DNA from: Porphyra umbilicalis
Taxonomy: Eukaryota > Rhodophyta > Bangiophyceae > Bangiales > Bangiaceae
Assembly: GCA_002049455.2 (NCBI GenBank)
Contig: KV918873.1
Location: 62,001-126,000, forward strand
Direction of reading: 5' to 3'
Length of the DNA stretch: 64,000 nucleotides
Below the pieces are notes generated by a model. It was not told the origin of the DNA. It saw only the letters and a list, made by a program, of their open reading frames with translations, and did no database searches. Within the stretch, counting starts at the first letter, position 1. Every line of letters starts with the position of its first letter. Both the position numbers and the translations under genes were made by a program. Below are positions 1-64,000 of the stretch, piece after piece.

Positions 1-1045
1 TGGCCATGTCCTTGAAAGCACCAATGTGGGCCGCGACAGCGAGCTGCTCCGCGTCCATGACGCTAAGTGAAGGAAGCTCAAATGGCTCCATCTGGCGGTC
101 GAAGGTCTCGCGTGCCCCGTCGGGCCACGTAAACGGGCTGTTCGTAGCCGCAACAGCAGGAACCTGAGAAGGCACGGAGCGCCCCGCCTCGCCACCGGCC
201 GCGGATCCGGAACGAGAGCCTACGGGGAATGACGCCGACCCTGTCATCGACAGGCGGCGGGCAATGTCCAGCCCAGCGTCGGACACCGACGCGTTGTGCG
301 CCGCGAAAAGCTTGGCGGCACTCGACCTGGAGCCCTCTCGGGCGCTGCCGGGCGTCTTCTGCCGTCCGCCCACCTCGGGCGGGTTTCCCGATGCGCCCGA
401 CTGTCCGTCGCCTGCCGCCTGCGCGCGTCGCTGTGCTGCAACCGCCGCCGACGGAACGGCACATGCCCCAAGAGCGGCGTCAACAGCCGACACCGAAGGA
501 TCTTGTAGCAAGCGCGTCGACTCCTCCCAATGCCCCCAGTTTGCCGTCGTTAGCGTGGCCCCCCCCATGCCTTGCGCGTTCATGAGGTTGAACGCTGCGG
601 TCGCGTCCAACGCCGTGTCGGCTGTGTTGCCGACGAGCTCGTCGGCGACGCCCGCCAGCCGCGCCTTGTCCGCCAGCTTCTTCTGGTAGTCCGACACGGC
701 CGCCGCACGAAAACCGTCGACTTGTGCGTCCCTGATCTTGGTGCACACGTAGTCCGCGCCGCAGAGTGGCGGTGCTTTGTCCCGTCGCAAGATGCTGTCG
801 CCGTTGCCGCTGCGGTAGTTAATGCCGTCGATGACCAGCGTCCGGTTGTTGTGGCCCATCTGGTTGCACGACGTGCACCGGAATTTGCACGGGCAGCTCA
901 GGTCCGTGCATGCCGTCTTGTGGCGTTTGAAGACGTTCCCGACGGGCAGTGTCCGACGGCACGGGAAGCTGCGCAGCGTGCAGGACACTTGCGTATGGCC
1001 GGATTGCGAGCCGGAGTCAAGTCCGCAGAGAAGGCATCGTGTCAT
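1..1045 (-). CDS. Cys-rich zinc-knuckle protein, 3' end cut by window edge
   Basis: An open frame runs from an ATG at 1045 down to the window edge without a stop (about 348 codons). The first ~70 residues are rich in cysteine: a CLLCG pair at residues 4-8, further single cysteines, then a CPCKFRC-TSC cluster followed by GH (CxxCxxxGH, the first part of a zinc knuckle; the last expected Cys is not in its usual place). The rest is Ala/Gly/Ser-rich and probably disordered, with no second domain seen. Frames on the opposite strand are also open because of GC content, but only this one has a non-repetitive N-terminus with a plausible metal-binding pattern. It may be a DNA- or RNA-binding protein or an accessory ORF of a transposon. 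No function is assigned. Confidence 0.55.
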   Translation of the reverse strand, partial: MTRCLLCGLDSGSQSGHTQVSCTLRSFPCRRTLPVGNVFKRHKTACTDLSCPCKFRCTSCNQMGHNNRTLVIDGINYRSGNGDSILRRDKAPPLCGADYVCTKIRDAQVDGFRAAAVSDYQKKLADKARLAGVADELVGNTADTALDATAAFNLMNAQGMGGATLTTANWGHWEESTRLLQDPSVSAVDAALGACAVPSAAVAAQRRAQAAGDGQSGASGNPPEVGGRQKTPGSAREGSRSSAAKLFAAHNASVSDAGLDIARRLSMTGSASFPVGSRSGSAAGGEAGRSVPSQVPAVAATNSPFTWPDGARETFDRQMEPFELPSLSVMDAEQLAVAAHIGAFKDMA

Positions 1046-1359
1046 GGTGCACGCAAGTGTAGACCCCCTCCGCGATCAGCGCCCCCAAGCAAGGCCGCGG
1101 ACAAGAGGACACGCCGTCGCCGACACCACCACCCGCGCCGACCGCGCACGCCGGCCCCCTCCCCACAAGCAGGCGACCTTGCACGCCAACGCCACTGCCA
1201 AAAGAGTCAACAACAGACGCCAACCGCCTTTCTAACACACCCCACACACACTGCGCGCTCGGACGCGACGGGCAAGCGCACGCCGCGGGGTGCAGCACGG
1301 CAAGCCGCACAAACAGCAGCGGAGGTCCCGGTGCGCAACGCCCCTAGCGACGCCGGTGA

Positions 1360-1715
1360 CATGACGGTGCGACGACGTCGCAGCGGTGCGAGGACGGCGC
1401 TGCGGTGCGACGACGTCGCAGCGGTGCGAGGACGGCGCTGCGGTGTGACAAGAACGCAACGGCGCCACGACGGCGCAACGGCGCCACGTCGGCGCAACGG
1501 CGCCACGACGGCGCAACGGCGCCGCGACGGCGCAACGGCGCCGCGACGGCGCAATGGCGCCACGACGGCGCGGCGACGGCGCAGCGGGACGACAACGGCG
1601 CGACGACGGCGCAGCGGGGCAACGACGGCGCGACGACGGCGCAGCGGGGCGGCGACGGCGCGACGACGGCGCAGCGGGGCGACGACGGCGCGACGGCGCG
1701 ACGGCGCGACGCTGA
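1360..1715. repeat. GC-rich minisatellite
   Basis: Two ~53-bp copies built on GACGACGTCGCAGCGGTGCG are followed by many short units of the type GGCGCAACGGCGCCACGACG and GCGACGACGGCGCAGCGGGG. The pattern is open in several frames on both strands, which creates long artefactual ORFs. No gene is seen in the rest of 1046-2376. Confidence 0.85.
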
Positions 1716-2376
1716 CCAAGACATGGGGGATGACTTGGGCGTGCGTGGAGAAGGCCGCCCTGGGGGCGTGGGTGGGGGCCCGACAGCCAGAGAGGGACCC
1801 GTGGCGGTCACGAGTCACCAACACCCCCGAAACTGGCCTGGAAGGGGTCCCTGGACAGAGGCCCGCTGGCTGCCTGCGAGACCCATGCAAGTCATTGCGT
1901 CGCATCAGCGCCCCACGTACCGTAGTGGGCACGGCGCACGCTGGGGAACAGCCAGATAGCTCCAGATCCCGAAGTGGACTCGCCACGTGGGGGGACGGGA
2001 TTTTTTTGCCGCTGACGACGTCTGCACGTTTTTCGGCTCGGCGCCGCATCGCGTCCATTCCTGGCAACCACGAATTGAGAGGACCTCTACACAGACCCCC
2101 GTGGGGGTCGGTGGGAAAAAAGGACCGGAGGAAGATTAGGAACTATTAAGCGTTTTTCCGACTGGTGACACTCGTGGCCCTGGGGTGGCTCAATCTGATT
2201 CACGGATTTGGCCTGTGGGGCACCACATGCTCTGTCGATGCGCCTGTCACGCGCGACTGTGCCAATTCCCCGAAGAATCGCACTCGTGTGGGTCTTTTTT
2301 TTTTCCACCGGTCTCACTGACGGTGTCGGAATCGTCCCTCATGGCCTGTCTGGTGGGGGTCACCTGTCGAAGTTGC

Positions 2377-2912
2377 AATGAATGACACTTTCCGCCATGA
2401 CTCATCAGGATGTGCCGCCTCTGCTGACACTGTCAGGGGCTGTTCTGGAAGCACAGTGGGACCGATTGGGTCACATTACATTACCGGACCGTTGCAGAAG
2501 GCCAGTGGGCCGGGAAAAAAAGAAAAAACCGCAACGTCTCATTTTTGGGACACGCACCATACCAATAAAAACATGAAAAGACCCCTATGTAGCCCCCTGT
2601 GAAAAAAACACGATTGGGACACCCCTCAACGAAGCTCCAGTTAGCACATGAGCTTAGGCGTCGCAAACCTGTAACCCCAAGAACCTGAAAAAGACTGGCT
2701 CCAAGATCGGAGGTAGCTGAGAGGTCCACAGAACAGGGCCCACAGGCAGGTACTAAGGAGTTGTCAGACAAGAACATCTCGGGAGAGGCTCTTTCCATGG
2801 AGGCCAGTTGAGAATTTTCTCGTACCGCACCCCGCCTGCCACCGTGCAGTGATGTCTCAGTCTTCCAGAAAACGCGCATGTCTCATTTTTGGGACACGCA
2901 CAATACTGGGGT
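2377..2912. mobile_element. Inverted-repeat element family, rearranged copy 1
   Basis: Two blocks match the 43.8-44.4 kb element. Block A (2377-2563) is in the same orientation as 44229-44412. Block B (2570-2910) matches 43780-44130 in reverse orientation. Both blocks end with the same motif (TCTCATTTTTGGGACACGCA followed by CCATACC or CAATACT), here in the same orientation, at 2538-2563 and 2879-2910. No coding capacity is seen. The target duplication could not be identified. Confidence 0.7.
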
Positions 2913-2949
2913 GCGCAAAGGGTGTACTGGGGCGTACGGCGGCCAAGAA

Positions 2950-3655
2950 TTCCCTGGCCTTTAGGACAGGGTGCTCTCAAAGTGTAGTGATGCACACACA
3001 TACTTAGATCAAGGGACGTGCTCTCCGTTTCAGAGGTGGCAGTCTGCATTCATGTCCTCAGGGGTCTGAGGGCGTGTCAGCGTTGGAAGGGTCGCGATGA
3101 CGCTAAAAGCGAATAGAGTTACGCGGCTGAGATAGACTGTCCGGCCACAAGGGTCACAGGGCCCAGACGGCGCCTGCCCCCCTGCCCCCCCCCACCGCCC
3201 CGAGTTGCGCGCGGCGACCACGTGCAGCGACTTCCGGGGTTCAACGAGCCCGCGATGACCCGCAGGTGATCGCGCCTGCGCGCCGGCTTCTGTTGCGGCG
3301 GCACGTCGGCGGTTTCTAACGCCATCTCGCGGCACGGTTAGAGGCGCCCCGTCGCGCGGTGGTCGATCCAATCCGCCCGCCCGTGCGCCATCTCGGCCGC
3401 GCGCAGGTGCGCTGCGCGGTGGGGTGACGGCCCCGACCGTAGGCGTTGCACCACGCCGGCGGGCCACCGCCGTTGCGGCGGCGGCGGCGGTACCCCTTTC
3501 CCCGCCCCACACCCCCCCCGCCACGGCAATGTGGCTGCACGTGCCCCCGTGCGTGCTCGCGGCCATGGAGCCGGCCGGCTTCCCGGTATCTATGCGTCGC
3601 CGAGCGCGCCACCGCCCTGAAGGCCAGGGTATTGCACGTAGGTGCCTGGAATTTG
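2950..3655. mobile_element. ~680-bp GC-rich TIR repeat, copy 1
   Basis: A second copy lies in the same orientation at 48270-48971. The ends are a short inverted repeat: CCCTGGCCTTTAGG at 2952-2965 and CCTGAAGGCCAGGG at 3616-3629. Similarity to the second copy continues a further ~23 bp to the right (…GTGCCTGGAAT). The interior is GC-rich and open in several frames in both copies, but no frame shows a recognisable protein. Probably a non-autonomous DNA element. Confidence 0.7.
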
Positions 3656-3716
3656 TACACAAAAAGTGAAATCAATGCTAGGGTAGCGCGGGCTCCACTG
3701 GCCTCTCACCCAGAGG

Positions 3717-4644
3717 TGTGATTATAATCATTCCTGGGCTCGGTTAAAATGATTATAATCAACCTTTTGATTTTAAATCGTATGGGGCGATTTTTATTGA
3801 TTATAATCATTGTCCATGATTGTAATCATTGGGCGCCTTTACGACAGAGCAGAATTACGTATATGTATAATAAAAGTCCAATCAAATCTACATTAGACGC
3901 CAGAAGCCAACTTACGAAGCATCCCTTGTAAAGCTACGTGTGTGACTTCGGCAGGGTTGCAGGCGGTGTTCCTACCAAAGAAAGACAGTGCCGACACCGC
4001 CGCCGCTGAGCAGCAACTGATGGTGAGAAATAATCGTGGAGCTGAAGCGACATGTTATTCTGGATAGTGAGACTCGGGTCTGGCCTGACCGGTTGCTCGT
4101 GATGACGCCGCGGCTTTGGCCAAGCGTCTTCCTGCGCTCCAGTCGCTTCACGGGCCACGAAAAACACATGGGAGGCCAACGTGAATCGACCACACCTGAT
4201 AACCTCGCTCAGATGTACTATGTACGATTCTATGTGGCATTTGTGTACTGTTGCCATTGTAACCTTGGCTTGTTTTGCAGATGCCTGTCTTCATATGCAT
4301 GTGGTGCTCTTCGACGCTCTGTCGCTTGGCTCAGACTCTTTCTTCACTCTTCCCTGCGCGCAGATGCATCAGACTGCCATGCTCGTTGCCAGTTCTTCCA
4401 TCTGTGGAAGCGTACCGTGTGAGTGCAGCAGGGCATGTCCTTAGCAATGTTGACACTAACGACAGACGTGGACCTGCCAAACAGCCAGAGGCACGCTTGA
4501 ATCTGTCAGTTGGCAGGCCAACCAGCTGTCTCCATCTCCCAGTAGCCCCCCTCATGTAAGCCCAACTGTAGGTCCCCCTGCATGGCCATGTGATTTTAAT
4601 CATCAGCCCCGTGATGTAAAATGATTATAATCATTATAATCATC
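3717..4644 (-). mobile_element. 928-bp non-autonomous element, intact copy
   Basis: This copy begins with TGTGATTATAATCATTCC and ends in GATTATAATC-rich sequence. Its reverse complement matches 6747-7192 joined to 23506-23987, and both versions are exactly 928 bp long with only scattered differences. It contains AT-rich GATTATAATC motifs in both subterminal regions. There is no convincing protein. It carries the uninterrupted site (ATAAC at 4199-4203) where the other copy is split by the chromovirus. Superfamily is unknown because no clear target duplication was found. Confidence 0.85.
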
Positions 4645-6059
4645 ATGATTATAATCAAATATAAATCACCTGCCTCCTCTGCTCTCACCAGCCTGTGGAA
4701 ACGCAGGCTACAATTGGCGCGCTCAGTCCTGGTGTTGTCCTCGCCGACGGCGGTGGGATTCAGCGGGAATCCCCGTCATGTAGCCTCACCGGGTCGAGAG
4801 GGAACTCTCGTGCGTAAGACGATTCAATGCCTCAATGCAAGGCCTGGACGAGACTGGTCACGGATCAACTCCGGCGGTTCATCGCCGAATTTCTGGATCG
4901 CTGCGCTGCGCTCTACGTAGCCCTCACTGAACCCCCGATGATACCCCAGGTCAGATCTCACCGTAACGACTGCATCTGCTTACAAGGCTGCGGCCACGCC
5001 AACGCCTCGGCTTCGTCAATGCCAACGTCGACGGACTGCCCATCGACGCCTTATACGCACCCCCCCCCACACCGGCCGCAGGTGCTCACGGGCGCCCATG
5101 CCCCCACTCCGTCAATGCCCTACACACACCCACCGCCAGCAATCATTCGGCCGGTCACATCTCGTAGTAACTAAAGTCACCGGTTTGCAGACTGCGCCCA
5201 CGGCCACCCATCCAGCTAGTTGACAGTAAAGTAACACTCTCAAGAACGCCCCTACATCGGGTGTAGAAGTTACTTGTCAGCCGAGGTGTCATACTTCAGT
5301 GTGCTGTTCTGTGCCACCATCCGCCATGTGGAGAGCTGCAAGCCTCGTGTGTGGACCCAGCACTCCTCATCATCAGTTGTGTGGAGGGAGGCACGCCTTT
5401 TGAGGGGATCTCGACCCTCCTTTGTTGACACTGTGAGCCCTACTGGGCGGTCAATGGTCATCTGTTCTTACAGACATAGGCTGGGATCGGATCCGTAGTG
5501 ACCGCGTTCTGAATACCCGTTTCTTCGGGCGATCATCGATTGGTGCAACGTATGTCGCTCTTCGGAGGGTCAGCCGACGTGGAAGCTCCCCGGGGAACGG
5601 CGTCCAGTGGGCCATTGGCCCTCAATTGGACCACCTGGCCGTGCCCCCCACCCTCCGGCAGCCAGAGGTGGCAGGTGATTTTTATTTGATTGTAATCATG
5701 ACTAGTGCCCGGTGGCCGGCTAGCGCCTGGAGGGCACTTTGAATTGTAAGACCGGCCACTATTCAATAACATGGCAGGTGTCACCATGACGACAGGACGC
5801 GCGGGTGTCATTTCATGCAAACACTCTTCATCACACTCCTGGACTGCGCCTTCATCATGCCCGTACCGACACAGCACCCTGGTGTACTCTTCCCGGTGCA
5901 TCCCAACCCCAGCCCACCTGTATGTCCAAGCACATCTCACCCCACTACAACAACCGCACATGCCCCACCCCATACACTCCAACCACCGGACCCTACCCAC
6001 ATCCACGCCATCTGAACCCGCCTCGCCTCGCCTCATACACACTGCACACCCTACCGACC
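4645..6059. other. Non-genic stretch
   Basis: No supported gene. It holds a few short AT-rich GATTATAATC-like motifs near 4650 and 5690 and C-rich tracts near 5055-5140. ORFs here are short and overlapping without family features. Confidence 0.6.
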
Positions 6060-6475
6060 CCGCCCTACGCACACGCACACCACCCCAACCCACCCCGCGC
6101 CGCCTCCTACGCCCCCCACACCCCCCACCCCCCCCACCCCACTCCCAACCCACACCCCCACCCCACTCCCCACCCACCCCCCCACCCCACCCCCCCCCAC
6201 CTCACCCCACACCCCCCCCACCCCACCCCCCCCCACCTCTTCCCACACCCCCCCACCCCACACCCCCCCCACCCCACACCCCCCCGACCCCACACCCCCC
6301 CACCTCACACCCCCCACACCCCACACCCCCCGACCCCACACCCCCCCCACCCCACACACCCCCACCCCACACACCCCCCACCCCACACACCCCCCCCCCA
6401 CACACTTCCCACCCCACACCCCTCCCACCCCACACCCCCCCCACCCTACCCGCACCCACCCGACGTCGCCGCGAT
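6060..6475. repeat. C/A-rich microsatellite
   Basis: About 400 bp of imperfect (CCCCACAC)n and (CCCCACC)n. It generates long Pro/His/Thr-rich frames on the plus strand and Gly/Val/Trp-rich frames on the minus strand, which are not genes. Confidence 0.95.
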
Positions 6476-6746
6476 CACACCACCCCACCCGACCCATGCC
6501 CCCACCCCACCCACCAACGACGACCACCGCTGAGACTACTTTTGGACGAAATAATTCTGTCATGGGGGCTGAAATTCCGACCGACCCGCACGTCATGTGC
6601 ATGCCGTGTCATGAATTACTCTAGTACCTGTGCACACTGGCCCAGTGGCTGGAATCGGGTGTGATGACTGACACTGTTGAACGATCAGCAATCAGGGGTG
6701 GTCGTCTACGGACAAAAAGTAGCCAACCAGCGTCTGTAAGAGAGTA

Positions 6747-7192
6747 GATGATTAAAATGATTATAATCGTTTTACATCACGGGGCTGATGATTAAAATCA
6801 CATGGCCATGCAGGGGGACCTACAGTTGGGCTTACATGAGGGGGGCTACTGGGAGATGGAGACAGCTGGTTGGCCTGCCAACTGACAGATTCAAGCGTGC
6901 CTCTGGCTGTTTGGCAGGTCCACGTCTGTCGTTAGTGTCAACATTGCTAAGGACATGCCCTGCTGCACTCACACGGTACGCTTCCACAGATGGAAGAACT
7001 GGCAACGAGCATGGCAGTCTGATGCATCTGCGCGCAGGGAAGAGTGAAGAAAGAGTCTGAGCCAAGCGACAGAGCGTCGAAGAGCACCACATGCATATGA
7101 AGACAGGCATCTGCAAAACAAGCCAAGGTTACAATGGCAACAATACACAATTGCCACATAAAATCGTACATAGTACAGCTGAGCGAGGTTAT
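6747..7192 (+). mobile_element. 928-bp element, second copy, left half (interrupted)
   Basis: 446 bp matching the reverse complement of 4199-4644 in the intact copy. It stops exactly at the 5-bp duplication GTTAT (7188-7192) next to the chromovirus 5' LTR. The rest of the element resumes at 23506 beyond the 3' LTR. Confidence 0.95.
7188..7192. repeat. Target site duplication, left (GTTAT)
   Basis: GTTAT precedes the LTR start TGTAGCAT. The same five bases follow the 3' LTR at 23501-23505, and occur once in the uninterrupted copy (as ATAAC, 4199-4203). Confidence 0.97.
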
Positions 7193-7585
7193 TGTAGCAT
7201 ATCTCTGCTCCCAATTGGCAATTGGCCACGAGAAGCCACCTTGCCTGGCCGAATCCACGGATTTGTGTGACTCGGCTTGTGGCACGCCCTTTGGGGGGTT
7301 ACCTCCGCATTGTTTATTTTTTATTGCTTGTTTGCTTGCCTGTCTTATCTGTCTGCCAGCACTTATTACGATCGCTTGATCGGATGGTCGATCGACCAGT
7401 GCCGTTGTTTGTATTAAACCACCGTGGGTCCGGGGTCGCCGTCGTGAGCACCACCCGGCTCCCCATCGGATGCCCTTCAACAAAAGATCTTCTTCCTCGC
7501 CGCGACGGCGATAGAACTCGCATTATTGCTTGGCTACGGTCGGTCTCAGTACACTGGTAATTGAACTAACGTTATTAATACCACA
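7193..7585 (+). repeat. 5' LTR of chromovirus A
   Basis: 393 bp beginning TGTAGCATATC and ending AATACCACA. It aligns without gaps to 23108-23500, with differences for example at LTR position 3 (T/A) and near the end (ACACTGG/AGACTGG). It contains a TTTATTTTTTATTG stretch and a TTAAACC segment that could hold promoter signals, but no promoter is proven. Confidence 0.97.
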
Positions 7586-7590
7586 TTCGG

Positions 7591-7608
7591 TGGAGCAGCA
7601 GGGGATAC
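7591..7608 (+). other. Putative primer binding site of chromovirus A
   Basis: TGGAGCAGCAGGGGAT starts five bases after the LTR. TGG is the expected complement of a tRNA CCA end, and the rest would pair with an acceptor/T-arm ending CCCCTGCTGCTCCA. The tRNA identity was not determined. Confidence 0.6.
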
Positions 7609-7815
7609 CCTCGCCTTCATCGTGCCTCGCGGCACGGTGTCCCCGAGAACTTTCTCGCTGCCTCGTGGCATTGTGACGGTGTCGATACGGTCGCTTGGCG
7701 CGCGGGGCGTAAGCCATCGACTTGTGGGCGTGGTGCCGGGGGCATCACGGTTGAGATCTCCGACGTTGGCGCGCAGGGCGTAAGCCAAGTCGGAACACTT
7801 TGTTCAGGTCCCAGT

Positions 7816-9462
7816 ATGTCTACTGGTGGTACCGGCGGCACTCGGCGAGCCAGAGACGGCAAGTTGCCATCTGGCTACCGGCCGCCGGGCGGGGGACAAG
7901 GCACTCCTGCCGCCTCCGACGCCCCAACGGACGGTGCTCCAACTCCTCCCATCCCTGCGGATCAAGCCGCCTCTGGGCAGATTCAGGTGGTGGAGAGCCT
8001 GAAGGCGGCCGTTGTAGCACTTCAGCGACGCCTAACGGCCCAAGAACAGACTAACGAGTCTCTGGCGCGAGCCAATGACAAGTTGGTCGACCACGTCGAG
8101 GCCCTGCGCAAGGTCCACTCCCATGAGGAGGAACGCCGTGTGGCTAAGTCTCGCCGCCAGTCGGGCGACAAAACCAAGGACGTCAAGAAGACGAGCAAGG
8201 TGATTAAGGACAAGTCCGTCCGCAGGGACGCTCCGGCTAACGCCGCACTTTCCTCATCTTCCAACGATTCCGCTTCTGGGCTAAGCCCGACGTCGTCAGA
8301 CGACGACAACCCCAACGCGACGGACACGTCCTCTTCGGACGATGGCCACGGGCCCCCAGGCCCGCCGTCGCCCCCAAGTGGGTCCTCGCCGAGCGACAGC
8401 TCGAGCGAGTCGGACGCGGCCGCGCGCAAGCGCCCCGCGACCCCCACCAAACGGAAGGAGCGACTTGAAAAAGCCGATAGGATCAAGGTAATCCGCCCGG
8501 CTAATAGCCGCTTCAAGACACTCCTGGACTACAGGACGTACTTCCTGATCCGCCGTCAACTGACGTATACGCCTAAAGAGGAACAGCGGTCGCACCGTCT
8601 CAACAAACGTTTGGACGGAGCGTTCCATGGGCAACAGCCATTCACGGGAGCCCTGCCCTTGGGAATCTTCACGTTCTTGACAACCTTCCACCGCGCGTGC
8701 GACACGGCTGGGCTGACGCACGGTCAAGCCCTTCCGCTTATGGTCTTGCGATTATCCGGCAACGCCAAGATGGCCTTCTCCGGCGCGCTTAACAGCACGC
8801 TCGGACGTAAGCGTTTCGCCATCCGTACATACGGAGATGCCGTCAACTGGCTTCTTTCGAAGTATGCGACACACGCAACTATGGCTCACGCCTATCAAGA
8901 CATCATTACGATGAAGCAACAAGACAACGAGGCGCCCACGGCCTTTGGTCATCGCGTGGAAACGCAATGCGACCTCCTGAACGGTTTATTCGACATCCAA
9001 GACGTTAAGGACGTCTTCATCACTGGTCTTTCGGACCTTGTGCAAGCGCACGTCCGGGTACTGAACGACCAGTTCCCCGACAGAACCCTGTCCGAGACGT
9101 TCGCCACCGCCCAGATGTATTGGGACGGTACGAACAAGTTGCGTTTGCAACTCACGATGACCCGCCCAACGGCGATTAAAGTCGCTTACGCGACACAAGA
9201 CCAGCGGACGACGACGGAACGACCGTTCACACCGGCTCGCACCCCGCCGCCCCCTCCGGCCGCCGTCCCTCAAGCCAATCGGGCTGACATCTGTTACAAC
9301 TGTAACAATCCGGGGCACTTCGCCGCACAGTGTGCCGAGCCTTATCGCCCTCGCGAGCGTCGGCAACCGCCTATCGGCGTTCATGCCCTTGCCGACGGTA
9401 ACGTCGAAGAAGACGAGGTCGAGCATCCGGCCGACGCCGTGGACGACTCGAGAAACGTCTAG
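7816..9462 (+). CDS. gag: Gag polyprotein of chromovirus A
   Basis: 548 codons, intact. Residues ~57-100 form a probable coiled coil. Residues ~125-215 are a Ser/Asp/Pro-rich linker. Residues ~230-440 have the shape of a retrotransposon Gag core (helical, with a YRTYF start and repeated LR/FHRA segments). A CCHC zinc knuckle, CYNCNNPGHFAAQC, lies at residues 493-506. The ATG at 7816 follows the PBS by about 210 bases. The product would assemble the particle and bind element RNA. It ends with TAG at 9460-9462; Pol is in the -1 frame immediately after. It is the only sense ORF of this element without a lesion. Confidence 0.93.
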   Translation: MSTGGTGGTRRARDGKLPSGYRPPGGGQGTPAASDAPTDGAPTPPIPADQAASGQIQVVESLKAAVVALQRRLTAQEQTNESLARANDKLVDHVEALRKVHSHEEERRVAKSRRQSGDKTKDVKKTSKVIKDKSVRRDAPANAALSSSSNDSASGLSPTSSDDDNPNATDTSSSDDGHGPPGPPSPPSGSSPSDSSSESDAAARKRPATPTKRKERLEKADRIKVIRPANSRFKTLLDYRTYFLIRRQLTYTPKEEQRSHRLNKRLDGAFHGQQPFTGALPLGIFTFLTTFHRACDTAGLTHGQALPLMVLRLSGNAKMAFSGALNSTLGRKRFAIRTYGDAVNWLLSKYATHATMAHAYQDIITMKQQDNEAPTAFGHRVETQCDLLNGLFDIQDVKDVFITGLSDLVQAHVRVLNDQFPDRTLSETFATAQMYWDGTNKLRLQLTMTRPTAIKVAYATQDQRTTTERPFTPARTPPPPPAAVPQANRADICYNCNNPGHFAAQCAEPYRPRERRQPPIGVHALADGNVEEDEVEHPADAVDDSRNV

Positions 9463-10923
9463 GCCGGGTGCCCGACTTGGGGTTGCCCGGCGGAACGCGA
9501 CAGCGTACGGTGACAAGACTCTTACGTCGTGCCCTTCGGCACTATGAGATCGCAGCCACGTTAGGCCCATGCCTGCGCGTAATGCGAAGTTGCCGCCCTG
9601 TCTTAGACACGGGCGCCGGGGTGAACATAGTGCGAACTAGTGTTCTCCCTTCGAACTGGATGGCTTGCGCCGAAGAGTTGACCACGCTTCCGCGCATCCG
9701 AGATGCAAACAACAATCGTCTTTTGACGAAGTATGCCATACATCTGTATGTAGACACAGAAGGTGTGCGTCTATTTGACCGCTTCCTGGTTTTCGACAAC
9801 TTGTCAGTCCCGTGCATTCTTGGCACCGAGTTCATTGAACAAAACATCGAGGGCATCTTGCCGCGCTTGCGCAAGATCGTCTGGCAAGAGCACGTGCGCT
9901 GCACGGAAGAACAACCTCGGCCAACGCCGATCTTAGCTTGTATTAACGACAGCGCGTGGGACCGCCACTGGCAAGATAAACCCGCTCGGGTTCGAGCCTG
10001 CAACCAGGTGTGTGTCAACGGACGCAAGGAGGAGTGGATCATGGCCACGTGCGACACCCCTGGTATGGTTACCATCACACCGAACATTCGGTTGTGCCGA
10101 CACAAGTCCATGGCAGTCGCCCGCGGCATCGCCATCGTCAAACCGGACGAGCCATTCCTGGTCAAGTTATGCAACTTCGGCAACGACCAAGTCATTGTTT
10201 GCAAGAACTCAACCTTGGGGTTCGCAGAACCCTACCAAGGGCCGATGCTTTCCGCCGTCTTGGATGACAACACCCCAAAGGGTGGAACCGATAACTCATC
10301 GGACCACGCGAGTCGTGACCCACTCGAGGACCTCGACCTCAGCGAGGCACCCGAGTACCTGCACAAGCAGATTCGTGACATGCTTAAGACGCATTCGTCT
10401 ATGTGGAATGGAACCCTTGGCGTCATCCGTGCTACGGAGCACGCCATCGTCACTCCTCCCGACGTTCTGCCCATACGGGCCCAACCCTGCCGCACCGGGC
10501 CGTTCAAACGACAGATCATCGCTGATCAGATCAACAAGATGTTGAAGCTCAACGTCATTGCCCCTAGCCATAGTGCTTGGGCAAGCCCCGTGGTAATTAA
10601 ACCAAAGAAGAACGGCAAAGCCCGATTCTGTGTCGACTATCGTCGGTTAAACAACATCACCAAGAAGGATGCTTATCCCTTTCCGCGGATGAAGGACTGC
10701 CTCGACTCCTTGGGAGATGCCCAGGTGTTCACGTCTCTCGACTGCACCGCGGGGTACTGGCAAGTACCCTTGCGCAAAGACGACCATGATAAGACGGCGT
10801 TCACGACGCACTGTGGTATATACCACTGGTTATCCATGCCGTTCGGCTTGACAAACGCGCCCGCTACCTTCCAGCGCGCGTTGGATATTTTTATCTCGGG
10901 TTTGAAGTGGCAGATATGCCTTG
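9402..10923 (+). pseudogene. pol: Pol of chromovirus A, part 1 (protease and N-terminal RT)
   Basis: The frame is -1 relative to gag. It is open from 9402 (after TAA at 9399-9401), so a ~60-nt overlap with gag exists; the first start-like codon is GTG at 9468. The protease has the catalytic DTGA (Asp codon 9606-9608) and a later ILGTEF segment. Reverse transcriptase follows with FCVDYRRLN, the first catalytic Asp region (FTSLDCTAGYWQ), and FGLTNAPATFQRA. The reading frame is cut inside a valine codon at 10923 by the nested LTR element, immediately before the YVDD box, which lies at 17001 onwards. One target copy (CCTTG) joins the two halves in frame. Confidence 0.95.
10919..10923. repeat. Target site duplication of nested element, left (CCTTG)
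   Basis: CCTTG precedes the 5' LTR start TGTAGCAC and is repeated at 16994-16998 after the 3' LTR. Removing the element and one copy restores the RT reading frame across the junction. Confidence 0.97.
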
Positions 10924-11525
10924 TGTAGCACCACCTGGTCGGGGGTGGTGCCGGGGCACGGCGCGGGGGGAGCCGGGGTCGGGCGGACACGACCCCCACC
11001 AGCACACGGGCCTGGTGTGCCCTCGGGCCACGGGCATTGCGCCCACACTGGGTGTGGGGCCGTGCGGTGCGTGAAACCCGGCCTGGCGGCGCGCAGCCGC
11101 GGCCAGCGGGCCCGCGCGGGGCGGCGGTTATGTCGGGCGGCGAGCGCTCCCGCGTAGCCACGCCACCGGCCGCCACGTGCCGCCACGTCAGGCAGGGGCG
11201 CCCGGTCCCGATTCCCCCTCGTCTCTACTTACCGCATTGGGGGACTTGTCTTGCATTGTATTTAGTTGTATTGGTTGGTCGGCGGCGCGGGCCAATTCCC
11301 ATTAGGGGAATTGGGCCCACGCAACGGTTTCCGCCCTTTTAGGACGAAGGGCGACGACGGTGGGAGGCACCGTCGTCGCCGGCAAGTAAACCGTGCCTTG
11401 TGTCATCACCTCTGGCGGCCTGACTTCCCGGGTCCGATGGCCCTATAGCAGTGCACGCACGGAGGGGGCACGTGCGGAATGCTTCCCTCCCCCCTATGAC
11501 TTGATCCACATTCTGTTGTGCATCA
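10924..11525 (+). repeat. 5' LTR of element C
   Basis: 602 bp, TGTAGCACCACC…GTGCATCA. It aligns to 16392-16993. The last four bases (ATCA) differ from the 3' copy (TACA), where the ends TGTAGCAC/GTGCTACA form a perfect 8-bp inverted repeat. Confidence 0.96.
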
Positions 11526-11527
11526 TT

Positions 11528-11546
11528 TGGCGCTCCGGGTGAGACC
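11528..11546 (+). other. Putative primer binding site of element C
   Basis: TGGCGCTCCGGGTGAGACC begins two bases after the LTR and has the TGG expected to pair with a tRNA CCA end. It differs from the PBS of chromovirus A, so a different tRNA is likely used. Confidence 0.65.
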
Positions 11547-12420
11547 TGCTTGTGGCCGTAGCTGCTCGCGGGACGAACCGTCCTAGCACTTTGGTTGTGG
11601 TTGTATTGGTGGGGTTGTCTTGGGTGCGATGCCATTTGAGGACATTGTGATCGACCGTGTTCCTGTCGCCGTTTCGGATCACGGCTCTTCCTCAACTTCC
11701 CTGCAGAACGATGACTACGCGTGACTCAAGGCTCGTTTCGGGCAAGGGACAACGCAATGTCGTCGGCAGGAGACGACGAGGCGCCAGCCGGGCGTCTTCG
11801 GGGCCCGGGGTGGGATTGGGGTGGAGCGCTGAGCGGTGGCGGCAGATCGGTGGCCGTGGAGAACGGACCTACGGTCCTTAGACCCCGGCTGCACGCACCC
11901 GTCAGTGACTTGCGTCCCAGCCGCTTCGGAACGAGACGCTCGGGCCGCGGCGCGTCGCACTGGGTGCCAGGGGGCCTATGTTACTTGTAACCCCTGGGCG
12001 GATCGGGCCTCGCAGGTGGTGCGGGATCCACCGGAGAACCTTTTCCAAAGGAGGTTGCGGAAGGGTGCACGGAGCGCAGCGCCCTGGGGCCCGGTAGGGC
12101 AAGCAACATCTTTGTCTTCCGCTGGCGATGTCAGCGACAAGGCCGGTCGCATGCGACAGTCCCAAGGTGTTTACTCAACTACCAAGTTCAAGGTCAGCTA
12201 CGAGGTGCAGCGCACCAAAAGGTCGCATGCCTATGGCCGCGACAAGCAGGGCGGATGCTCGACACGCGTCCGCCAAGAAGGACGAGATAAGACGCGAAGG
12301 CCGATCCGGGCGTGAATTCCGGGTGGATCTCTTAGCGCAGCAACGGCAGCTTGAATTGGAACTGTGGAGGAAGGTGAAGCGCGCCGTGGGCCGCTGCGGC
12401 CGCGGTGTGAACGGCAGTGC

Positions 12421-14010
12421 TGCGATCGAGACGTGGGTGGTCGCCGCCGAGGACGTCTTCCACCGCCTCGGATCGACTCGGCCGTCGTGGTCTCGGCGGT
12501 GATGCTGGTGCTGGCGTACCCCACGCGGGGGACGCTGATTGGTGCTCAGCGCCTCCCCCCGTGGGATGGCGGGACGCCCAGTACTGGCAGCGTCGCTTAT
12601 AGGGCGTGGCCCCGGCGGACGACAAGGTCGGGGCGAGACTGGGTTGCTCGAGAGGTGGGCGGTCGCCGCCGAGGACGTCTTCCTCCGCCTCGGATCGACT
12701 CGGCCGTCGTGTTCACGGCGGCGATGCCGGTGCTGGCGTACCCCACGCGGGGGACGCTGATTGGTGCTCAGCGCCTCCCCCCGTGGGATGGCGGGACGCC
12801 CAGTACTGGCGGCGTCGCGTATGGGGCGTGGCCCCGGCGGACGACAAAGTCGGGGCGAGACGGGGTGGCGACGCCACAACGCCGCATGGGCGCGGTGGAA
12901 CGCGGCCAGCCGCCTCGCCGACGCGTCGTTGTGGACCCCGATGCGGCGATCGAGACGTGGGCGGTCGACGCCGAGGACGTCTTCCCCCGCATCGGATCGA
13001 CTCGGCCGTCGTGGTCACGGCGGCGATGCCGGTGCTGGCGTACCCCACGCGGGGGACGCTGATTGGTGCTCAGCGCCTCCCCCCGTGGGATGGCGGGACG
13101 CCCAGTACTGGAAGCGTCGCTTATGGGGCGTGACCCCGGCGGACGACAAGGTCGGGGCGAGACGGGGTGGCGACGCCACAACGCCGAATGGGCCCGGTGG
13201 AACGTGGCCAGCCGCCTCGCCGACGCGTCGTTGTGGACGCCGATGCGGCGATCGAGACGTGGGCGGTCGCCGCCGAGGACGTCTTCCTCCGCCTCGGATC
13301 GACTCGGCCGTCGTGGTCACGGCGGCGATGCCGGTGCTGGCGTACCCCACGCGGGGGACGCTGATTGGTGCTCAGCGCCTCCCCCCGTGGGATGGCGGGA
13401 CGCCCAGTACTGGCAGCGTCGCGTATGGGGCGTGGCCCCGGCGGACAAGGTCGGGGCGAGACGGGGTGGCGACGCCACACCGCCGCATGGGCGCGGTGGA
13501 ACGCGGCCAGCCACCTCGCCGACGTGTCGTTGTGGACGCCGATGCGGCGTTCGAGACGTGGGCGGTCGCCGCCAAGGACGTCTTCCTCCGCCTCGGAACG
13601 ACTCGGCCGTCGTGGTCTCGGCGGCGATGCCGGTGCTGGCGTACCCCACGCGGGGGACGCTGATTGGTGCTCAGCGCCTCCCCCCGTGGGATGGCGGGAC
13701 GCCCAGTACTGGCAGCGTCGCGTATGGGGCGTGGCCCCGGCGCACGACAAGGTCGGGGCGAGACGGGGTGGCGACGCCACAACGCCCAATGGGCGCGGTG
13801 GAACGCGGTCAGCCGCCTTGCCGACGCGTCGTTGTGGACGCCGATGCGGCGATCGAGACGTGGGCGGTCGACGCCGAGGACGTCTTCCCCTGCCTCGGAT
13901 CGACTCGGCCGTCGTGGTCACGGCGGCGATGCCGGTGCTGGCGTACCCCACGAAGAGGACGCTGATTGGTGCTCAGCCCCTCCCGCAGTGGGGTGACGGG
14001 ACGCCAAGCA
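12421..14010. repeat. Tandem array, ~302-bp units
   Basis: About five units, the first partial (~222 bp). Recurrent landmarks are GCGATCGAGACGTGGG (12946, 13248, 13849; variants at 12420 and 13550) and CCCACGCGGGGGACGCTGAT. Spacing is 302, 302 and 299 bp. Units are very similar to each other, suggesting recent expansion or homogenisation. Confidence 0.92.
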
Positions 14011-14049
14011 CTGGCAGCGTCGCGCCGGGGGTAGGTTCTCGGCCGCCGC

Positions 14050-14835
14050 CGGTTGGCCGCAGCGGCCGAGGCCAATGGGGTGGCGGCCACGCACAGGGCG
14101 GTACCCCTGGCGACGCGCCAGCGTGCGAAGAGGGTGGCACGCCAGTGGAGCGGCGCCCTGGTCGCCGGCGGACGGCGCGGTGGGCGACGCGCCGGTGGGG
14201 CGGTGCCCCTGGCGACGCGCCGGCGAGTGAAGGAGGGCGGCATGCCCGTGGGGCGGCACCCTGGTCGCCGGCGGTCGGCGCGGCGGGCGACCCGCCGGTG
14301 GGGCGGTGCCCCTGGCGACGCGCCGGCGAGTGAAGGAGGGCTTCACGCCAGTGGGGCGGCGCCCTGATCGCCGGCGGTCAGCGCGGTGGGCGACGCGCCG
14401 GTCGGGCGGTGCCCCTGGCGACGCGGCGGCCGGTGAAGGGAGGCGGCATGCGAGTGAAGCGGCGCCCTCATCGCCGGCGGGCAATGCGGTGGGCGAAGCG
14501 CCGGTGGGAAGTGCCCCTGGCGACACGCCGGCGAGCGAATGGGGGCAGCACGCCGATCGGGCGGCGCCCTAGTCGCCGCTGGTCGGCGCGCTGGGCGACA
14601 CGCCGGTGGGGCAGCGCCCTCGGCGACGCGTCGCCGCGCAAAAGAGGCGGTACGCCGCTGAGGCGGCGCCCTTGGCGACGCCTCGGCACGCGCAAGGTAC
14701 GATACGCCAGTGGGTCGGCACTCTTGCCGCCGGCGTTTGGCCTGGTGGGCGATGCGCCAGTTGGGTCGCGCCCCTGGCGTCGCGCTGGCGCGCGCAAAGG
14801 CCAGCACGCTGGTGGGGCGGTGCCCTTGTGACCGC
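14050..14835. repeat. Tandem array, ~103-bp units
   Basis: About seven degenerate units marked by CCCCTGGCGACGCGCCGGCG-type cores spaced 100-105 bp apart (about 14100, 14203, 14303, 14407, 14511, 14614). Confidence 0.88.
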
Positions 14836-14837
14836 TG

Positions 14838-16210
14838 GCGCTGGCGTGGTCGCGCCGCGATGCCGCGTCGCGTTGCACACCGAACCACGAGGGGGCCAAT
14901 CGCTGGCTGTCTTGCCGGTGGCACGGACGCGCGGCGTCTTCGTCGGCCGCGGTGGCCGGGGGCAGGCGGCGTTCTCTGCCCCCGCCGGCGGGCTTCCCGC
15001 GGTCGGTTTCGCGCCCCCCGGGTATGGGCGGGTTCCCCGCGGGACGCGCTTCCTCCCTGTCGTAGGGGGAAGTTGGGGGCCACACTGCCCGTGGCGGTGG
15101 GGCGCCTCGCCCGCCGGCGCTGGTGTGGTGGCGCCGCGATTCCGGGCGGCGTTGCACGCCGGATCACGGGGGGGCCAATCGCTGGCCGTCTTGCCGGTGG
15201 CACGGACGCGCGGCGTCTTCGTCGGCCGCGGTGGCCGGGGGCAGGCGGCGTTCTCTGCCTCCGCCGGTGGTCTTCCCGCGGTCGGTTTCGCGCCCCCGGG
15301 GTATGGGCGGGTTCCCCGCGGGACGCGCTTCCTTCCTGTCGTAGGGGGAAGTTGGGGGCCACACTGCCCGTGGCGGTGGGGCGCCTCGCCTGCCGGCGCT
15401 GGTGTGGTCGCGCCGCGATTCCGGGCGGCGTTGCACGCCGGGTCACGGGGGGGCCAATCGCTGGCCGTCTTGCCGGTGGCACGGACGCGCGGCGTCTTCG
15501 CCGGCCGCGGTGGCCTGGGGCGTGCGGCGTTCTATGCCCCCGCCGGCGGGCTTCCCGCTGTCGGTTTGGCGCCCCCGGGGTATGGGCGGGTTCCCCGCGG
15601 GACGCGCTTTCTTTCTGTCGTAGGGGAACGTTGGGGGCCACACTGCGCGTGGCGGTGGGGCGCCTCGCCCGCCGACGCTGGTGTGGTCGTGCCGCGATTC
15701 CGGGCGGCGTTGGACGCCGGATCACAAGGGGGCCAATCGCTGGCCGTCTTGCCGGTGGCACGGACGCGCGGCGTCTTCGTCGGCCGCGGTGGCCGGGGGC
15801 AGGCGGCGTTCTCTGCCCCCGCCGGTGGGCTTCCCGCGGTCGGTTTCGCGCCCCCGGGGTATGGGCGGGTTCCCCGCGGGACGCGCTTCCTTCCTGTCGT
15901 AGGGGGAAGTTGGGGGCCACACTGCCCGTGGCGGTGGGGCGCCTCGCCTGCCGGCGCTGGTGTGGTCGCGCCGCGATTCCGGGCGGCGTTGCACGCCGGA
16001 TCACGGGGGGGCCAATCGCTGGCCGTCTTGCCGGTGGCACGGACGCGCGGCGTCTTCGCCGGCCGCGGTGGCCTGGGGCGTGCGGCGTTCTATGCCCCCG
16101 CCGGCGGGCTTCCTGCGGTCGGTTTCGCGCCCCCCGGGTATGGGCGGGTTCCCCGCGGGACGCGCTTCCTCCCTGTCGTAGGGGGAAGTTGGTCTCCGCA
16201 CCGCCCATGG
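14838..16210. repeat. Tandem array, 279-bp units
   Basis: Five units starting with GCTGGTGTGGTCGCGCCGCG near 14840, 15119, 15398, 15677 and 15956, exactly 279 bp apart (93 codons). This keeps several frames open through the array on both strands. Confidence 0.95.
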
Positions 16211-16378
16211 CAGTGAGGCGGCGTGCTCGTCGGGTTCGTGACGATGCGAGCCGCCGCAAGCCGGGTCCGTCGCGGACACCGCCGGCATTGCGGTACCGCT
16301 GGTGCCCCTTGGCGTCAGTGAGGCTTTCCCTTGTTACCTTGATGGTCGCATCATCGGCCGCCGCGGACGGCAGCTGCT

Positions 16379-16391
16379 GGGAAGAGGGTGA
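16379..16391 (+). other. Polypurine tract of element C
   Basis: GGGAAGAGGGTGA lies directly before the 3' LTR start, as expected for the plus-strand primer site. Confidence 0.8.
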
Positions 16392-16993
16392 TGTAGCACC
16401 ACCAGGTCGGGGGTGGTGCCGGGTCACGGCGCGGGGGGAGCCGGAGTCGGGCGGACACGACCCCCACCGGCATACGGGCCTGGTGTGCCCTCGGGCCACG
16501 GGCATTGCGCCCACACTGGGTGTGGGGCCGTGCGGTGCGTGCAACCCGGCCTGGCGGCGCGCAGCCGCGGCCGGCAGGCCCGCGCGGGGCGGCGGTTATG
16601 TCGGGCGGCGAGCGCTCCCGCGTAGCCACGCCACCGGCCGCCACGTGCCGCCACGTCAGGCAGGGGCGCCCGGTCCCGATTCCCCTTCGTCTCTACTTAC
16701 CGCATTGGGGGACTTGTCTTGCATTGTATTTAGTTGTATTTGTTGGTCGGCGGCGCGGGCCAATTCCCATTAGGGGAATTGGGCCCACGCAACGGTTTCC
16801 GCCCTTTTAGGACGAAGGGCGACGACGGTGGGAGGCACCGTCGTCGCCGGCAAGTAAACCGTGCCTTGTGTCATCACCTCTGGCGGCCTGACTTCCCGGG
16901 TCCGATGGCCCTATAGCAGTGCACGCACGGAGGGGGCACGTGCGGAATGCTTCCCTCCCCCCTATGACTTGATCCACATTCTGTTGTGCTACA
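16392..16993 (+). repeat. 3' LTR of element C
   Basis: 602 bp, TGTAGCACCACC…GTGCTACA, the partner of 10924-11525. It is followed by the second CCTTG duplication. Confidence 0.96.
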
Positions 16994-19431
16994 CCTTGTC
17001 TACGTAGACGATGTCATCATCTTCTCCGCAAACGCGGAACAACACGGCAAAGACGTTGACACGGTTCTTCACCGTCTTCGCGAAGCCGGGGTCACCCTCA
17101 ACTTGGAAAAATTGCACGTGGTTGTCCGACGAGGTCGAGTACCTAGGACACATTGTCCGCCCCGGGCAACTGCACGTGCACAACAAGAACGTGGATGCTC
17201 TGAAGCATGCCAAGTTCTCAACCACAAAGACCCAGCTGAAAAGCATCTTGGGCATGTGCAACGTCTATCGACGGTTTGTCAAAGACTTTGCCAAACGAGC
17301 AAAGCCCCTGAACGCCCTGACTAGGGCCGAGATCCCACCGGATTTACCACCACCGACGGACGAGGCTATCACCGCCTTCGAGGACCTTCGCAACGCACTG
17401 TTGTGCCCACCGGTACTTGCCTTGCCGAAGGCCAATCGGAAGCTCGCCGTTGACGTGGACGCATGCGCCGACCAAGTTGGTTGTACCCTCCTCCAAGAGG
17501 AGCCGGGCGAACTGCTTCACCCTGTCGGATATTGGAGCCGAGGACTCACTGCTGCAGAGCAAAACTACTCCACCACGGAGCGAGAATGCCTCGGCGTCGT
17601 GTGGGCTGTCCTCAAGTTGAGGCACTTCCTCGACGGGCAACGGTTCCTCATCTGAACGGATCACTAAGCACTTAGCTGGATCTACAGCACGACCGACTCA
17701 AGCGGACGCTTGATGCGATGGCGACTTCGCCTCTCCGAATACACATTCGATATGGTTTACAAACCAGGTGCATCTCACCACTTGCCCGACTTCCTGTCGC
17801 GCGCCTCTACGGTGGCGCCGCCAGAAGATATCCATGATGATATACCTTGTCTGGCATTGGCCGAGACGGCCAACGGCTTAAGAACGGGGAGGTACACGGG
17901 TACCGACACACCGGAACCGGTGGCGTTCGACGATGTTGTCGAAGCACAACAAACAGACGACTTTTGCGTCGAGATGTCCACTCGCGTGGAGCGCGGAACG
18001 GCCAAGGCCTTCTTCCGCGATGAGCATCACGCTCTGTACCGCCGTGCGCCTTACGGCAATCAACTGGTTATTCCAAAGTCTCTACGCGAACGCGTGTTGA
18101 CCCTAGAGCACCACGCAACCGTGGCTGCCCATCCTGGGATGAACCGGATGTATTACACAATGCGTAAGGCATACTACTGGCCTTCAATGGTGACGGATAT
18201 TCATTCGACCATCACCAAATGCACAACGTGTGCGCAAAATCGCCTCGCCTTGCGGCGACACACCACGCCCTTGACCCTGCTACAGGCTACCGAGCCTCTC
18301 ACGGAGCTGTCCGTTGACATCTTTGGGCCCATCCCGGCCTTCAAGAAGGGCAACCGCTTCAGCTTGGTTATCACCGACCGCTTCGCCAAGCTCACCAAGT
18401 GCGTCGCCTTGCGGCGAATCACGGCCATGTCCGTGGCGTCAGCCATCATCAACGCGTGGGTGTCAGCCTACGGGCCACCGGACCGGATCCTATCGGACCA
18501 AGGGCCCCAGTTCATGTCGAACTTCTTCATCGGTGTGATGAAAATGCTTGGCATTGAAACGGTTCGCACCACGGCGTATCATCCCCAAACCAATGGGCAA
18601 GTCGAACGGTACAACCGTACCATGGCTACTCAGCTGCGACACTACGTCGGCGACGACCCATCACGATGGGATGAGCTACTCCCGGTAATCACCATGGCGT
18701 ATAATAGCCAACCACATCGGTCGACGGGCATCGCCCCATTTGAGCTCGTTATCCCAAGGCGGATCCCCAACCTCACGGTTCGCAACTTGCCCCCGGGCAC
18801 TCCGCTTACCAATAAGGGAACACTCAATGATGGGTCACCCCTAGCTCGCAAACGCGAGTTCATTGCCCGCCTGCGCAAGCTGATCCCCATCGTGGTCGAG
18901 GCCTTGCGTAAGACGCAACAACGTTACAAACGTAACTTCGACCATCGGGTCGCAACCCGCAATGCGGACGTCAAGATCGGCGACTACGTATATACGACCA
19001 ACCACGACCGGCAAAACAAGCTGCAAAGCAAAGCCATCGGACCCTTCGTGGTCATTGACGCAGACGCGGACGCCTCCACGTTTGTCATTGACATTGACGG
19101 CGAGGAGAAACGCGTCAGCAGTGACCATGTCACCCCAGCTCCTCGTCCAACGACGACGGACACTGTTCCACACCCCCTGCTAGATGGTCTAGACCAACAC
19201 AAGTCACCCCCGGCAATTGCCGATGAGTATGTGATTGACGAACTCCTAGGCTTACGCCTGACGGGTGACAGCTATAGCGCTAAGGTGCGCTGGTTCGACT
19301 ACGGATCGAAGGAAGACACCTGGGAACCCCTGGAGAACCTCCCTCGCAACCTGGTGGTGCGTTTCCTTCGACAGAAGAAGAAGCATGTACCGGGGTACGA
19401 GTGGCAAACGCCAACGCGACAAAGTCGCTGA
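16994..19431 (+). pseudogene. pol: Pol of chromovirus A, part 2 (RT, RNase H, integrase, chromodomain)
   Basis: It resumes with VYVDD (catalytic RT Asp pair) at ~16998. One extra base in GGAAAAATTG (17105-17114) shifts the frame; after it the text continues as DEVEYLGHIV. RNase H follows, then two in-frame stops, TGA 17653-17655 and TAA 17665-17667, each one transition from CGA or CAA. The frame is then open to 19431. Integrase has the HHCC zinc region (~18108-18240), catalytic Asp 18316-18318, Asp 18496-18498 and Glu 18604-18606. A C-terminal chromodomain (YVIDELLG…VRWFDYGSKEDTWEP) at ~19225-19350 marks the chromovirus lineage and would guide integration to particular chromatin. Not translatable as one protein in this copy. 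Confidence 0.96.
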
Positions 19432-19449
19432 CAGGCCGGGCTCACAACC

Positions 19450-20007
19450 GTGGCCAAGGTCGTCATGGACTCCACGTGGATACCCACTATCCAACATGTC
19501 CATGTTACCGGTGACGGAGTTATCCATGCCAACGTCTCGTGGACGGTGTCAAGTACAGCCGTCGCAATGAAGGAAGTAATTCCTGTCGCGTGGCCCAAGT
19601 CCACTCTGCCGTCCATGACGCGCAACTTTGCGTATGATCCCCAACTTGCCTTGCGGCATTTCTCTCGGCTGAACCGTGTTTACGGCCCGTACACATATGT
19701 GTGGCCGAAATCCGCACAAGCGACTGTGATCGGGAGCGATCCCCCTGTACCAGGGCTCCCCAACGGGTTTCTGGCACCTCCCGTGCAACACTTGGACTCA
19801 GTCCTTCGACGCTTGGTAACAACCGCAGAGGAAGCAACCGTGGTAATACCACAATGGACCAACACCAGTTGGTACGCTACTGCCATACGTGCATGTTTCG
19901 AGTACGAAGTGCTTTTATCAGCAGACTCAAGGGATACAAATCCCACAACATGGGCCATGATGGCCTGCCACTTCCTTCATCGCTATGACGATGAACAGAA
20001 AAACTGA
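19450..20007 (+). CDS. Small ORF after pol of chromovirus A, unknown
   Basis: 185 codons from a GTG (ATG at 19465) to a TGA, starting 18 bases after pol ends and in the same orientation. The sequence is non-repetitive with ordinary amino-acid composition. The second half contains VVIPQWTNTSWYATAI, a P-x-W…W pattern, followed by a hydrophobic segment. No domain is recognised. Its place after integrase and before the opposite-strand ORF is where some retroelements carry accessory genes. It could be a lineage-specific ORF or a degenerate remnant of a larger one. Confidence 0.5.
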   Translation: MAKVVMDSTWIPTIQHVHVTGDGVIHANVSWTVSSTAVAMKEVIPVAWPKSTLPSMTRNFAYDPQLALRHFSRLNRVYGPYTYVWPKSAQATVIGSDPPVPGLPNGFLAPPVQHLDSVLRRLVTTAEEATVVIPQWTNTSWYATAIRACFEYEVLLSADSRDTNPTTWAMMACHFLHRYDDEQKN

Positions 20008-20151
20008 GAAGTGGATACCAACATGTCGAACGACAAGCAACAACAAGACGAAGAAACATCAACGCCCTAAAAAGGCGTAAGACCCCGTCATTGTCAACCC
20101 CACCCCCCCTCACCGGGGTCAACCGAGCAAGTCACTGAACAGTGAACCTCG

Positions 20152-22110
20152 CTACTCCTCGTCGTCACGACGACGCGAGTCCCGGCGGGAATCGCGGCTC
20201 GCGCCAACACTGGCCGCCGACTCCTGAGAGACACTACGCGCACGCGTGCTGCGCGCCGAGTGCGGAGCCCCCGTCGACGGGCCTCCGCCCTCGTGGGTCC
20301 GACGACCAAGGATGCTCTGCGCGTTGAAGCGCGCCGGCGTGGCCTCCTCCTCTGGCTGAATAGCCTCGAGGTGCTGGGCGAAGCGCCCGTAGTTGGCCTC
20401 GCCGTCAACGGCGCGAGCCACGGCCTGTCCAATAATGGACAAAGCCGACTCGACACCCCGTCCGTCCGCGCGCTCAACATCGTTACGCAAGCCCGCGATC
20501 TGCTCAACCCAGGCGCTAGCCACCGCCGACAAGGCTGCCCCGCGGGGCGCGCGAGCGCGTACATCGCGCGCGCGCGCCGACCTAAACAAGGCAACCGCCG
20601 CGGTGGAAGACGCGCGGGTCGGCCAAGTGGCATCCACCGCCCGGGGCGGAGATGGCGAGCGATCGCGCCGCGGCGAACGCGGGCGGTAGCGGCCCTCTCG
20701 GGCGTCGCCAACGGCGTGAGCGCAGGTCCGACGACCACGACGCCACACCCCGGGATGGTTCGAAGTGATTTGAGCCATCGGGAGTGGCGCGTTCGGGTCC
20801 AACGCCCAGTTGAAATCGACACGAGGGTGGCGAAGGCAAAAGCCGTACTCCTTGGTCGGGTCGACCGTGACCCGCACCTGACGAGCTTCCCCAGAGTCTC
20901 GGTCGCGCCAGACGACATCCTGAAGGACCTCCCGCCAGGGAAACGCCGTCACGGCTTGACGCATCTTTCCGTACAAGACGGACTTGGCTTCGCCGTCGGA
21001 CGCGTCCTTCAACTTGCACGTATCCAACGCGTCGAAATGACGAAGCGTCTTCGCGTCCAAGTGGACGAAGAGCTTGTCCTCCTGCAGGGTGTGAACCCAC
21101 GCAGCAACTAATTTGCAGTAGTACTCGGAGTACACCTCCTGCCAGACGGAGCTGTAGGCGTTGCGCAACGCATCCGCCAGGTACGACACCACTACGGGGG
21201 TCGCCACCCACAACCCCGTGTGGGGCTCCCACGCCGGGATAGGCGGAAGCCAACGGGACAAGTCGAACTCCCGTGGCGCACGGAGAAATCCAGCCGCCCA
21301 CGCGGTGGGCATCAACTCGCGACCGCGAAAGAAGCGCGTGTCGGCGGCCCGACGGTGATCGAATGGGAACATCGGCAGCCGAAAAGGGTTCGGCAACCCG
21401 GTGACCCGCGGACTGCGGTCATCCTCGACGTGGTCGTTCTCCTCGTGCTTCACCAGCGCGAGCTGCTCGAGGTACGGTTCCAGACCGGAGTCGTGCCCGA
21501 ACGGGACCGAAAGGTCCTCGGCAAGAGCCCGCTTGAGGAAGACGGCCTTCGGCCAGTTGCGCAGCAAGCGGCAAAACGAGTTGGCCGCCGCCTCGATCGT
21601 CTCTGTACCCTTCACAGGGAACAGAAGCGCATTGGCGTACACCAAGCGGTGAAACGGGCGCAAGGGCAATTGGTAACGCACGACCTCGTTGCAAAACGAC
21701 ATCACCTCGTACACACGACGCTGAGGACCCTGGTTCCCAAAGTACGGGCCCACATGGACCTCGGCCACGCGGTCGCCCGCGTGGTCCGGCAACCCGGCTT
21801 GCGCCATCACGTCGATGAAGTCGGGCAACGCCTCGTAATGCGCGTAGACACGGCGCGTGTGGGCACGAGCGCGGTTGCGTACGCACATCTCGTACAGACG
21901 GTTGTCGGTGACTCGCGGGACCCCATCAACCACCTCCACAGGGTTCGCGTGTACGTAGTACGAGCCTCGAGGCCGAAACTGGCGCAAGACCTCCGGGTCC
22001 GCGGAGCAATCCTCTTCCGGATGGCCCCCCGCAGCGGCATGTGCCCCGTCGATGGCCTCACCGCCATCGGCAACGCCGACGTCCACCGCCATCGCGGCCG
22101 AGTCCGCCAT
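20152..22110 (-). CDS. Opposite-strand ORF of chromovirus A, 652 aa, unknown
   Basis: An uninterrupted 652-codon frame on the strand opposite to gag-pol, between pol and the 3' LTR. Residues ~25-430 have mixed, globular-looking composition rich in aromatic residues (for example LPPIPAWEP near residue 290 and YSSVWQEVYSEYYC near 325). Residues ~450-510 are Arg/Ser/Pro-rich, a helical segment follows, and the last ~60 residues are an Arg/Ser/Asp tail. It is not a simple shadow: pol is not on the other strand here, and the sense frames are repetitive Ala/Arg/Leu text. The second chromovirus has an equivalent ORF at 55709-57370. Antisense ORFs in this position are known from some plant Tat/Retand-type elements, but no family membership is claimed. 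A start at 22110 (ATG) is assumed. Confidence 0.7.
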   Translation of the reverse strand: MADSAAMAVDVGVADGGEAIDGAHAAAGGHPEEDCSADPEVLRQFRPRGSYYVHANPVEVVDGVPRVTDNRLYEMCVRNRARAHTRRVYAHYEALPDFIDVMAQAGLPDHAGDRVAEVHVGPYFGNQGPQRRVYEVMSFCNEVVRYQLPLRPFHRLVYANALLFPVKGTETIEAAANSFCRLLRNWPKAVFLKRALAEDLSVPFGHDSGLEPYLEQLALVKHEENDHVEDDRSPRVTGLPNPFRLPMFPFDHRRAADTRFFRGRELMPTAWAAGFLRAPREFDLSRWLPPIPAWEPHTGLWVATPVVVSYLADALRNAYSSVWQEVYSEYYCKLVAAWVHTLQEDKLFVHLDAKTLRHFDALDTCKLKDASDGEAKSVLYGKMRQAVTAFPWREVLQDVVWRDRDSGEARQVRVTVDPTKEYGFCLRHPRVDFNWALDPNAPLPMAQITSNHPGVWRRGRRTCAHAVGDAREGRYRPRSPRRDRSPSPPRAVDATWPTRASSTAAVALFRSARARDVRARAPRGAALSAVASAWVEQIAGLRNDVERADGRGVESALSIIGQAVARAVDGEANYGRFAQHLEAIQPEEEATPARFNAQSILGRRTHEGGGPSTGAPHSARSTRARSVSQESAASVGASRDSRRDSRRRDDEE

Positions 22111-22139
22111 CGCGTTGGCCGTTCGGGGATGTTTACCAT

Positions 22140-22330
22140 GGCTGTCGCCGCCGGGCTTGCCGCGGTTGTCGTCGCCGCAGCGCTTGCCGTTCTTGACGCC
22201 GTCGCCTTCGGGCTTGCCGCCCTTGCCGCCGTCGCCGCCGGGCTAGCCGCGCTTGCCGCCCTTGCCGCAGCGCTTGCCGCCCTTGCCGCCGACGCCGCCG
22301 GGCTTGCCGCCCTTGCCGCCGTGCGCGCCG
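22140..22330. repeat. Short tandem repeat in chromovirus A
   Basis: 15-18-bp units of GCTTGCCGCCCTTGCCGCC type. They are open on the plus strand as an Ala/Leu run and on the minus strand as Gly/Lys, so not counted as coding. Confidence 0.85.
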
Positions 22331-22484
22331 CCCCCCCCACCCCGCACAAACCCACACTCACCGGGCCCACCACCTCGCGGTGTGCCACCTTGCGGCGGCG
22401 CACCCCTACTCAACCCTGCCGTTAGGCAGCGACCTGTGCGTGAGCACGAAGACACGGGATGGCCCCGTGCCGACACAACGCGGA

Positions 22485-22785
22485 CCCGCACCCCGGCTTC
22501 CGCCCCGTCGCCAAGGGAGTCAACACCCCGACGAGGGCGGCGCCTGCTAACACGACGACGATCACCCAGCCGGTGCTGCCCCGCGCGCACGCCTCGGTGC
22601 TAACCCGCCTTAAGGTGTGAACCCCACCCCCACGCTCGGTACCACGGACCCGCGTCCCGGCTTTCACCGTGTCGTCGGGGTAGTCAAACCCCCGACGAAG
22701 GAGGCGCCACTCGGCGCCGACGACGGTTGCCCCAACACGTGATGCACGACGCACCCGCGCACCAACGGGTCTTAACCCCGACGTT
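22485..22785. repeat. Diverged ~160-bp tandem duplication upstream of the opposite-strand ORF
   Basis: Two units begin CGGACCCGCACCCCGGCTT (22485) and CGGACCCGCGTCCCGGCTT (~22648). Both continue through GTCAACACCCCGACGA- and GTCAAACCCCCGACGA-like cores. They lie upstream (on the minus strand) of the 652-codon ORF, where its promoter would be, but no promoter element is identified. Confidence 0.6.
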
Positions 22786-23107
22786 CGTCGCCGATTAACC
22801 GGCCGCCTGGCCCCCGCGCCGACGCCGACGCCGACTCGCCTGCGCGGGCGCGCGTACGCGCATGCGCCGGTCGGATCCGCAGCGTCAGCTGCCCGCCACC
22901 CACGCCCACGCGTGTGTGGCGGGACGGTCGCGACCGACGACGGCGAACCGCCACCTCCCCGTAACCGGGACTGGGCGGCGCGCCCCCCACGGCTCCCGCC
23001 GCCTGGGCGGTTGCGCCCGCAAGGTCCCGTAAGAGGCCGCGATCGCCCAATCGGGTTTCACCATCCTCGGATCTCACCGGGACGGTTCGAATCTCGTGTT
23101 TGAGGTA

Positions 23108-23500
23108 TGAAGCATATCTCTGCTCCCAATTGGCAGTTGGCCACGAGTAGCCCCCTTGACTGGCCGAATCCACGGATTTGTGTGACTCGGCTTGTGGCAC
23201 GCCCTTTGGGGGGTTACTTCCGCATTGTTTATTTTTTATTGCTTGTTTGCTTGCCTGTCTTATCTGTCTGCTGGCACTCATTACGATCGCTTGATCGGAT
23301 GGTCGATCGACCAGTGCCGTTGTTTGTATTAAACCACCGTGGGTCCGGGGTCGCCGTCGTGGGCACCACCCGGCTCCCCATCGGATGCCCTTCAACAAAA
23401 GATCTTCTTCCTCGCCGCGACGGCGATAGAACTCGCTTTATTGCTTGGCTACGGTCGGTCTCAGTAGACTGGTAATTGAACTAACGTTATTAATACCACA
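23108..23500 (+). repeat. 3' LTR of chromovirus A
   Basis: 393 bp, TGAAGCATATC…AATACCACA, the partner of 7193-7585. The preceding sequence (GTTTGAGGTA) is only weakly purine-rich, so the polypurine tract is not obvious. Confidence 0.97.
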
Positions 23501-23505
23501 GTTAT
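23501..23505. repeat. Target site duplication, right (GTTAT)
   Basis: Second copy of the five bases at 7188-7192. Confidence 0.97.
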
Positions 23506-23987
23506 CAGGTGTGGTCGATTCACGTTGGCCTCCCATGTCTTTTTCGTGGCCCGTGAAGCGACTGGAGCGCAGGAAGACGCTTGGCCAAAGCCGCGGCGTC
23601 ATCACGAGCAACCGGTCAGGCCAGACCCGAGTCTCACTATCCAGAATAACATGTCGCTTCAGCTCCACGATTATTTCTCACCATCAGTTGCTGCTCAGCG
23701 GCGGCGGTGTCGGCACTGTCTTTCTTTGGTAGGAACACCGCCTGCAACCCTGCCGAAGTCACACACGTAGCTTTACAAGGGATGCTTAGTAAGTTGGCTT
23801 CTGGCGTCTAATGTAGATTTGATTGGACTTTTATTATACTTATACGTAATTCTGCTCTGTCGTAAAGGCGCCCAATGATTACAATCATGGACAATGATTA
23901 TAATCAATAAAAATCGCCCCATACGATTTAAAATCAAAAGGTTGATTATAATCATTTTAACCGAGCCCAGGAATGATTATAATCACA
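23506..23987 (+). mobile_element. 928-bp element, second copy, right half
   Basis: 482 bp matching the reverse complement of 3717-4198. Together with 6747-7192 it totals 928 bp, the length of the intact copy. Confidence 0.95.
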
Positions 23988-23994
23988 TCTCTGC

Positions 23995-24075
23995 TAGTCA
24001 TGCGCTGCGGCGGTGGCGGCGGTGGCGGCGGCGGCAGCAGTGGCGGCGGCAGCAGTGGTGGCGGCGGCAGGCCCG
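23995..24075. repeat. GGC/AGC trinucleotide repeat
   Basis: Imperfect (GGC)n with AGC and GGT interruptions, immediately after the end of the 928-bp element. Confidence 0.9.
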
Positions 24076-26555
24076 CACAACCACGGGCGGGCGAGTGGTG
24101 GTCGTGGCTGCCGTCGACGGCCCCCGCCGCCTCTGGTACTCACTGCCGCCGCGGTTACTGCCGCTCTGTTTTCCCCATCCAACTCTGCCACCAACGTGCT
24201 CCCTCCCCCCCCTGACGCACGCACAGTGCGCGTGGGAAACACCGTGAAAGCGCACAAAGAACCGACCATTTCGGCTGGTACGGCCTCGCTGCACCCTGCG
24301 GAAACGACTGGGGGCCCAACCGCCTCTGCCGGGCGACCCGAGTCCGCCGTCAGGCATATTCCCTTTGCGCACCACCCACATCCGTACCCCCGTGAGGCAC
24401 GATGAGTTGACCGGCTAGCCCAGGTGTTCCCGTACGACGGACACCAGCGTGTGCATCAGTTCCTGCACACGAGTCAGCTGCCGGTCTGCCGCCTCATCGC
24501 GTCCCGAGTATCCGGACAGCCGCCCCGTGGGCCAGCGGCGCCGTCGGACTGAGCTCTAAATACGGCGTCGCGATGGAGGTCTACAGGTGCCCGGCCATCC
24601 ATGGCGAGACAGGGCGGGAGGGCTTGGGAGGGTAGGGGGGCCGCAAAGAAGGTGCTCCGCGACGCGATGCGAGCGGGGCGGGCGGGGCGGAGATGCGAGG
24701 CCCCGGGTCAGAAAGAAGAAGAGACTGATCATCGAGGGCATTGCTGCCAGAGAATGGCAGAACTGATGCGCACGACGAAGAAAGACTAAGAATGTACATG
24801 AGAGCACACCCAACAATCCGTATCGAGTCCACATCCCATCAGATTTAAGAGCGCCACGCACACGAACGTGCAGAGAAATGATTGGGTGTCGAACCTCGTC
24901 CGACCCTGATGTCAACACAGGTGCGCAGGTGACGTGTATTTATTGAATAACAGGGGGCTACGTCTTGAAATCAAGATGAATATTTGTGGAAACCCGAACC
25001 CTCACTGTTGGCTCTGCGGTTCCACAAGAGACAGGCTCAGAGGCCTTCTGTGGGACGCTCGAGGTGCCAGGTGTGGGTAGTGCGATTGACATGGAATATG
25101 CTGGCGATCAGAGTTGAATTCGAGGCAAGCGTCTCCGAGCAGAGGGCCACTTGCCCAGAAATCGTCTGCTATGAACCGATCGTCCGTCCCGCCATTTGAG
25201 ACGTCGTTTCAGGTCACCAAGTGTCTCACAGGCAGCAGGCGCAATATGAGGTCGCCAGATTATGTCGGAATCTCACGCCGACACTTCCAAAAGACAGGTG
25301 GCCTGGCTATGATGCTTCACGGATCCACCAGCTGAGCACGAGTCGTGGAGATCTCGTTTCCATACCCTTTTCCGGCAACAGCAGGCTGCGGTCGGCCGAG
25401 CTACGTTGCCGAGAGACGCTGACAGAAGCGCACGAGACGCGGCGATATCCGCCACCTGTCACACGTGGGGGCCTTTAGGCGACAGCTGGCCCTGATACGT
25501 TCCCATTCCGCCTACGCGGCAACGTACGAGCCGTAGAAGCACTGTCGGTGGGTGGTTCTTGTTTTGCGCCCTCTAGTCTGATGTGGCGCAGCTTTTTTGT
25601 TGGCAGGCGCAGCCAGCAAGGCGCGAGCCGCAGAAAAACAGTCGAAGAGCTCCTCTTCGCAGCCCCACAGTGGTTTTTGACACGTCCAGACAGCACCTCA
25701 GGATGCCCGGAAAAGCTGACCACTGATATCATTGCACGTGCGTCCGAGATGACCCTTCCTTTTTTGACATGTTTGCAGGCCTAGAGCAAATCCAGAACAA
25801 GGATCGTCGCAGCCTGGCGGGAGCCGTGGCTGTGGAGCCTCCTATCGCATTGGCGCAAGCAATGTTCTCGAGAGGTCCTTTCGCATTCGCGCAGGCGCTG
25901 TCCTCCAGGTTGCCGGCAGGCAGGTGGGCGGGGAACAGGCAATCACGACTTCCTTCCGGGTGTCGGTGGAGCCTGCAGGGGTGCGACGGAGAATACGCAG
26001 TTCACAACAAGCTTCCGAGAATCGTAGAAAGCTGATAGCCAAAAAAGCTGTGCCGCCTAGTGGCCCGTCCGCGCAGCCGCTGTACTTTGGAAGCCCGCTC
26101 GGGTCGTGTGGAAGGCCCACGGTTCTTTCTGGGTAGGGAGGTCACAGGCCACGAAGGGGGCGCTCAAAAACGGGTCAGCCAGCGGAGCCGACCGTTTCCC
26201 GTGCCTTCCGACCGGCGCGCTCACCAGTTTCCACAACGGCGCTCACCACCGTGCCGTGTCTACCCACCCACGCCTCTCTCGCCTTCCTTCACGGCACCCA
26301 CCCGCCCACCGCTCACCTCCAACACGCACGCACATACTTCCCGCCGACCTACATATCTCTGTGCATCTCACGTCGTGCACGCACGAGGCCTCACTCGACC
26401 AGGCCATCACGACTGTCACCGTCGCTGCTCTCTTTGCGCGCAGGCCGTCGCTTCAAGCCTCTTCACTGCGACGTTTGCCACTCTCTGGGCCAAGCAGTCT
26501 GCGTCGTACTCCCACGGACTCCTGGCTCAGCCGTGCTGCGCGCAGCACTCGCTCG
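24076..26555. other. Non-genic stretch
   Basis: No gene supported. Frames are short and overlapping. 26240-26550 is pyrimidine-rich and precedes the ATG at 26560, so it may be the 5' leader of that gene. Confidence 0.5.
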
Positions 26556-26559
26556 ACAT

Positions 26560-27778
26560 GTACGAGCAAAACATGGCAGAGGCTACTATGAGTGGCCAGA
26601 ACGCGGCAAATAAGATCATCACTGTCATCCACAAGGACTTTGAGTCGTTGGCGGCTTTTGACAAGGCCGGTGGCACCAGCAACGCCGGAACGGGCGCGGT
26701 CGATACCCCGGTGATGTACAAGACGGCCAAGGCGGGAGGTGCGGCCTCCGACGAGGCCGGTGTCTGCCGCTGCAAGCGCAAGGCCAAAGAGCATCCGACA
26801 ACAGCTGGCCAGGTCGTCAAGGTCGCCAAGCGCCGAGAGATGAAGGACCAAGGGCACGCCAACGCTGCCGCGATGCACATTGGCGGTGTTTCCAACGTTG
26901 GCTCTGAGAGAGACGTGGCCGTTCAGTCGGCCAAGGTTGCGGCGCTGCTGTCGGCCACTCCCACTGTGGAGCAGCTCACGGCCACCTACAAGTTCCTGGC
27001 CGGTGATTTTAAGCGTGCTCTCGCGGCCGTTGAGACTCTGGGCCTGTAGTGGACGACAAGGCAGCAGCGGGCGGCGCTGCGTGGCGCTTCTATTGAGCAG
27101 CGCGCCGTCGCGTACCTTTTGGCCGAGCGCATGTTCGCGGCCAAGATGCGCCAGTGGGCGGCCATCAAGCTCTACTGGGCCGAGAGGCGCAAGTGCGTCG
27201 AGGCCCAGAAGGCGGTTGACGACGCGGGGCCACATGGCATGGCCTACGTGAATTGCTCTGCCATCCGCGAAGGCTACACCGGCGTGGGTAAGGAGGAGGT
27301 GTTGGCGGCCGACGCGTCTATGGCTGCCGCGTCGGCAGCCATCCGCGCGATCCGCTCGAATGCCACTGTGCAGGAGAATGCCACCGTGCAGGGGAAGGGT
27401 CATTCCAAGGCCGGGGCGTCGTCGACCCGAGCGCCGGACTTGGTCAAGGGAGAGGCCGCGGCGGCCTCTGTGGGGGTGGCGGGGATGGCAACGGGCAAGG
27501 CCGGTCCGGCCTCCGAGCGCGCGTCAGGCAAGGGGAAGGGGAAGGCCAAGGCCTTGGTGGCCCATGTTGAAGACGACGACGCTGACGACGTCGTCATCGT
27601 CAAAGTGATTTTGGCCAATCCGCTGGCCAAGCAGGTCAAGACCAAGGCGGAACAGGTCAAGGCCAAGGCCGAGCCGGGCTCGAGCGTGACCGCCGGGATG
27701 GCGTCCGCAGCTTCCAAGACCGGTGTTCTCGGGTACGGGTATGCTGAGCACGACGATTCTGAGTGGGCGAATTCCTAG
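26560..27778 (+). pseudogene. Unknown Ala/Lys-rich protein with one in-frame TAG
   Basis: From the ATG at 26560 the frame runs to TAG 27047-27049, then continues in the same frame to TAG at 27776-27778, about 405 codons overall. The amber codon is one transition from CAG and lies inside a helical stretch that reads on smoothly. Residues ~130-250 are helical with conserved-looking hydrophobics (LLAERMFAAKMRQWAAIKLYWAE). The C-terminal part is a low-complexity Ala/Lys/Gly linker, an acidic DDDADD patch and repeated KTKAEQVKAK. No domain is recognised. It could be a recently inactivated host gene or a transposon ORF. Readthrough cannot be excluded. Confidence 0.55.
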
Positions 27779-29490
27779 GGAGCATGTGACGAAATAGTGA
27801 CTCGGGGTGACTTTGAGTGGTCCGTGTATGAGCTTGGTGAGCAGCGGGGAGGGTAGCGCGGCACCGTTTGTATGACTTGGCCGCAATGGGGAGTGTTCGG
27901 CGGCCGCCTGTACGACGCGGCCGCCCTGAAGAGGTTGGCCAGGCCGCTCGTACGTGGCGGCCGCGGTGATGCTGGCGCCGTCACATGATAGCGTAGTGTA
28001 GTTCTATCTGTCATGAGGGCGTGGGCATAATGCGTTCGTTGTCCATGTGTTGTGGCTTTGCCTCAAAAACAGTCGCGCGCGCGTGGCATCTTCTTCACAT
28101 GAAATTGAGGCGTCGGGACATTGTCGCGAGGAGCATGCGAGACCTCCACTTGGCCCGAGAGCGCCAGCTCTTTTTTTCTCAGTGGCTTGATGGCAGGCTC
28201 TTTTTGCTCATCGGCTCCCAGGGAGACAGTTGCTCCTTGGCGCAGGACTAGTGCTCGAGATATGGCGGTGACTGAGTCAGACGCGAGGCTTGAGAGGCAC
28301 CCACCCGCACGAGCGTGTCTCTCGCCTTGTGCATCATCGCATTGAGAATTTTCAGGGTTTTCAGCGGGAGGAATCAGTGCCACCGTTTCGCACTCCTTCC
28401 GTTTCGTGGATCTCACCTTCCAATATCGGGCACAGCTGTCCAATAAAAACGCCGATTAATCATGTCAAGCAAAATGGCGCGTCGCGGGATCTGGATGCCC
28501 AGCCTCGGGATCATGAGCGATGGAGACACGTACGCGTGTGGCAGCAGGTTGCCCGGCCGCGTGGCTGCGAGTGGCGCGGTATGATTGGCGGTCCGTACGT
28601 ACATGGCTCTCAGCGGAGGTTCTGATTGGCCGCAGGGATAAACTAGTGCGTCGACAGCTGCGCGTTTGGGCGCCACTGCGTCCGATTCCGACCCGTGCGT
28701 TGAGGGAAGCGTGAGGCGTGGCCACGGCCTTTTTGGTGGCACCGGATGGGCTCTTGGTGAGGCCATAGGCTCCTGTACCACACTAGATTTTCACTGACAC
28801 GGCGGGCCCGACGGGATTGGCGAGGCACCGCATGGCGGCTGGCCACGACCTGCACACAGATATCTCCGCACAGTTGACAGACGCTTTACAGGTGTGGCTG
28901 CCCCTGCTCGGTCGGCCCACGTAAATTGATCTCTGTTTTCCGCGTGGAGCCACTGTCTACGGCTGCGCTGCAAGCACAGCAAAGAATGCCAACATCACAT
29001 GCCTTCACGTGATTCACCACTGTCTCTCGGGCCCATTACGCATCCCTGTCAGGGTGGTCATCTGCGCTGCTCGTGGACAATTTAAAGATCACACACCTAG
29101 ACAGGCTGGCTAGAGGTCGACAGCCAAGCTGTCGCGCGGGGCTTCCGATCCTTCCTGAGAGGGACTCAGACGATCGCAGTGTAAACTGAGGCAGAACATG
29201 CAAACCGGATTGCGTGACACCAAATCTGAGGCACACGAGGCGAGCACCCTCTCTCGTGAGATCGGAAAGCACCCTCTGAGAGGCCTCTCCACGGCGTGCC
29301 GCTTGTTCCCGGGCCTGGAACGAGATTTCGCAGCCTCGTCTTGCTCAGTCTCATTGTGCCTGCACGCCTCGTTTCGGGCCTCTCACTCACACCCCCTCTA
29401 CCCTGGGCCCTCAGTGAGCCACACCCTCCTTCACCGGGCCCGAGTGGGGGCCCAACCTCTCTCTGTCGCACTCTGGCCTAGGGGTCGCAA
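27779..29490. other. Non-genic stretch
   Basis: No frame with family features. There are CGGCCGCC-rich short repeats at 27880-27970. No RNA gene is seen. Confidence 0.5.
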
Positions 29491-29496
29491 GCCTCG

Positions 29497-29645
29497 TGCA
29501 GGGCGCCGTCTGCGCCCGGCCGGTCGCAGGGCGCCGTCTGCGCCCGGCCGCTCGCTGGGCGCCGTCAGCGCCCTGCCGTGTGCCACCTTTTGCAGGGGGC
29601 CGTCAGCGCCCTCTCTCTTGCAGCGGGCCGTCAGCGCCCTGACGC
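29497..29645. repeat. Minisatellite of imperfect palindromes
   Basis: Five units containing GGGCGCCGTCTGCGCCC, GGGCGCCGTCAGCGCCC or GGGCCGTCAGCGCCCT, spaced ~30-36 bp apart. Each core is nearly self-complementary and could form a short hairpin. Confidence 0.8.
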
Positions 29646-29915
29646 TTTTTAAGGCCTGGACGCGGCCTTGCGCTTTCCTGTACCTCCGCCGAGCTGCTGC
29701 GCTGCCATTACCTCTATGTCGGCCGCTTGCGGGCAACGGCCGTTTTTTTTTTTCCGCGGTCACTTTCAGGCCGTCACCGGCCTCACCTCCCATCTTGTCT
29801 ACACTGCGAGCGGTAGCGACCTAGCCACCTACCTGTCGATGTGGCTGTGGTTTTGCGGAACGGCGGAGCCACCAACTCCCTGCGGCTCTTTCCGAACTCA
29901 ACCCGAGCCGGCCAC

Positions 29916-32476
29916 ATGGCTACCCCCCCCCCTCCTTTCCGTATGACGCCGCCCCCGACGCCGCCACGCGTAGCCCTGGAGGCGTCGGCGCCAGCCCCTC
30001 GAGACACAGCAGGGGCGATGTGCCCACAACCCTCATCCCCTATGCCGACCTGCTCAGACACTGGCGGCGACGATGCTTCTTCACCACCGAATCGTGCGGC
30101 GGGACCTGCTGCTACCGCGGTGATGCCGGAGGTGGCTGACACTGGACCTGGGGTGGCCGAGATGCAGACGACTCGCTGTCGCACCCGAGGCGACTCCCCG
30201 GAGTACACTCCCCACGCGCGGTATCGGCCCCGGGCCCCCACAATCTCCAAGTCGCAGCTGCAGCGGGGGCTACGGAGCATCTGCACCGTTTGTAAGCGGT
30301 CGCAGCGGGTGAGTGCCAACGTTGCAATGTGCCCTAGCACCTTTCCGTGCCCGTAGACTGTCCGGCCCGCCGCGCAGCCGGGCAGGGGGTGGACGTGGAT
30401 CCCGCAGGGAAACCGTGGGTTTTATAGCCGCACGGAGAAGCGGCGTGCGCATCGCCTCTTTTGCTTTGTGGGTCGGTGCGCTGCTTCGGTCGGCAGCGAG
30501 CTCGTGACGTGCCCGCCGTGGTGCCCCTGCCCGAGGGCGTCCCCGCAGGAGATCAGGATTCCCCCTGAAGAGAAGGGCCATGAGCAGACTGTCAACTGGG
30601 AAGGCTACCAGCACCGACTGGCCCAGCAGCGTGAGGCCGAGGTGGACGCCGCACGAGCCAAGCCACCGCGCTGGGAGCGCCGTCTCCCGCTGCCTAACGC
30701 CGAGGGCCGGCGCGAGGAGGTCTGGGTCAACCTCAATCTGCCCCAGCCGCCGGTCTGGTGGGAGCCTAAGGCGTTGGGCCCACTGCCTTTTCCTCGGGAC
30801 AAGCAGCGGTCTTGGACGACTTTTTCGTTACGAACGCTGTGACTGTGGCCGCGCTGCCCGTGTCGACGTCTGCAACCAATCTCGAGAACAAGGGCGGTTG
30901 CAATCTACTTCTTCCTCGTCAACGTCTGGCCAACACATGGCCGACGCGGACGGCCAGCACACGGCCGACCTCACCTGCAACGATGGACCGCTGGATACTG
31001 TTGCAGAACCGACGCCGACGGACGAGATCGCACCGGTTGTGGCGCCACCCGCACAGCCCGGGCATGCTGCCGGCCGACTGGAGGGGTCGTTGCTCGAGAC
31101 TGAGGAGGAGCGGCTGCGTGCCGAAGTGACAAGGCTCCGTGCCGAGGCCGCCGCATCTCGCGGCCTCTTGGAGGAGCGACAGCAGCAGGCTATCCCCCGT
31201 GCCAATGCCGGCCGCTGCGGCCGCGGCACGCGCGGTATTTAATGGATCGATGCCGTGCGTAACGTGCTCGCCTGAGTCTACAAGGAGGCGATGTTGAACT
31301 CGGACGCGGGTGTGGACCAGACCCTGGAGACTTTTGTCAAGGACGTGTCGGACCGCTTCCGCCGCCGTCTTCCAGACGACATGAACCAAGTCCAGCTGCG
31401 GCGCGCACGCTCAACACCGGCCATCATGAAGGAGCTGAGGTACGGCATCTTCCCCGGCGTCAATCGCTTCAAGGCGTGCTACTTGGCGGTCCTAAGGCTC
31501 AAGATGACGGGGCATCCAACGCCGGAGCAGCTCATTGGCGCGGCCAAGGCCAAGTACAATAGCCTCAACCCTTATGATGGGCTCAACGCCTCTGTGTCTG
31601 TCAAGCTCCCGTGCCCTCCACTGAGCAATTGGCGCATCCTGAAGGAGATTGACCGCTTTGGTGGTGGGGCGACGGTCGTGGCTCTGGCAGGTACGGCGGC
31701 GCACCGCAACCCGACAGCGCCGGGCGCTTCACAGGCCGAGGCTGCTGAATTAGATCCACTATCTCTTGGCAACAACGACGACGGTGAACGCGCTCACCTT
31801 GCCACCGACGGCAACGACGATGGCGACGGGAGCGCCCCGCTGTCTTCCACCTTTTCCCGTGGCAAGAAAAGCGTTTTCCAAGAGCGGCATATAGGCTGCA
31901 AAGCCGCCAAGGCCGCCACAAGAGCTGTTTCATCTCATGAGCGAGGCGGCCGCCAGCACGGCCGCCCTGGAGTCGCTCGCCCACTCGGCGGCGCAGTGCA
32001 CTGCTTTGGCGTTTTGGTCAACTCCGACGGCAGTCAACTCGGAGTGCGGCCGCAGATGGTGGGCGCTGGAGATGCGCCGGTGACTGCAGCAGGCCGAGGA
32101 CAAGGACAGGGACGAGCGCCGCCCACAAGACGGCGGGGACTTCGAGGTGACCTCTGAGGGGCCGCCACATCGTGGCCGTGGTGGTTCAAGCCGCGGCGTC
32201 GGGCGCCGCCGTGGACGTGCTGAGCTCCAAGGTGATCTAAATGGCAACGAGGAGGAGGACTTGCACGATACTAACTTACGCGGTGGTGGCGGCCGTGGTC
32301 GGGCTTCCGTTCGTGGCCGCGGACGCGGACGCTGTGCTGCCCCTGGTCGCGGCCAATTGAGCAAGCGGACGCGGACGGTGCGCTTTGCTGATGTGACTTC
32401 CTCCTCTTCCACTTCCACTTTGCCTTTGCCTGCCTCCTCTCCTCCACCGACGTCCAGCCGGCCGCATTGTTCTTAG
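29916..32476 (+). pseudogene. Myb/SANT-like DNA-binding protein of PIF/Harbinger type, decayed
   Basis: Exon 1 (29916-30308) starts with MATPPPP and ends at a GTGAGT donor. A 240-bp intron ends at CCCCGCAG, and exon 2 begins at 30549 in phase. The frame then moves once near 30840 and again near 31900. In-frame stops are TAA 31240-31242, TGA 31273-31275 and TGA 32081-32083. Between ~31240 and 31680 the text fits the Myb/SANT-like module: a W…D…L opening, FRRRLP, RRARSTPAIMKELRYGI, RFKACYLAVLRLKMTG, and a final NWRILKEI. The C-terminus is RGG-rich. Such proteins accompany PIF/Harbinger transposases and bind their ends. The transposase at 34040-35290 is convergent to it. Domain assignment is by eye. 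Confidence 0.6.
30309..30548 (+). other. Probable intron (240 bp)
   Basis: CGG|GTGAGT at 30309 and CCCCGCAG| ending at 30548 join two frames in the same phase, with no codon split. Confidence 0.5.
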
Positions 32477-34039
32477 CAGGTGCGTTCTTCTCCCTCCGAC
32501 AACGAGAGTGATGATGAGATCTACGACATGGCGGACAACCACCACCAAGTGCCACCGCCGACTCCTGTTGGCTCCCAGGTCGAGCCGACCACTTCTGTCG
32601 AGGCGGCCGCTGACAATGACGGTTCCCCTGATGGACAAGGACTTGGATGCCGAGGTGGCCGGCCGAGGCCGACGCGGTAGCGCCAAGACATCTACCGCGT
32701 CCGGGACCGCGGCATCGTTCAACACCGGCCTTGGCTCAGGCCGGGTGGATTGACTCCCCCACGTACGAACAAGGTAAGTCCCTCAGATCGGCGCCGCGCA
32801 AGAGGACGGCCGCGTGTCGCGGCCGCATCAACACACTGAGCGTGGTACCTTCTGTCGGGCAGCAGTGTCCGCTGCATTACTTGTGTCTTGTGCTTTTTCT
32901 ACTTGCTTTTTCTTTTCTTTCGTGTCTCGTTCTCCATTATTCTGCTCCACTACTTTGCATTGTGCATGTTCTTTGCGTGATGATGACTTTCCTTTGCGTC
33001 AAGCGCTGTACAGCAAATGGCATATCTCTTTAGGCCGACATCTACACGACAAAGCCGACAGAAGTACTCTTTGAGGAATATGGGTCGTGTCGAAGGTTCA
33101 GGCCAAGGGAGGCAGAAATAGGCAAAGGCGAGGCGGGCAGAAGGAGAAAGAGGGAGGCGAAGGGGTGCAGTGAAGGCGGCCACGAATGGGCCACATGTGG
33201 TGTAGGGCGACGTAGGGGTTGGGGCTGGCTAGTGCGCTAAGCTCAGGATTGAGAAATGATGAAGGCCACGCCAGGCAACGTCAGAATGTCGGCCATACAA
33301 TGGCCGCTGGCACATGGACCTTCCAGAGGAGTCGACAAGGCCGGAACCCGAAGCCGAAAGCACACAAAAAGGTGCCGTCCGAATGTCTCATACAGCTGTC
33401 TTGACAAGTGTCTGGGGAGCCTTGTATCATTATTTTTCATTCGGTGTGCGGCCAACGCACTATGCTCACACTCGCTTTGCGGCCAACGCACTGGGCTGAC
33501 GCTGGCGTTGCGGGCAACATACTGGGCTGACGCTCGCACTGCGGCCCCGACGAACGCAGTGGCCACGGTTACCCTGTCCATCGTTGACTGGTCACCCACG
33601 CTCGGCGTCATCCCCTCGAGGGCAAGACATGAAGACATGTGTGTCAAGGAAAAAAAAACCCTGCCCAGCGGGGAAAAAAAAACCATTTGTTGTATGCCGC
33701 GCGCTACACATGCCCCCGGAATGCTGGCCAAAATCAAGAGTAGGGCAACAGTAGACGGCCCCTGTCCGCAAAGATGTGCTCAGAGAGATCGTGGAGCAAC
33801 GCCAAGTGAGCGTCGCGGTCCTTGGCCTCGCACTCGGCCCCGTCTGTGTACCTCAGGGAGCCAGGTACCACGTCTTGCTCGGTGCCGGTCTCCACCATAT
33901 CGTCTTGGGCCTCATGCTCCGCGGGCTGCGGTGGCCCCCAGACACCTGGGCCCCTTGGTCCATTGTCAATAAAGAACGCCGGTTGGCGCTCACTTGCAGC
34001 GCGAGCAGCAGCAGGACGTCCTTGACGACTCCCACAGTC
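32477..34039. other. Spacer between the two PIF-type genes, with short tandem repeat
   Basis: No gene recognised. 33455-33545 has ~40-bp imperfect units (CGGCCAACGCACTGGGCTGA type). A-rich runs (AAAAAAAACC) occur at 33650-33680. The strand opposite to 33776-34039 lacks motifs. Confidence 0.5.
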
Positions 34040-35290
34040 CTACTCCTCGTTGCCCGGTTCTTGGCGCTGCCCTTGGAGATCAGCAACAGCTTGTCGCACC
34101 TCTGCAGCCGCGTCGATGCGCCGTTGGGCCAAAACATCGCTCCGCGTGCACTCAATAGCCATGTTGTGCAAAATGGCCACCGCCTTTCCGGTGTTGATCA
34201 TCCGCAATACCGTCGTGAAGCGTGCTGGTCGAAGAATGATGTTGAAGCGCGACGGCATGACGGCGTACAATCGTTCAGCGTCTTTCCGGACAGCTTGCTG
34301 CAGCCGGTTGTACACGCGCCGCTTGGGGGTTACCGGGTTGGGGTGGGTCATTGCAAACAAAGCATACCGGGGATATACTTGGTCGGCCGTGTAATACAGC
34401 AAGCGACGGGTACGGCCGTTCAGTGTATAGTGGATGTTCCTCGGCGGCCACACACCCGCGTTCGCGTCAAGCATCAGGGGTGAACACGCCAGCACATTCA
34501 TGTCATTGTAGCTCCCAGGAGCCCCAATAAAAAAGTGCCAGATGTACGTGTCCTCATCGCAGATGCTCTCAAAGACCACGGAGCGCTTACCCTTGCGGTC
34601 ATGGTACTGGCCGGCCAGAGCCTTGGGACACTTGAGCCACTGCCAGTGCGTGCAGTCAATAGAACTGATACAGCCCGGCATACCACGGGCCGCGTTGCGG
34701 GTGAGGATGTGCTTGAGTTCGTCTTCGGTCGGGCGGCGCAGGTACGTCGCCTCTCACTTGTCGACGATGAGGTTGGTGAGGCGCCGGGTTGCCTCCGGGA
34801 TGGCAGACGGCGACAGGCGGGAGTACTCGTCGGGACGGTCGTACGGCTCCCCGTAGCCCAACACCCGCAACGCCGCCAGCAGCTTCTGGATGGGGTACGA
34901 CTGCAGCCGCCCAGTCGCGTTAATCGAGCGTCGCCACCACGGCTCATTGCGCACGGCCGTGTGGAGCCGCTTGAAAACTGCTCGCGGCATGCGATTGCGC
35001 TTCTCAAGAGCTCGCTCGCTGTAGACGGGCGGCTCCCCGCCGACCCCAAAGTAGTCACGCATGATAGAGTGCGCGCCCAGGTCAAAGTTGCGGTCCCGGT
35101 TCGGCCGTTGGCCCGGGCGAGAATCACCAAACAAGAGCTTCTCCACCCGCCCGCGCACGGTCAGCAGCGCGCTCCGGATGCGCAGGCCAGCCCGATACCC
35201 AAGCACCACGGCCACGTCCAAACCGTCGTAAAATGAGCCCTCGGAAGCCGCCACAGCATCCATGGGGAGCGGGCCCGGTATGGGCCACAA
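34040..35290 (-). pseudogene. PIF/Harbinger-type transposase (plant-transposon-protein family), one premature stop
   Basis: A single frame of ~416 codons on the minus strand, broken only by TGA at 34754-34756 (one transition from CGA). The N-terminal half carries a helix-turn-helix-like region. The C-terminal half is the DDE nuclease: SSIDCTHWQW (first Asp), GAPGSYNDMNVL (second Asp), then the family signature YTADQVYPRYALF and RKDAERLYAVMPSRF (Glu), ending with a KAVAILHNMAIE helix. The layout fits Plant_tran/DDE_Tnp_4 proteins that cut and paste PIF elements. The start ATG may be 35290 or the later one at 35263. Element ends were not found. The DDE residues are intact, so only the stop blocks the product. 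Confidence 0.9.
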
Positions 35291-37218
35291 AAATCACGGG
35301 GGGAAGAAGACTGTGAGCACGACGGTGTGAATGCACGTGGGGGGCACGAAGACGGTGGTCGGGGGCGGTCGCTACGACGGTGGGTGCGGTGGAGAGATGG
35401 TGCGGTCGCGACCGTCGGCTGGGCCACGGGTGACGAAATGGGGAGGGCAGTGGCGCGGCCCCCCCCCCCCCCTTCAAATCAGGCCCGTTTACGCAGGCGC
35501 AGCCCGGCGACACCAGCCCCACCACGCCTGACGGGGCCACCTCACAGTGTATCTCCTCCAATCAGGCCCGCGCGTGCGGGTCCGGCCCGATCATGCGAGC
35601 TCCCACCCTCGTTGGCCCCCTGGGCCCTGACGGGGCCTCAGTCCAGTGTACATCGTGGGAACAAGCGCTGCATGGCTGTGAGCGAGCCTCGTGGGTCGTC
35701 ATGTGCGCTCGACTCGGGCCATGACTCTCCTTCCACTCCTCCTCGGCCGTGACTCTTCCACTCCTCGTTTTATGAGCCTGGGCACGCGCGAGGTGGTGTC
35801 ATTACATTTGAACAGCGTGGCTCACTCTCGAGGTCGAGCATTCGCAGGGCCTTTCGGCCGTTTGAGATCGCCTGTAGGCCCTCAATCCCCTGCGCGTGTG
35901 CTGCGGCTACGTTTCCCGCACAATCACGCCGCCTGCGACGTCCCTCGCTTCCGGACAAGAACGAGACGCGATCATTCGGGATCATTGGGGCTACACGTGG
36001 TGACCGCAGCGGTCGTCCGAGTCCTTCAGCACGTCGTGCCAGCGATGAGATTGGCTCTCAATTGGTTCGGATCCGTTCGAAGAATGGCCTCGACGCCCAC
36101 ATCGAGGCCCTCTATCAGAGTTGTCAGCGTTTGGTTTGGTTTGCCAAACATGAACGGAATTCAACCTGATTCACTTGAACGCTGGAGCGTTCAGGTTGAA
36201 CCCAACATGTCAAAGGGCGTACTTGTTCCGCGTAATACTTAGTGTGTAGTTGAGATTGTGCTTGGGGAAGTCGGGTTGTCTGACTTGAGCTCCATCAAGC
36301 TTGAGACGCCAAGCCGATGTACCGTGTGCATAGCAGGCCTGCTGCAGTCCCTGCGACAGAGCCCTACTTGCCTGCCCCACCACCGCGACACAATCCAAAC
36401 GACTGGTACGAGCCGACGCCGGGTTGACGACGTTGACAACCGCCTGGGCCTCTGCGCAGTAACGGAGACGGGGGGACCAAACAGAAAGGACCAAACACCG
36501 ATACGTGTAGACGGGGCGTTGAGGGCGAGTGGATGCCCCGTTGTCCGTGAAGCAGCTTGCTCAACTTCACGCAATCCTGAGTGCGACCACGACCCATCCA
36601 TCCTCCAGCCAAAAAGGCTATGATTTACGCACACGTTGACAGCAGAGGAATCGATCTGCGTACTCAGCGCCTAGGGTGCTACATAGCCGATTGGCAACAG
36701 TTGACATGAAGGAGGGTCTGGGAGCAGAACTCTCTGCGCGACTGACCTGCAGGGGGTATGGCAACGAGGCAGTCAGAGCGGCCGCACAGCGCCGAACCAC
36801 CTGGCTGAAATGGTCAACGAAAGCTCCTATCTGCCTGGGCAATTAATCATAAATACAACCAAGTCGTTTGTCGTTTGGTTTGGTTCGTTTCTTGAAATGA
36901 ACCTGATTCATCGAACCATCTGTAGATTCAACATGAACTTACAACCCTGCCCTCTATGGAGACCGGGGCCCCAGATTACGAAAGGCCTATGTACCCTGAT
37001 TATTTTTATTCGAAAGGACTTATCGTGGAGTATTATCGTCTTTACAAGCCAATACCCTCCGTTTGTGGACGGATCCGAATAGAACGGATTGCTGTGTGTG
37101 ATGCTTTCTGCACACGCTGCCACGTTTAGCCACGCTAGACACGTGGCTCCAATATTTGCGGAATGCGACATTGGTGGGTCTGCTCTGACCCCCATCCCGG
37201 CTGGGGGTCCTTGCCCAA
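35291..37218. other. Non-genic stretch with short dispersed motifs
   Basis: No gene supported. A GCCTGACGGGGCC segment is duplicated near 35527 and 35627. TTTGGTTTGGTT with a downstream AACCTGATTCA occurs at 36130-36175 and again at 36875-36910. A small hairpin TGAACGCT/AGCGTTCA sits near 36180. 36800-37090 is AT-richer than its surroundings. Confidence 0.5.
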
Positions 37219-37808
37219 ATGGCGACTGACGCCTTCCTACTCCCACACATGCGCCGCGTGCAGGCGCAGCTGCGGGCACCCCATAAAACATCCCTTCCCA
37301 AGCAAGGCGCCGCCGCCCCCCCCCCCCTCCCCCCACCACTTCCACCTTCTTTGCCACCTGCGTGCGCGGCCTCGGCAAGGCGCTCGCCGCGGAACTATCC
37401 ACCCCCGCCGTCGGGGACATCCTCCTGGCCGTCCACCCGTCGGGCTTCCGGTTTGGCGGCACGTCCCGCGCCGCCGGCTACGCCGCCGTCCTCTGGGCCC
37501 GCACCGCCATCCGGGCGCTTGTCGAGGTGGGCACCCAGCTGGACGTGGCGCGCTCCCGGGGGCGCCTCTCCGACACGGTCTTCGAGTGGGTGCGCGACGG
37601 GGTGGCCGAGGCGGGGGGGGCAGAGGGGTGGGCCGCGCTCGTGCCTCGCGGCGCCACCTTTGCCGTCGACGCCCGCGTCGGCGGGGTGGCGGGCGCGCCC
37701 GACGGCGGCGCCAGCCTCACCCGCTCTATCGGCCTGGCCGTTAAGGACGCGGTGTGCGACGCGCTCGTCGGCGGCGGGGTGCCCAAGCCCGACCGTTCGC
37801 CGGGCTAA
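37219..37808 (+). pseudogene. THUMP-domain fragment of an RNA methyltransferase (RlmL-like)
   Basis: The recognisable part begins FATCVRGLGKAL at ~37350 and continues through FRFGGTSRAAGYAAVLWARTAIRALVEVG, PRGATFAVDARVG and SIGLAVKDAVCDAL to TAA at 37806-37808. This is the order of the N-terminal THUMP region of bacterial-type rRNA guanine-N2 methyltransferases. The methyltransferase domain itself is absent. The upstream ATG at 37219 is in another frame; a ~14-base C run (37315-37335) between them could hide a one-base shift. It lies convergent to the glutathione S-transferase, 126 bp away. Either a truncated gene copy or an assembly-affected first exon. Confidence 0.6.
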
Positions 37809-37933
37809 GGCACGCGGCCACTCTCGTCGCGCCGCTTTGTCCTGCCCCCCCTCCGTTACCGCCCCAGCTACGCTATCGTGATACACGCCATCCCACCCCC
37901 CCTCCCCCCAGGCCCGGGCCACACCACGCGCCC

Positions 37934-38550
37934 TCACTTCTTGTGCTCCGCCTCGTACGCCGCAATGGCCGGCACTGCCGACGTGACGGCGACAGTCGTG
38001 ACGAGCGCCGGGTAGGCGGCGAGGTCGCCCGCGATGGCCCCCCCGCGATAGTCTCCAGGTAGTCCATTGCCGGCTTCATCGCACAGTCGGCAATGGTCAG
38101 GGTGGCGCCCACCAGGTGGCCGCTCCCCGCCGCCGCCGCCGACGCGTTGGCCCACTGGAGCGCGGCGGCAATGGTCCCCCCTGGGGCCACGTGCTCTTTC
38201 ATAATCGACGCCACCTCGGCGTCGGGCTTGCCATACACCCCCGCCAGCGCGGTCGTGATGGCCGCAATCACGTCGACCGCCTCGTCGACGCGCGCAGCGG
38301 CGGCCGCGTCGGCCGGGTAGAGACGGGGGCTCCCAACGGCGCCCGCGTAGCGGAGGATGGCGACCGACTCGGTGAGGACATAGCCATCGGGGAGCGTCAG
38401 CGTCGGCAAATGCCCGCGGGGGGTGGTGGGCTTGACGGCCGGCCAGTCGGCGATGGCGACACGGCAGTCTTCAAACGGCACGCCGCCGGCGTGGAGGGCC
38501 AGGCGCGTCATCTCGGCGCGGGCGGGGACGTCGAAAAAGAGCAGCTTCAT
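37934..38550 (-). pseudogene. Glutathione S-transferase, sigma-like, with frameshift in a C7 run
   Basis: Starts at ATG 38550. Residues 1-75 are the thioredoxin-like domain: MKLLFFDVPARAEMTRLAL, a cis-Pro segment GHLPTLTLPDG, and TESVAILRY (Glu-Ser for the gamma-glutamyl group). The all-helical domain follows and contains the TIADCAMKP stretch (N-capping helix with Asp). At 38038-38044 the run of seven Cs puts the last ~40 residues in another frame; there the C-terminus reads on as GDLAAYPALV…AAYEAEHKK and stops at 37934. With one more base the protein would be ~205 aa, the usual length. It would conjugate glutathione to electrophiles in the cytosol. A sequencing error is as likely as a real mutation. 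Confidence 0.88.
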
Positions 38551-39032
38551 GGTGAGCGACGGGGGGGGGACGGAAGGGGGGAGGGAAGGTGATGAGATGA
38601 GAGGGACGGCCCGCTGCGGATTGGCGACTGTGCAAGGGTAGAGCGCTGTGGGCGTAGGAGGCGTTGGGTGGCTGTGACGGGTGGTTGTGGTGGTGGCGGT
38701 GGCGGTGGGGAACGCCGTGCGAGCTCCCGGCCGCGCCGTTTTATACCCGCGGGCGAGTGGGCGGCCGCCCCGTGGGGCCGCCGCGGGTCCCCTCCGCGGG
38801 AAACTGCCGGAAGAGAATACTGCGGGCCAAGGGGGGGCGCCGCAGCCATGCCCGCGCTGCTGGCAGCGGCCAGGCATCGGCGGCGCCCGCCGCTGGCCGC
38901 TGCCGCGCGGGTGGGACGTCGCGTACGCAGCCGCCCCGTCGGGGCGGGGGACAGCGGCCCCCAGCGGTGGATGGCGGCGGGCCGTGCCATCCACCCTCCC
39001 GCCACGCCTGCAGTCATTATTCGGTTAAATCC

Positions 39033-39078
39033 GGCCCGGTTATATCCACCGTGGATTCACCGTGGATATAACCGGGCC
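39033..39078. repeat. 46-bp hairpin-forming palindrome
   Basis: GGCCCGGTTATATCCAC and GTGGATATAACCGGGCC are perfect 17-base arms with a 12-base centre. It lies 77 bp left of the 2.56-kb element. Confidence 0.85.
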
Positions 39079-39496
39079 GAAGAACGGCGGGGCGCGCCAG
39101 GGTGGCCGCCGTGGCCGCGTGGCGAGTGCGAAATGACAGTCCACTGCTCTACCCCGGGTCCGTACGGAAGGTGGGGTTAGGATTCTGGGTTGTTTCAAGC
39201 TGATTGGAAGACGCACAAGCTTGACAGTAGAAGTCTGGATGCTATGGTTGCGTCCCGCGTCTGTTAGTATGGGAGCAAGGGTGGGGTTAGGATCACACTC
39301 ACATCAATTATGACGGCAGTGGGTATTGTGACGGCCGCTTGTTGTGGCGTGCGCGGACACACGGGTGTTTGCCCCCGCGCCACGAGGACCCCCACCTGCC
39401 GCACTACCGGCGCGGGCGGGTGCCGGCGTCGACACCCCATCTTCCACTGACCGGCATTGGGCGCCCTCTCCGCTTAACCCTCCTACTCCCCTCGCC

Positions 39497-40234
39497 ATGA
39501 ACCTCTCGGGCGCCGCGCACCCCCCCCCGGCCCCACCCACGGTCGTCGTCTCAGCAGCGGGGACAAACGTGGTGCTTCTCTTCGTCGCCTCTGCCGACGA
39601 TGCGCCGCCGTTGGCGGTCAAGGGGGTGCTCGACCCCCCTGCCCACACACCTGACGGCGCTGAGAACGGCGACGGCGGGAGGGAGGGGGCAGCAAGTCCT
39701 CCTCCTGGCGGGGCCGGTGGCGGCCGCCGCGGCGGTCAGCGTGCGTCTTGGCGTTAGGCTGGCACGGTCGGCAGTGGCACCACCCGCGTCGGCGGCGGCG
39801 GGCGCGGGTTTAGTGGCAATGGCGGCGGCGCCGCCCGGCACGGTGCCCGTCGCCGACGTCGAATAAACGGCCGGCAGCGAAGACGACGACGGTGGCGACG
39901 GTGGCGTCCACTGCCGTCCCTTTCGGCGCCACCCTGCACGCCGTCCAGTGGGCGCTGGCGATGCTCGCGTCTGCCCCCAGCGGCGCGCGCACGCGCGGCG
40001 CCGGCAGCGGTACGGAGTGGTGACGACGGCATCGACGGCGGCGACGTCGCTGCCGCGGGCTCTGACCTCGCCTTGGCGCCGGCGCTGGCGGGCGGTGCGG
40101 GCCTCGGCCTGCAGGTAGATGTCATTGGAGTGGTCAACACGGCGGCGCCGCTGGCTGCCATTGTCCGCGCCAACGTGGCGGCGGTCGCAGCGGGGGGGGC
40201 GGGCGGGCGGGAGACGACCTGGTGCTACATTTAG
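39497..40234 (+). pseudogene. Gene-like remnants inside the 2.56-kb element
   Basis: From ATG 39497 a frame reads with ordinary composition (VVVSAAGTNVVLLFVASADD). Two later segments in other frames (39897-40020 and 40022-40234, the latter ending VDVIGVVNTAAPLAAIVRANV…) also look coding. They do not join without frameshifts, and no domain is recognised. Possibly a captured host gene fragment. Confidence 0.3.
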
Positions 40235-40839
40235 TGCCCCGCCTTGGGGGGGGCGTGGCGGGACGAGGACATTGGCGGTGGGTCGAGGGTTGGGAGGGAG
40301 GCGGACACCCCATACATTCTCGACAGCGATGGGCGCAGGGGGGGTGTGGCACCCGGCCGCCGGCATCGACGCCGACTCGGCGGTCGGGTGCGGCAGCGCA
40401 TCCCGCCCGCCCATGCGCCTAAAGTTCGTAAGATGGAATCGGCTTTGTTACCATGTCTACGCCTTGGCGCGGGGAGGGCGGACGCTGCTGCAGCGGGAGG
40501 GCGGCCGCTCCCGCCGGCGACGCGGACGCGGCGGCCGCTCTTCCGGCCGGTCGGTAGCGGCGGTAGCCCCGCCGCCAGCGTCGGCGGCGGCGGCAAAGGC
40601 CACGGAGACGGCGCTCTCGCCCCGCCCCCCGCCGTCACGACGGCCAACAACCACGCCGACGGGCGGCTGCCTTGCTCCCCGCCGGCTCGGATTCGGCCCC
40701 GCGTCTCGGCGCGGCGCTCGCCACCGCGAGCCAGCCGCACCTGGCCGTGGCCGCCGTCGCCGCCGCGCCTGACGCGGCGGCGGAGACGCGGCGCTCGCGG
40801 CACTGCTGCTAGCGGCAGCGCCGGCGGCGTTGGCGACAA

Positions 40840-41350
40840 CCGTCGTCGAGTCCGACCGCGGCGCCTGCAGGCGACAAGCCCACACCAGTTCCCACCAAAT
40901 CCGCCACAGGCGCCTACAAACGCCCCCCCCCCCCCTAAACCCCTCCACGGCCGCCACCGCCGCCGCCAGGTCCGCCCGGGCGGCCTCCAGACGATACCCC
41001 CACCCCTCCCCATTCCCCCGCCGCGGCCGCCGCTGCCGCCGCCGGGACCGCCCGCGCTGCCCGTGCGTGCTGCCGTCCCCCCCCCCCCGACTGCCGCCGC
41101 CGAGTCCGCCCGGGGCGCCTACCGACGACGGCTTCCCTCCACCTCCCCCCGCGATCGCTGACGACGCCGCCGCCGAGTCCTCCGACACCGGCCGCACACG
41201 GGACCCCTTACCCTGCTGCGGCCGCAGAGTCTGATGGCGGCGCGCCGCCGCCGCCCCTCCCCGCCGGCCACCGCCGCCGCCGTCGCTGCCGCCGCCGCCG
41301 CCGCCGCCGCCACGTCCGCCCGGGGAGCCTCCACACTGAAACCCCCCATC
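40840..41350. repeat. Degenerate ~110-bp GC-rich tandem repeat
   Basis: Repeated GCCGCCGAGTCCGCCCGGGG-type cores at about 40960, 41098 and 41305 with C-runs between. Part of the interior of the 2.56-kb element. Confidence 0.6.
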
Positions 41351-41726
41351 CCCCCTTCCCCGCCGCCGCTGAGTGAGGCCGCGTCACCGGCGAGCGCCTC
41401 CCACTGGCCAGCGGCGTATCAGGCCGTCGTGGGGCGGCGCGCGCGCGCGGGCAAGGTGCGGCGCTGCGCGCCTGTTTTTTGGCGGGATTCACAGGCAGTG
41501 CACTGCTGTTCGCATTCCGCGAGAAATGTGAACAAGCTTTGTGACGAGGAATCTGATTGGCTGACAAATCCTAACCCCACCCTGCTCCCCATACTATAGA
41601 GCGCGGCTTTCATGTCAACGTGGCGCATTCAGACACCCCCTCCTTTACAGCGTCTCAAGATGCCTCCACCAATCAGATTCATGCCTCTATCCTAACCCCA
41701 CCTTCCGTACAGGACCCGCTCTACCC

Positions 41727-42670
41727 TCTGTAATGGGGCTTGAGGGGTGCTCTACGTAGACCTGCCTGTATGACCTGCAATCGCACACGTGCTCTCACCT
41801 CCACAGGGCCATTCAGGCCACACTAACCCCCCCCCCGGACACATGATCCCAGGCTCGGGAGTCCAGGCTTGGAGTTACCGCACCTCAGGACTGACGAGCA
41901 ACCCCAAGTCTTCAACAGCTCTGCCTATCCGAGTCACCCTATAGGATATCCCAAGCGACGTGTAGCAAACGCTACACCGTATCATTCATCGATATCCACG
42001 AGGTCAAAAGGAATACCGGAACAAGGACTTTATGGCAATGACGGCCGCGGGGGTGCTGCTCAACGGCGACAGGGACTGGTGGATGGACAGCATGGTGAGG
42101 ACCATGGTGCGCGGGGAATGAGGTGCTGAAGGGGGGGGGGCGGAGGGGGGAGGGGGAAGCGGCGAGAGGGGAGCAGAGAGCAGTGAGCAGGGACGGGGGA
42201 GCGTGGAGTGGGGAGGGGGGAGGGGGAGCGACGGTACTGCGGCGGACGCGGCGCTTGAGTCACCGGCCACGAAGGGCCGAGCTGACTACTCCACGACAAG
42301 GGGCGGAGGTGGGACGGGGGGGGAGGCGATGAGAAGGGTCCAGGGAAAGAAATACATCAAGTAAAGAAAACACAGAAAAGAACACAGAAGAGGAGGCGGC
42401 CGGTCACGGGGGAGGAGGAGGGCGGGGCGGAGGCCAGGGGGGGGCAGCACATGGGGCAGGGGGGGGCACGTGCGGATGCTTGCTAACAGTGGACGCGTGC
42501 GGAGGAGAACGTAGCGGCATGGCAGGCAATGCGAGGCGGGTACCAAGGGGGGGGGCTGTGCCCATGGTGGAATGAAGTAGCCGTCGATGACGTCCGGTGA
42601 TGACGTCCGAGGCAGGACGAAGGCAGGCCGATGTCGATCACGGAATCTCTCCTGCAGAGGCCTGCAGAGG
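41727..42670. other. Non-genic stretch
   Basis: No gene. 42120-42500 is G-rich with homopolymer runs. 42640-42680 has CCTGCAGAGG repeats next to the hAT-like element. Confidence 0.5.
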
Positions 42671-42678
42671 CCTGCAGG

Positions 42679-43554
42679 TAGGGTTGTGCAACACGCCCAA
42701 GGCGTGTTCACGGACACGCCCAGGGCGTGTTTTATCGCGTGTTTAGGGCGTGTCACGCCAGCACGCCTGCCGAAACATGGGGCGTGTTTTAGGCGTGTTT
42801 AATTACAGGTTCATGTGCACTTATTAGGCTGGTTACAGTGAGGTGGTCGTGTAAGGATTGCAACCGACTCGACCCCCACCGATTGACCGACATGACCAAG
42901 GTGGTGCTGCAAATGCGAGCTGCGCTGGCCAAAGAGGCGGCGCCGCGCCAGACGGTGTCACCGGGGTCCCGCATGGGCGATTCTGGTCAAGATGCCGGCG
43001 GAATGGTGCACCCCGATGACGACTGCGAGGACGAGTGGAGCCCCCCCCCCGCTGCCGACAACGAGAACGAGCTGACGCGGGTGCGGTCGCAGGCCTGGCA
43101 TCCGACGCCAGAAGCATACCGCAAGAGTTGGACGAGGTGTCCCAGGCATGCCGCGAGCGGGGAGAGGCGACAGCGAACGACGAAGCGTCGGAAGTCAACG
43201 GCCCCAGCCAGCCGCCTCGCCTCCGAGAGACTGATATTGTGAGCATTCGCGAGGCTTAGGTGGCGCGGAGCGTCGGCACGAAGAGTGTCGCTGCTGCGGT
43301 GGGTGGGGCGTCGAGCGCGGCAGGCAGCGGCCGCGGTCCTCATCAGACCAACAGGATGTGTTGGACACGACGTGGTAAGATTGTGTATCGTATGGAGCGG
43401 TTAAGGCAGAGCATTGGTAGGTTCTACTTGGAGTTTTTATGGGTGTTACTGTAGGGCGTGTTGGGCGTGTTCAGTGTTTAAGGGCGTGTTTAGGGCGTGT
43501 CTTAACGTGTCACGACCGCACGCCCTTCAAAAAGGGGCGTGTTGCACAACCCTA
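42679..43554. mobile_element. 876-bp hAT-like element
   Basis: Perfect terminal inverted repeats of at least 20 bp, TAGGGTTGTGCAACACGCCC, flanked by an 8-bp duplication CCTGCAGG (42671-42678 and 43555-43562). The TAGGGTTG start and 8-bp duplication fit hAT. The subterminal 120 bp at each end contain many GGCGTGT motifs, likely transposase sites. Inside, a frame from ATG 42892 (MTKVVLQMRAALAKEAAP) runs ~115 codons with acidic Asp/Glu patches and Arg/Lys-rich end, but no hAT nuclease or dimerisation motif is seen. An internally deleted, non-autonomous derivative. Confidence 0.9.
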
Positions 43555-43775
43555 CCTGCAGGCCTGAGAGGGCGTCCCCTCGCCGCGAACGACTCAGTTT
43601 GGGCGGGCAAGTGACGCGGATCAGCACCCCAACACCTGCGCTGTGATTGGTTAAATATGAAATTTGGTCGCCACCGATGATAATCTGCACGCTGATTGGA
43701 GAAGACATGGCGCACGGATTGTGCACAAAGCGCGGACTGTTGGATCAGCCACCGCCCGGCACAGTAGATCTTAGA

Positions 43776-44417
43776 CCAGGTATGGTGCGTGTCCCAAAAA
43801 TGAGACATGCGCGTTTTATAAAGGACTGACGCATTACTGCACGGGGGCAGGCGGCGTGGGGTACGAGAAAATTCTCGACTGGCCTCCATAGTAAGAGCCT
43901 CTCCCGACGCGTGCTTGGCTGACAACTCCTTAATACCCGCCTGTGGGCCCTGTTCTGTGGACCTCTCAGATAGCCCCGATCTTGGAGCCAGTCTTTTTCA
44001 GGTTCTTGGGGTTAAAGGTTTGCAACGCCAAAGCTCATGTGCTTACTGGAGCTTCGATGAGGGGTGTCCCAACTCGTGTTTTCCTCACAGGGGGCTACAT
44101 GCGGGTCTTTTTCACGTTGTTATTGGTAAGGTGGTGCCCTTTTCTTCGTGCACAAATTGTCAGCACATGCCTGCTCTAGTATCTGTGCATTTGATTGGCC
44201 CGCATGATCGTCACCTGTCGAAGTTGCAATGAATGACACTTTCCCCCATGACACGTCAGGATTTGCCGCCTCTGCTCACGCTGTCAGGGGCTGTTCTGGA
44301 AGCATTGTGGGACCGAGTGGGTCACATTACATTATCGGACCGTTGCGGAAGGCCAGTGGGCCGAGAAAAAAAGAAAAAACCGCCATGTCTCATTTTCGGG
44401 ACACGCACCATACCTGG
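43776..44417. mobile_element. ~640-bp inverted-repeat element, copy 2
   Basis: The left end reads CCAGGTATGGTGCGTGTCCC and continues AAAAATGAGACATG. The right end is its inverse with one mismatch, ending CCATACCTGG. This makes ~34-bp terminal inverted repeats. The interior has block B then block A, compared with A then inverted B in the 2377-2912 copy. No coding frame. Confidence 0.85.
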
Positions 44418-45451
44418 AAGAACTTGAATTTGCTTGTATCTGACTTGCACCGGTTGGTGCAAGGTGTCGATTCCGACCCTCTGAGGGCCGTTTTCTCGTA
44501 CAAGCGCCGTACAAAGGGGGGCTCCTGGGCGCGCAAAACGGTGCCCAGAGCCCATTTTGGCACCGTTCGCACCGCAGAAGAGGTGCATGTGAGTCTATAA
44601 AAAACGAGCCCTGTCCGTCGTTTTGCTCACCGATAGCGGCCGTAAACGTGTTTCTTGCATCCAGAAACTTGTATCTGGGACACTGCTTTCGTGCAAGCAG
44701 CTTGCACGAGATCTGTGCGGATTCGCGCAGAGATCTTGCACCGGGTGCAGTCCTCTTGCACCAAAGTGGACATTCCTTGCATCACCTGGCAGTGTCTGCT
44801 TTTCTCTGTGCTTGTCACAGCTGGTAATGCTCCCGACCAGGACACCTGCCCTATGGATATTCACCCCAGTAACATGCACTACCCTACCCTCCCCGCACCT
44901 TCACCCCCCCCGCATCCGTAACACTCGTGCTGTCAAAAACGGCAGCATCGTAGCCCCACGCCACCCAGGTCACATCCACGCCCCTCAGATGATCGGAAGC
45001 TTGTCTCTGTCGTCTCCAAAGATGCAAGAGGCACCCCATCGCATTGGTACACCAGTACTTTTGTTGGGGGGTGGTGGTCTGGGGTTGGATGCTTGACATC
45101 TTGTATACCCTGCGTAGACTGCCCTGATGGGCAGCGAGGTGGGTTAGGACTGCTGTGGCGCAGTCTCTGTGGACGGGCACTGCCCCTGGAAGCCGCAGCT
45201 TGACTCTTCTCTATCGAGAAGCGAGTCAAACGAGCTGCATGTAGCGCCTGTACGACCGCCGTGCAACCAGATACAGACAATCTGCACGGCACCGTGCAAG
45301 GCTCATGCAACGATTCGGTGCACTCCGAGCAAGCGTCGTGCAAGCGCCATACAAAAACTTTGTACGAAAAGCACCCAATCCGTACAAGAAATCGATGCTT
45401 GTATCAGCTTGTATCCAACTGTATTCAAGCAGATACAAGATCTTCCAGGTA
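44411..45451. mobile_element. ~1.04-kb TIR element abutting the previous one
   Basis: The ends are inverted copies: TACCTGGAAGAACTTG at the left and (reverse complement of the right) TACCTGGAAGATCTTG, with similarity continuing to ~30 bp. The subterminal regions are rich in TTGTATC and TTGCAC motifs. It shares its first bases with the right end of the 43776-44417 element. CTTAGACCA at 43770 and its inverse at 45459-45467 lie just outside the pair, so the two may form one composite. No gene seen. Confidence 0.6.
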
Positions 45452-45467
45452 CATGGTCTAAGCCCCA

Positions 45468-48269
45468 CTGTGCGGGGGCCGAAGCGCGCTCTGGCTTCGG
45501 CCCCATCCACCTCTGCTTCGACCTTTGGCTTCATCGAGGCCTCTTCGCCCGCCCCCACCGTCGGATTCAACGCCCCCCCCCTGCTCCCCCCCCCCCCTCC
45601 CCCTCCGCCCCCCCTCCGGATAGACACTCTGCTGCTTCGCGCGCAGCTGCCGCCGCGGCGTGCTCGACTCTGATTGACACCACCCCCCCGCTCTGCTGGG
45701 GCTGTGTCCCACCCTCTCCCCCCGTGCGAACCGTTCTCTCGTCTTGTATTCTTGTGCGGGCCCCATACTCTTCTTGTTGTACCTGTTTGCACCCCCCCCA
45801 CCTCCCTCCTCCGCATACCCGCTGCTACGCTGGCTGCCACGCCACTGCGGTTCTGTTGTATTCCTACCTCGCCAGTACCGTTTACCGCACTATCCACGCT
45901 CCGCAGAGCTTGTCTGGCACTGCTTATACATCCCCGGTCCCCTGTTACTTTCAGTGGACCCCAACGTCAGTCATCGGGTGCAGAGCGACTGGCAACCTGC
46001 CTATACTTGCCCAGCCACTGCCAGTGTATCACGAGGGAAGGGCATGCCAGACGCCACATTTGACACACAAGATACAATGGAGTACTGATGTTTTCGTTTC
46101 CCACATCCCATTGTTTGACTGTGAGCCTGTTCTATAGGACTAGATGCATGCTCGGTACTCCTATGGGAGTGACTACTGGTGTTAGCTGTCATCAAGTAAA
46201 GTACAAGACGAGATTTGAACTCCGTGACCTACTGTCAGGTTACCTTGTGCTCGTCCTGCCATGCCGTCGGAGCGCGCGAGCTGTGAGTGGTCAAGTGGTC
46301 ACCATCTGAAGATCGGTGATGGACTCTGGTTGGTCTGCCAGCCCAAAATTTATTTGACTAGGGAGCTCGGCAAGGTCTACATGGGCCACACTCTAGGCTG
46401 ACACCCCCCCTTGGCTCCGATTGGAGCGCTCTACGCTCTCACCCGATTCCGGCCCGTGGAGAGGGGTAGAGCGGCCACGGTCGACGGAGTGTCTTTCTAT
46501 ATACGCGTGGCGAGGCGATGCATCCGCAACCGCCTGCGCAGTGCTCACTCACGCCAGGCTCGTGACAAGCCGGAAATTCTTGCCACGCACCACCGGATTC
46601 TCGCACAGTAGCCTGCGTGACACGTCCCCCTGGGTCAAAAACGAGGGTCGTCTGTCAGAAAACATAAAAAGCTTGACAACCCCACTGCCATGGGCGTTGC
46701 GTTCACGCGTATCGCGCCTATCGTGGTCGTACTGACGTCCTCTGTCAGAAGAGGTAAGAAAAAGTGGCCGTAGAGGCCAGTAAGATGGTTCGGGCAAGGC
46801 CGCGCATGCCCTTGACAAGAATGACGAAACTCGACCCCGGCGGTTGCTGATCGCATTAGCACGCGTCCGTTACGACGCCTCAAGTAGCACCCTCAGTATT
46901 CACAACGTGGTAGAAGTGGCACCCATCCTGTGCACTCATATGTCATTTTCTGTGTCAAGACTGGGTGCCTGTCCCCAATCAAGGCGCACAGCTGCCACCT
47001 GCTGAACCATGTAGACCCCCTGGTACCACTTCGCGACGCTTTGCTGACCCCCTTTTGAGTTGGGGCGTTCGGGGTGCACGACGCCCAAATGACGCCCTGG
47101 TGACACCCACTGCACATCGCGAAATTGAGGAAAACGAGCTTGAACGGATCGCTTCCGGGTTTCTCTGCACTTCTGGTCATGACATTCTATTTGGTGCTGG
47201 TAACAGATAACGTGCACTGAACTTCTCGACCTTCGTGCAGCCATCTGCTTTGTGATTTTTTTTATTCAGATTGATAAGGATACTGTAGGTAGACACTTCC
47301 TGAGACATCTTGCGAGCGATCCAATAAGGATCGCTCTGCAATCTCTCCCCTTCAGCAATGTTCTGGCAGTCGCTGCAATGATGGCCTGCACGTCGGTGGC
47401 TTCATGGAAAGAGAACGACGCATACTAGCGTTCCGTTTACTTCTCCCGCTCAAGGCTCCGTGCACCCCGCCCACGCGGCCCGCCCGTCCCCGCTGCCAGC
47501 CCCCCCTCCCCGTGCCTCAACGCGCAGCCGGGCCACCACGGCGGCCACCGCCGCCACAACCGCCACACACATCCCGGCCGCCGCCACCGTCGCCGCGACC
47601 ATTGCACACGCCACAAACAAATCATGCACAAATAAGCAGAAGAGAAGGGAACGCCGCGCAGAGGAACGAGAAGCGCGCGTCAGACGCGCTTCACACAGAC
47701 AACATCATTCATACTGGCATTTCGACTGACGTCCACACCTACAGACATATCACTCATAGATACACACCGCCACCGCCACGGCCTCATCCCCGCGCTCCCC
47801 CCACGCCCGCTCCCCCTTCCCCTGGCTCGCCTCCTCCCGCTCCCCCTCCCCCTGCTCCCTCCCCCCCGCCGGCCCGTTGCAGGGGAAAGAAGGGTGAGTC
47901 GCGGACTTTTAAAAGGCAGAGAGCGGCCCAGCCGTGGCCGAGCGGGTACGCTGCGGGGGCGCACCCGGAGGCGGCGGCTGTCAGCAACGTGCTGTGCCGA
48001 CCTCCCGCTCACCTTGCCTGCAGGCCCAGCTGGGGGGCATGAGGTTCCACTCGGGCAGGAAGCCCCGGCTGAGGGGTGCCTTTCAGATTATCTCGAGACA
48101 GTGCATAACTTACCTGGCTGTGGGAACACGCCGACGCTTTGCTTGAGGCGCCGCTCGAGCGGCGCTATTTGCATGCAAAGGGGGCGGCCCTGCACACCCC
48201 CAATTCAGGGCGGTCTTATGGATCGTGAGGCAGGCTTTCGATTGGTCGAGAGTGCCAGGAAGCGGGTAT
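45468..48269. other. Non-genic stretch
   Basis: C-rich tracts at 45570-45620 and 47750-47880. Open frames are Pro/Ala/Arg-rich without motifs. No gene or RNA gene supported. Confidence 0.5.
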
Positions 48270-48971
48270 TTCCCTGGCCTTTAGGACAGGGTGCTCTCAA
48301 AGTGTAGTGATGCACACATATACTTAGATCACGGGACTTGCTCTCCGTTTCAGAGGTGGCAGTCTGCAATCGTGTCCTCAGGGATCTGAGAGCGTGTCAG
48401 CGTTGGAAGGGTCGCGATGACGCTAAAAGCGACAAGAGTTAAGTGGCTGAGAAGGACTGTCCTGCCACATGGGTCACAGGGCGCCTGCCCCCCTACCCCG
48501 CCGCCGCGAGTTGCGCGCGGCGACCGCGCGCGGCGACTTCCGGGGTTCGACCCGCCCACGATGACCCGCGGGTGATCGTGCCTGCGGGCCAGCTTCTGTA
48601 GCGGCGGCTCGTCGGCAATTTCTGACGCCATCGAGCGGCGCGGTTGGAGGCGCCCCGTCGCGCGGCGGTCGGTCCCACCCGCCCGCCCGTGCGCCGTGTC
48701 GGCCGCCTCGCCCGCCGTGCGCAGGTGCGCTGCGCAGCGGAGTGACGGCCCCTCTGGTGGGTGTCGCGCGACGCCGGCGGGCCGCCGCCGCTGTCGTGGG
48801 TGCGGCGGCACTCCTTTTCCCGCCCCGCGCGCCCCCCGCCACGGCAACGTGGCTGTATGTGCCCCCGTGCGCGCTCGCAGCCATGGGGCGGGCCGGCATG
48901 CCCCGTGTCGATGCGTCGCCGAGCGCGCCACCGCCCTGAAGGCCAGGGTATTGCACGCACGTGCCTGGAAT
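48270..48971. mobile_element. ~680-bp GC-rich TIR repeat, copy 2
   Basis: Direct-orientation copy of 2950-3655, with ends CCCTGGCCTT at 48272 and AAGGCCAGGG ending 48948. The interior is diverged by small indels relative to copy 1, so the open frames of the two copies are not conserved as one protein. Confidence 0.7.
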
Positions 48972-50858
48972 CTTCTATTTCTTTGTCGTACAGAGAGGCA
49001 TGAACGGAGACCTTCCAGGAAAAAGACGAAGGGACCCCCGAGCCCAACAGATGCGCCTTTTCTTCTTCTACGTTTTCATTTTTTTTTTTCTGTCCTGGAA
49101 GCCCACCGCCTCACTCCACCTCACGGCCTCGGAGCCAGAAGCCCAGGAAAAAATGGTATTAACTGGGTGTGTGCAGGGCCGACCCCGGCGGCCATGGCCT
49201 GCCGTCGAGAGAGGCCGAGGTGATTGTCGCTGCCGGGGGGGGGGGGGGGGGAAGACGACGTGCTCGGGCGGCGACGCGCAACCGGCCGCGGCGGCGGCGG
49301 CGCCCGTGGCGGACAGCACGCCGTACTGTGGCGCGTCGGCGACCGCCTGCCCCCGCGCCCCCCCAGCGCCTCCCCCTCAACCACCCCCCCTGCCCCTCCC
49401 CCCCCTGTCGACGCATCAGAGGCTCCTCCAGGTGGATCCGGGAGAGACAAATTATGGTCTAGGAGGTCTTGTAGCGACTTTCTACTCTTCCTGTTGTGAG
49501 GGAGTGAACGGGATATGGTGGATCAAGACTTCTTTTCTTGCCGTGAACCATGCAGCAAAAAACAGATCCCGACACCAGGTTTAATTTGGCACCCAGCGCT
49601 TCGCTCACCAGAGTTCTCCCAATGCCTCTTGTGAACCAAACATTTTCCTTTCACAATCATCTGCCAGTTGGCGGAGCGTTTACAAGGTCGCTAGATGTTT
49701 TCGCGATGTGCAGTGCCCTTAACGACGCCCTCAACGACGCCCTGGGCGTTCTGAGCAACCCTAGGTCTGAATGGCCGACTAAGTGTGGACACCGGCCCGT
49801 TCCAACTGTATTTAGGGAAAGTTTGCACGCAATCTCCGCCTGTTATTCTCGGAATGCTGTATTTGTATGGACCGCTCTCTTCTGGCACCTGTCCGGTTTC
49901 GTCACCCTCCGCTAGTCCTTACATCAACTTGACGAATCAAGTCAGTGGTGGGCATAGGATCGCCCACAGCTCGCCACGCGGGCAAAGTGCCTCGCTGCAC
50001 GCCCACCCCTTTTGTGTACTACGCCAATGGCGGCCATGGCGGGAGCGACGCGGTGATAGCCGCGCTTTCCAATCTTTTCACCCGCTTTGCTGGTGGCGCC
50101 GGTTTCCGACGAGAGGCGCCACAGCCAGCAACCTCATGACGCTAGAAAAGGTCACTGACACTGGGCACTGAGCCGTTGTGGTGGCGCCACGACAGGCAAT
50201 GTGTCTGGCGCTTTGTTTTTGTCACTGCAGCACGCACGGTGGTACTGTATCCCCCAAAAAGCCAGAAAGATACTGTGCTCCCACATACACGGATCAGTAC
50301 TTGACATGGGTGTGCGAGAAGCAAAACAAGGTACAGATGGACAGTCTAAAAAGCAGAACAGACTATGGACTGAAACTGCTGCAGAGGCTTATCTACACAG
50401 TATGAAAATCACTAGCTCCCGCACCGCCACCCTTGGACACCAAACCCAACAGCCGCGTCTGCAAGTCAGCGACCGCAACCCTGATGCCCGCCACATTGGC
50501 CGAGTGTGCACCACACCAATCACGTAAGGCAGCCGAGTGTGTGCGGCGGCTACACATCTCAATCAAAGTCAGTTCCTCCCTCGCTACCGCCTGTGACATG
50601 ACGGTGGATGCCGGCCGTCTGAGATCAAACAAACGCCCCGTACGCACCAGCAGCGGGGCTGGCCCTGGAAAGTGCGCCGACGTTGGCTGACGTGCCGCGC
50701 CCGCCACCGCCACCACCACCAGTAGCCGAATCACCCTTCCCGGCAGGAGCGGCACCGTTTGTCGCCGCGCCCCCCCCGCCAGCGGTCCAGCCGCAACCGG
50801 CGCTGCCACCGCGGATCATGACCGACGCGACGCCCCCGCCACTACCTCCGCCAAAAGA
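48972..50858. other. Non-genic stretch
   Basis: A poly-T run at 49079-49090, a poly-G run at 49237-49250 and C-rich tracts near 49370. Frames are low-complexity. A direct repeat AACGACGCCCT occurs at 49720-49742. No gene. Confidence 0.5.
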
Positions 50859-50945
50859 GAAAGCGCTCACGTCGGGGATCGAACCGACTTCATTCGCTGT
50901 CTCCCATCCGAAGCGGGAGACGCATGCGCTGTAGACCTGCCACGG
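50859..50945 (-). ncRNA. tRNA-like sequence (possible SINE head or decayed tRNA)
   Basis: On the minus strand a perfect T arm is present: GTCGG, loop TTCGATC, CCGAC (50871-50888), including a B-box-like GGTTCGATCCC. Upstream is a 7-bp stem GTCTCCC/GGGAGAC (50899-50921) whose loop can be read as an anticodon loop CTTCGGA. The spacing between them is too long for a standard tRNA, no 5' partner for the acceptor strand GTGAGCG is seen, and no D arm with GG is found. Confidence 0.25.
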
Positions 50946-51303
50946 GGAGTTCTTGTTGCAGTCACTCTGGCTATTTATCGACTTGCAGCGCTCTGCTTCG
51001 TTTGCCAGTTTTCCTTAGCACTGTCATTCAACGTACTTCTTTATCGATTGAGAGACATTGGTTGGTCATTAGGCTAGTGGGGGTGGAAGCTCTCCGGGCT
51101 GTCTTCTTGTCGTGACAGAGCCGTGACAAGCCGTGACCGATTCTCACCTGGACGGAGACAAGAAATCGGCCCTTGTCACGAGCCTGGCTTTAGTGAGCAC
51201 TGCGCTGAGGCCCCTTTCTTAGCTGCGGCTTGGTTCGTGTGACGGTTCATGTGACGATGTGGGGCGGCCAGCTAGTGGCTGCAACGCGTAACAATGTGAT
51301 CAC

Positions 51304-51364
51304 ATGTGATCACATGAAGAAACGTCGGAAAGGAACTTTCCGACGTTGCTTCATGTGATCACAT
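51304..51364. repeat. Long perfect hairpin, 29-bp arms
   Basis: Arms ATGTGATCACATGAAG… and its inverse pair over 29 bases with one mismatch and a GAA loop. The outer part TGTGATCACA is itself palindromic and is repeated just to the left (51295-51310). Confidence 0.9.
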
Positions 51365-51954
51365 CGACCTTGAGGCGTGCTGGTCGTGTCGAACGATTTC
51401 AAGTGCGAACTTGGAAACAATCAATTCAAATTTGACTGGTGTGATGGACATTCGAGTCTGTCGCCTCCTGCAGGCTGCAGCCCAAAGCGACGCTACAGTC
51501 GAGTCGGGCCACATCCGCCCCCTTCGTCGGCGACGCCCCACACGCTCCCCAGCCTTGTCCGAATGACCAGCTGGCCCCCTACGTTCCTTGTGGCAGATGG
51601 CGATACAAGCGTACGCTGCGGGTATCAAGGTGGGCCCAAGCTGCGCCTCCAATGGACTTCTTCCCCGGCTCTGCACAGCCTGTTGCATGGGCCATCCACG
51701 GAGGCTATCCTGGTTCGCCGAACGTGGCGCCGAGGGTTCAACTTCAGGCTGTCTGGCTCGGCAACGATGCGCCGGCAACTAGGGGAGGGCTTCGAAGGCG
51801 TCGCCCTCATGAGTCACTTACGTTAAATCTATCGAAAAAAGTCCGCCTCACACTGACACACGAAGGACAACCCACTGCGACCTTTCTAATATGAGAGCTC
51901 GTCACACGAAGCGTCACATGGACGAAGAAAAATGCTAAGAAAGAGCCTCATGTG

Positions 51955-52075
51955 TGGCCCGTTCCGGGACATAGGATCGGGTTTGTGGCCCGTTCCGGGA
52001 CACAGGCAGGCGTTTGTGATGACGTTTGTGACAAACGTTGTCAAACGCTGGTTGGCCAAAATATGCCACGCGTCT
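51955..52075. repeat. Tandem motif and palindrome
   Basis: GTGGCCCGTTCCGGGACA occurs twice, 30 bp apart, linked by GGATCGGGTTT. Next come nested inverted repeats of ACGTTTGT/ACAAACGT. The same CCCGTTCCG…GGATCGGGTTTGTG string occurs at the centre of the foldback element at 54358-54390. Confidence 0.7.
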
Positions 52076-54109
52076 CATTCGGCCAGGCCGATCCCAGGCA
52101 TGCCTGGGTTGCGCCACTCGGCCAGAGCCATGTGACGTTGCACGCCTGCCATCCTGCATGGAGAATGGGAAGCGCTGCTCAATAGAATGAGGCGGCAACT
52201 CTCAGTCGCACTTCTTTATGAACTCGTCAGGTCGTCGCCGGCCGCCACACAATGCCTTGTTGCGACTTTCGTAGAATAATCCTTTCAAGCCAAGAGCGTC
52301 GATTTCTATCGTAGTCCTCCGTGCATCGAACAGAGGTCGGGCCCAAATTCGTTTTATAAACTATGCAGTGGGCACGAGAGAATCAACCAAAAGTTTAATC
52401 CGCCAAAAGCAATGTGTAGTCCCTGGCAACGAACGTCGAAAACAGATGATTCTGTGTTTGAAGAGCGCACAGGAAAGTAAAAAGAAAGTTTCGACAGCAA
52501 TGTGGCACGTCCGGCTGGAGTCATTGCGATGTGGACACCTACAGAACAATTTCCGGGGCCGCTCTGAGAATCATTCTGGGAACAGTCCTGGGACCTGTCC
52601 TGGGAACTGTCCTGGGAACTGCCCCAGAGGTGTCCCAGGCGAAAAAGATAGAAAATCTCGCCAATTTTTCCACATGTTGAACTGATGCAGTGCTTTCCGC
52701 ACCGGATTTCTCACCTTGTGGTGGAGACGTTGTGCGCACAGTCGCTTGCATGAAGGGAGCCCGGCTGCGCAGGGGAGCAGGCTGTGCACGGACTCGAAAT
52801 TCGTTTGTCTCGGACGGGACGTGTACATTTGCTGAGATTCTGAAGCTGCTGAGTGGCCCGCTGAGCTACGCGCGTGACTTCTGCGAGGAAGCTGAGCTTC
52901 CTCTTGTATCACGAGATCGAATTTATGATCCCAAATTGATGAAGATGCGAGTTGTTGGACCTTGCCAAGTAAGAGAAACTGCGCCGGAAAGTCGTCGGCA
53001 CGAGCCTCCTGCCAGTAACTGCCCAGACATGGGTGCGTCTGGACTCGAGGGGGTGACGATCTCCGTGGTCACGCTTTGAAGCGGTGCTGTTCCTCGATCT
53101 CGATAGAGGGGCTCTCGAGATGGCTGCTTGTGTGCAGAGGAGCGGACTCTGCCGAGCACTCGGGTACGGCGTACGACTGGCTCCATCTGTCGACTCTGGA
53201 TTGTCCTCTCCAGTGAGCCTTTAAGCCAGACTTGGGCCACGTCAGGCAATATGTGACAGGCTCCCCGGCCTCCTCACTGTGTAAAGCAGCTGATGCTGCC
53301 GTACGATCACTGCCGTTGCCATCCCTGTGCGCACCTGCCGGTCGAGCTTGAGGATTGCCTTGGAGAGTCGAGAACCCCGACAAGAGGCCATTTCTGGGGA
53401 AGGCCCAGGAGATTTTGGAAACACGACACATAATAATTCTCAGGATCGTTCGAAGATGTAGTTCTGAGAATAGTTACAGAGCGTGCGTGGCCCGGACCAA
53501 GAAGGACCTGTGAGCCGCTCGCTGTACTATTCAGGAACAATTCTCTAATTAAGCGAAGCCAAATTGGTGGCCAGTTTCAGAGCGAGTTTTGGTTTGATAC
53601 ACTAGTATTGGCAACTATCCTGTCAAGAGCTCATTATCTTATTCCTGACAACGCCATTTTTTTCCCGAGAATCTTTCACAAAGCACGGTGTAGTCGGTGA
53701 GCGCGCCGCGGTGCTTAAAACGAGCTGTCGGTAGCATGGTGCACGCACGCAGCGTGCAGAGCGGCTGCGCACAGCCTGTCCAGATGGCCGCTTTGTATTT
53801 GTACGCTTCCGCAGCAAGGTTTTCCCGCCACTCTCTGGACGTTTGTTTCCTTCGCGCTCTGTGAGGGGACCAGTGGCTGAGGGCGTCTCGTCTCTAGTGG
53901 GCGCGTTTATAGGGGGATGCAGCCGCGGGGGCACGGATCGACCAGTCTCAGTTGTCGGTCACCCACTCACACATCCAGGGGCGGCTCTCGTGCATTCTGT
54001 TTGTTTGTTTGTTTGGATGCTTACTCTGCTGGAGTTCCAGTGTTCAAGTGTTCAAGAGTTGGGCGGCCGCCACAACCACCACCGGCCGTCGATGACCCAG
54101 CGTCACGAG
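52076..54109. other. Non-genic stretch
   Basis: No gene. 52577-52640 holds a short tandem repeat (TCCTGGGAACTG, about four copies). Other frames lack motifs. Confidence 0.5.
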
Positions 54110-54665
54110 CGGCGGCGCCTCCGCCACCCTCGCCCGCGCCGACGACGGGAGTGGCCTTGGCGCAGCCGCCGGCGGTGTACCCTCCCCCCTCCCCGCCCCG
54201 CACCCTGCGGCTGCCACGAGCGGTGGCGGTGCGCCCGATGCACCGATAAATGGGGCAGATCAGAGTAGTGAGGCCAAATACATATAACGAGGTACATTTG
54301 GGGAATGACTGAAGTGGTGTGATGCCCGGTTCTTGGCGTAACAAACCCGCGTCACAGGCCCGTTCCGTGACAATGGATCGGGTTTGTGACGCGGGTTTGT
54401 TACGCCGAGAACCCGGTGTCAAACCGGTTCGGTCATTCCGGGACATCCGCTGGGATACGGGTTTGTGGCGGCCCCAAATGTACCTCATTCTATGTAATTG
54501 GACTCACTACTCTGATCTGCCCCTTCTATCGGTGCGTCGGGCGCACCGCCACCGCTCGTCACAGCCGCAGGGTGGGGGGTAAGGGGGGGGGGAGGGTGCA
54601 CCGCCGGCGGCAACGCTGACGCCACCCCCGTCGCCGGCATGGGTGGGGGCGGCGGAGGCTGTAGC
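54110..54665. mobile_element. Foldback element with nested inverted repeats
   Basis: Outer arms 54110-54303 and 54472-54665 are inverted copies, roughly 85% identical by eye. Inside, 54326-54356 and 54385-54416 form a second, nearly perfect inverted repeat (CCGGTTCTTGGCGTAACAAA and its partner). The whole ~556 bp could fold back on itself. No target duplication was identified. Confidence 0.85.
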
Positions 54666-55708
54666 GGTTCAAAGCACCACCACGTTGGTTCGTCGTCTTG
54701 CCGAAGTGACCTCTTGATCGGCTCGGTCCGTCGAAGGAACTGCCCCGGAAATCGACCCACAGCCCAGCCTTCCCCCAACGGGAGGAGAGGATCACGGCAA
54801 AGCCCAGGGGGGATTCGTCGTCCAAAGCACAGTTGGTTTCATCCAACGGCGACGGGGACGGCGTCCCCACTCTCAATAAACCCCTCCCAAACCCGAACGC
54901 CGGTGGCCACAGTAGCCACCCCAAAAGCGCCAAAAAGATAAATCCCTCCAAAGCAAAAAGTTCAAACAAGTAGGGGGGCTGGGAGAACGACTGGGGAAAA
55001 GCCCCGCCCCCGACCGAATCCAATCTCCCCGAGATCTGGACAGGTCATTCCCTTGCTGGCCCGGATTGGGATATTTTGGGACGGCCCCCGGGGTTGTGCT
55101 GTCCACAGCTGAGGGGCCACGCCCCTTCCAACTGGGGACCCCCGACCGCCACATAGCCCCCTCGTCGCGTGACGTGGCGTCCCTGCCCGTCCCGCGACGA
55201 TTCCTCAAGAGGGGGCTCCGGCCCGGTCCCCTGGCCGGGTGCCGGCCACAACCGCCGCCACCCCCCCGATTCTCGCCCCAGGGTGGTTGTCGAGGTCGGT
55301 CCGCGGACGCGATCGGCCCCACGCGACACCGGCGTGGCGTGGCGCGCGGCCCGCACCGGTGCCCCGCGGCCCCCACACCCCCCAAGACGCACGTTGGCCC
55401 CACCCCTCCTCGTGGGCCCACACGCACACCCCGGTTTCACCCCCCCCCACACAGGCGACTCCACGACTCCACCACGCCACCCCACGACGTAACCCTCCGC
55501 GCTCGCTGCGACGCGGTGTTCGCCGACTCGTTTCTCCGCCCACCCGACGACATGCCGTCCACCTCCCCCCCCGTGGCGCCCGCAGCTTCTTGCTTCTGTC
55601 GGCCCCCGGGGGTCCCCCCCCCCCCCTCCACCCCGTGGTCACCCTTGTCACCTCCCCCCCCTCCTTGTCGGACCGAGAACCCGGCGGCCGCCCGTCTACG
55701 GGGCGCCC
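54666..55708. other. Non-genic stretch left of chromovirus B
   Basis: Mostly C-rich. It could include the 3' end and LTR of chromovirus B, but no direct repeat shared with 62030-62420 was found by eye. Confidence 0.4.
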
Positions 55709-57370
55709 GTGCCCGCGTTGTCCTCCGCGATGGCCGACGAGGAGATGCGATACCAGACCGTCGTGGGCCCCCTGCCCGTGTTGTCCAACCTGGCGACGTG
55801 GGCGCTCGCGTGGGCCCGTGAGGAGGCCCGCATGGGGGTGGCCGGATCGCTGGCCCACGCCACGTTCCAGGGCATCGACTCGACGCGCCCCTCCAACCCG
55901 TTCGCCAAGCACATCGCGGCGATGCCGCACGCCCTCGTGCCTTCCCTTGACGACCGCGCCTCGTCGATCACCGTGGTGCGGCGCAGCCGCGAGGTGGGGT
56001 ACCGCCGCTTCTACGTGGGCTTCATGGACGACCCCCCGGTGAACCCGCCGTTGGTGCCGACCTTCGAGTACATCCTCACTTGCCCGCCCTCCATCGACGT
56101 GTCGGACGCGGAGGGCCCCACGACGGTCCAGCTGACCACTGCTCGCAACCACCTGGGCGGCCTTACCGGACACCTCGTGGCGTGGCACCAGGCAGAGTAC
56201 TCGAACTGTGCCACGGCGACCCGCTCGCGCTTCTACTTGCCGACTCCCGCGTGGTGGTCCGGGGTGGAGGTCCCGTACGGCTGCATGGTGAAACTTACGT
56301 GGGTGCACGCGTACGCCACGGACGACCTCTACGCGGAGCGGCGCGCCTCGTAGGCCGTCTTCCGTAGCGAGTGGGCCCTCGCGGCGGCAGTCGCTCTCCT
56401 CGAGATGTTCCGTACCCGTCGGGTCTTGTGACGTTTCCCCCCGCGTCTTCTCGATTGGATCCGCTCCCTCGGGGCGTCCAATATCTGCGTCAACTCCACG
56501 GGTTCTGACGCAGAGGCGGCCGCTACCCTCGGGGCGTTGCTGGACCTCGCGGACCAGCTTCCTGACACGAAGGCCGTCCGCCAGCGCCTCCGCGCGCGTA
56601 GCACCGACCGTCGGGACCGCGAGGGTTGGATTTGAGCGTCCCTCGAGGTGGACAACGACGGAACTCACGCCAAGGTCGCCGAGGACCTTCGCCCCTTCGA
56701 CTTGCCGTACACCGCGGACATCCTCGAGGCGCGTGGCTATGGGCCTTCTCGTGGGGGTTGGGCCGCCGGCGTTCCGGCTGCCCGCAGCGCACGTTACCCC
56801 GGGGGTGTGACCGCGCCGCCCGCTACCTCCGTGGTGACCGGCGCCGCGGGGTTGTCCTCTCCGGGTCCGTCGCCGCCGGCCGTATCCGCCGCCCCTTCTG
56901 GGGATAACTCCGGGGGTAGCCTCATCGTCTCGTTCGACCCCGTGGAGCACCGTGCCATCCCCGACGTGGCCTTCGACCAACTCGACCACATCCCCTCGGA
57001 CCGTTTCCCGCAGGGTTTGGCGCGCGTCGTGGCTTGTGACCCCGGGGAACTCCGCGGCTATACCATGGGGACCCTGGTAACCGGCTTGAGCCACACCGTG
57101 GTCTCTCTTGGCGACTCGATCGCCCAGTGGGCCCGCGACCACCCCGGGGTTCCGCCCCGTCACTAGGGGGAGTTGCTTCAGTTGGTTGGTCGGCGTAGCA
57201 TCCGTGCGGTTCTCATTCGCGAGGTCGGCGTGGCCGCCGGTGGGGCCAACAGCCGTCAGCAGCATCACCGCGACCGCGACGCCTACCACGAGGAGCCGGC
57301 GGCGCAGCGCCCCCGTGGTCCGCCCCCGCCCAGTCCCGAGTGGGGCGGGCCTTCGTCGGCCCGCCGTTGA
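55709..57370 (+). pseudogene. Opposite-strand ORF of chromovirus B with four in-frame stops
   Basis: A single frame of 554 codons on the strand opposite to pol, interrupted by TAG 56351-56353, TGA 56429-56431, TGA 56633-56635 and TAG 57164-57166, ending at TGA 57368-57370. Text between the stops stays in frame and looks coding, so these are nonsense changes rather than random sequence. The first ~215 residues are globular. Near residue 180 it has FYLPTPAWW, which resembles LPPIPAW in the 652-aa ORF of chromovirus A, and both are followed by a tyrosine- and alanine-rich helical stretch. The end is Arg/His/Pro-rich. It occupies the same place, downstream of pol in reverse orientation. No domain recognised. 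Homology to the A protein is suggestive only. Confidence 0.65.
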
Positions 57371-57822
57371 CCCGGGGGGGGGAGGTAGTGATGTCGGAAG
57401 GGGTGGGGAAACAGCCCCCTCGGGAGTCGTAGTCGTAGCGCGTAGTAGTGTAGGGGGTCTCGTAGTGTCGACGGCGCCGTACGGCGCGTCAACGACCAAT
57501 AAAACCCACGCGTGTCGTTTGCGTATCACCCTTGGGAGAGCCCCTTAATCGTCAGGCCGAATCCCGGGCCCCCGTTGTGGGCCATCATTTGACAGGCCCC
57601 CGCAGGTCAGCCGTCACGTACCACCACAGCCCCCTGATACCGTCCATGCCATCAGATCGCCTTGGCTCCCCTCCCCCCGGTTCACGGAGAAGACGGCCCG
57701 CCCGTCTCGCAGACGGGACGGTCGTCACCACGGCCACGTGGCTCCAACCGGGACACGTGTCGAACACGAAAAGCTGCCCCGATTCGAAACTTGAAAACCA
57801 CGTGCCCCACGTGGGAATGGTC

Positions 57823-59718
57823 CTAGGCGAGGAAGTCGACGACCCACTCGGCTTCTTCGACTCGTAGGCCCACACGCCGCATATACTGGTGCACCGAACG
57901 TCGGTCGAATCGACTGGCCAACTCGAGGGTGTCCTCCTCGGGGTGGTACCCCCACCAGCAGTTCCACAGGCGTAGCGTACCATCGTCAGCGACTTCGTGG
58001 CCCAAGAAGACCTCCCAGACGAACTCCTTGCCCGTGTGTTGATGCCTCTCGGGGACCACAATGTCTTGGGGTACCCCGAGGTTCTGCAGGAGCGTCTGCA
58101 GGTCCCCCGGCGGGCCCGGCGCGGCCGTCACGTGGTCACTGCTTGCCGTCTCAGGGTACCCACCAATGTCCAGCGAAAACGTGCCCTCTCCGCGGGACAA
58201 CACCTTGTACGGCCCGGCCACGCGGGTCCCGAGCTTATACGTGGTCCGCGCGTGGCCATAGACGAACACCCAGTCCCCCGCGTGGACGTCCTTGTTGACC
58301 GGTCGTACGCGGGCGTCGTAGTTCCTCTTGTACCGCCGCTGTGCCAGTGTGAGGGACTTCCGCACCTTGTGGATTAGGTTCCGCAGCCGCGCTGGGATGC
58401 CCTCGCGGACGGCTCGTGGGCTGCTGCCTGTCTCCTCGGGTGCCGGGGAGCCGACGAGGCGTTCCACGGAGAGACTCCGTACACGCTCGGGGGTGACGAA
58501 CTCGAGGGTCGCCACGCCGGTGCTCTGCTGCGGTCGACTGTTGTAGGCCAACGTCAGCATCGACACCAACTCGTCCCATCGGTCTTGATGGTCCTCGACG
58601 TACGTCCGCAACTGGCTCACGATGGCCCGGTTGTACCGTTCCACTTGGCCGTTCGTCTGCGGATGGTACGTCGTGGAGTACCGGTTAGAGACCCCGAGGA
58701 GCGAGCAAACCCCTTGGAAGAACGTGAAGCGGAACTGGGGGCCATTGTCGGATAACACCGTCGCCGGGGGTCCGTATGCCGCCACCCAGTGGTCCAAGAA
58801 GGCTGCCGCGATGGTTTCCGCGTCGATCCGCTGGAGGAGGATGGCCCGCGTCATCTTGGAGAAGCGATCCACGATGACCAACAGGTGTTCATTTCCCGCC
58901 GCCGTTCGGGGTAGGGGGCCGAGCAGGCCCATGCACGGATCCGTCAGCGGTTCCGTCGGGGGGAAGGTCTTGAGGTAGTTTGTTTTGCGTCGCTTGCCGA
59001 CGCGGTTCCTCGCGCACTGCGTGCAGTTGGCCACGAAGGCGTAGACGTCCACCACCATTGATTCCCAATAAAACCACCATCGCATCGACGTGTACATCTT
59101 GTTCGCCCCCGGGTGCCCGGCTTGCGGAGGGAAGTGCTCCCGCATTATCACCCCGTAGCGCATGCGAATCGGTACGTAGACTTGCGCGGCCCCATCCAAC
59201 GGCGCCGCCCGCACCAACAGGCCATTCGGGTCCTCGTGGAACCGCGCTTTGTCGTTGCCGTCCATCGCCGCGCGGACATCCTTGCACCGTCCGTCCTCCG
59301 CCTGCCCCTCGAGGAGCTCGGCGAGCGTCAGAGGGCCTAGGAGTCCCTTCTTGGTCTCTGGCGGCAATTGCCCCGCGGCCGACGAGTTGGGCAAAGCCAG
59401 ACACGGTACCGCGTCGGGTATCGCCCCTTCGTCTCCCACGGGTGTTGGGATGCGTGAAATCGTGTCCGCCGCGTGGTGTGACGCCCCGGGGCGCGTTTGT
59501 ACCACGTAATAGAACTCCGCCAATCGCAACCGCCACCGCGCCAGCCTCCTGTGGGCCCCGTCCATGTGCAGCATCCACTTGAGCGCCGCTTGGTCCGTGC
59601 GTACCGTGAAGCGGGTCCCTTCAACGTAGGGGCGGAGAAGGAGGGACGCCCACACAACCGCGAGGCACTCCCGCTCCGTCGTGCTGTAGCTCCGCTCCGC
59701 CGCGTTGAGGGAGCGGCT
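57823..59718 (-). pseudogene. pol: Pol of chromovirus B: RNase H, integrase, chromodomain
   Basis: In frame with the RT segment before it, after a TGA at 59719-59721. RNase H (ERECLAVVWASLLL) and the connection are followed by integrase with the HHCC region (AGHPGANKMY…CTQCARN). The expected first catalytic Asp, before LGPLP, is Gly (GGC, 58927-58929). The second Asp (VLSDNGPQF) and the Glu (NGQVERYNR) are present. A chromodomain-like end (WNCWWGYHPEEDTLELAS) follows. With Asp replaced by Gly the integrase should be inactive. Confidence 0.93.
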
Positions 59719-61010
59719 TCAATAGCCCACGGGCCGCGTGGATTGGTCGGGTTGCTCCTGTAGAAGGACCGCGCCGACCTGCCCCGCGCTTGCGTCCGTG
59801 TCCAACGTGTAGGTCCCTTGTCGTCTCGGCAGGGCAAGGATGGGGGCCTCCGTGAGTCGTCTCTTGAGTTCCTCGAATGCCCGCAGGGCCTCGTCGGACA
59901 GCGTCTTCCACCGGTCGGGCCTCTTGGAACTCTTCATGGCGGTCCACGGCCGCGCCACTTGGGCGTAGTCCTTGACGAACCTCCGATAGACTTTATATAT
60001 CCCGAGGAAGCTACGTAGGTCCTTCTTGCACCGCGGGGGAGATGCCTCCTTGAGTCCGCGGATGTTCTTGTCTTGTACCTTCAGCTCCCCCCGGCCCACG
60101 ATATGGCCAAAATACTCCACCTCCTCTTGGAACAAGAGGCACTTCTTGGCCTTCAGGGAGACACCCGCGCCGCGCAGCGCCGTGAAGTCCTCCCAGAGGT
60201 ATTCCACGGGTTCCCCCGCCGACTGCGAGAAGACGATGATGTCGTCGAGGAACACAAGGCAGCTATTCCACTTGAGTCCCCCGAGGATCATGTCGATGGC
60301 CCGTTGGAAGGTCGCCGGGGCGTTGGAAAGACCGAGGGGAAGGCGGATGTAGCGATAGGCCCCCTCGTGGCAAACGAAGCTCGTCTTGTCCCGGTCCTCG
60401 TCCGCCACGGGGATCTGCCAATACCCCGAGTTGCAGTCGAGCGTCGAAAACACCTTGGCGTCCCCGAGGAAGTCGATACAATCTTCCATACGTGGCAACG
60501 GGTACACGTGCCGCACCGTTACCTCGTTAAGTCGGCGGTAATCCACGCAGAACTGCATCATCCCGTCGGGTTTCGGGACCAGAACGACCGGGAAGGCCCA
60601 CTCGGCACTCGAGGGCTCGATTACCGTGAGGTCCCGTTGGCGTTGCACCTCCTTGGCGATGATGTCCCTCGAAGCGTGGCTCGCCCGATAGGGTTGGGCC
60701 CGCCGTGGCCGTGCCCCGGGGTTCACCTCGATCCGGTGCGGGGTGACTTCGACCTTGCCGAGTTGTCCCGCCCGTAGCGTCTTGTATTCCTCGAGGCGAT
60801 CGTCCACGGCACCGCGGAGCGTACCAGGGACACCCTCCCAGTGGACCTCCGGCTTGGGACCCGTCTTGTCCGGCGGGTGGGGCGGAGGTTGTCCCTTGTC
60901 GATACCCTCTTCGGCTTGCCACCCCGTCTTGACCTCCTCGTCGGGCATTTCACGGGGATCCGCCCCTTTGTAAGGACCGCCCCCGGTTCCTCGTCCTCCT
61001 CGACGACGTG
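59719..61010 (-). pseudogene. pol: Pol of chromovirus B: reverse transcriptase and start of RNase H
   Basis: RT motifs in order: FCVDYRRLNEVT, FSTLDCNSGYWQIP (first catalytic Asp), LGLSNAPATFQRAI, FLDDIIVFS (catalytic Asp pair; Phe-Leu instead of Tyr-Val), VEYFGHIVG, then YTLDTDASAGQVGAVL of RNase H. It ends at TGA 59719-59721 where Trp (TGG) is expected after the PVGY box, one transition away. The frame differs from the protease segment; the shift lies at about 60950-61010 in G-rich sequence. Confidence 0.95.
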
Positions 61011-62030
61011 AAGCGGTCCATTGTAGGCCGTCGAGGTTCCGATGACGCACCCCTTAGTTAGGTGCACCGGCACGTCCCCGATGTTCGTCAGGTAGAGGGA
61101 CCGTGGGGTATTCGGGGAGAACTCCGCGCCGGCGTTTTGCAACAGTACCTTCCGTCGGATCATTTTGACGGGGCGTTCCCGTACCAGGTGGACCCCCTTG
61201 ACGTTGCAGCACACTTGGACCGCCTGGATGCACCGCGGGCCCACGGTTACCCCTTGCCGAAGCCGGATAGCCCCATCTTGGGCTTTCGGATTGTTTCCTC
61301 GGCGTGGGGGCGCGGGCCGCGTGTTCCCCATCCAGCTCCACATCGCCACCGTGGACGTGCCGTCGTCCCACTTGATCGTCTGTGTCTTGAGGGAGATGGT
61401 GTCCACGTAGTTGCGCTGGAAGTCCCACCCGAGGATGAGCGGTACCGACAGTGCCTTTACCACGAGGAACTCATAATCCATAGCGCACCCCCCGACGTAG
61501 ATCGTCAGCGACACCTCCGCGTTCACCTTGGGCAGCTGCCCCGAGGCGTCACTCACTTGGGTCCGAAGAGGCGCCCGCGATGCATACTCGGTCCACCCTT
61601 CGGGCAACATATCCGCGCGGATCACACTTGGCTCGGCGCCAGTTTCGACCACCGCCCTCGTGGGGACGGGGGTCTGCCACGGCGCCAACTGGTAAGACGC
61701 GCTAATCTCAAAATTCTCTTTCCGTAGTAGCGACAGCGTCCCCTTGAACCGCGGGCGGTATCGCCCACGACGGCAAGGGCAGCGGGCCGCGACAGGCCAC
61801 GTCGTGGTTACCCCCGGGTGTGTTAACACGCTCAGCCCACCCCACCCAGTTGGGGGGAGGGCGAGCCAAACCGTGTCGCCGGGTAGTCCTGTCGGGGAAT
61901 ACCCTCTCCGGAAGAAAATCCCGAAGAGCACACACGCACGGCGTCGACCGGGGGAAGGCGCCCCTAGTGACAAACACGAGTTATATGACCGGAAGTTTAC
62001 TTGCCCGCGTCGAAGGTCTTGAGGCGCCAC
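60950..62030 (-). pseudogene. pol: Pol of chromovirus B: protease region
   Basis: A frame open from 62030. The first ~110 residues have no Gag features. The retropepsin motif is at residue 129 onward: VVETGAEPSVI, with Glu (GAA, 61644-61646) where the catalytic Asp of D-T/S-G-A is required, followed by LILGWDF. The Asp-to-Glu change is a single base and should strongly impair or abolish cleavage. Confidence 0.85.
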
Positions 62031-62066
62031 TCACGCCTCACCCTCTTATCCCGTCCGTTCCCCTCG

Positions 62067-62165
62067 GACCCTCGGAAAACCCTCCTCAGACACCCTCAAA
62101 GGACCCTCGGAAAACCCTGCTCAGATACCCTGAAAGGACACACGAAAAACCCTCCCCTCAGGGCC
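62067..62165. repeat. 35-bp tandem repeat
   Basis: Three units starting GGACCCTCGGAAAACCCT, GGACCCTCGGAAAACCCT and GGACACACGAAAAACCCT, each ending in CTCAGA or CTCAGG text. Confidence 0.85.
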
Positions 62166-62405
62166 CACGGGGCCCATAACCCGGAGGACGGCCGAAGCTT
62201 CGAATACCGCCTTGAGTAGAGGCGGGGAAAGGGTGCTACGTGACACCCTCGCGGCGCCCCGGGGTCAGGGGCGCGGAGTAACATACGTCGATAATCCAAG
62301 TCGGGTTCACACAAAATTAGGCCCTTAAGTAGGGGCCCGCTCGGGGGTTTACGAATCCCAGGGAAGTATTGGGATTGCGGTTGTGGTTGGCGAGTTACGA
62401 GGTGA
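62166..62405. other. Possible 5' LTR/leader region of chromovirus B
   Basis: No gene. AT/GC-mixed sequence upstream of the chromovirus B protease (minus strand). A matching 3' copy was not found, so LTR identity is unproven. Confidence 0.25.
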
Positions 62406-63997
62406 TCACAAGTGGGTCGCCAACGGAACAATTTGAAATATGTGGTAGTGGAATTTGACATATGTGGTAGAGGGGCATATTTCCGGGGAATCTGGTTCCC
62501 CGAGTGTGGGGGCCATGTGACGGACCGTCACACCGGGGAGGCAAACGTGACGTGGCGGGGAGCGAACGAGGAGTTGGGGCGGACAGGGGGGATGGAGGGG
62601 GATGGCGATGCCACCCCCCCTGGGCGTCTCCCGCCCCGCGGGAAACGAGACCATTTGGCGGCGGCGTCGCTGACGATCGCGGGCGAAACGGCGCGAGCCG
62701 CGTGCTCGTCTGGTGCAAAAAGCGGCCACAGTGGCATGCGCGTGCGCGTCGGACGCAGGCCAAAGGTCGCTCACGCCCGGCCAACCGTGAGGTTCAGGCG
62801 CCGCAGAAACCCGCTCCCCCACGTTCGACTCGCCGGATACTCGCAGCGAACTCGGAACGCTGGCAGCAGTGGGCGCCGCCGCCAGCGACACAGCCATGAC
62901 CAGACTCGCTGCAGCGCCGCCCACATGCGCCGGCGCCAAAGCAGCAGCGTGCAGCCAGGCAACACGCGTTCGTCCCGCAATGCCAACTGGCGACGCGTTG
63001 TCCGCACAGGCGAGGCTGTGCCCGAACTCGGAGTCGTGCGGCGCCCGCACGCGCCGCTCAGGGGGGGTGTCAGTGGGGGAGCGCGCGAAAGAGCGGCATG
63101 CGCGCAGAGAATCGCCAGACCCCCCGAGCCATGGACGTCGCTCCCCACGTCGGAGGGGAGGCGCATCAACGCGGCGGCAGCGGCGTTGGCGCCGGCGGAA
63201 GCGGCGACAGCGCGCGCGGCGGCGCTCCGAGCACGTTAGGCGATGCCCGTAGAGGGCTGTTGCCCGCAGACTGCGCGCTTTGGAAACCGGCACATCGTAC
63301 GCGGCTACGATGCGCGCGGCCCCCCGTAAAAATCCTCGTGCGGTCACCAAGGACACGTCGGACTCGTCAGCGAAACGCCCCTCAGTCGACGGAGATATCG
63401 GGGGGCCTGGCAGACCCGATGACAACACAGCAAGGTCCGCACCCACCGCGGCGGCGGCCGCCGCCGCCATGCGCACGCCGCTTGCCTTGGATGCATCAGC
63501 CCGCGCCTCTGCGGCGGTATGATCGATGCGCCGCGGTCGGGCGGCCGCGTCAGGGGCCTCAGCCAGAACAGCGCCCGCGGCGGTCGCGCGCGCGAGCCGC
63601 ACGGCCGCCGCCGCAGCGACGTCGCCGTTCTTGGCCTTGTTTTGCGCCGCGGCGGCCGCCGCACGCCCACTACGGCTGCAGGGGCAGCATTTCGCCCGTC
63701 GATAACCTCGTCGGCCCATGTCGCGGTGGGCCGCGCGGAAATCCGCGGCAGGCGCGGCGACGGCGGCTTGGGCGGCTCGCGCTGGGGCAACTGGTAGGGG
63801 GGGGGCGAGGACCAGCCGGCGCCAACGTTGGCGGCGTCCGCGGGGAGCCCTGTGACTTGGGCAGCGGCGGCAGGGGCAGCGGAGGCAGCTGCCGCCGCCG
63901 CAAGCACGGGGGGGGTAGCTCGGAAACCGCGAGGGAAAGACAGGCCGGCGCCGGCGGCGGCGCCGGCGGGAGCAGCGGAAAGCAGGCGACCAGCCAC
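62406..63997 (-). pseudogene. Ala-rich hypothetical coding region in shifting frames
   Basis: Segments on the minus strand look coding but lie in different frames. One is 63997-~63650 (Ala-rich start MAGRLLSAAPAG, then PPYQLPQREPPKPP). A second is ~63640-63240 (AAAAAVRLARATAAGAVLAE and GPPISPSTEGRFADE). A third is ~63190-63070 (MRLPSDVGSDVHGSGGLAIL). A fourth is ~63040-62780 (GHSLACADNASPVGIAG). They could be exons or a frameshifted pseudogene. No domain recognised, and no Gag zinc knuckle, so it is not taken as gag of chromovirus B. Confidence 0.3.
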
Positions 63998-64000
63998 CGT

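What the first reader, a model, noticed from the sequence alone, without database searches (positions are those of the whole stretch)
20152..22110. Intact 652-codon opposite-strand ORF between pol and the 3' LTR of a chromovirus
The frame has no stops over nearly 2 kb and non-repetitive, globular-looking composition, while pol of the same copy carries a frameshift and two stops. Antisense ORFs here are known in some plant Tat-lineage elements but are not typical of chromoviruses. No known domain is recognisable, so it may be a new accessory protein.
Basis: partly seen in the sequence, partly recalled or inferred. Interest (0 to 1): 0.8.

Follow-up and report, generated by a model that had tools for sequence, protein, structure and literature searches.

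The report
Antisense accessory gene in algal retrotransposon
A jumping element of a red alga carries, on its opposite strand, a gene for a 652-residue protein that matched no known family in the databases searched and that natural selection has kept about as carefully as the element's own integrase.

Summary
Window 20152-22110 (-) is an intact 652-codon frame in a chromodomain Ty3/gypsy element (LTRs 7193-7585, 23108-23500), antisense to pol, between pol and the 3' LTR. It is not chance. The host genome, a red alga's, has 143 occurrences of one of its motifs. In 41 copies, variants shared by three or more are 18 nonsynonymous to 58 synonymous, where 72% nonsynonymous is expected (p 3e-18); integrase gives 5:26; no other frame shows selection of its own. 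A second subfamily, about 70% identical, keeps the frame with dN/dS 0.21-0.22. No significant relative in Pfam, PHROGs, PDB, IMG/VR or GTDB contigs. Best reading: a real antisense accessory gene, probably for a nuclear nucleic-acid-binding regulator, analogous to but not a member of the Grande/Retand antisense ORFs. Promoter, fold and function are inferred or unknown. Of 54 related pol tails carrying a TGA, 47 have no detectable copy within 2.5 kb, against 5 of 96 without one: perhaps a natural with/without comparison. New variant of a known kind.

The parts
20152..22110 (-). antisense accessory ORF (aORF), 652 aa; aa 1-90 more variable, aa 91-450 main conserved part, aa 451-495 R/S/P-rich basic linker, aa 496-600 conserved and perhaps helical, aa 601-652 R/S-rich tail
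   Evidence: the part boundaries are mine, from conservation and composition
7193..7585 (+). 5' LTR, TG...CA; GTTAT target duplication at 7188-7192
23108..23500 (+). 3' LTR; GTTAT at 23501-23505
7579..9459 (+). gag open frame with zinc knuckle (stop to stop)
9402..10925 (+). pol, first open piece: protease and start of RT
10924..16993 (+). nested LTR element inside the RT gene; ~600-bp LTRs, CCTTG at 10919-10923 and 16994-16998, long tandem arrays inside
17011..17652 (+). pol, second open piece: RNase H
17710..19428 (+). pol, third open piece: integrase and chromodomain
   Evidence: shared variants 5N:26S over 18001-19428
19450..20007 (+). C-terminal tail of pol beyond the chromodomain; cut off from pol only in this copy; ends 144 bases before the aORF's stop (convergent genes)
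22144..22333 (.). GC-rich short tandem repeats just upstream of the aORF start; gap patterns vary between copies
22340..23107 (.). noncoding stretch between the repeats and the 3' LTR; candidate place for an antisense promoter (inferred)
   Evidence: shared-variant pN/pS 0.65-1.02 in all six frames

Best explanation
Shown: the frame is a protein-coding gene of the element, carried antisense between pol and the 3' LTR and kept by purifying selection while the family multiplied. Inferred: it is transcribed from its own promoter in the stretch between its start and the 3' LTR, or in the 3' LTR itself, convergently with pol. The protein seems soluble, with a long conserved part of unknown fold, a conserved arginine/serine/proline linker, a shorter and perhaps helical conserved part and an R/S tail. 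It most likely acts in the nucleus on nucleic acid, helping the element's own RNA or DNA (expression, export, escape from silencing, or integration), as is proposed for the antisense proteins of Grande and Retand. The protein family is new to every database searched here.
For: Variants shared by >=3 of 41 copies: 18N:58S, spectrum-matched neutral N fraction 0.72, p 3.2e-18; the same test gives 5:26 for integrase+chromodomain (37 copies) and 3:14 for the pol tail (41 copies). Singletons are 242N:129S, much nearer neutral, as in dead copies. Of the other five frames four give shared pN/pS 1.7-4.2; the fifth gives 0.25, shares the aORF's third positions and has 7 stop variants among 76. Subfamily A against B: dN/dS 0.21-0.22 at dS 0.83-0.92. 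Gaps: in each of the 18 bins of 100 bases from 20232 to 22031, 0 of 40 copies leave the commonest gap pattern; in the six bins from 22032 to 22631, 14 to 37 of 40 do. 46 of 68 whole-length matches have no in-frame stop; 31 of 41 compared copies are intact from ATG to stop. No membrane-spanning stretch (highest 19-residue mean hydropathy 1.08) and net charge +8 at aa 451-495. Analogy: Grande's antisense protein is nuclear and has its own promoter (PMC7264820, citing Gomez-Orte 2013).
Against: No transcript or protein was examined. No fold: single-sequence models reach mean pLDDT 32.9 and 48.9. R/S-rich stretches are common in GC-rich genomes (recalled) and are weak evidence for nucleic-acid binding. 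The 40 copies were the best 40 of 67 other matches ranked by protein similarity, which favours intact, gap-free and protein-conserving copies (integrase and the pol tail were not selected on and give the same pattern). Pairs within a subfamily give higher dN/dS, up to 0.39 (L049-L051). A related group of pol tails seems to lack the gene (47 of 54), so it may not be needed for amplification.
Confidence: 0.55

Rival explanations
1. Chance open frame in GC-rich DNA, or a shadow of selection on the other strand; no protein is made.
For: Composition allows long frames: simulated maximum 743 codons, median 448; two long plus-strand frames overlap it (20146-21108 and 21112-22422).
Against: 18N:58S with p 3e-18 in the aORF frame; the overlapping plus-strand frames have shared pN/pS 1.74; dN/dS 0.21-0.22 across subfamilies.
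Confidence: 0.03
2. The product that matters is the antisense RNA (dsRNA with the element's own genomic RNA, self-limiting); the protein is secondary.
For: Any antisense transcript would be complementary to the 3' part of the genomic RNA; the review PMC7264820 raises this for plants and says both roles may coexist.
Against: An RNA-only role does not explain the excess of synonymous change among shared variants.
Confidence: 0.12
3. The protein works outside the nucleus: an envelope- or movement-like or particle protein, or a silencing suppressor in the cytoplasm.
For: The position between pol and 3' LTR is that of env-like ORFs in plants (PMC7264820).
Against: Antisense orientation; no membrane-spanning stretch; no Pfam or PDB match and one PHROG at E 0.12.
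Confidence: 0.2
4. The gene is a captured host gene or a gene of another transposon inserted backwards and then kept by the element (a question of origin; compatible with several functions).
For: A related group of pol tails seems to lack it (47 of 54), so gain within the lineage is possible; so is loss.
Against: No Pfam domain, transposase or host. A divergent host copy could be hidden by the caps on scored matches (150 of 261 candidates; 150 of 208).
Confidence: 0.25

Closest known systems
Retand/Tat antisense ORFs, many with TRP28 (PF04195): Retand, Grande gene23, RIRE2
   Same: [quoted passage not shown] PMC7264820: parts 1-2 of 3 read).
   Different: Retand is a non-chromovirus lineage found there only in flowering plants; this element has a chromodomain and sits in a red alga; no PF04195 match. 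Codon-level selection is measured here for this family.
Boty / BcGypsy1 of Botrytis cinerea with antisense gene brtn
   Same: Antisense extra gene in an LTR element outside plants (PMC7264820; passages of PMC8365987; Zhao 2011 seen only as a reference).
   Different: Fungal host; the brtn sequence is not held here, so homology was not tested.
5' aORF of Tekay chromoviruses (sunflower, grasses)
   Same: Extra conserved ORF with predicted nuclear localisation in a chromovirus (passages of PMC11728184).
   Different: It lies on the 5' side, is about 400 aa and mostly predicted disordered; not a 3' antisense gene.
HBZ of HTLV-1 and other retroviral antisense proteins
   Same: Protein encoded antisense to gag-pol, nuclear regulator (as told in PMC11963269, Background).
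   Different: Works-like comparison only; no sequence relation was tested.

Membership tests
Chromovirus (Ty3/gypsy with chromodomain) | Chromodomain at the C-terminal side of integrase | tested here: met
   PF00385 27.9 bits, cut-off 25.1
Chromovirus (Ty3/gypsy with chromodomain) | Gag, protease, RT, RNase H, integrase in Ty3 order between LTRs with a short target duplication | tested here: met
   Retrotrans_gag and RVP are below their cut-offs (16.6 of 24.1 and 19 of 20.7 bits)
Chromovirus (Ty3/gypsy with chromodomain) | RT/integrase falls in the chromovirus clade of a tree | not tested
   no tree was built
Retand/Tat antisense TRP28 ORF | TRP28 (PF04195) domain in the antisense protein | tested here: not met
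   Pfam at E<=10 on 12 members: none; family search of the own genome: 0 matches, though among 14 control genomes it rang in 1 and over the cut-off in none; a very distant relation is not excluded
Retand/Tat antisense TRP28 ORF | Non-chromovirus element | tested here: not met
   chromodomain present
[quoted passage not shown]
   pol tail on one side in 40 of 40 and 3' LTR on the other in 39 of 40 fetched copies, which were chosen for having the ORF; of 150 pol tails, 98 have it within 2.5 kb (91 of 96 without, 7 of 54 with a TGA)
Antisense accessory gene (works-like class, aORF-3R) | Antisense transcript | not testable with these tools
   no RNA data
Antisense accessory gene (works-like class, aORF-3R) | Coding selection on the antisense frame | tested here: met
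Env-like ORF | Sense orientation and a membrane-spanning stretch | tested here: not met
   antisense; highest 19-residue mean hydropathy 1.08

The most novel reading that the evidence does not exclude
A previously unknown protein family, encoded antisense, has arisen as a true regulatory gene in a red-algal chromovirus independently of the plant Tat and fungal Boty cases, so that antisense accessory genes at this spot are a repeated invention of Ty3 elements; near relatives with and without it live in one genome, which makes its effect on spread and silencing directly comparable.
Probability: 0.35. Interest if true: 0.75.

Novelty: new variant of a known kind. Interest (0 to 1): 0.58.

Why it matters
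Antisense ORFs between pol and 3' LTR have been listed for years with unknown function. Here codon-level selection of the same order as on integrase is shown for one, in a lineage (chromovirus) and host (red alga) outside the plant and fungal cases I found in print, with a protein that matched no known family. If the related group is confirmed to lack the gene, elements with and without it in one 84-Mb genome let its effect on copy number, age, insertion sites and small RNAs be measured by comparison alone.

Tried and rejected
Pfam, PHROGs (one match at E 0.12, taken as chance), PDB sequences, viral contigs and genome contigs: no relative. Each contig scan used two short peptide patterns and may leave out the own genome, so it only speaks against close relatives. 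PMD (PF10536) and TRP28 (PF04195) in the own genome: none; the first control rang in 0 and the second in 1 of 14 genomes, so this is weak. Single-sequence structure prediction failed (mean pLDDT 32.9 and 48.9), so no fold search was made. Rfam on the window: none. The idea that 19450-20007 is a separate sense gene was dropped: it is the pol tail. The idea that the intact frame of this copy by itself shows function was dropped (P 0.165). Paper searches; judged from their listings (titles and starts of abstracts), none showed an antisense ORF in a red-algal chromovirus; the library holds open-licence papers only. Rows left out: alignment A1 has the window protein and 29 of the 30 other intact copies (one duplicate protein dropped); A2 has 12 members, namely the window protein, 7 of those copies, L049-L051 and L053, with L052 left out for its stop; one search kept 37 of 41 copies for integrase and 40 of 41 for the LTR, those covering at least half of the stretch.

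Full report
What is there. The window is contig C113:62001-126000 of an 83.8-Mb genome in 665 contigs. Contig C665 of the same assembly has eight near-full phycobiliprotein matches. One of them, phycoerythrin beta, matches R- and B-phycoerythrin chains in the PDB, although the best-scoring chain is labelled 'Bacterial fluorescent protein beta' (that the phycoerythrin chains are red-algal is recalled). The host is therefore taken to be a red alga; the species was not identified. The element runs from 7193 to 23500: 393-bp LTRs, 96.9% identical, TG...CA, with GTTAT on both sides. It lies in a second copy of a resident repeat whose uninterrupted copy is 3711-4644 on the other strand; the two matches overlap by exactly five bases, the length of the duplication.

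Its open pieces give gag with a zinc knuckle, protease, RT, RNase H, H2C2 and core integrase and a chromodomain, so it is a chromovirus by domain content; no tree was built. RT is split by a nested LTR element (10924-16993, CCTTG on both sides) that holds tandem arrays. pol also has a frame change, by my reading, and in-frame stops. The 185-codon sense frame 19450-20007 is the tail of pol: the stop before it is absent in 40 of 40 other copies. pol thus ends at 20007 and the antisense frame ends at 20152: convergent genes with 144 bases between.

The antisense frame. 20152-22110 (-) encodes 652 aa from an ATG. Length is not the argument: simulated 64-kb sequences of that composition reach 743 codons. 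The argument is comparison. The own genome gave 68 scored matches of the whole protein (475 candidates), 46 of 68 without an in-frame stop, the window copy included; a 112-aa stretch gave 150 scored matches of 261 candidates and a 110-aa stretch of the second subfamily 150 of 208. A 23-base degenerate pattern for one conserved motif occurs 143 times, its reversed control 0 times. I fetched the 40 best-scoring of the 67 other whole-length matches, a choice that favours intact and protein-conserving copies. With the window copy, 41 frames span 1959 bases each and 31 of 41 are intact from ATG to stop; 40 of 41 have no gap against the window. 40 of 40 have the pol tail on one side and 39 of 40 the 3' LTR on the other; L024 was not fetched far enough.

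Selection. Variants shared by three or more of the 41 copies are 18 nonsynonymous and 58 synonymous; random placement of the same changes gives 72% nonsynonymous (p 3.2e-18). Without the window copy it is 16:53. Variants in two copies are 15:31 and singletons 242:129 with 8 stops, the latter close to, though not quite, neutral (p 0.01). Of the other five frames four have shared pN/pS of 1.7-4.2; one plus-strand frame has 0.25, but it shares the antisense frame's third positions and 7 of its 76 shared variants involve a stop, so I take it as a shadow. Integrase with chromodomain gives 5:26 in 37 copies and the pol tail 3:14 in 41. The stretch 22340-23107 shows shared pN/pS of 0.65-1.02 in all six frames. 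Gap patterns agree: in each of the 18 bins of 100 bases from 20232 to 22031, 0 of 40 copies depart from the commonest pattern; in the six bins from 22032 to 22631, 14 to 37 do. Because copies were chosen by full-length match, the gap contrast is partly built in, and ranking by protein score may also thin out nonsynonymous singletons; integrase and pol tail, not selected on, show the same pattern. Changes private to the window copy are 26N:27S in the antisense frame (36.8:14.5 expected), 14:10 in integrase (16.3:6.8) and 11:4 in the pol tail (10.8:3.8).

A second subfamily. Matches at 71-78% identity over the 112-aa stretch led to four fetched copies, L049-L052. L049-L051 have the frame open throughout; L052 has an early stop and its match ends at aa 586. 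L053 is an intermediate relative at 87%. Between the window family and L049-L051, dN/dS is 0.21-0.22 at dS 0.83-0.92; the other pairs computed give 0.19 (window-L012), 0.27 and 0.32 (L053 with L012 and the window), 0.25 and 0.39 (within the second subfamily). The least changed stretches by sliding window are about columns 301-360 and 481-600. In the R/S/P linker PRRD is present in 12 of 12 members; the longer PRRDRS is interrupted by an insertion in L050.

A group that seems to lack it. The own-genome search with the pol tail had 447 candidates and 151 matches, of which 150 were used. Of the 96 without a TGA, 91 have an antisense-ORF match or 31 on the opposite strand within 2.5 kb downstream; of the 54 with a TGA, 7 do and 47 do not (with a 4-kb limit one more, on C52, counts, but that match belongs to the next copy). 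Of the five TGA-free exceptions, C16 has the motif at the expected distance and C314 has the junction DNA near the contig's start.

What it is not. No Pfam family up to E 10 in 12 members, one PHROG at E 0.12, no PDB chain, no relative in viral or prokaryotic contigs. No membrane-spanning stretch. Two single-sequence models are poor (mean pLDDT 32.9; 48.9, where helices are drawn for aa 490-605); no fold claim rests on them.

How it most likely works. Shown: a selected, antisense-coded protein gene that travels with the element. Inferred: expression from an antisense promoter near or in the 3' LTR; a nuclear, nucleic-acid-binding regulator. The inference rests on the conserved R/S/P linker (net +8 in aa 451-495), the lack of membrane segments, and precedent: Grande's antisense protein is nuclear and has its own promoter, and the authors propose a regulatory role (PMC7264820, parts 1-2 of 3 read; PMC11963269, abstract, Background, Discussion and part 1 of the structural results read). 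I hold the real-gene claim at about 0.95 and the nuclear-regulator claim at about 0.55.

Novelty. [quoted passage not shown] The variant is new as far as the listings of my searches go: chromovirus, red alga, a protein without known relatives, and selection measured. A 2024 paper places chromovirus extra ORFs of plants on the 5' side (passages of PMC11728184).

Noticed in passing
10924-16993 (+): Nested LTR element with ~600-bp LTRs (98% alike), CCTTG duplication and tandem arrays of 302-, 103- and 279-base units; no pol was seen among its long ORFs, but it was not run against Pfam.
   Followed up: partly
19450-20007 (+): pol carries about 185 residues beyond the chromodomain with no Pfam match above its cut-off, under purifying selection (shared variants 3N:14S); possibly an unrecognised domain.
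   Followed up: partly
own genome, pol-tail matches: 54 of 150 used pol tails carry an in-frame TGA, several beside an open frame of up to 1580 codons; a TGA common to one subfamily could be an earlier pol end or a read-through stop.
   Followed up: no
L009 655-1444 and L010 4770-5561: Two copies carry an insertion of about 790 bases in the pol tail with an 18-base overlap of the flanks (window 19432-19449).
   Followed up: no
57826-62030 (-): A second gypsy-type pol (protease, RT, RNase H, integrase) without a chromodomain match in its open pieces.
   Followed up: no
34043-34753 (-): DDE transposase (Plant_tran, E 1.1e-52); Harbinger-like is recalled.
   Followed up: no
54117-54659: Stretch of about 540 bases matching its own reverse complement at 74%.
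   Followed up: no
3711-4644 (-) and 6747-7192 + 23501-23993: A resident repeat present whole and, in a second copy, split by the element: a ready empty site for the insertion.
   Followed up: yes
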